NCBI GenBank assembly: GCA_021813945.1
Contig: JAKAJD010000001.1
Span: 399,072 to 432,411 of the forward strand
Reading direction: 5' to 3'
Source: a bacterium
GTDB lineage: Bacteria; Patescibacteriota; Microgenomatia; Curtissbacterales; GWA2-41-24
DNA length: 33,340 bases
Part shown: positions 1-33,340 of the stretch, in pieces
How positions within the stretch are numbered: the stretch's first letter is position 1
Layout: each line of letters starts with the position of its first letter
Translations under genes and position numbers: made by a program
Notes under the pieces: model-generated
Database searches by the model: none
The model's input: only the letters and a program-made list of their open reading frames with translations
Told to the model about the DNA's origin: nothing

Positions 1-20
1 ATAGCAAAATAGACCTATAA

Positions 21-50
21 TTGACAATTAGTCTGATTTTTTGATATAAT
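21..50 (+). promoter_or_regulatory. Sigma70-type promoter of the SET-domain gene
   Basis: TTGACA at 21-26 and TATAAT at 45-50 are separated by 18 bases, both perfect consensus hexamers. The start codon follows 11 bases after the -10 box, so the predicted 5' leader is only about five bases. Confidence 0.75.
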
Positions 51-61
51 TCCGCCCTAAT

Positions 62-646
62 ATGGAGAGAGTCGATTCGGCATTAGTCGAAGCTAGCCCC
101 ACTTCCGTAGTAGAAGTTCGAGAATCCCCAATCGGTGGTAAGGGTTGTTTTGCCCTAAGACCGATAGCAAAAGGCGAAACCATTCACATCCTTTCTGGCG
201 AATTGTTAACCGGTGACGAAATCGATCGAAGAATTATCTCAGGCAAAGCAAGGCCCGATGATGAACTACAAATTGACGAAGATTTATTTTACCAACTAGA
301 CACTCCGTCTTATTTTTTCAACCACAGTTGTGACCCTAATGGCGGAATTCGCAACAGAAGCGAGCTTTTTGCACTAAGAAATATAGCCGAAGGTGAAGAA
401 TTAACCTACGATTACGCAACAACCGTTGGAACAGAAATAGCACCTAGCTGGCTACTTGTTAACAATAACTGGGTTATGGAGTGCAATTGCAAATCAGAAA
501 CGTGCCGAGGCGAAATTCGTCCTGTAACATCAATTCCGGAAAATACATTGCATAGATACTTTAAAATAGGCGCCTTTCCAAATTTTATTAGAAATCAGCT
601 TATGTCAAGGAATCCTTCACTTTCCCCTGCTGTTTTCGGAATTTAA
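62..646 (+). CDS. SET-domain protein-lysine methyltransferase-like protein
   Basis: This 194-residue protein is almost entirely a SET domain, the fold that moves a methyl group from S-adenosylmethionine to a lysine side chain. The start of the domain is visible around residues 16-30 (SPIGGKGCFA). The cofactor-binding NHSC motif is at 87-90, and the ELTYDY motif that holds the catalytic tyrosine is at 113-118. A post-SET zinc-type cluster follows at 141-148 (CNCKSETC). All of the hallmark residues are therefore present and the enzyme should be active. The substrate cannot be told from sequence; in bacteria it could be a ribosomal or DNA-binding protein. The gene stands alone behind a consensus promoter. 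The domain call is firm, the target unknown. Confidence 0.88.
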   Translation: MERVDSALVEASPTSVVEVRESPIGGKGCFALRPIAKGETIHILSGELLTGDEIDRRIISGKARPDDELQIDEDLFYQLDTPSYFFNHSCDPNGGIRNRSELFALRNIAEGEELTYDYATTVGTEIAPSWLLVNNNWVMECNCKSETCRGEIRPVTSIPENTLHRYFKIGAFPNFIRNQLMSRNPSLSPAVFGI

Positions 647-691
647 TTTTTAACTCAAAAGTTAAAATAGCTTCTCCTCAAATCTCTGTTA

Positions 692-700
692 TGCAATAAT
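692..700 (+). promoter_or_regulatory. Extended -10 promoter, predicted leaderless
   Basis: TGCAATAAT is an extended -10 element (TG, one base, AATAAT). The ATG at 707 begins six bases after it, which would place the transcription start at or next to the start codon. Confidence 0.5.
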
Positions 701-706
701 TGACCT

Positions 707-1573
707 ATGCCAGAAGAAATCTCCCCCGATTCTGTGCCACAAGTACCTGGCGCCACTGCTTCCAATCCCTTTCCAAAAATGACAAGAGAAGAACAAGTCC
801 ATTTTGTCATAAAAGGCAAACGGCAGTTTCCTAAAAAAATATTCGCTCTTATTTTAATTTTAGCAATTGCCGGCTTATCGATTGCTTACATCTTAAACAA
901 AAACAAAAAGGAGCAATTTGCAAATGTTAATGATGCCGAAAATCCGCAAATTTCTATAACGCAGCCTCAAAATGGCGATACGCTAAAAGGCCAAGCCAAT
1001 GTTGTCGTATATGTTGCGGATTCAACAATCCAGCAAAAAGCCTACAAAGGTACGGTTTCCGATTTAAAAGTCACAGCAGCGCAACCACAAACTGTGACAA
1101 TAAGCGTTGCCGACGATCTCAAAAAAGCAACAACTGCTCAGCTACTTTATGAAACTTTAGGAGTTGAAAATAAGGACCAATGTCAAATAGGTCTTGCCGG
1201 AGGTCAAAAAGAAAGCTGTGGGCCAACCTACGCAACAGCTTCAGCAGATACCCAAAAACAAACGTACAATTTAGAAGCGTCCAAACTTATAACCGGCGAA
1301 AATAAATTTGAATTCACAGCTACAAAGGATTTTTCCGTAAAAAGTGCAAACCTTGATATTATTTTCGGGGATCAGAAAATAAGTGGCAAAGTTGTAAAAG
1401 TAGAATTTTTGCTAGACGACAAATCAATAGGCGAAAAAACCGATTTCACTCTCCCCTTTTCGCTGGATACCACCAAATACCAAAATGGCGCCCACGTGCT
1501 TTTAGCAAAAGCATATGACGAAGCTGGAAACTCCTCGCTTTCAGCCCCCAGAACAATAACCATTAAAAATTGA
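707..1573 (+). CDS. Membrane-anchored protein with Ig-like domains
   Basis: The 288-residue protein has a cytoplasmic N-terminus of about 43 residues, one transmembrane helix near residues 44-62 (FALILILAIAGLSIAYIL) and an extracellular remainder. The segment after the helix (ISITQPQNGDTLKGQANVVV) has the look of a bacterial Ig-like beta-sandwich strand pattern. The C-terminal 70 residues (VEFLLDDKSIGEKTDFTLPF, then a YQNGAHVLLAKAYDEAGN stretch) match the Big-type Ig fold well. Two cysteines near the middle could form a disulfide. Such proteins usually act at the cell surface in adhesion or as accessory modules. No enzymatic motif is visible. It is transcribed alone and converges on the antiporter gene. 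Confidence 0.75.
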   Translation: MPEEISPDSVPQVPGATASNPFPKMTREEQVHFVIKGKRQFPKKIFALILILAIAGLSIAYILNKNKKEQFANVNDAENPQISITQPQNGDTLKGQANVVVYVADSTIQQKAYKGTVSDLKVTAAQPQTVTISVADDLKKATTAQLLYETLGVENKDQCQIGLAGGQKESCGPTYATASADTQKQTYNLEASKLITGENKFEFTATKDFSVKSANLDIIFGDQKISGKVVKVEFLLDDKSIGEKTDFTLPFSLDTTKYQNGAHVLLAKAYDEAGNSSLSAPRTITIKN

Positions 1574-1596
1574 GCGAGTGCTAAATAGTGGCAGGT

Positions 1597-2643
1597 TTAA
1601 GGGTGAAAGAAAAAGGCAATCGCCATAATTGCATAAGCTGCAATCAACTGCAAACCTTCAAACCAATTACTTTCACCGTCTCCGACAACAACATTTACAA
1701 TAAGAACAGAAAGAATAATTGCTGCTAGTTCAAAAGAGTTAAAAACCAAATTCATTTGGGAATTAAAAAGTAAACTTACCAAAACCAGTATTGGGGCCAC
1801 AAACATAGCGATCTGGGTCGCAGAACCAATCGAAACGCTAAGAGACAAATCCATCTTGTTTTTTAGTGCAGTTGCAATAGCAGACATGTGCTCAGCTGCA
1901 TTTCCAACAATGGCCACAAAAACAACTCCAACAAAAAGTTCTGTCCAGCCAAAACCGGAAACAACAGGTTTGATAGAAGCTACAAGTATCTCGCTCATCC
2001 AGGCGGCAAAAAGCGTTGCCCCAAGTAAAATTACCAATGCTTTTTTCCTGCTCCATCTGGCATCATACTTACCAACCTCCTGGGTATATAAGTGTTTATG
2101 GGTATTTAGTACAAAAAGCAAACTAGAGACATAAACCACCAACATAAAAATTGAAACCAATATGCTTAACTGGCCAATAACTTTACTGCCTGCTTCTGTA
2201 GCAGTTTGTACAAGAACAGCAGGCATAATCAATGCAATAGCTGCAAGAAGAAGCGTCCCGCTGGCTGCAAGAGCCCCTGTCCGGTTGAATACTTGTCTCT
2301 TATGCCTCAATCCTTCTGCAAACATTGCCATACCTGTTACTAAAAGCAAATTACCTATTATTGAACCTGTAATTGATGCCTTAACAACTTCCGTAAGTCC
2401 CGCCCTTAGGGCAAACACACTGATCAAAAATTCAATAGCATTGCCAAAGCTTGCATTAAGAAGACCACCTAAAGACTGTCCCATATCAACTGACAATTCT
2501 TCCGTAGCTTCTCCGATAAATTTAGCAAGCGGCATGATTGCCAAGGATGCAATAAAAAAAATAATAAGAGGTGATATATTGAAAAATTCAAAAGCAATCG
2601 TTATGGGAACAAAAATAAGAAGCACCAGAAATATTTTTTCCAT
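1597..2643 (-). CDS. Calcium/proton antiporter (CaCA superfamily, Cax type)
   Basis: The 348-residue, roughly eleven-helix membrane protein exports Ca2+ in exchange for protons. The two inverted alpha-repeat motifs of the CaCA superfamily are plain: GNAIEFLISVFALRAG in the first half and GNAAEHMSAIATALKNKMD in the second, each with the conserved acidic residue that binds the cation. An acidic residue-rich loop lies between the helix bundles. Length is normal for bacterial Cax proteins. The gene lies 54 bases downstream of dnaB on the same strand. A possible promoter in that gap (TTGACT, 16 bases, TTACAT in minus-strand reading) suggests it can be expressed separately. Family assignment is strong; whether other cations are carried is not visible. 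Confidence 0.92.
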   Translation of the reverse strand: MEKIFLVLLIFVPITIAFEFFNISPLIIFFIASLAIMPLAKFIGEATEELSVDMGQSLGGLLNASFGNAIEFLISVFALRAGLTEVVKASITGSIIGNLLLVTGMAMFAEGLRHKRQVFNRTGALAASGTLLLAAIALIMPAVLVQTATEAGSKVIGQLSILVSIFMLVVYVSSLLFVLNTHKHLYTQEVGKYDARWSRKKALVILLGATLFAAWMSEILVASIKPVVSGFGWTELFVGVVFVAIVGNAAEHMSAIATALKNKMDLSLSVSIGSATQIAMFVAPILVLVSLLFNSQMNLVFNSFELAAIILSVLIVNVVVGDGESNWFEGLQLIAAYAIMAIAFFFHP

Positions 2644-2697
2644 AAAATATCCCTACTACTTTAATGTAACTTTTAATCCTGGTGAAGTCAAAAAGAA

Positions 2698-4077
2698 TTA
2701 TTCGATTAGCGCAGCAGTTCCAGCTTCTTCGACTTGCGATTTCTTTGGCTCTTTTGCAACCCTTTGTCTTTCGGTTCCATAAAATTTAACCCTGTCCGCC
2801 TTAAATACCATGTCGATCTCTCCTGTTGGCCCGTTTCTGTGTTTTTGGATATCCAACTTTACCTGCTCAATATTTTCCGGGTCCGGCCTCCAGATAAACA
2901 TCACAACATCTGCATCCTGCTCGATTGCCCCGGATTCCCTTAAATCCGCAAGCTGGGGCTTTCTTGTTCCCCTTTGCTCAACTGCACGCGAAAGCTGCGA
3001 GCAAGCAAGAACCGGAATTTTAAGCTCCCTTGCCAGGTTCTTCAACGATTGGGAAATTTCCGAAACCTCCTGAACGCGGTTTTCCAAATTTCTCCCATGC
3101 ATAAGCTGCAAATAATCAACAATAATAAGAGAAAGCCCATGTTCCACCTGAAGTCTTCTTGCTTTGGTTCTCATCTCCATAATGTTAATTGCCGGTGTAT
3201 CGTCTATAAAAAGCGGTGCATCCGCCAAAACCCCCATTGCTTCCTGTAACCTGTCAAAATCATTGTCGTCTAGCCTTCCGGTTTTAAGCTTCCAGGCATC
3301 TACTTCGGATTGGGATACCAAAAGCCTGTCAACAAGCTCTTCTTTGCTCATTTCCAAAGAAAATATGCCAACCGGTAGCCCTTCACGAACAGCAACATTG
3401 GCTGCAATATTTAAAGTCAAGCTTGTTTTACCCTGTCCTGGGCGAGAAGCTAAAATTATCAAATTGGAATCCTGCAAACCGGCTAGTTTTGAATCTAAAT
3501 CCCAAAAACCTGTAGGCACACCACGCAAACCTCCTGCTTTTTTGTGGAGTTCATCTAACCTATCAAAGCTTTCTGCCAAAGCATCTCTTAAAGGAAGGAA
3601 ATTCTGGCGCATCTGTTCTTGGGAAAGCGCAAAAACAGCCTGTTCGGTTTCGTCAAGCAGCGACCTAACATCGCCTTTATCGTCAAATGCAGCTTGTGAA
3701 ATTTTAGTGCTGGTTGATATGAGCTGGCGCTTTACAAAATGGTCCCTTACGATTTGCGCGTATTGTGCAATATTGGCCGCAGTCGGAACCAGGGAGGCTA
3801 GGTCTGTCAAATAAGCCGCTCCCCCAACCTTATCGAATTTGCCCTTTTTCTTAAGCTCATCTGTCAAAGTAATAAGATCAATGGGCTCGCGCTTTTCAAA
3901 AAGGTCATAAATCGCGCCCAAGATATCACCATGGGCCTCCTTGTAAAAATGCTCGGGTTTCAAAATTTGGACTATGGAGACCAAAGAATCAGAATCCAAA
4001 AGTATGGCACCCAAAATTGACCTTTCGGCGTCTAAATCTTGGGGAGGCACGCGAAGCGCGCTGACTTTCTGCGTCAT
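2698..4077 (-). CDS. dnaB: Replicative DNA helicase DnaB
   Basis: The 459-residue hexameric helicase unwinds DNA at the replication fork. The N-terminal DnaB domain covers residues 10-115 (PPQDLDAERSILGAIL at its start). The RecA-like C-terminal ATPase domain begins near 183. Walker A is SRPGQGKTS at 211-219, Walker B is LIIVD at 317-321, and the arginine-finger region RESGAIEQDADVVMF lies at 380-394. Length is typical and no intein is present. The ATG at 4077 is the start because the family's conserved N-terminus follows directly. A metallo-beta-lactamase-fold gene ends 17 bases upstream and is probably co-transcribed. In many bacteria dnaB follows rpsR-rplI; here it is about 10 kb from rpsR. 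Confidence 0.97.
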   Translation of the reverse strand: MTQKVSALRVPPQDLDAERSILGAILLDSDSLVSIVQILKPEHFYKEAHGDILGAIYDLFEKREPIDLITLTDELKKKGKFDKVGGAAYLTDLASLVPTAANIAQYAQIVRDHFVKRQLISTSTKISQAAFDDKGDVRSLLDETEQAVFALSQEQMRQNFLPLRDALAESFDRLDELHKKAGGLRGVPTGFWDLDSKLAGLQDSNLIILASRPGQGKTSLTLNIAANVAVREGLPVGIFSLEMSKEELVDRLLVSQSEVDAWKLKTGRLDDNDFDRLQEAMGVLADAPLFIDDTPAINIMEMRTKARRLQVEHGLSLIIVDYLQLMHGRNLENRVQEVSEISQSLKNLARELKIPVLACSQLSRAVEQRGTRKPQLADLRESGAIEQDADVVMFIWRPDPENIEQVKLDIQKHRNGPTGEIDMVFKADRVKFYGTERQRVAKEPKKSQVEEAGTAALIE

Positions 4078-4094
4078 TTTATCGACTAATTTAC

Positions 4095-4754
4095 TTATTG
4101 TTGTGCCGCAAGAACTGCAACTTCTAACTCTTCCGGCAACCTGTCTTTGGAGACTGAAAGTTTACTGGCAGGCTCGACATTTTCTTTACCCATCACTTTC
4201 AAAAATTCAGAAACCTCAGCCAAATCAACTTTTAGGCCGGGCAGTTTGTAATGGATTGGTACCACAATACTGGGTTCCAACTGAGAAATAATATCCGGCG
4301 CATCCTTGGCTTCTATTGTGTAAACTCCCCCAACTGGAATAAACAGCACATCGCAGCCGGAAAGTTCTTCGATCTGGGATTGAGTCAGTTTTTTTTGGCC
4401 CAAATCACCCAAGTGGACTAGGTTAACATCATCGACTGTTGCGTGGTAAATCGTATTTTTACCCCGCTTTGCACCCTGTTCATCATCATGGAAAGAATCA
4501 ACGCCAACAATATTTATGCCAGAAATTTCATATTCACCAGGGCCACTTATAATAAAAGGCGATTTCCCGTCTGCCCCCTTTACCGATTCGACACTATTAT
4601 GATCACCGTGGTCGTGGGTAACACAGACAATATCAGCCTCAGTTTTTAACGGCTTAAGACCAACAAAATTTGAGTCATACGGATCGAAAACAAGAGTCGC
4701 ACCCTTGCCTTTAACCTTAATGCAAGCTTGTCCCAAAAACCAAATATCTATCAT
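4095..4754 (-). CDS. Metallo-beta-lactamase-fold hydrolase (UlaG-like)
   Basis: With the start placed at 4754 the protein is 219 residues and begins MIDIWFLGQACIKVKG, the usual N-terminal strand of UlaG/YtnP-like hydrolases. An in-frame start at 4862 would add 36 residues unlike the family and would overlap the divergent gene at 4853, so it is rejected. The metal-binding motif THDHGDH is at residues 46-52 (H47, H49, D51, H52). A later His in VPIHYK and a GGVYTIEAKDA stretch fit the rest of the active site. Substrate cannot be predicted: UlaG relatives act on lactones or phosphodiesters. It precedes dnaB by 17 bases, so the two are likely one transcript, though no functional link is known. Confidence 0.88.
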   Translation of the reverse strand: MIDIWFLGQACIKVKGKGATLVFDPYDSNFVGLKPLKTEADIVCVTHDHGDHNSVESVKGADGKSPFIISGPGEYEISGINIVGVDSFHDDEQGAKRGKNTIYHATVDDVNLVHLGDLGQKKLTQSQIEELSGCDVLFIPVGGVYTIEAKDAPDIISQLEPSIVVPIHYKLPGLKVDLAEVSEFLKVMGKENVEPASKLSVSKDRLPEELEVAVLAAQQ

Positions 4755-4812
4755 AAAATTTGCAGACCCAGCAATTGATATTATCACAAAAAAAAATTTC
4801 ATGCACCACCAA

Positions 4813-4841
4813 TTGTCAGCTTCATCTGATTGTGCTAAGCT
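4813..4841 (+). promoter_or_regulatory. Probable promoter for the gene at 4853
   Basis: TTGTCA at 4813-4818 and TAAGCT at 4836-4841 are separated by 17 bases, with an extended TG at 4833-4834. The ATG lies 11 bases downstream. Confidence 0.45.
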
Positions 4842-4852
4842 AAAAAACGACA

Positions 4853-5785
4853 ATGCCGCCAAAGAGCTCTTCCCTCAAAACAATCCTGATTTTTATAGTC
4901 TTAGTTACTGTTGTCGGTTCCCTTATTTATTGGCTCTGGCAAAGACAACCCAAAAGCCTTGTCTCAAACAACGACATGCTTTCACCTCAAAGCCAAAACC
5001 AAAGTGCTACATCTTCGGCAACTCAGGCACAAAAAATTACAATTGACACCAACAAGGTCCTTTCACAAAATAAATTTCAGCTTCAAGGGCAAACACAACC
5101 AAATTCGATTGTCATAATTTATTCAAATAGTCAAAATGCAGTCACAAAATCAGACGCAAGCGGCAAATTTTCTCAAAGCCTAAATTTAGACGACGGTCTT
5201 AATCTAATCGGTCTGTCCACCCTTGGGCAAGATCTTAAGGAAATTGCAGCCACTAACTTGACCTATTACGTCGGCGGAGCAAAAATAGACGACACAATTG
5301 TCTATGCCGGTTTAGTCAAAAGCATTTTTAAAGACACAATAACCTTAACAACCCAAACCGGCGAGGCAACCGTCAAACAATTGCAAAACGCCAAAATTTC
5401 TATTCCCAAACTGCCCGGAGTCTCTGCTCAAACCCAAGATCAGGACATTCGAGTCGGCGACTATATGATCTCCCTTGGGAAAAACCTTTCTGAAGGACAG
5501 CTGCAAGCTGATAACATCAGTATTTTAAGAGACGATAAACCTCAAAACCCCGAACACTGGGCAATTGTTAAAGTTTTAACAACGCTTACAAAAAACAGCT
5601 TCCAAGCCGAGCAAAACGGGCAATCCAATACAGTAAAAATTGCAACCGACATAAATACTAGCTATTTAGACAAGGATCAAAAGGCAGATTCAAAAGCAGT
5701 TGTCAAAGACAGGTCCGCAATTGTCATCTATCATGCGGATGATAAAGGCAACGATTTAGCCGATCTAATCGATTTACTCCCTTAA
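4853..5785 (+). CDS. Membrane-anchored extracytoplasmic protein, Ig-like plus DUF5666-like region
   Basis: The 310-residue protein has a positively charged N-terminus and a single transmembrane helix at about residues 10-28 (ILIFIVLVTVVGSLIYWLW). A Ser/Gln/Thr-rich linker to about residue 65 follows. Residues 75-140 look like an Ig-type or carboxypeptidase-regulatory-like beta domain (GQTQPNSIVIIYSNSQNAV). The second half has repeated short strands of the kind GLVKSIFKDTITLTT and VLTTLTKNSFQAEQNG, resembling the small beta-barrel DUF5666 pattern. No catalytic motif is visible. It is expected to sit outside the membrane. It is divergent from the metallo-hydrolase gene. The topology is confident, the domain names are tentative. 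Confidence 0.65.
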   Translation: MPPKSSSLKTILIFIVLVTVVGSLIYWLWQRQPKSLVSNNDMLSPQSQNQSATSSATQAQKITIDTNKVLSQNKFQLQGQTQPNSIVIIYSNSQNAVTKSDASGKFSQSLNLDDGLNLIGLSTLGQDLKEIAATNLTYYVGGAKIDDTIVYAGLVKSIFKDTITLTTQTGEATVKQLQNAKISIPKLPGVSAQTQDQDIRVGDYMISLGKNLSEGQLQADNISILRDDKPQNPEHWAIVKVLTTLTKNSFQAEQNGQSNTVKIATDINTSYLDKDQKADSKAVVKDRSAIVIYHADDKGNDLADLIDLLP

Positions 5786-5788
5786 AAC

Positions 5789-5817
5789 TTGACTTTAGCA
5801 AGATAAAGTAGTATTCT
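5789..5817 (+). promoter_or_regulatory. Promoter of the TrpR-like gene
   Basis: TTGACT at 5789-5794 and TATTCT at 5812-5817 are separated by 17 bases. The predicted leader to the ATG at 5842 is about 18 bases. Confidence 0.55.
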
Positions 5818-5841
5818 GTCCTTGCTTTAATAAGCTAAAGT

Positions 5842-6126
5842 ATGGCAGCAGCAGATTCAAAAGAAGCAAAAGCGCTCTACAAAGCGGTTTTGTCCTTAAA
5901 AACACCGGACGAAGCCAAAAGATTCTTACGTGATCTTTTAACTGAGGCTGAGATTCGCGAATTTTCAAACCGTTGGAAAGTAGCCAACTTGCTGGCAGAA
6001 AAAATTAATTATTTAAAAATCGAGAAAGAAACAGGAATGTCGTCTACAACAATTGCCAGAATCAGCAAATGGCTTTTGAATGGGACTGGCGGCTATAAAC
6101 TTGTCATAAAAAGGCTTTCTAAATAA
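5842..6126 (+). CDS. TrpR-like YerC/YecD family DNA-binding protein
   Basis: The 94-residue all-helical protein matches the YerC/YecD family, relatives of the tryptophan repressor TrpR. The typical RDLLTEAEIREFSNRW segment lies at residues 30-45. The helix-turn-helix, EKETGMSSTTIARISKWL, lies at about 61-78 and is followed by a GGY tail. In this family the ligand and regulon are mostly unknown, and tryptophan binding is not implied. It has its own promoter, and hisS begins 44 bases downstream on the same strand behind another -10 box. No trp biosynthesis gene is nearby. The family call is strong. Confidence 0.9.
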   Translation: MAAADSKEAKALYKAVLSLKTPDEAKRFLRDLLTEAEIREFSNRWKVANLLAEKINYLKIEKETGMSSTTIARISKWLLNGTGGYKLVIKRLSK

Positions 6127-6156
6127 TTGCGCCTTCTATATACTTAGCCTAAATAG

Positions 6157-6162
6157 TATTAT
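6157..6162 (+). promoter_or_regulatory. -10 box of hisS, predicted leaderless
   Basis: TATTAT at 6157-6162 ends eight bases before the hisS ATG, and no Shine-Dalgarno sequence fits between them. The -35 region is weak. Confidence 0.4.
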
Positions 6163-6170
6163 TAAAATAT

Positions 6171-7085
6171 ATGCAAAAGGCACCGCCAACACCTAAAGGT
6201 TTTCGCGATATCTTGCCTGATTTAGCCCAAAAACGCAGGGATGCAATAAGAAAAATTGAAGATGTCCTCTCGGAAGCCAGCTTTGTACCGCTAGAGACTC
6301 CAACTATAGAATTTGCAGAAACTTTAACCGGAAAATATGGCGAAGAAGAGCGCTTAATTTACAAATTTAAAGATCGCGGAGATCGGGAACTTGCTCTCCG
6401 TTACGATCTGACCGTTCCCCTCGCCCGTTTTGTCGCCAACAACCAAAATTTAATCGAAAAAGGTCCATTCCGCAGATACCAAATTGGCCAGGTTTTCCGC
6501 GGTGAAAATCCTCAACACGGCCGTTACCGTGAATTTACGCAATTCGATTTCGATACAGTCGGGTCAGATCGCTTAGACGAGGACGCAAAAATCATCGCAA
6601 CTGCAATAATGTCGGTTAGAAAGCTAGGACTTAAAAATGCCCAAATGGCAATCAATGACCGCAACATTTTCGCCAACATACACATAGACATAGTGCGAAT
6701 GATAGATAAAATTCATAAGGTCGGAAAAGATCAATTAGCAAAAGAGCTTAAAGATAAAGGTTTTTCGGAAGCAGACGTTTTTACTTTGACTAATATAGAT
6801 AAAACCTCAATGTCTCCTAACACGAAACTAATATTTACTATTCTGGAGAAATACAACCTAAAAGAAAATAGAGATTTCTTTTTCGATCCTACACTAGCCA
6901 GAGGCTTGGACTATTACACTGGCTCTATTTTTGAGCTTAAACCGGACGGTAATCCTGCATCGCTCTCAATCGGGGCAGGAGGTCGCTATGACAACCTAAT
7001 CGGCATGTTTTCCGGAAGACAAATTCCCGCCGTGGGTTTTTCTTTTGGCATTGACCGCTTGATAGAAGCTATTGATGAAGCTTAA
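6171..7085 (+). CDS. hisS: Histidyl-tRNA synthetase lacking the anticodon-binding domain
   Basis: The enzyme charges tRNA-His with histidine. All class II catalytic elements are visible in the 304 residues: motif 1 from KGFRDILPD; motif 2 with FRGE at 109-112 and RYREFTQFD at 118-126; the histidine-specific RGLDYY at 244-249 with the catalytic arginine R244; GGRYD at 270-274; and motif 3 GFSFGIDRL at 289-297. The protein stops seven residues after motif 3. The normal C-terminal anticodon-binding domain of about 90-100 residues is missing. The stop is clean and the next gene starts inside it, so this is not an obvious frameshift. HisZ, the regulatory paralogue, also lacks this domain, but it usually loses the catalytic motifs, which are intact here, and no his biosynthesis genes are nearby. 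Confidence 0.88.
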   Translation: MQKAPPTPKGFRDILPDLAQKRRDAIRKIEDVLSEASFVPLETPTIEFAETLTGKYGEEERLIYKFKDRGDRELALRYDLTVPLARFVANNQNLIEKGPFRRYQIGQVFRGENPQHGRYREFTQFDFDTVGSDRLDEDAKIIATAIMSVRKLGLKNAQMAINDRNIFANIHIDIVRMIDKIHKVGKDQLAKELKDKGFSEADVFTLTNIDKTSMSPNTKLIFTILEKYNLKENRDFFFDPTLARGLDYYTGSIFELKPDGNPASLSIGAGGRYDNLIGMFSGRQIPAVGFSFGIDRLIEAIDEA

Positions 7086-7977
7086 GCCCGCCTTTCTGCT
7101 ACTTGTTACATCTACTGTAATTTGGGGTGCCACAGCCCCAATTATGAAAGTCACCCTCACCCAAGTTCCCCTGTTTACACTAGCCTTTACCCGCCAAATT
7201 TTGGCAGCCGGCTTACTTTTACCTTTTGTTTTAAATGATCTGAAAATTCAAAAAGAGGATTTAAAACCGCTTATTCTGACAACACTTTTGGGCACAAACA
7301 TCAACTTGTTTTTATTTTTTAAAGGGCTCGAGTTAACAGAGGCAATAAACGCATCAATAATAACAGCAGCCGTTCCGATAATAACTCTTTTTGCAGCCCA
7401 CCTTTACCTAAAAGAAAAACTCACCTTAAGGTTGATTTTAGCCTCAATTACTGCATTTTTAGGGACTTTAGTCATAGTCGGGGCGCCAATCCTTTCGCTA
7501 AACTTAAAAGCAGCCATTGGAAATTTGCTGCTGATTGCGGCAACTTTTGCCTTTGTCGCCTACGAAATCTATGCTAAAAAGTTGTTGCAAAAATACTCCG
7601 CTCTAAAGCTTACATTTTTTATGTTCGTGATAGCAGCAGTTATCTTTATGCCATTTTCGGCCTTTGAGTTTATTAAAAACCCCAATTGGCCGGCATCAGT
7701 AAATATTGAAGGTTTGCTTGGAATTCTATATGGGGTATTTCTGGCATCTGCCCTCGCCTCTTACTTTTGGCAAAAAGGTCTATCGCTGCTTCCTGCTGGA
7801 GAAGCAGCCCTTTTCTTTTACATTGACCCGATTTCCGGCATAATAGCCTCTATTATGCTTCTTGGGGAAAGAATTTCCCATTCATTTACGCTTGGGGCAA
7901 TCCTAATCGTTGTAGGCGTCTTTTTAGCAGAACACCACCGCAAAAACCACATTTTGCATAAAAGGCGCATAAATTGA
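7075..7977 (+). CDS. EamA/DMT family transporter
   Basis: The 300-residue protein has ten hydrophobic helices in two homologous five-helix halves, the standard layout of drug/metabolite transporters of the EamA family. The N-terminus FLLLVTSTVIWGATAPIMK carries the typical WG motif of the first helix. The second half repeats the pattern with YEIYAKKLLQKYS and SYFWQKGLSLLPAGEAA. The substrate (amino acid, metabolite or drug) cannot be inferred. The ATG at 7075 overlaps the end of hisS by 11 bases and implies translational coupling; a TTG at 7072 is a possible alternative. Its role may be to import a nutrient this reduced organism cannot make, but this is inference. Confidence 0.88.
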   Translation: MKLKPAFLLLVTSTVIWGATAPIMKVTLTQVPLFTLAFTRQILAAGLLLPFVLNDLKIQKEDLKPLILTTLLGTNINLFLFFKGLELTEAINASIITAAVPIITLFAAHLYLKEKLTLRLILASITAFLGTLVIVGAPILSLNLKAAIGNLLLIAATFAFVAYEIYAKKLLQKYSALKLTFFMFVIAAVIFMPFSAFEFIKNPNWPASVNIEGLLGILYGVFLASALASYFWQKGLSLLPAGEAALFFYIDPISGIIASIMLLGERISHSFTLGAILIVVGVFLAEHHRKNHILHKRRIN

Positions 7978-8026
7978 ACAAAAAACTCATATTTGGTAAA
8001 ATATCCAAACTTAGGAAGTTTGATAT

Positions 8027-8338
8027 ATGAAAGCTAACATTCATCCGCAATACTTCGATGACGCCAAAGTCACCTGCGTTTGCGGAAACACTTTTACAAC
8101 CGGAGCTACTATGCCTGAAATTAGGGTTGAAATTTGCAACAAATGTCACCCGTTTTTTACAGGTGAAATGAAGTATGTGGACACCCTTGGCCGTGTTGAG
8201 AAATTCCAAAAGCGTCAGGAACACGCAAAAGCCCACATTGCTCAAAAAGTGCAAAAAATTCAGGAAAAAGAAGAAAGAAAACGTCCGGAATCCCTCAAAG
8301 AAATGCTGGATCTTGCCAAAAAGCAAGCCGCCTCCTAG
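8027..8338 (+). CDS. rpmE: 50S ribosomal protein bL31 with C-terminal extension
   Basis: The N-terminal 70 residues are a zinc-binding bL31: [20 protein letters not shown], then [10 protein letters not shown], with zinc ligands C17, C19, C37 and C40. [19 protein letters not shown] core follows. From about residue 70 the protein carries a Lys/Glu-rich helical extension ([20 protein letters not shown]), bringing it to 103 residues against the usual 66-80. Because all cysteines are kept this is the zinc-containing (C+) form. It bridges the subunits of the ribosome. An AGGAAG sequence 8-14 bases upstream may act as a ribosome binding site. prfA follows, as in many bacteria. Confidence 0.96.
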
Positions 8339-8345
8339 CCACTCA

Positions 8346-8370
8346 ATTTTCAATTTGAAATTCGAAATTT
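8346..8370. repeat. AT-rich palindromic spacer between rpmE and prfA
   Basis: The 76-base gap holds overlapping short inverted repeats: TTTCAATTTGAAA at 8348-8360 and then TTCGAA at 8361-8366. It may be a weak transcript-end signal or simple AT-rich drift; no T-tract supports a strong terminator. Confidence 0.25.
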
Positions 8371-8414
8371 TTATTGAATTTTTAATGATGTAATATTTAA
8401 AATTAAAAATTAAC

Positions 8415-9332
8415 ATGAGCGATTACCTAAAAAAACAAATCGAAGAGCTAGAGGCAAAAATAAAAGACGCACAAGAGTTGGCTGCTTCGGACCCGTCTAT
8501 GGCAGACCTTGCCCAAGAGGAAATCAAAAGTCTCACCGAGCAAAAAACTCAGCTTGAAAATGCGCTTGATAAGCAACCGGCTGCCAGCGACCGGGAACTA
8601 GGTGCAAACTCCGTTATTTTGGAAATCCGGGCAGCCGCAGGCGGAGACGAAGCCGGTCTTTTTGCCGGAGATCTTTCGCGTATGTACACCAAATATGCCG
8701 CTTCGCAAAACTGGCGCGTTGAAGAATTGGACAAAAACGAGGGCGGAATCGGAAATATAAAAGAAATTGTCTATAAGATAACAGGCAAAAACGTCTGGGA
8801 CAAATTAAGATTCGAATCCGGAGTGCATAGGGTCCAGCGTGTTCCCAAAACCGAATCCTCAGGTCGGATTCACACTTCAACAGCAACTGTCGCGGTGCTT
8901 GCGGAAGTTGGCCAAACAGAAGTTGTCATAAGCCCGGCCGACATTGAATTTGAAGCTTTCCGTTCAGGCGGGCATGGCGGCCAAAACGTCAATAAAGTTT
9001 CAACTGCAGTGCGAATCAAACATATCCCAACTGGAATTGTCGTCAAAGCCCAAACAGAACGTTCCCAAGCCCAAAACCGCGAAATCGCCATGGAAATTCT
9101 AAGGGCCAGGCTTTTCCAGCTTGAAGAAGAAAAGCGCCAATCCCAAATATCCGGATCGCGTTCCGCCCAACTTGGAACCGGCGACAGGTCGGAAAAAATC
9201 CGAACCTACAATTTTCCGCAAGATCGGGTAACAGATCACCGAATCGGCAAATCCTGGGGCAACATTGCAGGGGTTATGGACGGCAATCTGGAAAAAATTT
9301 TCGACTCTCTTTCACAAGAATCAGAAGCTTAA
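8415..9332 (+). CDS. prfA: Peptide chain release factor 1
   Basis: The protein ends translation at UAA and UAG. The stop-codon reading PxT motif is PKT at residues 144-146 within HRVQRVPKTESSGRIHTS, which marks RF1 and not RF2 (SPF). The catalytic GGQ is at 188-190, here in GGHGGQNVNKV. The ERSQAQN and GTGDRSEKIRTYNFPQ stretches are typical of the C-terminal half. At 305 residues it is about 50 shorter than the usual 355-360, the shortfall being in the N-terminal helical domain 1. It follows rpmE and ends in a 4-base convergent overlap with the HAD gene. Identity is firm; the shortened domain 1 is noted as a reduction. Confidence 0.95.
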   Translation: MSDYLKKQIEELEAKIKDAQELAASDPSMADLAQEEIKSLTEQKTQLENALDKQPAASDRELGANSVILEIRAAAGGDEAGLFAGDLSRMYTKYAASQNWRVEELDKNEGGIGNIKEIVYKITGKNVWDKLRFESGVHRVQRVPKTESSGRIHTSTATVAVLAEVGQTEVVISPADIEFEAFRSGGHGGQNVNKVSTAVRIKHIPTGIVVKAQTERSQAQNREIAMEILRARLFQLEEEKRQSQISGSRSAQLGTGDRSEKIRTYNFPQDRVTDHRIGKSWGNIAGVMDGNLEKIFDSLSQESEA

Positions 9333-9982
9333 ACCTCTCTCAAAATTTCCCTCAGATCTCGAATTTTCCAGTCCGCTTCACAATCAAAAAAATCTTTTCC
9401 GGGATGCGCGTATAAATAGGATATTCCATTTATAAATTGTGCCAGCTCAACATCCGGTCCCCTATCGCCAATAACTACAATCGATTCATACTGCTTGCCC
9501 TTTAAATAATCTTCTAAAACTGTTCTTTTTGTTAAAGTAGAATGTCTATCATGTAAATTTGTTGTAAAAACTTTTGTCTCAAATGGAAAGAATTCTTCTA
9601 TCTCTGTTGCCTGCATAAACATTAGAAAAGCAGATCTGACCGTGTTTGTTATTATAATTTGATCATTGCCAGACGCTCTTATCTTTTTGAGAACTTCATG
9701 GGAATAATCGTTTGGTTTGATAAAACTTTTGACAATTTCTGGATGTCTCTTTTCGTAGTCAACACAATCCTTTTGAAGTTTTATACACCGATCCAAACCT
9801 TCAGCAGGAAGCAAGAATTGGAAATATTCAAACCACTTTTTGCCGTAAAGTTTAGCATTTTGGTCAATCGACATTTGGACATGATACCCATTGTTTTTAA
9901 GAATTTTATTGGTTATTAGCAAAACCGCATTCTCGTTGCCTTTTTCCAATGTGCCATGGAAGTCCCAAACAAAAAGCTTCAT
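9329..9982 (-). CDS. HAD-superfamily hydrolase-like protein
   Basis: Starting at ATG 9982, the 217-residue protein begins MKLFVWDFHGTLE, the first HAD motif, with nucleophile D7. The usual second aspartate (DxD) is a histidine (H9). Motif II is IIITNT, the motif III lysine is in STLTKRTVL, and motif IV is IGDRGPDVE. A helical cap lies between motifs I and II. HAD enzymes of this build are phosphatases; the D-to-H change at the acid/base position could lower or alter phosphatase activity. The longer frame from 10003 adds seven residues with no support. A TAATAT -10 box at 9990-9995 lies seven bases before the start, so the mRNA is probably leaderless. Substrate unknown. Confidence 0.82.
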   Translation of the reverse strand: MKLFVWDFHGTLEKGNENAVLLITNKILKNNGYHVQMSIDQNAKLYGKKWFEYFQFLLPAEGLDRCIKLQKDCVDYEKRHPEIVKSFIKPNDYSHEVLKKIRASGNDQIIITNTVRSAFLMFMQATEIEEFFPFETKVFTTNLHDRHSTLTKRTVLEDYLKGKQYESIVVIGDRGPDVELAQFINGISYLYAHPGKDFFDCEADWKIRDLREILREV

Positions 9983-9989
9983 GATGGCT

Positions 9990-9995
9990 ATATTA
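9990..9995 (-). promoter_or_regulatory. -10 box of the HAD gene, predicted leaderless
   Basis: In minus-strand reading TAATAT lies seven bases before the ATG at 9982. A weak TTGTAT -35 is found 18 bases further upstream. Confidence 0.4.
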
Positions 9996-10033
9996 GTACA
10001 CAAACAAATTGATATACAATACTTACAAAAAGG

Positions 10034-11509
10034 ATGGCAAATAAAAACTATTTAACTTCAATCACCAAAACGAAATTAAGATTAATTCTCCTATTTTTTT
10101 TGGCCATTTCCCCTTTTTTAATTTTCTCAAGTTTTCTTTTTCTTAAAGACCCTCTGACCTGGCCGGACGAAGGAATATTTTTGGATATAGCAAATAACTT
10201 AAATACTCATGGCACACTCTCAACTACCCTGTTCAAAGATGCAGTTCCAGGTTTATCCAAACATGCTTATTGGTACCCGCCTCTCTATTTTTACGCTCTC
10301 TCAATTTGGACAAAGGCATTTGGTACATCAATAATTTCAATTAGAACGTTATCGGTTTTAATTGGAATTTTTTCGCTGGCAACCTTTTTCTTTCTGGCAG
10401 AAAAACTCTTAAAGAGTGGATTATATTCGGCTCTTGCAACAGCCATAATTGCCATTGACCCAAATTTTAATCAATCGGCAAGGATGGCAAGAATGGAAAT
10501 TTTGGTGTTTCTTTTTATGCTAATTTCATTTCTTATTTATCAGACGGCTTCAAAATCAAACAATAAAAGGGCTCTCATATATAGCGGCATATTTTCTTCG
10601 CTTGCCATGGTTACCCATTTAATTGGCATTCTGGCTCCAGCCATAATCATCCCGACCATAATCGCCTCCAGCCGGAAACTGACAGAAAAAATTAAAACAA
10701 TTGTCTTATTCGCAATACCAATCGTTGCAGTCATTCTTGCTTGGCTATCAACGGTAATCGGCAACTTAAATATTTTTCTTTCTCAAATGGAGTTGCAATT
10801 TGCCAAAAAGGCAACCACAAAATCCTGGATTTATTACCGCTGGAATGATGGCCAATGGCAAATTCTAATCGTACTTTGTTTGATTGCAATTCTGATCTTT
10901 GGATTTTACACCTACAAAAATCGTAGTCACGAAAACTACTTTCTTTTAATAGGAATTATTGTGTCTATTTTCCTAGTCATAACCGGCAAAGTACAGTGGT
11001 ATTTTATTTTTTTCCAGCCGTTTATGGCATTGATACTTACATCTCTTTTTAAATATGCAAGGGAAAGCTCAAACATAATTTTGCAATCCGGTCTTAATAT
11101 ACTTCTCCTTATAATCGTCTTCATCAATTTTAACCTTATATTTTCAAAGCTCATTCTTTTTAACAGAGTTAACTATAGCTACAGCCATTACTCCTCTTCG
11201 ATTTTAGAGAATATTGAACCAAAAAATACAGTATTTTTATCGGTAATCCCGGATCCTTACCTTGAAATTCGCAATAAAAACGGTCTAAAATTTTATGAGT
11301 TTCCGACCATGGATGTTACCCTTGAAAAGTATAAAAGCATGCTCGACTCATCGGATTATGTTGTTCAAAACGTTTCATTAGTTTATCCCGAATATACAAG
11401 CAAGTATTTGTCAAAAAATTCTCTTTGGGAAAAAACAGCAGGAGAAAACGCAGGCTACAAAACGAAAATTTACAAACTAAAGCCTCCAGCGCAAAGGGAT
11501 AGCTCATAA
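10034..11509 (+). CDS. GT-C family membrane glycosyltransferase (GT39/ArnT/PMT-like)
   Basis: The 491-residue protein has about 10-12 transmembrane helices in its first 390 residues and a soluble C-terminal tail. The first extracellular loop carries the acidic PDE at residues 44-46 (LTWPDEGIFLDIANNL), the position of the catalytic aspartate in PMT/ArnT glycosyltransferases. The following YWYPPLYFYALSIWTKAFG also fits the family. Such enzymes move sugars from a polyprenyl-phosphate carrier to proteins or surface polymers on the outer face of the membrane. A purine-rich AAAAGG just upstream can serve as ribosome binding site. Its stop overlaps the next start by one base (TAATG), so it forms an operon with the DedA gene. 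Confidence 0.85.
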   Translation: MANKNYLTSITKTKLRLILLFFLAISPFLIFSSFLFLKDPLTWPDEGIFLDIANNLNTHGTLSTTLFKDAVPGLSKHAYWYPPLYFYALSIWTKAFGTSIISIRTLSVLIGIFSLATFFFLAEKLLKSGLYSALATAIIAIDPNFNQSARMARMEILVFLFMLISFLIYQTASKSNNKRALIYSGIFSSLAMVTHLIGILAPAIIIPTIIASSRKLTEKIKTIVLFAIPIVAVILAWLSTVIGNLNIFLSQMELQFAKKATTKSWIYYRWNDGQWQILIVLCLIAILIFGFYTYKNRSHENYFLLIGIIVSIFLVITGKVQWYFIFFQPFMALILTSLFKYARESSNIILQSGLNILLLIIVFINFNLIFSKLILFNRVNYSYSHYSSSILENIEPKNTVFLSVIPDPYLEIRNKNGLKFYEFPTMDVTLEKYKSMLDSSDYVVQNVSLVYPEYTSKYLSKNSLWEKTAGENAGYKTKIYKLKPPAQRDSS

Positions 11510-12006
11510 TGCCAGAGATTATCCAACAATATTCCTATTTAGGGCTGTTTTTTCTCATTTTAGTAGAAGAAGCCGGCATCCCCCTCCCCATACCTGGCGA
11601 CATCTTCATTGCTGCAACCGCCGCTCTTCCAAAATCAAATTATTTGTTTGTCCTGTCAACTGTTGTTTTGGCAACTCTTATTGGATCAACAATTCTATTT
11701 ACCCTATCAAGAAGATTTGGCAACAAATTAATTTTAAAATTTGGAAAATATATTAAATTCACTCCCGAAAAAGTCAAACGGGTAGAAAAATGGTTTGAAA
11801 AACGAGGCGGCTTAGCAATTACAATCGGCCGGCTTATCCCGGGCCTTCGAATCATAACTCCAATTGTGGCCGGAACATTTCGCCTCGATTACAAAACCTT
11901 TTGGTTTTATACAGCCATCGCCGCTTTCATCTGGGCAAATATTTATTTTATCCTGGGAAAATTCTTCGGTGGAATTTTTACTTACCTAACGGGCGGGCAC
12001 TACTGA
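11509..12006 (+). CDS. DedA family membrane protein
   Basis: The 165-residue protein has the DedA (SNARE-associated/VTT) signatures: the re-entrant GIPLPIPGDIFIAATAAL segment near residues 24-41, and the motif ITIGRLIPGLRIITPIVAG followed by a membrane helix. DedA proteins are thought to flip lipid carriers such as undecaprenyl phosphate across the membrane. Placed directly after a polyprenyl-phosphate-dependent glycosyltransferase (one-base overlap), a role in recycling the lipid carrier for that enzyme is attractive, but this is inference. The protein is slightly shorter than the usual 190-220 residues. Its 3' end overlaps the convergent htrA gene by seven bases. Confidence 0.9.
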   Translation: MPEIIQQYSYLGLFFLILVEEAGIPLPIPGDIFIAATAALPKSNYLFVLSTVVLATLIGSTILFTLSRRFGNKLILKFGKYIKFTPEKVKRVEKWFEKRGGLAITIGRLIPGLRIITPIVAGTFRLDYKTFWFYTAIAAFIWANIYFILGKFFGGIFTYLTGGHY

Positions 12007-13154
12007 TTTCCGCCGGTCGGCGCTTCTCCCAAAGTTATCGTAAGGTCCAAAGATTTACTGTTCCTATAAACTTTAAGCTTCACCTGATCTCCGACTTTTT
12101 TACTTCGAATAATATTTGTTAGAGTGTTTTCGTCCGTTAGCTTTTGGCCATCAAAATCGGTAATAATATCACCAACTTCGATACCGGCTTTGTCCGCAGC
12201 AGATCCCGTCACCACTTGCCTTACAAGTTCACCTTGTGGAACACCGTTTAAAAGTGCCACATCTTGCTGAATGTGTGTATACTGAATTCCCAAAAATGGC
12301 CTTGAAATTTTGCCACCACTGCTTTGGAAATCGGAAAGCAATTGTTTTGCCGTATTAATCTTTAGCGCAAAACCGATGTTTTGGGCAGAAGCAACCGCCG
12401 TGTTAATTCCAATAACCTGCCCGGAGCTGTTAACCAAAGGCCCTCCTGAATTACCCGGATTAATTGCAGCATCAGTTTGAATAAGGTCGTCAAGCTTTTC
12501 GGAAATCCCGGTAGAAGGATCAAACGGACTAACTCCGCGGCCCAAACCGGAAACAACACCGGTTGTCACGGTGTTTTCAAATTGTCCCAGCGCATTTCCA
12601 ATTGCAATTACCGTTTGGCCCACCTGCAGGTTAGAAGAATCGCCCATCTCAACCGGCGTAAGGCCAGTGGCATCAATTTTTACAATCGCCAAGTCGTTAA
12701 AAGGATCGCGATTAACCTGGCTTATGTCGTATTTTTTCTCACTTCCGTCGTTTGCCTTGATAATAGCAATATATTTTTGATTGTCCTGCGAAACAACGTG
12801 TTTGTTGGTCATAATAAGACCGTCGGGGGAAACTACAAAACCGGTACCGATCCCCGACTCCTGGTTAGAGCCTCCGATTGGCATTCCAAAAAAATTCAAG
12901 GTTTGCTGCCCTCCAACTGCTATGGAGACAACGGAAGGAGAAACTTTTTTAACGACGTTTATAATATCCGACTCTTCACTTACAATCTTTGTTGTCTGCT
13001 TTTCTTGACGTTGCTCGGTAACAGCAGGCAATTTACCAAGATATCTGGCAACAGCAATAACGCTTATAATCCAAACGGCAACCGCCACCAAAAGTAGAGT
13101 TACCTTAGTAGCCTTCAAATTTATTGGTGCTTTAGGCAAATTAATATTTGTCAT
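12000..13154 (-). CDS. HtrA/DegP-like serine protease with one PDZ domain
   Basis: The 384-residue protein has an N-terminal membrane anchor at about 18-38. A trypsin-like S1C protease domain spans 60-275, and one PDZ domain covers about 285-375. The catalytic triad is visible: H119 in TNKHVVS, D154 in NDLAIVKID and S236 in GNSGGPL. It degrades or refolds damaged proteins outside the membrane. Its ATG overlaps the stop of ctpA by one base (TAATG), so both are the end of the rpsF-ssb-rpsR operon. The tail is Gly/Asn rich and ends at the convergent DedA gene. Confidence 0.95.
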   Translation of the reverse strand: MTNINLPKAPINLKATKVTLLLVAVAVWIISVIAVARYLGKLPAVTEQRQEKQTTKIVSEESDIINVVKKVSPSVVSIAVGGQQTLNFFGMPIGGSNQESGIGTGFVVSPDGLIMTNKHVVSQDNQKYIAIIKANDGSEKKYDISQVNRDPFNDLAIVKIDATGLTPVEMGDSSNLQVGQTVIAIGNALGQFENTVTTGVVSGLGRGVSPFDPSTGISEKLDDLIQTDAAINPGNSGGPLVNSSGQVIGINTAVASAQNIGFALKINTAKQLLSDFQSSGGKISRPFLGIQYTHIQQDVALLNGVPQGELVRQVVTGSAADKAGIEVGDIITDFDGQKLTDENTLTNIIRSKKVGDQVKLKVYRNSKSLDLTITLGEAPTGGNQ

Positions 13155-14452
13155 TATAAAACCTCCAGGGCCTTATCTAACTGCGGGTCTTTCCCCGCAT
13201 CCCTATCTCCCTGCGTAAGGTCAACCACCACGTCTGGCGTTATACCGACATGATGGATAGAATTACCTTTTGGTGTGAGCCATTTTGCAATTGTGACATG
13301 CAACCCTGAACCTCCCGGCAAGTCGACAACATCCTGAACAGTACCTTTACCGAAGGTTTTTACCCCGACAATTTTACCACGCTTGGCATCCTGCAAAGCT
13401 CCCGAAAATATCTCGGCTGCGGATGCAGAACCACCGTTTACCAAAACAACAACAGGAATGTTCATTAGCTTTCCTGCATGGTCGCTTGGAAGAGAAGAAA
13501 TGGACCCGTCCGAATACTCCTGCTTAACAATTGTGCCTTGGACAAAATCACTTGCCAAATGAACAGATGATGTCAAAAGACCGCCCGGATTATTTCTCAT
13601 ATCGACTACAATTCCTTTAACATTTTTGTATAGCGCATCGGTGACTGCGTTATCCCATTCATCATTCGTTTTATCGCCGAATCTGGAAACTTTGATTACC
13701 GCTACTTGCCCAATCTTGGCATCCTTATAGGAAACGTCTACGCTTTTTACATCAATACTTGCTCGCTGGATATCCCGAACAATCGGTTTTTCCACATTAG
13801 CTCTTTGGAAAGTTAAATTTACATTAGTTCCAGCTTGTCCGCGGATTAAATCAACAGCTTGCGGCAAGGTCATCCCGAAAGTATCTTTGTCACCAATTTT
13901 CAAAATGATATCACCAGGCAAAACTCCGGCTTTATCGGCAGGCGTATCCTTGAGCGGCGCGATAACCACCATTCTGTTGTCCTTGTCAAAACCGATTTCG
14001 ATACCGACACCCTCGTAAGATCCTGCGATCTCAGACTCTATAGCTTTATTTTGGTTCGGATCTAAAAACGCCGTGTAAGGATCCCCAAGTGAGGCTACCA
14101 TCCCGGAAATTGCCCCATACATCATTTTCTGCCCATTAACAGCGCTTTTGTCGAAATACTTCTGGGGTAAAGTGTTAAAAACGTTCCAGAAGAGTGAAAA
14201 ATCTACACTCTGATCTTTTGGCGGAAGCTGGTTAGAAACACTAATTGTCGGGATAAAAGAGCGTTTTTCTATTTCTATTCTCTTTTGGCCTAGCGAAAAA
14301 CCTATTGCAAAAAATACTATTGCAACAACCAAAAACTGCACTAAAAAATTAACAATCGAAGGCTTTTTGTACCTTGGCGAGGGAATATCTGGAATTTTGC
14401 TAACTTCTTCTTTTGGTGGATTTTTTAAATCGGCAGGCAAGTTTTCCGGCAT
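13154..14452 (-). CDS. C-terminal processing peptidase (S41 family)
   Basis: The 432-residue protein carries an N-terminal transmembrane helix (about 34-54), a PDZ domain near 140-220 and the S41 protease core after that. The catalytic residues are seen at S344 in GGSASAAEIF, K369 in TFGKG and Q373 in TVQD, with the spacings 25 and 4 that are normal for CtpA/Prc. The enzyme cleaves extracytoplasmic proteins from their C-termini. Encoding it directly before the HtrA protease gives a two-gene envelope quality-control unit, attached to a ribosomal/ssb operon with only nine bases from rpsR. Family assignment is firm. Confidence 0.95.
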   Translation of the reverse strand: MPENLPADLKNPPKEEVSKIPDIPSPRYKKPSIVNFLVQFLVVAIVFFAIGFSLGQKRIEIEKRSFIPTISVSNQLPPKDQSVDFSLFWNVFNTLPQKYFDKSAVNGQKMMYGAISGMVASLGDPYTAFLDPNQNKAIESEIAGSYEGVGIEIGFDKDNRMVVIAPLKDTPADKAGVLPGDIILKIGDKDTFGMTLPQAVDLIRGQAGTNVNLTFQRANVEKPIVRDIQRASIDVKSVDVSYKDAKIGQVAVIKVSRFGDKTNDEWDNAVTDALYKNVKGIVVDMRNNPGGLLTSSVHLASDFVQGTIVKQEYSDGSISSLPSDHAGKLMNIPVVVLVNGGSASAAEIFSGALQDAKRGKIVGVKTFGKGTVQDVVDLPGGSGLHVTIAKWLTPKGNSIHHVGITPDVVVDLTQGDRDAGKDPQLDKALEVL

Positions 14453-14461
14453 CTTTAGATT

Positions 14462-14689
14462 CTAAGCTTGAACAAAAGGCAAAAGAGCCATATAGCGGGC
14501 TCTTTTTACATTCCGGGTAATTTGCCTTTGATGTTTGGCACAAATCCCGGTTCGTGCTCTTCCAAGTATTTTACCACGCTCCGATAAATACTTCCTGAGA
14601 AGAGAAACGTCTTTGTAATCAACGTCGATATCCTCCATGCAAAGAGGACACTTTTTTGCTCTTGATAATCTCTTAATAAACTTTGGCAT
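14462..14689 (-). CDS. rpsR: 30S ribosomal protein bS18
   Basis: The 75-residue basic protein carries the S18 core ([20 protein letters not shown] then [18 protein letters not shown]). A CPLC pair near residue 14 and a later Cys are typical of zinc-type S18. It binds bS6 on the platform of the small subunit, which fits its place two genes after rpsF. The order rpsF-ssb-rpsR is conserved across bacteria, but rplI, the usual next gene, is absent here. Confidence 0.97.
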
Positions 14690-14692
14690 ACC

Positions 14693-15229
14693 TTAAAATG
14701 GGAGGTCGTCTAAATCAACCTTCTCATCCTCTTCTTCCTTCTTCTTTGGAGCTGATTCTTTCTTGGCTGGTTTAGTTTTTGAATTTTTTGCTCCCTTTTC
14801 GGGCGCCCCATTCCCTTCTGCTTGCGAAAAATCAGCTTCATCTGCAGCCGGACCGCCAGAATACTCCTCGTCTGAACCTTCGAAATCGCGCTTTGAGTCC
14901 AAAATCCTCATATCGTCTATGACAACCTCAGTCGTCTGACGGTTTTGACCATCTGGGGTTTCCCAACTTCTGGTTTGCAACCTTCCTTCTACATAAACCT
15001 TTCGGCCTTTAGCAAGAAGCTGCGAACAAAGCTCTGCGAGTTTGTTCCAGGAAACAATTTTGATAAATTCCGTCTCTTCTTTTTTTTGCCCATCGGAGGC
15101 AACGTAATAGCGGTTTGTGGCAATTCCAAACGTACAAACCGCCGCACCACTTGGCGTGTATCTGAGTTCTGGATCTCGCGTCAGATTGCCGATTAGAAGA
15201 ACTTTATTGAGAGAAGCTCGACTGGACAT
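14693..15229 (-). CDS. ssb: Single-stranded DNA-binding protein
   Basis: The 178-residue protein coats single-stranded DNA in replication and repair. Residues 1-115 form the OB fold (SLNKVLLIGNLTRDPELRYT at the start, GRKVYVEGRLQTRSW later). A disordered, charged linker rich in Glu, Lys and Ala follows from about 120. The acidic tip DLDDLPF at the extreme C-terminus is the standard docking site for partner proteins. The start codon overlaps the rpsF stop by one base (TAATG), and rpsR starts three bases after its end, so the three genes are translationally coupled. Confidence 0.97.
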   Translation of the reverse strand: MSSRASLNKVLLIGNLTRDPELRYTPSGAAVCTFGIATNRYYVASDGQKKEETEFIKIVSWNKLAELCSQLLAKGRKVYVEGRLQTRSWETPDGQNRQTTEVVIDDMRILDSKRDFEGSDEEYSGGPAADEADFSQAEGNGAPEKGAKNSKTKPAKKESAPKKKEEEDEKVDLDDLPF

Positions 15230-15711
15230 TATTTCTTGCTCTTACCTTTCGTTTTCCCTTTCGCCTTAGATGCTACCTTACTTTTTGCCTTCCCGTCAAT
15301 CTTTTTTGATTCTTTTGGCTTTTGGCTTGCTTCAACTTTTTTCGTGACTACTGTTACTTTGGCAGTTTCCCTTTTTGGCTCCTCTTTTTGGGAAGTTTCG
15401 ACCTTTTTACCTTTTTTCTTTGAAGGCTTTGCCTCTTTTTTCGCAAGCATCATGTATCTTAAAAGGTCTTCCTGTTCAAGCCTTAATTTGTCTGTAATCC
15501 CTTTCAAGTTTGTGCCTTCAGCCTCAAATTCCAAAAGAAAATAATCTGCTTCTGTTTGTTTTTTGATAGGATACGCCAGCTGTTTTTTGCCTAGCTTGCC
15601 AACTTTTAGATTTACACCTTCGGCATCTTTAACGAACTTTTCCACACGAGAAACCAGCGACTCGCTGCCAGCCGTTGTTGCAACAATCATCAACTCGTAC
15701 ATTGCACTCAT
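15229..15711 (-). CDS. rpsF: 30S ribosomal protein bS6 with a long basic tail
   Basis: Residues 4-95 are the bS6 ferredoxin-like fold (YELMIVATTAG, then LAYPIKKQTEADYFLLEFE and LRLEQEDLLRYMMLAKKE). From about residue 95 to 160 the protein is a Lys/Ser/Ala-rich tail, likely disordered, that makes it some 50-60 residues longer than usual. This tail may contact rRNA. The ATG at 15711 is used here; a second ATG three codons on (15702) would match the family start more exactly. First gene of a five-gene operon, with a promoter at 15724-15752. Confidence 0.95.
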   Translation of the reverse strand: MSAMYELMIVATTAGSESLVSRVEKFVKDAEGVNLKVGKLGKKQLAYPIKKQTEADYFLLEFEAEGTNLKGITDKLRLEQEDLLRYMMLAKKEAKPSKKKGKKVETSQKEEPKRETAKVTVVTKKVEASQKPKESKKIDGKAKSKVASKAKGKTKGKSKK

Positions 15712-15723
15712 TAGTATTGGGAA

Positions 15724-15752
15724 ATTTTATCAGACGCTGAACTTGAATTCAA
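15724..15752 (-). promoter_or_regulatory. Promoter of the rpsF operon
   Basis: In minus-strand reading TTGAAT (15747-15752), 17 bases, TAAAAT (15724-15729). The start codon follows 12 bases after the -10 box. Its -35 box lies in the palindrome TTGAATTCAA (15743-15752), shared with the divergent promoter. Confidence 0.6.
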
Positions 15753-15772
15753 TAGAACGCAAGGTGTATAAA
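15743..15772 (+). promoter_or_regulatory. Divergent promoter of the gene at 15780, leaderless
   Basis: TTGAAT (15743-15748), 18 bases, TATAAA (15767-15772). The ATG starts seven bases later. It overlaps the rpsF promoter face to face, so the two should compete for RNA polymerase. Confidence 0.55.
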
Positions 15773-15779
15773 TCCCATC

Positions 15780-16175
15780 ATGTCGCCGGATAAAAGAGAG
15801 CTAAGGCCAAGAGAGGAAAAAGTCGAAGATCTATTACCCGAACGAATTGGTGAAACTTTAGGTTGGGAAACTCAAGGCGTCTTAAAACAAGAACAAAACG
15901 AATCGTGGTTTTTCAAAGGTCCTCTCTATACATTGGACTATTCAATTAGGAAGTTATATATAGGAATTTCTCATTCGGTCTCATTTAATCTCTCTGATAA
16001 TAGAGGTAGTACTTATATCACGGTTATGGGAATTCAAAGAGTAGAATTTTATAAGACCCAAAATGCCGTAAGATTCCACACGAAAACTGGTGATTTTACT
16101 GTTGAAGACGATGGTACGTATAGTGGGAAAGCTGATATCCTTTTTAAACCAAAAATAAAGTTTTCCCAAGACTAA
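15780..16175 (+). CDS. Hypothetical protein, beta-rich
   Basis: This 131-residue protein is not recognised. The N-terminal 35 residues are highly charged (DKRELRPREEKVEDLLPERI). The rest alternates short polar and hydrophobic strands (KLYIGISHSVSFNLSDNRGS, then ITVMGIQRVEFYKTQNAVRF), suggesting a small beta-sandwich or a PH-like barrel. There is no signal peptide or transmembrane helix. It has a good promoter shared in part with rpsF, so it is probably a real gene. A hairpin lies over its stop codon. Confidence 0.6.
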   Translation: MSPDKRELRPREEKVEDLLPERIGETLGWETQGVLKQEQNESWFFKGPLYTLDYSIRKLYIGISHSVSFNLSDNRGSTYITVMGIQRVEFYKTQNAVRFHTKTGDFTVEDDGTYSGKADILFKPKIKFSQD

Positions 16176-16184
16176 ATAGTCTTG
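16167..16184. terminator. Hairpin between convergent genes
   Basis: CAAGACT and AGTCTTG form a perfect 7-bp stem with the loop AAAT, over the stop codon of the plus-strand gene and just before the end of ychF. Neither side has a proper T-tract, so it may end or protect transcripts without being a classic intrinsic terminator. Confidence 0.4.
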
Positions 16185-16190
16185 CATTGG

Positions 16191-17270
16191 TCACACGCTG
16201 AATTTAAATTCCACTACCACATTTTCCGGCATTATTTCCGCCTTGCCGATTGTTTTAACAAAACCCTTCTCACGCGACCCTTTCCAACCATTAGCATCCA
16301 CAAACTTATCAAACGGAACAATATCTGCCGCGATAAATCCCCTCTCAAAATCTGTGTGTATTACCCCTGCAGCTTTAGGCGCAGTTGCTCCTTTTATAAT
16401 TGTCCAAGCTCTAACTTCCTTAGGGCCGGCAGTATAAAAACTCATTAGTCCCAAAACGCCATAGGATACTTTAATCAATTGATCAAGTCCTGATTCCCTT
16501 ATTCCCAAACCTTCCAAATACTCCTTTTGTTCATTTTGGGATAACGCCGCAATTTCCTCCTCCAACTTGGCGCAAATTCTAATTCCCCCATCAATAGGCG
16601 CCGGACTTTTCAAATCTTCTTCATCGCAGTTAACAACCACAATTTTCTTTTTTGCAGAAAGCAAAAAGAGGTCTTTAACTTTTTCCAAATAATCTTTGTC
16701 TAAATTATCACCAAGCCAACTTCCTTGAGCCACAATATCGTAAGCTTTCTTTAGCGCATTAAACCTTATTCTGGCGGGATCGTTTGGGCCCAATGCTTTT
16801 ATTTCTCGCTCAAGCTGACTTACCACCTTTTCCAAAATCTCCATGTCTTTTAGCATCAGCTCACTTTGTAAAATTTCCAAATCTTCTATGGAATTCGTCC
16901 CGGTATTCACAATGTCGCCCTTTTTAAAATCGCGCACCACAAAACAAATGACATCAACTTCTCTAATATGTGAAAGAAACTTATTCCCCAAACCTTCGCC
17001 TTTATGGGCGCCTTTTACAAGCCCCGCGATATCCACAAACTCGACTACGGCCGGAACAATCTTAAAGCTTGGCGTTAGCCCCTCCGATTTCTCAACAACT
17101 TCTTCTAACGTTTCCAGCTTTTCGTCCGGCACTTCCACTATCCCAACATTTGGCTCAATTGTCGTAAAGGGATAATTGGCACTCTGGGCGACCTGCTTTT
17201 TCAAAAGCGAATTAAAAAGCGTCGATTTTCCCACGTTGGGGAGTCCGACTATCCCAATTTTTAAAGACAT
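16191..17270 (-). CDS. ychF: Obg-family ATPase YchF
   Basis: The 359-residue P-loop NTPase has GLPNVGKST at residues 9-17, switch motifs such as FVDIAGLVKGAHKGEGLGN, a coiled-coil insertion, and a C-terminal TGS domain (SFYTAGPKEVRAWTI, FERGFIAADIV). YchF is unusual in the Obg family in hydrolysing ATP. It associates with ribosomes and affects translation start and oxidative stress response. Length is normal. A TAAAAT -10 box lies six bases before the ATG (17277-17282), so the mRNA is predicted to be leaderless. It is transcribed alone. Confidence 0.96.
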   Translation of the reverse strand: MSLKIGIVGLPNVGKSTLFNSLLKKQVAQSANYPFTTIEPNVGIVEVPDEKLETLEEVVEKSEGLTPSFKIVPAVVEFVDIAGLVKGAHKGEGLGNKFLSHIREVDVICFVVRDFKKGDIVNTGTNSIEDLEILQSELMLKDMEILEKVVSQLEREIKALGPNDPARIRFNALKKAYDIVAQGSWLGDNLDKDYLEKVKDLFLLSAKKKIVVVNCDEEDLKSPAPIDGGIRICAKLEEEIAALSQNEQKEYLEGLGIRESGLDQLIKVSYGVLGLMSFYTAGPKEVRAWTIIKGATAPKAAGVIHTDFERGFIAADIVPFDKFVDANGWKGSREKGFVKTIGKAEIMPENVVVEFKFSV

Positions 17271-17276
17271 AAGGGA

Positions 17277-17282
17277 ATTTTA
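17277..17282 (-). promoter_or_regulatory. -10 box of ychF, predicted leaderless
   Basis: TAAAAT in minus-strand reading ends six bases before the ychF start codon at 17270; no Shine-Dalgarno site is possible in that space. Confidence 0.4.
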
Positions 17283-17309
17283 TCAAAAAAATTGACTTGA
17301 TAGCCAAAC

Positions 17310-17639
17310 TTACATTTCCATCGGCATTGTCTCCAAAACCTGGACAAATGCATCCGGCATCTGAAGTTGGGGGTTATCCTTAACCAAGTTTTTGACTTCT
17401 TCTATATCTTCTCCCTGCATTATCGAATAACCTCGTATCCATGTTTCGGAAGGTTTTTCACCGTCCTTTTTAATATCAACACCCATTCCTATCGGCGCAC
17501 CCATATCAACTACCGCATCTCCGGCTTTTTCAAACCAAGCCGTCCACGGTTCCATATTCTTTTTCATCTCTTCGGGGCTAACATTCATCTGTTCCTCTGC
17601 GGATTTTGGGGAACAGTAAAGTACTAAAAATTTCTTCAT
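17310..17639 (-). CDS. YCII-related domain protein
   Basis: The 109-residue protein fits the YCII-related (YciI-like) alpha+beta barrel family: MKKFLVLYCSPKSAEEQ at the start, a central WTAWFEKAGDAVVDMGAPIG region, and a SIMQGEDIEEVKNLVKDNPQ end that matches the family's last helix. Members are small dimeric proteins, some with a chlorohydrolase or muconolactone-like role, most uncharacterised. It has a canonical Shine-Dalgarno site. Confidence 0.82.
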   Translation of the reverse strand: MKKFLVLYCSPKSAEEQMNVSPEEMKKNMEPWTAWFEKAGDAVVDMGAPIGMGVDIKKDGEKPSETWIRGYSIMQGEDIEEVKNLVKDNPQLQMPDAFVQVLETMPMEM

Positions 17640-17643
17640 TTTT

Positions 17644-17652
17644 CACCTCCTT
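17644..17652 (-). promoter_or_regulatory. Strong Shine-Dalgarno site
   Basis: In minus-strand reading AAGGAGGTG lies a few bases upstream of the ATG at 17639. It shows that the anti-SD mechanism is used by some genes in this genome alongside leaderless starts. Confidence 0.7.
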
Positions 17653-17745
17653 TTTTAATTTATGAAAGAATGATGATACAGGATTTCGACAACCCAAACA
17701 AGGGCAAATATGCCTAAAAATCGGTAAGAAAAGGCACTTTTGCGC

Positions 17746-17751
17746 TATAAT
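17746..17751 (+). promoter_or_regulatory. -10 box of the alpha/beta hydrolase gene, leaderless
   Basis: TATAAT ends six bases before the ATG at 17758. A TTG at 17742 region could start a longer frame but would lie upstream of the predicted transcription start, so the ATG is preferred. Confidence 0.5.
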
Positions 17752-17757
17752 TTCGAT

Positions 17758-18492
17758 ATGGAATCGGTGGATTTAAATATAAACGGCCTAAAATTGAAGG
17801 CCACGCTTTTTAAAGGCGAAAATCTAAAACCTAAAAACCCCGCAATCCTTGTAATCCAGGGCTGGACCGGCCAAATGAAAAACAGTTTCCAGTACGCCGA
17901 AAGCCTATTCAAGCTAGGGTATATCTGTTTACTCTTTGATTCACGAGGTCACGGCCAAAGTGAAGGCGACATAAATTCCGCCACCATGGAAGATTTCACC
18001 AAAGACGATCAAGCTGTTTACGATTATTTCGCAAATCTAGAAGGAGTTGATTCCCAAAACATAACAGTCGTGGGCTCCAGTTTCGGAGGTTATCGAGCCG
18101 CCTACTTAACTTCAAAGCGCCCCGTAAAAAACCTAGTTTTGCGTGTTCCTGCCGACTATTCCAACGAAACTTTCAAAATCCCTCGCGCCAAAGCCGGCGG
18201 GTCTGAAATCCCCGAAGTTATGGCCTGGCGAAAAAAGCCCAAAGGTCCAAACGAAACTTATTCTCTTGAAGCAGTCCATAATTTCAAAGGCAATATTCTT
18301 TTGATAGAAGCCGAATACGACGAATATGTTCCTCACCAAACAATCGAAAACTACAAAAATGCGGTTTCCGACAAAAGTAAGCTAACTTACGTTTTTATGA
18401 AAGGCGCACCGCACAGCATAAATGAGGGCCCATTCCGCGACCAAGTCGAAAAAATTTATCTGGATTGGTTTCAAAATCGACTGTCAGATTAA
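17758..18492 (+). CDS. Alpha/beta-fold hydrolase
   Basis: The 244-residue protein has the alpha/beta-hydrolase catalytic triad: nucleophile S108 in GSSFGG, D188 in EAEYDEYVP and H219 in APHSI. An early QGWTG segment forms the oxyanion region, and FDSRGHGQSEGD follows strand 4. It resembles small esterase/dienelactone-hydrolase-type proteins acting on ester or amide bonds. Substrate unknown. No signal peptide, so it is cytoplasmic. The next gene starts two bases after its stop, suggesting co-transcription. Confidence 0.88.
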   Translation: MESVDLNINGLKLKATLFKGENLKPKNPAILVIQGWTGQMKNSFQYAESLFKLGYICLLFDSRGHGQSEGDINSATMEDFTKDDQAVYDYFANLEGVDSQNITVVGSSFGGYRAAYLTSKRPVKNLVLRVPADYSNETFKIPRAKAGGSEIPEVMAWRKKPKGPNETYSLEAVHNFKGNILLIEAEYDEYVPHQTIENYKNAVSDKSKLTYVFMKGAPHSINEGPFRDQVEKIYLDWFQNRLSD

Positions 18493-18494
18493 TT

Positions 18495-18788
18495 ATGCCG
18501 AAATACAAGGAATATTTTAAATTGATGATGGACGAAAACCGCAAGCTTTTTGACGAATTCGGCGAAATACACCTTAAATACATGAAAGACACCAAAAAAT
18601 ACCAAAATGAATTTAACGCCAAAGGCGAGGAAGTTTTGGATGTTATTAGAACTTACGAAAACCGCCTTTGTAGCACAACAGAGGGCGGAAGCTACGGAAA
18701 ATATTCGGGAAAGTTAGCCGAAAAGTTCCACGAAATTATAAAAATTAATTTCCCCCGCATCGACTCGATTGGTCTTCAGCAGGCCTAA
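18495..18788 (+). CDS. Small helical hypothetical protein
   Basis: The 97-residue protein is predicted to be almost all helix and strongly charged (KEYFKLMMDENRKLFDEFGE, then KYMKDTKKYQNEFNAKGEEV). No family was recognised. The ATG at 18495 starts two bases after the hydrolase stop codon, so it is probably translated from the same mRNA. A shared function with the hydrolase is possible only by position. Confidence 0.6.
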   Translation: MPKYKEYFKLMMDENRKLFDEFGEIHLKYMKDTKKYQNEFNAKGEEVLDVIRTYENRLCSTTEGGSYGKYSGKLAEKFHEIIKINFPRIDSIGLQQA

Positions 18789-18820
18789 TACCAAACCCTT
18801 GGGGAAAAATTGCAATTATT

Positions 18821-18829
18821 TGCTATCAT
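18821..18829 (+). promoter_or_regulatory. Extended -10 promoter, leaderless
   Basis: TGCTATCAT is an extended -10 element. The ATG at 18836 begins six bases after it. Confidence 0.5.
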
Positions 18830-18835
18830 TACTTT

Positions 18836-19174
18836 ATGGTAATTACAAAAAAGGAATCGTTTACAAAAGATGAAATCCAAAAACTTAGTGAGGAATTTGA
18901 AACTTATATCAAAACAGTCATCGATATAGAAAAAGAAGTTTGTTCTGCCGGTGCAAACCGCCACTTTGAAAACGAGGCCATACTCCTAAAACAAGGCTCC
19001 TCTCAATCACGACTTTGGGGTGGAGGCATAGACCTTAAAACACTTGCAATCGACAACAATTCAATGATAAATATAAGGCCAAACGACAACAACTTTTCAA
19101 ACGAAATCCAAGATCCCAAAATTAGAAATATTTTTGAAGATTTGATGAAATATTTTTTTAAGGAGTTATTTTAA
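18836..19174 (+). CDS. DUF5674-like protein
   Basis: The 112-residue protein matches what is remembered of the DUF5674 family, found widely in Patescibacteria: a segment like VIDIEKEVCSAGANRHFENE, then a LLKQGSSQSRLWGGGIDL core, and the SMINIRPNDNNFSNEIQDP motif close to the end. Function of the family is unknown. A second small gene begins at the base after its stop, an arrangement seen in toxin-antitoxin pairs, though no toxin motif is visible. Family call is from recall and should be checked. Confidence 0.65.
   Translation: MVITKKESFTKDEIQKLSEEFETYIKTVIDIEKEVCSAGANRHFENEAILLKQGSSQSRLWGGGIDLKTLAIDNNSMINIRPNDNNFSNEIQDPKIRNIFEDLMKYFFKELF
19160..19165 (+). promoter_or_regulatory. Shine-Dalgarno site of the downstream partner gene
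   Basis: AAGGAG nine bases before the ATG at 19175, lying inside the end of the upstream gene, supports separate ribosome loading on the second gene of the pair. Confidence 0.6.
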
Positions 19175-19435
19175 ATGGACAAAGTCACGCTGCTTTCACT
19201 ATCGTTAGACCTAAAAAGGATAGTCCAGTCAATCCAAAGAGATTCAATGGAGAATGCCAACCGTTTTTCTAAAGAGGCAAAAAAGTGGCTTGCAGAATCT
19301 AAAAAAACCGACGACGAATATTTAAAAGGCTTACTTGCCAAAATCGAATCTACACTAAAATTGGAGAACAACTTAAAAAAAGCCGAAGATTGCCTGATGT
19401 ATTCCGTCCTTATCCAAAACCGCGCCCTCCAATAA
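19175..19435 (+). CDS. Small helical protein paired with the DUF5674-like gene
   Basis: The 86-residue protein is predicted to be a helical bundle (LSLDLKRIVQSIQRDSMENA, then KKAEDCLMYSVLIQNRAL). No family was recognised. It starts at the base directly after the stop of the DUF5674-like gene with its own Shine-Dalgarno site, so the two form a tight pair. It is the last gene before the repeat-separated array; the first boundary repeat begins two bases after its stop. Confidence 0.6.
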   Translation: MDKVTLLSLSLDLKRIVQSIQRDSMENANRFSKEAKKWLAESKKTDDEYLKGLLAKIESTLKLENNLKKAEDCLMYSVLIQNRALQ

Positions 19436-19436
19436 C

Positions 19437-19462
19437 AAATTCAACCGACAAAATTAAAACCC
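19437..19462. repeat. Boundary repeat A1
   Basis: Core TCAACCGACAAAATTAAAA, then CCC. It lies between two convergent gene ends, where no promoter is needed. Its 22-base core is identical to that of repeat A2. Confidence 0.75.
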
Positions 19463-19481
19463 GAAGCCTTTACCAACTTAA

Positions 19482-19907
19482 CTATCTAGCTAAATCAGAA
19501 ACTCTTTTAGTTGCACGATCATGTGCCTGGAGTATTTCATCTCTCAAATCTGGGTAACCTCTTAGCGCACAAAGCAATATGTCTCCAGGCGCGTCAGGTA
19601 TCATATCTTCTTCGACCCACAACTTTACAACTTTTGGGTCAATCTTGCCTTCGGAAAGGGCATCCATTGCATCGCCCACAGTTTGAGCCTGCTGGTTATC
19701 CCTAATATAGCTAAATACTTCAGCTGTCCTCCTGAGCTTATCATGCAATTCGCTCTCTCTTTGTGATGTATCAAATGGTGGTAAATTTGCAAGATCGGTC
19801 ATTTTAGCAATATAACTGTTAATATTTGTTCCACGTAAACTAACAGCTGAACTTCTTGATTCAGCTCTAAGTACGGCTCTAAAGGCTTCTTCAGATTTGT
19901 CAGCCAT
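19482..19907 (-). CDS. Hypothetical helical protein, array unit 1
   Basis: From ATG 19907 the protein has 141 residues, starts MADKSEEAFRAVLRAE and is predicted all helical, with no recognised family. A longer frame from 19931 adds eight residues (including a hydrophobic-basic stretch) and is not favoured. The C-terminal part (KLWVEEDMIPDAPGDILLCA) vaguely resembles segments of the proteins at 21259 and 21738. The gene is flanked by repeats A1 and A2, which define a unit of about 500 bases. Possible promoter in the A2 side: TTGATT, 17 bases, TGATAA. Confidence 0.6.
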   Translation of the reverse strand: MADKSEEAFRAVLRAESRSSAVSLRGTNINSYIAKMTDLANLPPFDTSQRESELHDKLRRTAEVFSYIRDNQQAQTVGDAMDALSEGKIDPKVVKLWVEEDMIPDAPGDILLCALRGYPDLRDEILQAHDRATKRVSDLAR

Positions 19908-19940
19908 ATATTTAAATCTTATCATAACCATTAATCTCCC

Positions 19941-19967
19941 AAATCAACCGACAAAATTAAAACCCCC
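19941..19967. repeat. Boundary repeat A2
   Basis: AAATCAACCGACAAAATTAA followed by AACCCCC, between divergent genes. Its AATCAA part reads as TTGATT, a possible -35, on the minus strand. Confidence 0.75.
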
Positions 19968-19979
19968 AAGTAAAAAAGC

Positions 19980-20007
19980 TTGCTTTACGAATAACTAGAG
20001 TTATAAT
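19980..20007 (+). promoter_or_regulatory. Promoter of the gene at 20015, leaderless
   Basis: TTGCTT (19980-19985), 16 bases, TATAAT (20002-20007), with the ATG seven bases downstream. Confidence 0.55.
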
Positions 20008-20014
20008 AAGCACC

Positions 20015-20626
20015 ATGTTTGCCGGATTAAAAGAACGCCTCTCCAGAAGACCAAAAGAAGCAAAACCCAAAACTATCCGTCTGGGCCAACTGCAAATAGG
20101 GATAAATCCGGACGAATTTAATCCGTTTATACACATACCCAATTGGCACGCACATAGTCTCGAAACAGCTATGGACCATGGCGTAAAACCTCTAACCTAC
20201 GACGAGATCATTGCCCAAATCGAAGAAAGCCATAGACGAAATGTTGTACTCTTCGATACTTCCCCAGTAGACGGAATGCCCGGAAATCATTTTAGATTGG
20301 TGGAAGACCAAACAGGCCAAACTAAACTTCAATTTTGTAACACCTTTGGTTTACTTGATAATAGAGGTCTGCTCCCCTTTAGTCCTCCAGAAGACTACGC
20401 CATGTTTACCGGGGCAACCATTTTGATGTTTCAAAAGGATGGCAAAGCTGTAAACCTTGGCGAGGCACAAAAAGCTTATCGCAGAAGGGCAACCATGTGT
20501 CCATCGTCACCGGGCGAGATAAGGAGTACGGGAGAGCTTGTTTTGTGGTCTAATGCCGAAGGAAAACTTGTGGCAAAGCATGGCCGTGGTTTTCAAATGC
20601 CTCTTGAACTTCAAATTCCTCAGTAA
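20015..20626 (+). CDS. Hypothetical protein, array unit 2
   Basis: The 203-residue protein is one of the few plus-strand genes of the array. No family was recognised. It begins with a basic helix (MFAGLKERLSRRPKEAKPK). The rest seems a mixed alpha/beta domain with HIPNWHAHSLETAMDHG (three His) and a FDTSPVDGMPGNHFRLVED stretch. The His/Asp residues could be catalytic or metal-binding, but no known motif is matched. There is no signal peptide. It is bounded by repeats A2 and A3. Confidence 0.6.
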   Translation: MFAGLKERLSRRPKEAKPKTIRLGQLQIGINPDEFNPFIHIPNWHAHSLETAMDHGVKPLTYDEIIAQIEESHRRNVVLFDTSPVDGMPGNHFRLVEDQTGQTKLQFCNTFGLLDNRGLLPFSPPEDYAMFTGATILMFQKDGKAVNLGEAQKAYRRRATMCPSSPGEIRSTGELVLWSNAEGKLVAKHGRGFQMPLELQIPQ

Positions 20627-20646
20627 ATCTCAATCGAGAAAGAGAT
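20625..20646. repeat. Boundary repeat A3 (degenerate)
   Basis: AAATCTCAATCGAGAAAGAG, a diverged copy of the core that lacks the TTAAAACCCC part. It lies between convergent gene ends and overlaps both stop codons. Confidence 0.5.
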
Positions 20647-21215
20647 CAGGATACTCTAACTAATGCTGGAACAGTTCTTCCTTCTATTCTTTTGCCGGCT
20701 TTATTGATCTTTTTCGCGAGCGGATCATCGTCTGGGAGTGCCAAAAGTTTCCCAAGTTCTAGATCCATATAACTCTGGTCACGGTCACCTTTATAAAAAG
20801 TGATAAGATCGCTGTGACCACTTTTTTTAAAAAAACTCTCCAAAAAGCCCCGGAATTTGTTGTTCGTAATAGTAAAAAACTTATTTATCTTAGTAATATC
20901 AATTTCACCAGAAGTCTTAACCCAGTTATTAAAACTATAAATCCCAAATAAAAACATTCTTATAGCATCATTGTCTGGGATGGGATCTTGATTATTTAAA
21001 CCGGCATAACCACCCGGTAAAAAGTCGCCACGTATGGAGTATTTGTCTTGTATTTCACGAAAGTCCATTGATAGCCCTGTATTACCAACCCTGACCAAAA
21101 AAGCAGTACCTTCACCTTGGGTTTTTGTAACAGTTCCATCTATTACAACCGGTTTCCTGTCCCAAGTTTCTAGAACTCTTACTCTTGAAGGCTTTTCCAA
21201 AACCCCTTCATCCAT
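20646..21215 (-). CDS. Hypothetical protein, array unit 3
   Basis: The 189-residue protein is not recognised. Its N-terminal third is beta-rich (SRVRVLETWDRKPVVIDGTV, then GTAFLVRVGNTGLSMDF). The C-terminal half is helical and charged, with KINKFFTITNNKFRGFLESF. No signal peptide, no catalytic motif. In minus-strand reading TACAAT lies six bases before the ATG, so the mRNA is predicted leaderless. Bounded by repeats A3 and A4. Confidence 0.6.
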   Translation of the reverse strand: MDEGVLEKPSRVRVLETWDRKPVVIDGTVTKTQGEGTAFLVRVGNTGLSMDFREIQDKYSIRGDFLPGGYAGLNNQDPIPDNDAIRMFLFGIYSFNNWVKTSGEIDITKINKFFTITNNKFRGFLESFFKKSGHSDLITFYKGDRDQSYMDLELGKLLALPDDDPLAKKINKAGKRIEGRTVPALVRVS

Positions 21216-21221
21216 AAGTTA

Positions 21222-21256
21222 ATTGTAACAAGAAATTGAATCGAGAAAATTAAAAC
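21222..21256 (-). repeat. Boundary repeat A4 with -10 box
   Basis: Core AAATTGAATCGAGAAAATTA then AAAC at 21233-21256. The adjacent TACAAT (21222-21227, minus strand) lies six bases before the start codon at 21215. Confidence 0.7.
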
Positions 21257-21258
21257 TT

Positions 21259-21699
21259 CTACTTCGAAGGCTTCACGCTTGGTATTGGTATTCCCTTGAG
21301 AATAACCCCATATTTACGCATGGCAGCAAGCATTTGTTCATTTTCTTTAACTACAGCCGCAACGCAGACAACCCTATCCCTAATTGTGGGAACCAGATCT
21401 ACCATAGATAAACGAGAAACTATATCCGCTGTTTGAGTATCGCCCTCAAGCCGTTTTCTTATTTCATACTCCAGCCTAAAACCCCTGAATTTTTGGGCTA
21501 ATATCGGACTAAAACCCTCAGGGTCTGTATCTGGAGTTACTACATCCATACATTCAGACAAGAATTTCCCAGAAAATAATGCCGTTTCCAGCTCTACAAC
21601 CGCAGGATCAGCCGATTCTAAAATAGAAGATGAATTTCCCTCTAGATGCTCAATTGCTGCACTGATTGCCGCCTGGGCTGCGTCATCTCTTTCTGCCAT
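21259..21699 (-). CDS. Hypothetical helical protein, array unit 4
   Basis: From ATG 21699 the protein has 146 residues, begins MAERDDAAQAAISAAIEHLE and is predicted to be mostly helical. It is acidic in its first half and ends in a Pro/Lys-rich tail (GIPIPSVKPSK). No family was recognised. A frame from 21720 would start upstream of the predicted transcription start, so 21699 is preferred. TATAAT lies six bases before this ATG. A SMVDLVPTIRDRVVCVAAVV segment loosely resembles the protein of unit 1. Confidence 0.6.
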   Translation of the reverse strand: MAERDDAAQAAISAAIEHLEGNSSSILESADPAVVELETALFSGKFLSECMDVVTPDTDPEGFSPILAQKFRGFRLEYEIRKRLEGDTQTADIVSRLSMVDLVPTIRDRVVCVAAVVKENEQMLAAMRKYGVILKGIPIPSVKPSK

Positions 21700-21705
21700 T
21701 CGAAA

Positions 21706-21737
21706 ATTATACAAAATCAAACGAGAAAATTAAAACC
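21706..21737 (-). repeat. Boundary repeat A5 with promoter
   Basis: ACAAAATCAAACGAGAAAAT followed by TAAAACC, next to TATAAT (21706-21711 on the minus strand). The core lies directly against the stop codon of the next unit. Confidence 0.8.
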
Positions 21738-22049
21738 TCAATCTGCTGAAACCAATGGTTCTTCGGGACTTCTGAAAGCCTCCAGGGCCTCCCTCCATAA
21801 AGTACGGGTTGGCTCGGAGGAATATGAAAGCGCAAGACATATGTTATACCCCGCTACCTCAATTGGATGTCGCCAGGCCGTATCATCCAAAATGTTCATG
21901 GAAACCCATTCGGCATATTCAGCCATAAACTTTCTAATTTCCGCAGGATCGTCAAGAACGTCAACCGCATTTAAACACAGCGCCCTCTTGGGGCGGGCCG
22001 CAATAACCCGCTCAAGAACAGATTGTTCCCTAGTAACCTCTACGGTCAT
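21738..22049 (-). CDS. Hypothetical protein, array unit 5
   Basis: The 103-residue protein is predicted helical. It starts MTVEVTREQSVLERVIAARP and carries a Trp-rich second half (EYAEWVSMNILDDTAWRHP, then TRTLWREALEAF). No family was recognised. TATAAT lies eight bases before the ATG in the minus-strand direction, so it has its own leaderless promoter. Bounded by repeats A5 and A6, unit of about 350 bases. Confidence 0.6.
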   Translation of the reverse strand: MTVEVTREQSVLERVIAARPKRALCLNAVDVLDDPAEIRKFMAEYAEWVSMNILDDTAWRHPIEVAGYNICLALSYSSEPTRTLWREALEAFRSPEEPLVSAD

Positions 22050-22057
22050 AGCTGCAA

Positions 22058-22095
22058 ATTATACAAAATCAAGCGAGAAAATTAAAACCCCGCGG
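22058..22095 (-). repeat. Boundary repeat A6 with promoter
   Basis: ACAAAATCAAGCGAGAAAAT then TAAAACCCCGCGG at 22063-22095. TATAAT at 22058-22063 serves the unit 5 gene. This is close to the consensus form of the family. Confidence 0.85.
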
Positions 22096-22107
22096 AAGAA
22101 AAATAAA

Positions 22108-22419
22108 CTAGGCTTGTGGCAAAAGACCTCTTAACTGTGCTTGTCTTTCTGGGGGAAGCTGGCTTATTGGAACAACGCTAATTTCTCTATACGGAACCCC
22201 CTCTTCTTGCAACTTACGCTCAAATATTTCTGCCAAGCTACCGTGAACAACAACCGATGTTGGATTAGGCATATCATAACTAACAGGTTCCTCCTCTTCC
22301 ATACGGTCTAAAACACCCAACCCTCTAAGTATGCCAACCTCATCTTTAAACACAAAGGCGCGTTTATTTGGCCTTGGTGCTTCGCCACCTTTTTGTGCAG
22401 GATCCATCTCTTCACTCAT
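22108..22419 (-). CDS. Hypothetical protein, array unit 6
   Basis: The 103-residue acidic protein starts MSEEMDPAQKGGEAPRPNKR, a flexible N-terminus, followed by a small alpha/beta part (TSVVVHGSLAEIFERKLQEE, VPYREISVVPIS). No family was recognised. It shares a unit with the hydrolase gene just upstream: no repeat separates the two, but a TATAAT box (22427-22432, minus strand) overlaps the hydrolase stop codon and gives this gene its own leaderless start seven bases later. Confidence 0.6.
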   Translation of the reverse strand: MSEEMDPAQKGGEAPRPNKRAFVFKDEVGILRGLGVLDRMEEEEPVSYDMPNPTSVVVHGSLAEIFERKLQEEGVPYREISVVPISQLPPERQAQLRGLLPQA

Positions 22420-22426
22420 CTTTCAA

Positions 22427-22432
22427 ATTATA
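22427..22432 (-). promoter_or_regulatory. -10 box inside the end of the upstream gene
   Basis: TATAAT in minus-strand reading, directly after the TGA of the hydrolase gene and seven bases before the ATG at 22419. No boundary repeat occurs here. Confidence 0.5.
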
Positions 22433-23065
22433 TCAATTCCTTAATCCAACTACGAGGCTCGCTATTTTGCGATTAACCCTTTCATTCCATATATTATTTT
22501 GCTGTAACCAACCATGGATCTTATGAGGGCAGTTCGGAATGTACATTATCTCTTTGAACTTTGCTTTGCCCAAGCTCGCACCAAGCAACTTTATCAACTC
22601 CCTAGGAATAACCTCATCTTTATCACCTATGAATACAACAACATTGCCTGCAAACCCACGCAGAATTTTAAAGGCGTCCGAATTCCTCCAGCTGTCTTTT
22701 TTTCTAATTATTTTTGAAAATTTTGCGCTAAATGGAACGTCAAAAGCACGAGTATCATAAACTGCCGGCGCAAACAAAATTAAATTTTCTACTCGATATT
22801 GTTCAAGAAGCTTAATTGCAACATAACCACCCATACTGGAACCGCAAAGATTCAAAGGCTCCTTTAAATTAAAACTTTTAATTGCCACCTCGGCCTCTTT
22901 AATGCGACGCTCAAGACTAGACTTGGAGATCCCCTTCCCGCTATGACCGCTGAAATTAAATGTATAGCTCTGAATATTTTTCCCGCCCAACAACTTCTTT
23001 AAATAACCAACCTTGTTTTTATTCGAAGTTCCCGCTCCATGGAGAAACAACATTTGAGGCTTCAT
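22433..23065 (-). CDS. Alpha/beta-fold hydrolase, array unit 6
   Basis: The 210-residue protein has a full catalytic triad: S77 in CGSSMGG, D150 in GDKDEVIP and H181 in CPHKIHGW, with LHGAG near the N-terminus as oxyanion region. It resembles the YqiA/RBBP9-like small hydrolases, which act as esterases. Substrate unknown. It is unlike the hydrolase at 17758 in sequence outside the motifs. TATAAT lies nine bases before the ATG. It ends in an ordinary TGA stop. It is one of the few array genes with a known fold. Confidence 0.88.
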   Translation of the reverse strand: MKPQMLFLHGAGTSNKNKVGYLKKLLGGKNIQSYTFNFSGHSGKGISKSSLERRIKEAEVAIKSFNLKEPLNLCGSSMGGYVAIKLLEQYRVENLILFAPAVYDTRAFDVPFSAKFSKIIRKKDSWRNSDAFKILRGFAGNVVVFIGDKDEVIPRELIKLLGASLGKAKFKEIMYIPNCPHKIHGWLQQNNIWNERVNRKIASLVVGLRN

Positions 23066-23074
23066 TCACAATGA

Positions 23075-23108
23075 ATTATACAAGACGAGAAAATTAAAAC
23101 CCCGCGGG
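23075..23108 (-). repeat. Boundary repeat A7 with promoter
   Basis: CAAGACGAGAAAATTAAAAC then CCCGCGGG at 23081-23108, with TATAAT at 23075-23080 (minus strand). The link between the TATAAT and the core is five bases shorter than in repeats A5 and A6, so the core is not at a fixed -35 distance. Confidence 0.8.
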
Positions 23109-23121
23109 CTAATTTAAATTC

Positions 23122-23388
23122 CTAATAAACTTCGTTGTGTGTTCCTATTCTGGTGCAAAATACTTTGTCGCCTGAAAAATGGATAATAATCCTAATATCC
23201 CCGGTTACCGAAACCGACCAGTTATTTTCCCCGGCCAGTTTATGGAGCCTAAGCGATGGCCTGCTAATATCGGCAGAAAGAAGCTTTAATGTTTTGGCAA
23301 TCTTGGTTCGAAGTTGAGGGTTTTTCTTGACTAATTTTTTGGTTTGTTTTTGAAATACAGCGGAAAGGACTAACTCATAGCCGCTCAT
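23122..23388 (-). CDS. RelE/YafQ-type toxin
   Basis: The 88-residue protein fits the RelE/ParE toxin fold: FQKQTKKLVKKNPQLRTKI helix pair, then LRLHKLAGENNWSVSVTGDI, RIIIHFSGD strands and a HNEVY end that recalls the C-terminal catalytic region of YafQ-like mRNA interferases. Such toxins cut mRNA on the ribosome. Its start overlaps the antitoxin stop by four bases (ATGA), so translation is coupled. Both lie between repeats A7 and A8 as a single two-gene unit. Confidence 0.88.
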   Translation of the reverse strand: MSGYELVLSAVFQKQTKKLVKKNPQLRTKIAKTLKLLSADISRPSLRLHKLAGENNWSVSVTGDIRIIIHFSGDKVFCTRIGTHNEVY

Positions 23389-23618
23389 AAGCTCTTCATG
23401 AAGCGGTCAACGTCTCCTGCACCTTTAAGCACTTTCGCACGACCCTTTTTAAGGTCTTCTTTTGCCTCCTGTGCCCAAAGGTCGTATTTGTTTCTGGAAA
23501 TCATCTGCCTAATTGAATCGCGCACTAAGTCGGAAAACGAAACGTAGTGGCCTTTTTTGACCAAATCACTCGCCTCTTCTTTCAACTTCTCCGGCAAAGA
23601 TATATTAATCGTGTTCAT
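23385..23618 (-). CDS. Ribbon-helix-helix antitoxin
   Basis: The 77-residue protein begins with a typical RHH (CopG/ParD) strand and helices: NTINISLPEKLKEEASDLV, then GHYVSFSDLVRDSIRQMI. The C-terminal tail (from about residue 50) is charged and should wrap the toxin. RHH antitoxins also bind their own promoter, here the TATAAT region at 23625-23630, so autoregulation is expected. The gene precedes the RelE-type toxin, the normal order. Confidence 0.88.
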   Translation of the reverse strand: MNTINISLPEKLKEEASDLVKKGHYVSFSDLVRDSIRQMISRNKYDLWAQEAKEDLKKGRAKVLKGAGDVDRFMKSL

Positions 23619-23624
23619 ACATTA

Positions 23625-23677
23625 ATTATACAATATTAAGTCAAAAAATCAACCGAGAAAATTAAAAACCCCGCAGG
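23625..23677 (-). repeat. Boundary repeat A8 with promoter
   Basis: AAAAAATCAACCGAGAAAAT then TAAAAACCCCGCAGG at 23643-23677. In minus-strand reading TTGATT (23647-23652) is 16 bases from TATAAT (23625-23630), and the ATG is six bases further on. Here the core does supply a -35. Confidence 0.8.
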
Positions 23678-23682
23678 AGAAA

Positions 23683-24135
23683 TTATCGCTCTTCAGGTTT
23701 TAGGGTATCCTTAATTTGGATATTTTCGATAATAATCATTGCTTGTTGTGCACCCAATCCTCTTGTTAGCTCAGCGGTTGCCCAATCCATGAGCTCCCTG
23801 TGATCTAACCTTCTAGCAACAGTATATGTATGCTTTGCCAATGCTACTAAAGCTTCTTGCCTGGCACTAGGTGATTTATATTGTTCCTCTATATATTTAG
23901 CCCTTTCCTCCGCAAGGGAATCTTCAAAATTTCGAAGAACATCCATACGGCCTTCACCCTGCATAGTCTCTTTAAAATCTGCAACAGTAACTTCCTCACC
24001 ATCACGACCAATCATTACCTGTTCCTCATCGTAAATTGTTTCAACAGAAGTAAATCTAAAATTAACTCCCGGCCTCTGAACTTCCTCTCTTTTTCTTTCT
24101 TGTCCTCCTCCAGGAAATTGAATTATTTTACCCAT
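23683..24135 (-). CDS. Hypothetical protein, array unit 8
   Basis: From ATG 24135 the protein has 150 residues (MGKIIQFPGGGQERKREEVQ at the start). A GTG two codons upstream is possible but lies closer to the -10 box. The first third is basic and probably flexible; the rest is helical and acidic (RNFEDSLAEERAKYIEEQYK, then HRELMDWATAELTRGLGAQQ). No family recognised. TATAAT lies eight bases before the ATG. Bounded by repeats A8 and A9. Confidence 0.6.
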   Translation of the reverse strand: MGKIIQFPGGGQERKREEVQRPGVNFRFTSVETIYDEEQVMIGRDGEEVTVADFKETMQGEGRMDVLRNFEDSLAEERAKYIEEQYKSPSARQEALVALAKHTYTVARRLDHRELMDWATAELTRGLGAQQAMIIIENIQIKDTLKPEER

Positions 24136-24143
24136 AGGCACGA

Positions 24144-24197
24144 ATTATACAAAATCAGGAGAAAATCTCAAAATCGAGAAAATTAAAACCCCACGGG
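24144..24197 (-). repeat. Boundary repeat A9, internally duplicated
   Basis: The core occurs twice in tandem: AAAATCAGGAGAAAATC followed by TCAAAATCGAGAAAAT, then TAAAACCCCACGGG. TATAAT is at 24144-24149 (minus strand). The longer copy suggests partial duplication of the element. Confidence 0.75.
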
Positions 24198-24206
24198 AAA
24201 AAAATT

Positions 24207-24671
24207 CTATCTTTTTGGATATAATGCCTCAGCACACTCTCTCTCCATAAAATTAGCAACCACTTCTATGTCTGTCTCCGCCCGACCCAAAAATTCCAGT
24301 GTACCTACATCGATTCTTTGTGGCCAGACGTCATACTTCGAAACCCCATATACCACTCTTTTAACCTCCGCAAATACCATCGCAGAAATGCACATCGTAC
24401 ACGGCTCGCAAGTGGAATACACTGTAACATCCCGGAGTTCCTTGCCTCCTAAAACCGCACCAGCTTTTCCCATCGCTTTAATTTCTGCATGGCGGGATTG
24501 GTCACTATCTAAACGCTGGGAATTATGTTCAGCAGCGAGTACCCTACCTTCCTTCACAAATACACTCCCGCATTTAAGCGGTTCAGTCGATTCCTGAGCG
24601 ACTGCAATCGCCAAACGCATAAATCCCCGATCCAACTCGCCTAGTTCTGTATTTCGAATTACCTCAACCAT
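24207..24671 (-). CDS. Nucleoside/nucleobase deaminase (TadA/GuaD-like)
   Basis: The 154-residue protein is a zinc-dependent deaminase of the cytidine-deaminase superfamily. The HAE motif is at 61-63 (zinc ligand H61, proton shuttle E63) and the PCxxC motif is at 90-94 (ligands C91 and C94, in TCEPCTMC). The upstream EHNSQRLDSDQSRHAEI also fits TadA or guanine deaminase. It could act on tRNA adenosine (wobble position 34), guanine or another base. The C-terminus differs from classic TadA, and the location in an accessory array argues for a free-base deaminase; this is inference. TATAAT lies eight bases before the ATG. Confidence 0.9.
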   Translation of the reverse strand: MVEVIRNTELGELDRGFMRLAIAVAQESTEPLKCGSVFVKEGRVLAAEHNSQRLDSDQSRHAEIKAMGKAGAVLGGKELRDVTVYSTCEPCTMCISAMVFAEVKRVVYGVSKYDVWPQRIDVGTLEFLGRAETDIEVVANFMERECAEALYPKR

Positions 24672-24679
24672 AGCTGGGA

Positions 24680-24727
24680 ATTATATAGAAACGAACCTGA
24701 AAATACAAAAATTAAAAACCCCGCGGG
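24680..24727 (-). repeat. Boundary repeat A10 with promoter
   Basis: ACAAAAATTAAAAACCCC then GCGGG at 24705-24727, lacking the TCAACGAG part. TATAAT at 24680-24685 (minus strand) is eight bases before the deaminase ATG. It is the last copy with the CCCCGCGGG end. Confidence 0.7.
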
Positions 24728-24745
24728 AGAAAAATTATTTTGGAG

Positions 24746-25498
24746 CTAATGCTTTACCACTTCTAGATACACATGTTTGCCAACAATATTATGTTTGAAA
24801 TGTTCAACATTCGAGACCTGACCTCCGATATCATAAACAAGGAAAAAAATATTGCTGTAAGTTGTCCCATAAGATCTTATATCAGCGTTTATTTCTTCTG
24901 TTACTCTTTTTGGTCCGGCTTTATCTTTTACAATCTTTGCCTCGATGCAAAAATCTAAGGTGTTGAACACAAAATCTGGAATTGATTCCTTCACACCTGT
25001 TTTCACTCTCCCAGTTTCTCTATCAAAATCACTTCCTCGCACATATCCCGCACCTATCAACAGATCCTCAATTTTTTCTTGAATTTCCTTTTCATTTGTC
25101 GGCGTAGACCTAACTATGCTTCTTAAATTCAACCTTATCAACTTTATTACTTTCTGAATTTCCTCATGTTCCTCACCTAGTTTAGCCCTCAAAAAGGCAC
25201 AAATTTTCCCAGACTCAATCAATATTCCGTCCATAATATTTTTTCGAGTTTGATAAACACTTTTGGCGAAATTCATCTTACTAGCATCGAATGTATAAAA
25301 TTGAGCATCAGGAAAATCTTTAATTACATCCAAAACTAAAAATTGTAACTGCTGTGCAAACGTTATATAACCTGAAAAAGCAGTCATTTTTGCATACTGG
25401 CTTTTATCCCTCGATTCCATTTCGTAAATTAACTCAATCGATTTCAGAAATTCCTCAGCACGATTTAATAAGTAAATTAATCTGTCTTTATTAATCAT
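24746..25498 (-). CDS. PD-(D/E)XK nuclease-domain protein
   Basis: The 250-residue protein has a helical N-terminal half (to about 130) and a C-terminal nuclease-like domain. The core motif is IPDF with D175, then CIEAK with E186 and K188, the PD-(D/E)XK pattern; an EEINADIRSY helix and FFLVYDIGG strand follow, and the chain ends VVKH. This end resembles the PDDEXK_13-type domain found in small stand-alone nucleases, often of unknown or defence-related role. All metal-binding residues are kept, so an active DNase is plausible. Promoter in repeat B1 (TTGATT, 17, TAAGAT), giving a leader of about 20 bases. Confidence 0.8.
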   Translation of the reverse strand: MINKDRLIYLLNRAEEFLKSIELIYEMESRDKSQYAKMTAFSGYITFAQQLQFLVLDVIKDFPDAQFYTFDASKMNFAKSVYQTRKNIMDGILIESGKICAFLRAKLGEEHEEIQKVIKLIRLNLRSIVRSTPTNEKEIQEKIEDLLIGAGYVRGSDFDRETGRVKTGVKESIPDFVFNTLDFCIEAKIVKDKAGPKRVTEEINADIRSYGTTYSNIFFLVYDIGGQVSNVEHFKHNIVGKHVYLEVVKH

Positions 25499-25516
25499 AA
25501 ATTATGCTAATACTCA

Positions 25517-25556
25517 GCAAAAATCTTACGCTCAAGTTTTGCAAAAATCAATTCGG
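25517..25556 (-). repeat. Boundary repeat B1 with promoter
   Basis: First copy of the second form. It includes AATCTTACGCTCAAGTT, shared with B4, and later AAAATCAATTCGG. In minus-strand reading TTGATT (25546-25551), 17 bases, TAAGAT (25523-25528). GCAAAAATC occurs twice within it (25517 and 25541). Confidence 0.75.
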
Positions 25557-25557
25557 C

Positions 25558-25586
25558 TTGACATGACAAGCGAATTTAATCATAAT
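25558..25586 (+). promoter_or_regulatory. Promoter of the nucleotidyltransferase-like gene, leaderless
   Basis: TTGACA (25558-25563), 17 bases, CATAAT (25581-25586). The ATG at 25594 starts seven bases later. It is divergent from and adjacent to the promoter in repeat B1. Confidence 0.65.
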
Positions 25587-25593
25587 TTCCACC

Positions 25594-26589
25594 ATGTCCG
25601 GCACGCCGGAACGTTCACCCATAACTCTACCTGAAGAATTTTTTCAAAGGTTAAAACCCCAGGACGCGCAAGCCGTCCACTCTATTGTTGAAACCATCAG
25701 GCAACTTGCAGAAAATTACGGTGACGATAACAACTATATCCCCGGAGGATACGGAAGCGCCGGATTTTTCGGCGTTTATGCAATTGGCGGATACGTATCA
25801 AAAGCAGGCGAAAGGCCGGATATAGACCTTTTGGTTGTCACAAATGCACATTGGAAGCAGAGTTACAATTCACCCACCAGAAAATACGATCCCGATGACC
25901 CAATCCTATATAGTGGCGACCATGTTGCCGGCAGTTTACAAGAGGCTTTCGAACAAAAAGGATATAGGGTTGTACTTTTGGAACATATCCCAAGCGACTA
26001 TGACGAAGTTGGCGTAAACCCTAAATCAATGTTGCGCCTTACTCCAGCCCCCCAATTAGGTGCAAAGCCAATCGATGTTGCATACGTCAAAACTACTTAT
26101 GAAAAGGGCGTCGATGATTTGTTCGATTTTGAAGAAGAAGATACAGACGGTGATGGTAATCCGCTTCCAAGAATTCCCCTACTTCAAGTAGAAGACCTCG
26201 GCCGGGCAGGCGAATTGCGGCCTAAACTTTCAAATACCAAACTTAAAATCAAATCGCTGGAAATTTATTCGGAAGGTAATGCTTCTGACAACAATCTTTC
26301 CCCTATCATGTCAACAACAAATTCTCTAGGCATTCTTCCTTCAAAACCCCCGACTGGCTGGCCATTTTTAAACAATATGGTGGTCGGAAGACCAGCATGG
26401 TCAAGCAAATCACCAAATTCCCTCTTTAATTTGCGCAGCCGTCCTTCGTCCAAAACAGCATTTCCAAAGCTAACTTGCGGAATTTCATCCGAAATCTCGG
26501 ATACAATCGGCTTATATTCATCGCAAAAATTACACCAGGTCGCGCTAATGACTAAGACTGCCGAATCATTATCTCGAAAATCATCATAA
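25594..26589 (+). CDS. Nucleotidyltransferase-fold-like protein with aberrant 3' end
   Basis: The open frame codes for 331 residues, but only about the first 215-220 look like a real protein. Residues 60-85 (YAIGGYVSKAGERPDIDLLV) contain a GG and a DID of the DNA polymerase beta-type nucleotidyltransferase fold, and a later PIDVAYVK could provide the third aspartate. From about residue 217 the frame crosses boundary repeat B2 and then reads antisense through the thioredoxin gene, where the sequence becomes Ser/Asn/Pro-rich and loses protein character. The original stop therefore seems lost. The substrate is unknown; such folds include antitoxin/toxin NTases. Confidence 0.6.
   Translation: MSGTPERSPITLPEEFFQRLKPQDAQAVHSIVETIRQLAENYGDDNNYIPGGYGSAGFFGVYAIGGYVSKAGERPDIDLLVVTNAHWKQSYNSPTRKYDPDDPILYSGDHVAGSLQEAFEQKGYRVVLLEHIPSDYDEVGVNPKSMLRLTPAPQLGAKPIDVAYVKTTYEKGVDDLFDFEEEDTDGDGNPLPRIPLLQVEDLGRAGELRPKLSNTKLKIKSLEIYSEGNASDNNLSPIMSTTNSLGILPSKPPTGWPFLNNMVVGRPAWSSKSPNSLFNLRSRPSSKTAFPKLTCGISSEISDTIGLYSSQKLHQVALMTKTAESLSRKSS
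26239..26256. repeat. Boundary repeat B2 inside an open frame
   Basis: AAACTTAAAATCAAATCG, between the end of the nucleotidyltransferase-like gene and the stop of the thioredoxin gene. It is a convergent boundary, so it has no promoter role here. Confidence 0.7.
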
Positions 26590-26618
26590 TTGGCATCAGT
26601 TATTCTTTCGACTGCCAT
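26265..26618 (-). CDS. Thioredoxin-like protein
   Basis: From ATG 26618 the protein has 117 residues. The active site is WCNFC in ISATWCNFCDEYKPIV (canonical WCGPC), and the cis-proline is in LPTTILFKNGQ. The rest follows the thioredoxin fold with a conserved GG near the end. It should reduce or exchange disulfides; the NF dipeptide between the cysteines is unusual and will alter redox potential. Promoter in repeat B3. A longer frame from 26639 lies upstream of the predicted start and is not favoured. Confidence 0.88.
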   Translation of the reverse strand: MAVERITDANYDDFRDNDSAVLVISATWCNFCDEYKPIVSEISDEIPQVSFGNAVLDEGRLRKLKREFGDLLDHAGLPTTILFKNGQPVGGFEGRMPREFVVDMIGERLLSEALPSE

Positions 26619-26622
26619 AACC

Positions 26623-26661
26623 GCAAATCTTACACACAACTAAACTTAAAATCAAATCGGG
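26623..26661 (-). repeat. Boundary repeat B3 with promoter
   Basis: AAATCTTACACACAACT then AAACTTAAAATCAAATCGGG. In minus-strand reading TTGATT (26650-26655), 17 bases, TAAGAT (26627-26632), eight bases before the thioredoxin ATG. Confidence 0.8.
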
Positions 26662-26670
26662 CAACCTAAA

Positions 26671-26699
26671 TTGATTATAGGTTAAAAATATGCTATTCT
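26671..26699 (+). promoter_or_regulatory. Promoter of the two-gene plus-strand unit, leaderless
   Basis: TTGATT (26671-26676), 17 bases, TATTCT (26694-26699) with extended TG. The ATG at 26706 begins six bases later. Confidence 0.55.
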
Positions 26700-26705
26700 T
26701 CGCAC

Positions 26706-27071
26706 ATGGCAAAGAGAAAAATAGAAGGTGAAGGAGCTGCCGGCGCACTCTCTAAACTTGATCAGGCAACAAACACATTTGATGCCGCAATAATCAGTCC
26801 AATTTTTAACCCTCAATTAGTCTCGGACAGTTTAATTAACATCCAAACCCAGGCTTTAACCGGTGGCCTTCCACCCGCTGAAGCATTCCGAAAGCTCGAA
26901 AGACATGCTTCTAGGGCAAGTCGAAGAGCAGCAGAACTAAACGACGGCGAAAGTGAATCTAAATTCAGAGACATGGCTACATCATTTGAAGCCGCCATTG
27001 CTATGCTTTCACCTAAACCCCAAGAGGCTCCGCAAGCTTCGCAGCTTGTAACATCCTACGCTAAAGGTTAA
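26706..27071 (+). CDS. Small helical protein, first gene of a two-gene unit
   Basis: The 121-residue protein is predicted helical and rich in Ala/Ser, with LERHASRASRRAAELNDGES in the middle. No family recognised. Its stop is followed immediately by the ATG of the 706-residue gene (TAAATG), so the two are co-expressed and perhaps act together, for instance as a partner or chaperone of the large protein; this is inference from position only. Confidence 0.6.
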   Translation: MAKRKIEGEGAAGALSKLDQATNTFDAAIISPIFNPQLVSDSLINIQTQALTGGLPPAEAFRKLERHASRASRRAAELNDGESESKFRDMATSFEAAIAMLSPKPQEAPQASQLVTSYAKG

Positions 27072-29192
27072 ATGCCGGAAAAAAAAGCATATGTTCCCTT
27101 CGACGGGGTAAGCGTGCCATTTATAAAACATCCCGGCTTTCATGGGGCTAGTGTCAGCGAAGAATATTTTCCGTTTAGTGATAAACTCGACAACTTAGCA
27201 TGCGCATTTATACCTGAAAATCAAAGCGAGGAAGATGATTCCTCTAGCCACCATCGGATTTCCGACATTCATGGCCGTTCTTTCCAAATAAACTTCGGCG
27301 AGAATACCGCAGTTCTTTGGGCAGACCAATACGGCAATATTTTCACTTCGCTTGGAACAAAAGGCAGCAGCTTAGAACACCCTGTAGCGATAAACAACCC
27401 CCAAGCACCGGGCAACTTTTCATTCTACGGCCTCCAGGACAGCCGCTCGATTTCCAGAATAGTTATTGCTTCTCAACTTATGAGGCAGGCTAATATAGAC
27501 ACCGAGCTTATTGCTCGGATATATGAACCTTTAGAATTTCCTATTGAAGGAGCAAGCTTAACCCGCGACCAGTTCAAAAAACGCTTAGTCAAAGACGCCT
27601 GGGACAGGACTGAAAATAAGGCAGGCGAAGGGCTGGCTGAAAGAGAAGACGTTCCCGCGCTGAGCCAATCTCTTAACCAAACGGCATTTCTGATAACTTT
27701 GCGGGGCATGCGGGTACCTGAAAGGCTTGCAGATCTAGCCCAAGCTTCCCCAAAAGACAAAGAGCTTATATTAAAAAGGGCAATTACTGCGGTCAATGTT
27801 TACGAATCAGCCCGCGCAAAAATTGCCGGAACGGTTCCAATAAAATTTGACCCTGACTCACCACAAAGCGTTAGTGAATACCTCACCGATTATATCCCCC
27901 AAAACTTAGGTAGAAACATGGCAAAACTGCACCGCCTAGGGCTTGCGTTTCGAAGCGCAAGCGAGCTGAATATAACCTTATCCGGGGGGTTCCCAGATCT
28001 TGACACGGTAAAAGGCCAAGCACTTGGGCTAGGAGACGAACCGATCACAAAAGACGACTTCGCCAACGATTTATGGGAAGCTGCTTTCACATTTGAAAAA
28101 CTCGACCTCTATATGCCGGGGAAACTAACAAAAGAAACTTTAAATAAAGCCAAAAGAAAAATGTTGCGAACCTATACGCTTGAATCGGGGCTGGAAGAGG
28201 ATGTCGTTACAAATTTTCAAATATTTTCCGAGCTAATCGACACCGAAACCGTAAAAAACAACAACGAACTTGTAGTCTACTACGGCGATTTACTCTCAAG
28301 GCAAACAGGCGTTGTACCCAGCAAAGAGCGGACTTATCAAAGTGTAAGTGATCGACTCTTTGACCCAAACCTCTCGGCATCAGAAGTTGCAAGCCAAGCA
28401 ATAAGCGAAGCCATCCGACTAAAAAAGGCAGTGCTCCCTGAAGGCGCAGACAAGCTTTTAAGATTTGAAGAGCAAACAAAAGCGGAAAACAGTAATCTTC
28501 AGGATTTGATCACTGATTCAATGTACAGCGACCTTCTTAACAAGACTTACCAGGAAACACTGGCAAAGCTTCAACACTCGGAAACAGCCGCGGTTCAGGG
28601 CCTTTCCGAAACAGAAATCGCAAACATCGCTTTTACCATTGCTCTTGGCCACGTAGACCAATTCATAAAAGCCATTCCACAAGAAATGTGGGATAGCGCG
28701 CTTTTTGCAATGTACTCAAGATACATACGTGATATCGGCTTAACTGCTAAACTACCTTTTCTAAGGGAATTTACCAACCAAGACCCCCAGAACGTCAGCT
28801 CCCCCATTTCCGGTTTTACAAAGGACGGTGAAATAAGGGTTGTCGTAAACAATGTTCCGTTGAGTAAGTTTTTCCAGGAGATTTCCTATGGCCAAGAACA
28901 TTTGGACGTCCAGGTATTTAATATGATCGACATGCCAAGAGGCTGCAACTTTTTAGTGCAAGGTAGCGCTTCGGATCCAAAGGTCTTAGTTTGCGATGGC
29001 CGCATTATAAACCCAAATTATCTTGGGGAAAATTCATTCATGCTCGATACAACAGACTGTAACTATATAGCCTGGGTTTCAAAAGATGGGAAATATTACG
29101 TGCAAACAAACTCCGGGGAACAATTCGTGCGCGACGCTCTTGAAAAGTCCGGCGCAACTAATACTGGCTTAAACATAACGAGCTTCGAGTAG
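27072..29192 (+). CDS. Large unrecognised protein with a faint kinase-fold signature
   Basis: The 706-residue protein is the largest in the window and is not recognised. No signal peptide or membrane helix. The middle has an LGRNMAKLHRLGLAF segment followed by N300 in LNITLSGGFPDLDTVKG with D309 and D311; the asparagine-to-aspartate spacing of nine equals that of the metal-binding residues in SelO-type protein AMPylases, and the upstream SRIVIASQLMRQANIDTE may be a lobe helix. The glycine-rich loop and lysine cannot be assigned. The C-terminal third (from about 550) seems alpha/beta with several Cys. It follows the small gene without any gap. The kinase-fold idea is tentative. Confidence 0.55.
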   Translation: MPEKKAYVPFDGVSVPFIKHPGFHGASVSEEYFPFSDKLDNLACAFIPENQSEEDDSSSHHRISDIHGRSFQINFGENTAVLWADQYGNIFTSLGTKGSSLEHPVAINNPQAPGNFSFYGLQDSRSISRIVIASQLMRQANIDTELIARIYEPLEFPIEGASLTRDQFKKRLVKDAWDRTENKAGEGLAEREDVPALSQSLNQTAFLITLRGMRVPERLADLAQASPKDKELILKRAITAVNVYESARAKIAGTVPIKFDPDSPQSVSEYLTDYIPQNLGRNMAKLHRLGLAFRSASELNITLSGGFPDLDTVKGQALGLGDEPITKDDFANDLWEAAFTFEKLDLYMPGKLTKETLNKAKRKMLRTYTLESGLEEDVVTNFQIFSELIDTETVKNNNELVVYYGDLLSRQTGVVPSKERTYQSVSDRLFDPNLSASEVASQAISEAIRLKKAVLPEGADKLLRFEEQTKAENSNLQDLITDSMYSDLLNKTYQETLAKLQHSETAAVQGLSETEIANIAFTIALGHVDQFIKAIPQEMWDSALFAMYSRYIRDIGLTAKLPFLREFTNQDPQNVSSPISGFTKDGEIRVVVNNVPLSKFFQEISYGQEHLDVQVFNMIDMPRGCNFLVQGSASDPKVLVCDGRIINPNYLGENSFMLDTTDCNYIAWVSKDGKYYVQTNSGEQFVRDALEKSGATNTGLNITSFE

Positions 29193-29205
29193 AAATTGCT
29201 CAATC

Positions 29206-29224
29206 AAACTTAAAATCAAATCTG
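29206..29224. repeat. Boundary repeat B4
   Basis: AAACTTAAAATCAAATCTG, between two convergent gene ends, again without need of a promoter. Confidence 0.7.
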
Positions 29225-29226
29225 AA

Positions 29227-29790
29227 TTATCGTTTTAAAAATCGATACGCGGAAATGCGTAGATTGCTGGCATATTGATTAAAACCGGTGTCAGTTCCTT
29301 CTCGTTCCATAAGAAGATTTCTGTCTATTTCTTGACCATCTAGAGAAAAGATTCCCACTGCAAGCCTAACATACCTAGGCGTAAGCGTACCCCCAATCTC
29401 CTTGTACTTATACACCCGCCCGGGCATTTGAAGACCGGGTCTTTCTTTAAACATTTCGTACTCTGAAACGGATCTTTCCAAAACATGAAGCATCCGTTCG
29501 ATAAAATCACCCTGAGGGACAGGATCAATTGAATCGTTCCACATTCTAAACCCTCGTAAAGCAATTTCATCTTTTCTTGCTAAAGCTTCCTTAACTCTAC
29601 TTACTGCTGCCCGCAAATCCAACAGCTCCTCTTCCCAAGACATTTCCCCTACCGGTTTTAAATCTTCTGGAGCCTTTTTTCTGGCAGTACCAATTACAGA
29701 ATAATGCGCTAAGCGCGAGATGGCTTGCCTGAAAGCAGCTTCATGCTCAGGCTTCATCCTGACAGTAACATCGACAAATTCATGGCTCAT
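29227..29790 (-). CDS. Hypothetical protein, array unit
   Basis: From ATG 29790 the protein has 187 residues. No family recognised. It starts with a beta-alpha segment (EFVDVTVRMKPEHEAAFRQA) that resembles a ferredoxin-like half, followed by charged helices (EEELLDLRAAVSRVKEALAR) and a beta-rich YVRLAVGIFSLDG region. TAAGAT of repeat B5 lies eight bases before this ATG; the longer frame from 29811 begins upstream of the predicted transcription start and is rejected. Confidence 0.6.
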   Translation of the reverse strand: MSHEFVDVTVRMKPEHEAAFRQAISRLAHYSVIGTARKKAPEDLKPVGEMSWEEELLDLRAAVSRVKEALARKDEIALRGFRMWNDSIDPVPQGDFIERMLHVLERSVSEYEMFKERPGLQMPGRVYKYKEIGGTLTPRYVRLAVGIFSLDGQEIDRNLLMEREGTDTGFNQYASNLRISAYRFLKR

Positions 29791-29833
29791 GCGCAAAAAT
29801 CTTACGCTCAAGTTAGCTTAAAATCAAATCGGG
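29791..29833 (-). repeat. Boundary repeat B5 with promoter (most complete)
   Basis: AATCTTACGCTCAAGTT then AGCTTAAAATCAAATCGGG, the fullest copy of form B. TTGATT (29822-29827), 17 bases, TAAGAT (29799-29804) on the minus strand. It continues into GAAAATTTATAAA, resembling the GAAAATTAAAA of form A. Confidence 0.85.
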
Positions 29834-29849
29834 AAAATTTATAAATAGG

Positions 29850-30446
29850 TTATATTACCAGTTCAACCTTACTTCCTAACCTCTCTGAAAATCCATCCCT
29901 AACCCCCAAATTGGGTTCAGGAGCATTAACGCGTGGGAATGTCACACTTTCGTCGAATCGACCTATCTTTTTTAATATCTCCTCACGCCTTACACCGATT
30001 ACATCTGCTAAAGTCTGAACGGGTTCGAGGGTATCTGTCGTATATTCTCCTACCCTAAATCCAAAACCTAATTTTTCCACAAGTTTCGGGTCGTGATTAT
30101 TGGTAAATGTATGAATAATTTGTATGTCTGGATTCCCTGATATTTTCATCAAAATTGCCTTAATAAGAGCTTCTGCCCTTAATGTATTCCAATTTTCTCT
30201 AAACCCCTCCATTCTGTACTTTGAAGCAATTTTTGCCCTTGCTCCCGAAATTTTTATAGCGTTTACCAACGCCGAAACTTCTAAATCTTCAGTTAATCTT
30301 GCCCTAAGTTCCGGGAAGCTTTGAGACCATTCGGCCTCCAAAACCCTAACTGGAAGATGACATTCCCGACGATATACCGCATACCCCTGGTGAACAAATA
30401 CTGCTTCCTCACCTTTACCAGATTTTGGTGCACCTCTTTCGCCCAT
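29850..30446 (-). CDS. Hypothetical protein, array unit
   Basis: The 198-residue protein has a mixed alpha/beta make-up. Its centre (NWNTLRAEALIKAILMKISG, then PDIQIIHTFTNNHDPKLVEK, LGFGFRVGE) looks like a GNAT-type or small Rossmann-like pattern (helix, strand, NNHDPKLVEKLGF recalls the end of GNAT acetyltransferases), but the acetyl-CoA loop is not clear. The promoter in repeat B6 is TTGATT, 17, TAGAAT, with the ATG seven bases after the -10. Confidence 0.6.
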   Translation of the reverse strand: MGERGAPKSGKGEEAVFVHQGYAVYRRECHLPVRVLEAEWSQSFPELRARLTEDLEVSALVNAIKISGARAKIASKYRMEGFRENWNTLRAEALIKAILMKISGNPDIQIIHTFTNNHDPKLVEKLGFGFRVGEYTTDTLEPVQTLADVIGVRREEILKKIGRFDESVTFPRVNAPEPNLGVRDGFSERLGSKVELVI

Positions 30447-30452
30447 GTCGGG

Positions 30453-30485
30453 AATTCTACCCTCAAATTAGCTTAAAATCAAATC
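30453..30485 (-). repeat. Boundary repeat B6 with promoter
   Basis: AATTCTACCCTCAAATT then AGCTTAAAATCAAATC. In minus-strand reading TTGATT (30477-30482), 17 bases, TAGAAT (30454-30459). Confidence 0.8.
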
Positions 30486-31099
30486 TTGGATTTTGGCCTT
30501 CTGAACCTTGCAATAATAACCGGTTTCTTAACCTTATCGCCCGTTCCCGCCTCTTCCTTAACACCATGCTCTTTATATGATATTTCAACATCCCTACTTC
30601 TAAGCTGGGAAAAACCCATCGAAGCGAACAATTTACCGGACCATGTTGCTTTAGCCGCCCTTGCCTTGTTTCCATGCCTTCCGTACTCATCGTTAAATAC
30701 TAACCAATTGTCACTATAAGGACCCCATTCGCCCTGGCAAATAGTAACTTCTTCACCGTTTTCTCCAAAATATGCTATTGCGAAACGAACAAATCTCGCG
30801 GCAAACATATCCGGATGCGGAGTGTCGCCCCATGCACATTCATCTGTTATTCTTCTTCTTGTCTGGACACTAAACGAAAAAACTCCGTTTGTAACTATAG
30901 CCTCCATCCCCCTATCGGGGTTCGACTTATCTACAACTTTAAGTGAGTTTTCAAAAGCCTCAAGTTCCAGTTCTGCTCCGGATTCCCCCTTCACAATTCC
31001 ACAATGTAGGCCTTTTTTTTCAAAATCTTGGATATATTTTGAAAAATCGATACCGTATTCGCCCGTGACGCACGGATAAGTTAACGCCTCTGCCCGCAT
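30479..31099 (-). CDS. Hypothetical protein, array unit
   Basis: The 206-residue protein is not recognised. Its first half has several cysteines (CVTGEYGIDFSKYI, HCGIVKGESGAELELEAFE). The middle (RFVRFAIAYFGENGEEVTIC, then GEWGPYSDNWLVF) is beta-rich with many Trp and Gly. The end is basic (KKPVIIARFRRPKSKI). No signal peptide. Its stop overlaps repeat B6. Promoter in repeat B7, with a 13-base gap from -10 to ATG, longer than in other units. Confidence 0.6.
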   Translation of the reverse strand: MRAEALTYPCVTGEYGIDFSKYIQDFEKKGLHCGIVKGESGAELELEAFENSLKVVDKSNPDRGMEAIVTNGVFSFSVQTRRRITDECAWGDTPHPDMFAARFVRFAIAYFGENGEEVTICQGEWGPYSDNWLVFNDEYGRHGNKARAAKATWSGKLFASMGFSQLRSRDVEISYKEHGVKEEAGTGDKVKKPVIIARFRRPKSKI

Positions 31100-31110
31100 A
31101 GATATTTTGA

Positions 31111-31146
31111 AAATGTTACGCCCTGCAGAACTTTAAATCAAATCGG
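31111..31146 (-). repeat. Boundary repeat B7 with promoter, last copy
   Basis: AAATGTTACGCCCTGCAG then AACTTTAAATCAAATCGG. In minus-strand reading TTGATT (31136-31141), 17 bases, TAACAT (31113-31118). The array ends here. Confidence 0.75.
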
Positions 31147-31152
31147 AAAGAG

Positions 31153-31341
31153 TTAAATTATAAAAAGCTCTTCTATTTGGGTTTTGAGAGCATGGGCAAC
31201 ATCATATGCAAGCTTTAGCGAAGGATTGTATTTTCCCTTTTCCAGAAAAACAATTGTTTCGCGCCTAACTCCAACTTTATCTGCCAACTCTTCCTGCGTC
31301 AAATTGAGCTTTGCCCTAAATTCCTTTATTCGTGTCTTCAT
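31153..31341 (-). CDS. XRE-family transcriptional regulator, short
   Basis: The 62-residue protein is a bare Cro/CI helix-turn-helix domain ([20 protein letters not shown], then [20 protein letters not shown]). It fits the YozG-like small regulators. The start is three bases after the end of the membrane-protein gene, so both are in one operon. In other bacteria such regulators sit with a membrane partner of this kind. It probably controls the operon itself. Confidence 0.92.
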
Positions 31342-31344
31342 AGC

Positions 31345-31773
31345 CTATATCCCTTTTCTGTCCAAAATTACGTTGGAAGCTGCTTTTACAATCACTCCCG
31401 CAACAAGCGGAAAGATTAAGGCGGGCATAAGCTCTGTGCCGGTTAGTTCTTTTCCGACAGTTGTTACATAAAGTATGGAAATAGCAATCGATGCAATCAT
31501 TGCCCAGGCGGCATTCCGCTCGGCGATTGCCTCGATCTTTTGTTCCCTCTCGTCCAATTTCATAGATGCCATAACATGGAGAACATCAACCAAAATCAAA
31601 ATCACCCAAACAGCTGTAAAAATGAGTTTAAGATTCTCGGCAATTTTAAGTGCCTGGATAAATGCAATGACTCCGGCAATTGCCATGATATATACCAAAC
31701 CCTGCCAAGTTTTGGGCATAAGGCCCCAGCCTGTATAACGTCTTCTTGTGAACCATTTTGCTTTACCTACCAT
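31345..31773 (-). CDS. Four-helix membrane protein paired with the XRE regulator
   Basis: The 142-residue protein has about four transmembrane helices (GLVYIMAIAGVIAFIQAL, LIFTAVWVILILVDVLHVM, WAMIASIAISILYVT, ALIFPLVAGVIVKAA). Between helices 2 and 3 lies KLDEREQKIEAIAERNA, a pattern shared with DUF2178/DUF3796-type small membrane proteins that occur next to YozG-like regulators. Function unknown; stress or signal sensing is possible. A perfect Shine-Dalgarno site and a strong promoter precede it. Confidence 0.82.
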   Translation of the reverse strand: MVGKAKWFTRRRYTGWGLMPKTWQGLVYIMAIAGVIAFIQALKIAENLKLIFTAVWVILILVDVLHVMASMKLDEREQKIEAIAERNAAWAMIASIAISILYVTTVGKELTGTELMPALIFPLVAGVIVKAASNVILDRKGI

Positions 31774-31781
31774 TTATTTTC

Positions 31782-31790
31782 TCACCTCCT
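31782..31790 (-). promoter_or_regulatory. Canonical Shine-Dalgarno site
   Basis: AGGAGGTGA in minus-strand reading, eight bases before the ATG at 31773, a perfect match to the 16S rRNA tail. In contrast to the leaderless array genes. Confidence 0.75.
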
Positions 31791-31818
31791 AGTTAATTAT
31801 TTATAACTTTATGTTAGA

Positions 31819-31847
31819 AATATATCACATACGAGGCGCTTTGTCAA
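31819..31847 (-). promoter_or_regulatory. Promoter of the membrane-protein/XRE operon
   Basis: In minus-strand reading TTGACA (31842-31847), 17 bases, TATATT (31819-31824). It is one of the best promoters in the window, with a 5' leader of about 38 bases. Confidence 0.75.
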
Positions 31848-31859
31848 GTTTTTAAAAAG

Positions 31860-33050
31860 TTAACTTATTAGCAACCTTTGAGGATCATAAAGGCTTTCCC
31901 AATCATTTTTCTTTCCCAAAATTAGATCGCCTATAAGCTTGGCCGAAACCACACTTGGCGTCATTCCCCAAGCACTAAAAGCAGTTGCCACATAAACATT
32001 TCTGCGCCTCGGAAAAAGCCCGATGTAGGGAACATTGTCAGAAGACATCGTGTCCGTTGCCCCCCACTGGTAATCTATGCTTTTAACCTGAAAGTTCTTC
32101 TTTGCAAGTTTAACCAAAAGATTAATGCTTTCTGTGAGGTTGTTGTCTCCGGGTTTTTCGTCATGCCGCGCGCCGACAATAAGCCACCGTCTGTCACCGT
32201 CTTTATGCGGCCTAAACGACATATCCATACCTTGTGTGCCAATATACATAACATCCGCAAAATCCCCGGCGGGTGTTGCCGCAATTACAAAGGATCCGGC
32301 CCGGTGCAATTTGACAAAAATTTTATCCGGATCATAAAACGGAAAATTTGTGGCTACAACAGCCGCCTTTGCAGTTACCTTCGACTCACCTGCCGAAACT
32401 ATGCAAAATCCATTTCTCTCTTCTACCCCCAAAGCACGGCTGTTTTCGAATATCAGTCCACCACTTTCGTTGATAATCTCGGCTAGCTTCAAAAGATACT
32501 TTCTAGGGTGAAAATATGCCTGGTCTTCAAATTTTACAGCGCCTGCAACTTTAATCTTAGCGCTGTCAACTTTAATCTCGTAAGATGCCGGCAGACTCAA
32601 CTGCAAGCACATATTCAGCTCGTCTATTATGTTTTGCAATTCGGCTTTTGATGAAGTGTATGTAAAAGCAGGGGCCATATAAAAATCACAGTCAATTTCT
32701 TCTTTTCGGATAATATATTCAATCTCTTCAACTGCCCACTGATTTGAGGATGCGTAAATTTGCGCCTTCTCCAAACCAAACTTTTTTGCAAGACTTGCAT
32801 ATCTTAATCCGTGAAGCGATGTAATCTTGGCAGTTGTGTTTCCGGAAGTAGCCGATGCAATTCTGCCACCTTCCAATACCGCAACCTTAAGCCCTTGCTT
32901 GGTTAGTGAATATGCAATAGAAAGCCCTGCCATTCCCCCACCAATAACTACTACATCTACCTTCAGATCCTTTTTGAGCCTCGGGTAATCTGTTTCATAC
33001 GTAGTTGCCCTCCAAATCGACTTTATCTCGCCGAACCTTTGCATAACCAT
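31860..33050 (-). CDS. FAD-dependent oxidoreductase (DAO family) without Rieske domain
   Basis: The 396-residue protein is a D-amino-acid-oxidase-type flavoprotein. The Rossmann FAD motif is VVIGGGMAGLS near residues 34-44, then an acidic VLEGGRIASATSGNTTAKI region. The end (NVPYIGLFPRRRNVYVATAF, SAWGMTPSVV, then LYDPQR) is the FAD-closing part typical of the oxidoreductases that carry a C-terminal Rieske 2Fe-2S domain. Here the chain ends right after that part; no CxH...CxxH motif is present. The substrate is unknown, perhaps an amine or amino acid. The ATG at 33050 or 33044 may be used. Confidence 0.88.
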   Translation of the reverse strand: MVMQRFGEIKSIWRATTYETDYPRLKKDLKVDVVVIGGGMAGLSIAYSLTKQGLKVAVLEGGRIASATSGNTTAKITSLHGLRYASLAKKFGLEKAQIYASSNQWAVEEIEYIIRKEEIDCDFYMAPAFTYTSSKAELQNIIDELNMCLQLSLPASYEIKVDSAKIKVAGAVKFEDQAYFHPRKYLLKLAEIINESGGLIFENSRALGVEERNGFCIVSAGESKVTAKAAVVATNFPFYDPDKIFVKLHRAGSFVIAATPAGDFADVMYIGTQGMDMSFRPHKDGDRRWLIVGARHDEKPGDNNLTESINLLVKLAKKNFQVKSIDYQWGATDTMSSDNVPYIGLFPRRRNVYVATAFSAWGMTPSVVSAKLIGDLILGKKNDWESLYDPQRLLIS

Positions 33051-33130
33051 AACCCCTTAACCACAACCATACTATCCCTTCTTGATCAAATACGGATTAA
33101 GATTTGGTAATAACTTGAACTTAAATCGAA

Positions 33131-33147
33131 AAGAAAATTATTTTCTT
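33131..33147. terminator. Palindrome over a stop codon
   Basis: AAGAAAAT, one base, ATTTTCTT, an 8-bp inverted repeat that overlaps the stop of the partial gene. It is AT-rich with a very short loop, so termination strength is doubtful. Confidence 0.3.
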
Positions 33148-33340
33148 AGAAGCACTGACCCTGGCTGTAAGTGGTATACACTCGCTGCGCTCCGGTATAA
33201 TCAACAACTCCGTGATAACTTAATATCCTGCGGCAATTGATTCCATAAAATTTGGGCACATAAATTCCGTATTGGCTCACAAAATTGTAAAAGTTGGCAT
33301 TATAAACACCTCCGCCGCCAACAGGGTTAATGCTTCTTTC
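33146..33340 (-). CDS. 3' end of a gene cut by the window edge
   Basis: In minus-strand reading an open frame of 64 codons runs from the window edge to a TAA at 33146-33148. The translated end is rich in Gly, Tyr and Asn (NPVGGGGVYNANFYNFVSQ, then YGINCRRILSYHGVVDYTG, and a final YSQGQCF). Two cysteines could form a disulfide in an exported protein. The composition suggests an extracellular or surface protein; no family recognised. The 5' part and start lie outside the window. Confidence 0.55.
   Translation of the reverse strand, partial: ERSINPVGGGGVYNANFYNFVSQYGIYVPKFYGINCRRILSYHGVVDYTGAQRVYTTYSQGQCF

Follow-up and report, generated by a model that had tools for sequence, protein, structure and literature searches.

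Histidine is the textbook case of acceptor-stem identity; the anticodon is secondary and is read by the C-terminal domain of histidyl-tRNA synthetase (HisRS). In the motif 2 loop of the Escherichia coli enzyme, R123 reads G-1 and Q118 reads C73 (PMC10100707). Minihelices with G-1:C73 are efficiently charged by HisRS; in vivo the anticodon contributes too, via the C-terminal domain (PMC9976931). An engineered E. coli HisRS catalytic fragment is called "active" in the title of Augustine and Francklyn 1997 (Biochemistry 36:3473, cited in PMC7373986 and PMC7308279), and the E. coli catalytic domain alone, used as a negative control, gave background activity only (PMC7308279). HisZ (TIGR00443) is a paralogue of the HisRS catalytic domain that has no anticodon domain and acts as the regulatory partner of HisG in histidine synthesis. 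Outside the HisRS family, the viral Tupanvirus mini-AlaRS is a natural synthetase that lacks its main tRNA-binding domain and uses the acceptor stem only (PMC10036535).

The hisS gene described here lies in a stretch of 33,340 nucleotides (the window) and encodes a HisRS that consists of the catalytic core. It shares that orthologous core and all its motifs with the canonical bacterial HisRS (TIGR00442), and full-length Microgenomatia hisS genes stand in the same neighbourhood; unlike the canonical enzyme, it has no C-terminal HGTP anticodon-binding domain (ABD). It resembles the E. coli fragment in being cut down to the catalytic domain, but that fragment is man-made, whereas the truncation described here is natural, clade-wide and, as far as sequence comparisons indicate, selected. 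No earlier description of a natural HisRS lacking the ABD was found in the literature searched, which took in few subscription papers.

RESULTS

The protein ends shortly after motif 3

Features of the locus are listed in Table 1. The NCBIfam hisS equivalog model TIGR00442 has a cut-off of 286.75 bits; the margin of the 304-aa protein over it is slim because the last 92 model positions have no counterpart. In a Pfam search the protein matched the tRNA-synt_His and class II core domains; HGTP_anticodon was not among the matches. Motif 2 reads FRGENPQHGRYREF and is intact, and across 40 short sequences the class II motifs and the RGLDYY motif are invariant or nearly so. An AlphaFold model (pTM 0.80, mean pLDDT 77.9) matched HisRS structures with a TM score of 0.80. 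Confidence was low at residues 1-11, 47-62 and 110-119, the last of these being the motif 2 loop.

Table 1. Features at the short hisS locus, in window coordinates
Feature	Position	Strand	Remarks
hisS, encoding the short HisRS of 304 aa (catalytic core alone)	6171..7085	+	294.9 bits on TIGR00442 (above cut-off), aligned to positions 2-314 of the 406 in the model
Class II motif 2 region, residues 102-129	6474..6557	+	Q115 and R120 are the counterparts of E. coli Q118 and R123
Histidine-binding motif ARGLDYYTG, residues 243-251	6897..6923	+	Intact
Class II motif 3 PAVGFSFGIDR, residues 286-296	7026..7058	+	Intact
8-residue tail LIEAIDEA and TAA stop	7059..7085	+	Point where full-length orthologues run on for ~100 residues into the ABD
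EamA-family transporter gene	7075..7977	+	11-base overlap with the end of hisS; neighbour kept at short and long hisS loci

A first-pass annotation of this DNA had described a HisRS that retains all class II motifs and lacks the ABD. Both statements were borne out: motif 2, ARGLDYYTG and motif 3 could all be read in the open reading frame, and Pfam recognized the core only, the ~100-aa ABD being absent. The annotation had counted seven residues after motif 3; the count is 8, motif 3 ending at residue 296. Its view that a frameshift is unlikely to have removed the domain also held, since the ATG of the EamA-family gene at 7075 and the hisS stop at 7083-7085 overlap cleanly and no ABD was found downstream of the short hisS in three frames read from 15 relatives. 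Frameshift or read-through as a source of the missing C terminus was therefore rejected. A longer TIGR00442 match in one genome (G007) crosses four stops, and no ABD lies in any open frame there.

No second hisS and no detached anticodon domain were found in the genome

The window belongs to a Microgenomatia genome of the Curtissbacteria group (1,129,191 bases, or 1.13 Mb; 3 contigs; 94% complete). The first-pass annotation had suggested searching it for another full-length hisS or a stand-alone ABD, and neither turned up. A hisS search of this 94% complete genome found no second hisS; two weaker matches were parts of one 408-aa ThrRS. HGTP anticodon domains occur three times in the genome, in the ThrRS and in two proteins that we take, from reading their sequences, to be GlyRS and ProRS. 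A more sensitive ABD profile was made from 15 Microgenomatia HisRS anticodon domains and gave E values of 1e-42 to 1e-48 on full-length controls. Neither the HGTP search nor this profile gave any sign of a stand-alone ABD in the window's genome. In 21 short-HisRS genomes the profile yielded weak matches only, nearly all in frames sized like other synthetases; a chance-level match of 16 bits fell in a 300-aa frame of G055. An apparent stand-alone ABD in G035 sits at a contig end beside an EamA-like gene and was interpreted as what remains of a full-length hisS cut by the contig boundary rather than as a split gene. For want of an HGTP domain in cis or as a separate gene, the short protein is a HisRS variant and not a canonical member of the family.

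Two other synthetases of this genome drew attention. In the ThrRS (408 aa; L086:2553-3779; G000:C2, about 325.5-326.8 kb) the match to TIGR00418 begins only at position 170, so the protein is without the usual N-terminal portion and is a second reduced synthetase. A ProRS-like protein of 427 aa (L036:1498-2781; G000:C2, near 493 kb) is apparently without the editing insertion.

The short form characterizes part of the Microgenomatia

Relatives were surveyed as well, as the first-pass annotation had proposed. The short form is present in 44 of 373 sampled Microgenomatia genomes and is the only HisRS found in all but one bin. By family it occurs 15 times in f1, 13 in f3, 14 in f17 and once each in f10 and f39, and the window's own family has it in 15 of 15 sampled genomes (one copy, in G005, is frameshifted, and one bin, G014, has extra matches). 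Named relatives include Candidatus Curtissbacteria, Daviesbacteria, Woesebacteria and other Microgenomates. Score and frame length separate the two forms cleanly: among the matches listed, those above 410 bits are frames of 289-355 aa and those below 406 bits are full-length frames, except for G005 (frameshifted) and G278 (a match without the N-terminal part). In a phylum-wide sample of 380 genomes, the intact short forms among the matches listed are all in Microgenomatia. Because the same truncation point recurs in the whole clade, the truncation is not a product of chance.

Five genomes that consist of one contig have a single HisRS match (G055, G136, G194, G219 and G232). Four of them, G055, G219, G232 and G136, appear to correspond to CP066688.1, CP066686.1, CP066693.1 and CP011214.1, respectively. 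The G232 sequence contains masked stretches, so the absence of a second hisS is weaker evidence there. An apparent 10,841-codon open frame around its ThrRS (L210, G232:C1:716000-725000) is an artefact of a masked N run. The short hisS of G005 (L071:1053-1951, G005:C14) is split into two overlapping frames by a frameshift or an assembly error. A 4.7-kb contig of G014 (L081:878-3684, G014:C70) carries two tandem full-length HisRS-like genes in a bin that also has a short HisRS. These were not accepted as a genuine second hisS; the second of the pair lies far from other Microgenomatia on the tree, and the contig is probably foreign to the bin.

A tree built from catalytic cores unites the 40 short sequences in a single clade (SH-aLRT 100), for which one change suffices. 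The nearest full-length sequence is that of a Daviesbacteria genome (L151, support 91). The gene order hisS-EamA-rpmE-prfA is common to short and long loci, and at both an MBL-fold gene often lies upstream of hisS on the other strand. A single clade in a neighbourhood shared with the long loci argues for one probable loss of the domain, in place. Judged from these sequences, the short gene is the orthologous hisS minus its 3' third and not a paralogue. The core of the short forms is as long as that of the long orthologues. Values of dN/dS are 0.05-0.21 (pairs unsaturated at synonymous sites), a range that places the short hisS under purifying selection. Both forms are present in families f3 and f17, and even in genus g69, where G071, G164, G207 and G307 have the short form and G119, G201, G283 and G289 the long one. 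Such a mixture points to later replacement through transfer, or to repeated sorting.

tRNA-His and the residues predicted to read it are conserved

The tRNA-His gene of the window's genome (G000:C2:269356-269429, minus strand) has a GUG anticodon, an encoded G-1 and C73, and of the distinct tRNAs listed for that genome no other has C73. A DNA pattern proved too narrow for finding such genes (5 true tRNA-His in 34 short genomes), and a covariance model was used instead. All tRNA-His genes examined, from 22 short-HisRS and 15 long-HisRS genomes, encode G-1 and have C73, and GUG is kept in all those examined from the 22 short-HisRS genomes. Altered tRNA-His was considered as a form of compensation and none was seen, G-1, C73 and GUG being alike in short and long genomes. 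The tRNA thus shows no visible change upon loss of the domain.

The motif 2 residues R120 and Q115 were equated with E. coli R123 and Q118 by spacing within PQxGRxR, and both are invariant (40/40 short and 30/30 long sequences). The first-pass annotation had suggested that the enzyme may recognize its tRNA through the acceptor stem, and this proposal fits the encoded G-1:C73 together with these conserved residues. Since the E. coli catalytic domain alone gave only background activity, simply cutting an ordinary HisRS short may not suffice, and the short clade would therefore probably carry compensating changes. L80 and G106 are fixed in the short clade, and long relatives have another residue there (mostly Q at the former position; Q in 30/30 at the latter). 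Also fixed in the short clade are F109, where long sequences mostly have W, and T123, where they mostly have L; both F109 and T123 occur in some long sequences. Lying in or near motif 2, these four residues are candidates for offsetting lost tRNA affinity; they may equally reflect neutral shared ancestry.

DISCUSSION

We strongly favor the reading that the short protein is the sole HisRS of its genome, that the ABD was lost in place once with the short gene then kept by selection, and that tRNA-His is selected at its acceptor end. A single event in a Microgenomatia ancestor would have removed the C-terminal HGTP domain from hisS in place, and selection would have retained the short gene since. 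We infer from its status as sole HisRS in many genomes that the short protein charges tRNA-His with histidine. It would activate histidine normally and pick tRNA-His via the acceptor end, motif 2 R120 reading G-1 and Q115 reading C73, and it would not read the anticodon. Charging from the acceptor end alone is the most likely mode, which would make the protein a natural counterpart of the engineered E. coli fragment. It is likely, with somewhat less assurance than the reading as a whole, that this sole HisRS is blind to the anticodon clade-wide and that histidine identity in the clade rests only on the acceptor end (G-1:C73). By analogy, the nearest parallel to the short HisRS is the Tupanvirus mini-AlaRS, which belongs to another family and is viral; AlaRS, moreover, never reads the anticodon anyway.

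Two alternatives would preserve recognition of the anticodon. In other families, synthetases with their parts divided among separate proteins are known, and here the anticodon might be bound in trans, by the HGTP domain of a different synthetase or by some unrelated protein that binds tRNA, so that two-ended recognition is restored. Weak ABD-profile matches in ThrRS and GlyRS, as shared ancestry predicts, are in line with such a partner, and the domain searches used would miss a trans-acting helper whose fold is different. Against it, the window's genome has no orphan HGTP domain, and the matches in the 21 short-HisRS genomes sit in frames the size of other synthetases, bar the one in G055; we consider a partner in trans unlikely. 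The anticodon might instead still be read by a surface of the catalytic or insertion domain, the HisRS insertion module being listed as tRNA-binding (PMC10810186). The core, however, is unchanged in length relative to long orthologues and thus has no added module that might extend to the far end of the tRNA, which makes this reading very unlikely.

The remaining alternatives question the gene itself. A decaying or mis-assembled hisS, with the real HisRS in an unsequenced part of the genome, would be in keeping with a genome that is incomplete and in 3 contigs and with the frameshifted copy in the relative G005. But the truncation is found in 44 genomes, several of them (G055, G136, G194, G219 and G232) in one contig with a single match; dN/dS is well below 1, and hisS overlaps cleanly with the next gene. 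Decay or mis-assembly is accordingly highly improbable. Least credible of all is the possibility, named by the first-pass annotation, that the protein is HisZ, the regulatory subunit of ATP phosphoribosyltransferase, rather than a synthetase. HisZ likewise lacks the anticodon domain, and the genome has a weak HisG-like ORF of 287 aa, above the Pfam cut-off and below that of NCBIfam. The ORF (L087:289-1152, G000:C2:487-780) adjoins a greA-like gene. The score and pathway tests for HisZ nevertheless fail here: the protein clears the hisS cut-off and falls far under that of the hisZ model TIGR00443 (165.9 bits vs 271.65), and a search of the window's genome found no hisD. Catalytic residues are invariant throughout the short clade, and if the protein were HisZ the cell would be left without any HisRS, in many genomes.

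The preferred reading, loss of the ABD from a sole HisRS that selects tRNA-His at its acceptor end, has consequences beyond this locus. Evolution has apparently removed the domain in dozens of species, all in a group of tiny bacteria known only uncultured, and left the tRNA unchanged. The clade offers a natural setting in which to ask how far recognition of the acceptor end by itself can sustain accurate translation and which changes in the core compensate, and the presence of short and full-length forms within genus g69 provides matched pairs for comparison. The short form is compact as well, and the anticodon of its tRNA should be freely changeable, which would be useful for genetic code expansion.

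Follow-up and report, generated by a model that had tools for sequence, protein, structure and literature searches.

A run of about 20 mostly unrelated one- or two-gene units, strung together by copies of one short intergenic repeat in a small bacterial genome (GenBank assembly GCA_021813945.1, contig JAKAJD010000001.1), raises the question of whether such a locus collects genes in the manner of an integron, or whether its repeats have some other role. A preliminary description of the 33,340-nucleotide stretch of DNA analysed here ('the window') had identified about 17 such units between positions 19437 and 31146, and had suggested an integron-like or other cassette system in which the repeat is a recombination or insertion site by which genes are gathered. 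We first asked whether the array was real, then whether its repeats were confined to it, and finally whether its units had been exchanged in a related genome.

The described array was confirmed, and the case for it became stronger on further analysis. Repeat families D1–D6 recovered the elements where they had first been noticed, and the curated set comprised 16 clear elements, 3 remnants and 1 junction without an element among 20 junctions. The array extends from 18.8 to 31.9 kb and contains 19 units, separated by gaps of 13–95 nt. It is therefore longer than initially described: a DUF5674 plus 86-aa unit (18836–19435) and a membrane protein plus HTH unit (31153–31773) also belong to it, because both have moved in the array of a sister species (genome G001, described below). 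The repeat is present in two related forms rather than one. Form A (19.4–24.7 kb), read on the minus strand, is TTTTTCTCCCGCGGGGTTTTAATTTTCTCGnTTGATTTTG-TATAAT, while form B (25.5–31.1 kb) is CGATTTGATTTTAAG..TTGAGCGTAAGATTTT; the two share the core CG(n)TTGATTTT. The features of the array, in order, are as follows (matches are to Pfam unless noted).

18793..18812 (minus): degenerate A element at the array end, next to the stop of the conserved flank gene 18465–18788; AATTTTTCCCCAAGGGTTT aligns with AATTTTTTTCCCGCGGGGTTTT at the same edge of the DUF5674 unit in G001
18836..19435 (plus): inverted unit, DUF5674 protein (PF18924) and 86-aa protein; one of two units shared with the sister species, at a different place there (88–89% amino acid identity; 617 bp at 88% DNA identity, bounded by elements)
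19436..19461 (minus): A element
19482..19931 (minus): unit, 149-aa protein of unknown family, with no Pfam or PHROG match
19938..19978 (minus): A element
20015..20626 (plus): inverted unit, 203-aa unknown protein with its own predicted promoter
20627..20645 (minus): remnant element (CTTTCTCGATTGAGATTTA)
20646..21215 (minus): unit, 189-aa unknown protein
21232..21257 (minus): A element
21259..21702 (minus): unit, 147-aa unknown protein
21712..21737 (minus): A element with −10 TATAAT
21738..22049 (minus): unit, 103-aa protein of unknown family
22064..22103 (minus): A element
22108..22419 (minus): unit, 103-aa unknown protein
22421..22436 (minus): remnant element (GGAATTGATATAATTTG)
22433..23065 (minus): unit, alpha/beta hydrolase (PF12146, 8.5e-11)
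23073..23115 (minus): A element
23122..23618 (minus): two-gene unit, YafQ/RelE-like toxin (23122–23388) and RHH/CcdA-like antitoxin (23385–23618), both assigned by Pfam
23640..23684 (minus): A element
23683..24135 (minus): unit, 150-aa unknown protein
24142..24204 (minus): A element with two successive cores; TGATTTTGTATAATTCGTGCCTATGG also precedes an unrelated methyltransferase gene in G001
24207..24671 (minus): unit, cytidine/deoxycytidylate-type deaminase (PF00383, 2e-20)
24691..24734 (minus): A element, core identical to the G001 consensus
24746..25498 (minus): unit, DpnII/MboI-type nuclease-like protein (PF18742, 3.8e-10)
25517..25556 (minus): B element
25594..26250 (plus): inverted unit, nucleotidyltransferase-like gene (motif read by eye) whose frame runs on through the next element to 26589
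26231..26258 (minus): B element, right half lost
26265..26618 (minus): unit, thioredoxin-like protein (PF00085, 4.5e-8)
26619..26660 (minus): B element
26706..29192 (plus): inverted two-gene unit, 121 aa and 706 aa, unknown; the 706-aa protein has only patchy homologues in the class and none in G001
29198..29222 (minus): B element, −10 half lost
29227..29787 (minus): unit, 186-aa unknown protein
29790..29832 (minus): B element (−35 TTGATT, 17 nt, −10 TAAGAT)
29850..30446 (minus): unit, 198-aa unknown protein
30446..30487 (minus): B element
30479..31099 (minus): unit, 206-aa unknown protein
31107..31146 (minus): B element
31153..31773 (minus): unit, 142-aa membrane protein (31345–31773) and XRE-type HTH protein (31153–31341), both assigned by Pfam; shared with G001 (66% and 85% amino acid identity, unit edges aligned) but at the opposite end of its array

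We next examined whether the repeat is particular to this locus, since a core motif scattered genome-wide, or a related genome with the same genes in the same order, had been set out beforehand as observations that would count against a cassette array. Neither was found. A search of the genome with the core pattern, allowing up to 3 mismatches, returned 12 hits, of which 8 were at the array and 4 elsewhere, as compared to 3 hits for a reversed-pattern control. Three of the hits elsewhere, at C2:127–132 kb, initially suggested a second array, but these were weak matches inside coding sequence where we read it, and that possibility was rejected. Among 374 genomes of the class, no genome outside the genus was multicopy for the repeat, and the only multicopy genome was that of one congener, G001. 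A search of genome contigs likewise found multiple copies only in G001 (5 exact copies in JAKALT010000024.1), with one chance-like copy in each of five other records. The repeat was not found in viral contigs, and no Rfam family was found in the window. No multicopy repeat of this kind was observed at the four loci examined that encode homologues of the 706-aa cargo protein, and a search of genome contigs with the nuclease-like protein returned no relative.

The sister species G001, in which the genes flanking the array are 77–92% identical, carries an 18-unit array with 17 clear elements on its contigs C31 and C30. The same two forms of the element are present in the same order (a B half, then an A half), and in G001 as well the repeats are confined to the array. 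Only two units are shared between the two arrays, and those sit at different positions in the same orientation; outside these two moved units, nothing but the repeats is shared. Gain, loss and reordering of units between repeats is therefore supported, although the comparison is between species rather than between strains, only two genomes carry the array, and no movement within a species has been seen. G001 is also a low-coverage metagenome-assembled genome (2x according to its contig title), though its contigs overlap exactly over 124 bp. The G001 cargo includes three toxin-antitoxin pairs, a methyltransferase and mostly unknown genes.

Two further observations in G001 bear on where units begin and end. 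A unit duplicated within that genome is homologous from the core of the upstream element to the last base of the downstream element (TAAGATTTT) and not beyond. In addition, the RelB/YafQ-type operon of G001 has a homologue without array repeats in another genome (G007), while in G001 a B element is joined 2 nt before the native −35 box of that operon.

The preliminary description had placed the element on the 3' side of each gene, as attC lies in integron cassettes. We found instead that the element fills the whole junction, and that its right half corresponds to a predicted promoter of the next forward unit, with the −10 box located about 6–13 nt before the ATG. A promoter-like score of 9 or more out of 12 was observed at 42% of array starts, as compared to 1.8% of random positions. 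Judged from sequence alone, the repeat thus contains, for most forward units, a sigma-70-type promoter-like sequence placed for a leaderless start. However, in scans of both the A and B hits and the curated positions, all 33 clear elements in the two arrays point one way, although 11 of 37 units (including 4 of the 19 in the window) carry genes on the opposite strand. The repeat therefore belongs to the joint, and not to the gene.

The presence of promoter-like sequences suggested an alternative, in which the repeats are only regulatory DNA: a shared promoter-operator under one regulator (for example the XRE-type HTH protein of the array), kept alike by selection in a region that varies by ordinary horizontal transfer. 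The clear −35/−10 spacing in B elements, the predicted leaderless starts and the retention of the HTH gene in both arrays are consistent with this possibility, and strong promoters under shared regulation would also stay conserved. We nonetheless consider it unlikely, since the 11 inverted units lie behind an element pointing at their 3' end and several have a predicted promoter of their own, since a B element in G001 precedes an operon that keeps its native promoter, and since two unit edges coincide with elements. An ordinary terminator was also rejected, because the C/G core has at most a 3-bp stem and keeps its orientation next to inverted genes.

We then asked whether the array might be a decayed true integron (a CALIN) with attC sites too divergent to recognize. 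Its architecture and cargo do resemble those of sedentary integrons (reviewed in PMC8618304), including toxin-antitoxin pairs, unknown genes and sites that are alike within one species. The elements, however, folded no better than shuffled sequence (mean z +0.2 to +0.7, and above zero on both strands), and paired RYYYAAC/GTTRRRY boxes were found only at the level of shuffles; the repeats are conserved in sequence, not in structure. The tyrosine recombinases of the two genomes also gave no integron integrase, which a CALIN does not need to have: the three that were scanned scored 57–110 bits against TIGR02249, for which the cutoff is 265, and the other two found are the sister-species counterparts. 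None lies at the array. This reading is therefore already largely refuted and appears very unlikely. A search with a dif-like pattern (a 28-bp site with XerC and XerD arms around a 6-bp spacer) returned only chance-level hits, and not the elements; the array is not a Xer dif module.

The preliminary interpretation is thus partly supported: turnover of units between repeats is borne out by the sister species, while 'integron-like' holds only as an analogy and the role of the elements as recombination sites remains an inference. We believe, with fair confidence, that the best explanation is a hypervariable cassette array, specific to this genus in the data searched, in which each unit is one gene or a two-gene operon joined to the next through a 20–45 bp repeat. 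The analysis itself demonstrates that the repeat is the conserved part of the locus and the genes are replaceable, that units differ almost completely between sister species, that shared units have moved without changing orientation, that the repeat keeps one orientation whichever way the adjoining gene points, and that for most forward units it contains the promoter-like sequence described above. What we infer beyond this is that units are gained, lost and moved by recombination between directly repeated elements, so that orientation is kept, and that a newly joined forward unit would be expressed at once from the promoter half of the joint.

No exchange enzyme was found, and we lean only slightly toward homology-guided exchange of imported or duplicated units, in the manner of phage PeSL repeats, over a dedicated trans-acting site-specific recombinase. 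ComEC is present in both genomes. Elements of 20–35 identical bases are short for RecA-dependent recombination, however, and no crossover base pair could be fixed. The alternative, an undescribed site-specific system in which the element is the recognized site and a recombinase encoded elsewhere in the genome excises and integrates units as IntI does in integrons, is possible but tentative. The uniform orientation of the sites, the sharp edges of unit homology and the short conserved core are consistent with it, and candidate enzymes (Xer-type tyrosine recombinases, two large serine recombinases in each genome and one Y1 transposase in each) exist in both species. None of these genes is at the array, the two tyrosine recombinases shared by both species resemble XerC/XerD best, and the core has no inverted-repeat arms that we could see. 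The A and B elements also stay in separate halves in both species, which fits homology dependence at least as well.

A more speculative form of this alternative, which we regard as doubtful but not excluded, is a gene-cassette system unrelated to integrons in which a short promoter-bearing element is itself the recombination site, operated by an unrecognized recombinase encoded in trans, so that every captured forward unit would arrive at a ready leaderless promoter. Integrons are the known bacterial device for collecting single genes as cassettes. A second design, with no folded site, no local integrase and a promoter built into each joint, would show that cassette arrays arose more than once. 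It would also give a small-genome bacterium a dedicated place for turning over toxin-antitoxin pairs, nucleases and unknown genes without disturbing the rest of the chromosome. The question of how unrelated genes come to carry the same site, which is shared with integrons, becomes testable in a locus of about 20 units with two site families. Literature searches for such arrays in candidate phyla found nothing relevant among the papers searched.

Comparison with described systems places the array as follows. The dif modules of Acinetobacter plasmids (PMC13141974) are likewise small gene modules, toxin-antitoxin genes among them, that are bounded by short sites and shuffled, but pdif sites have a XerC arm, a 6-bp spacer and a XerD arm and come in both orientations, while the elements described here lack that anatomy and all point one way. 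REP/RAYT repeats are also short and intergenic, and a Y1 transposase gene exists in both genomes, but REPs are scattered and hairpin-forming, while these repeats are confined to one locus and are not structured. The PeSL promoter-terminator repeats of T4-type phages (Arbiol 2010 and Comeau 2014, as cited in PMC4503421) are promoter-bearing intergenic repeats that bound small orphan genes in a hypervariable region and are held to mediate shuffling; they are found in phage genomes and contain a stem-loop, while the present elements have no stable stem-loop, sit in a bacterial chromosome and also bound genes in the opposite orientation. Sedentary chromosomal integrons and CALINs share with this locus tandem one- or two-ORF units, mostly unknown genes plus toxin-antitoxin pairs, a site of fixed orientation at each junction, sites that are homogeneous within a species and turnover between species. 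They differ in that no attC boxes or fold, no IntI and no attI were found here, in that the site carries a promoter-like sequence for the next unit whereas integron cassettes are mostly promoterless, and in that nearly a third of the units are inverted. Read as a cassette array reshuffled by recombination at promoter-bearing repeats, the locus is closest in logic to sedentary integrons and to the PeSL repeats of T4-type phages.

We first examined the organization of the locus. The window is positions 399072-432411 of contig C2 of a 1.13 Mb genome (referred to below as G000) assembled in three contigs, whose size and gene content suggest, by inference, a candidate-phyla bacterium. Between two bounding genes lie 19 units of one or two genes, separated by gaps of 13-95 nt. 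Read on the minus strand, 16 of the 20 junctions hold a clear repeat and 3 hold a remnant, while the junction before the membrane-protein gene holds none. The repeat exists in two forms, and the locus is laid out (in window coordinates) as follows.

18465-18788: conserved gene bounding the array
19.4-24.7 kb, elements read on the minus strand: form A of the repeat, TTTTTCTCCCGCGGGGTTTTAATTTTCTCGnTTGATTTTG followed by TATAAT
25.5-31.1 kb, elements read on the minus strand: form B of the repeat, CCGATTTGATTTTAAG followed by TTGAGCGTAAGATTTT
31860-33050: FAD-dependent oxidoreductase gene bounding the array

The core common to both forms is CG(n)TTGATTTT, which corresponds to the AAATCAA plus CG named in the preliminary description. 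The element at 24142-24204 is an A element with two successive cores and no gene between them, as if a unit had been lost. In addition, the frame of the inverted nucleotidyltransferase-like gene (25594-26589) runs through the B element and antisense through the thioredoxin unit (26265-26618), as if the joint had removed that gene's own end.

The repeat in the array is more than a chance pattern. A search of the whole genome with the A core, allowing 3 mismatches, gave 12 hits, of which 8 are in the array. Of the 4 others, the three at C2:127-132 kb lie in coding sequence where we read it, and the fourth is a weak hit just outside the window. The B pattern has 3 hits in the genome, all of them in the array. 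Among 374 genomes of the class, only this genome and one congener (a sister species, G001) have more than one copy of the A core, and among 84,980 species genomes only one record, JAKALT010000024.1, which is a contig of G001, has several exact copies.

The array could be compared between two species, the only two known to have it. G001, a low-coverage MAG, carries the same kind of array across two contigs (C31 and C30) that overlap exactly by 124 bp. Its array comprises 18 units and 19 junctions, with 17 clear elements and 2 remnants. The A core in G001 is TTTTTCTCCCGCGGGGTTTT and the B element is AATTGATTTTTGCCTCATTTGAGCGTAAGATTTT, and in both species the B half comes first and the A half second. 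The genes flanking the array are 77-92% identical in protein, but within the arrays the only shared DNA is the DUF5674 unit, the membrane + HTH unit and the repeats themselves. The two shared units have changed place: the membrane + HTH unit is first in G000 and last in G001, whereas the DUF5674 unit is last in G000 and in the middle of G001. Both keep their orientation relative to the repeats. The cargo of G001 includes BrnT/BrnA, RelB/YafQ and HTH/Gp49 toxin-antitoxin pairs, a methyltransferase and unknowns, while that of G000 includes a YafQ-like toxin pair, a hydrolase, a deaminase, a DpnII-like nuclease, a thioredoxin and unknowns.

Several lines of evidence indicate that the repeat belongs to the joint between units. 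All 33 clear elements point the same way, but 4 of 19 units in G000 and 7 of 18 in G001 are inverted, so the element cannot simply be the promoter or terminator of each gene. In G001, a complete B element points into the 3' end of an inverted gene that has its own promoter-like sequence (C30:1549-1962, read by eye). Another B element stands 2 nt before the native −35 box of the RelB/YafQ operon, whose homolog in G007, a family relative without the array, has the same promoter without the element. In G007 the homologous RelB/YafQ-type pair (positions 7366-7895 of the locus examined) sits next to the alpha/beta hydrolase gene that flanks the array in the genus, hinting that resident genes can become units. 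A unit duplicated within G001 is homologous from the core of its upstream element to the last base of its downstream element, and not beyond. Finally, across species, the 26 bases TGATTTTGTATAATTCGTGCCTATGG stand before two unrelated genes, start codon included.

The repeat is also promoter-like, as judged from sequence alone. In B elements, TTGATT and TAAGAT are 17 nt apart, and in many array genes the −10-like hexamer ends 6-13 nt before the ATG, which is the distance of a leaderless start. When start positions were scored against the promoter consensus, 42% of array starts gave 9 or more of 12 matches, as compared to 1.8% of random positions.

We then tested the elements and the recombinases of both genomes against known systems, and on this evidence the array is neither an integron nor a Xer dif module. 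The elements are no better folded than shuffled DNA on either strand, and they lack paired attC boxes. The tyrosine recombinases of both genomes are Xer-like and score far below the integron-integrase cutoff, and the copies in G000 lie about 40 kb from the array or on another contig. A search for dif anatomy found none in the elements, and no Rfam family matches.

Other candidate enzymes are encoded elsewhere in the genomes. Each genome encodes two large serine recombinases; those of G000 are encoded by two genes, for proteins of about 550 aa, near the end of contig C3 (C3:1-14000). In G001, a large serine recombinase gene (positions 11951-13597 of the locus examined on contig C24) abuts and overlaps the start of ychF, and is probably part of a mobile element integrated at ychF; in G000, ychF (16191-17270) lies near the array without it. 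Each of the two species also has one Y1 (IS200/RAYT-type) transposase gene (in G000 at C3:173058-173384); the pattern searches found no A or B element outside the arrays. Both genomes encode ComEC.

We believe the most likely explanation is that units flanked by directly repeated elements are exchanged, lost or duplicated by recombination at those elements. In this view, the strict direct orientation of the repeats explains why moved units keep their orientation, and the promoter half explains how a new forward unit can be expressed. The repeats themselves, the orientation rule, the turnover and relocation of units between the two species, and (in two cases) the edges of unit homology are shown by the sequence comparisons, whereas recombination at the core, the mode of import of new units and their expression are inferred. 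Given the presence of ComEC, the large serine recombinases and the Y1 transposases, both homology-guided uptake and a trans-acting enzyme are possible. The separation of A and B elements into halves in both species, together with the lack of any recombinase at the locus, inclines us slightly toward homology-guided exchange, as has been proposed for the PeSL repeats of T4-type phages.
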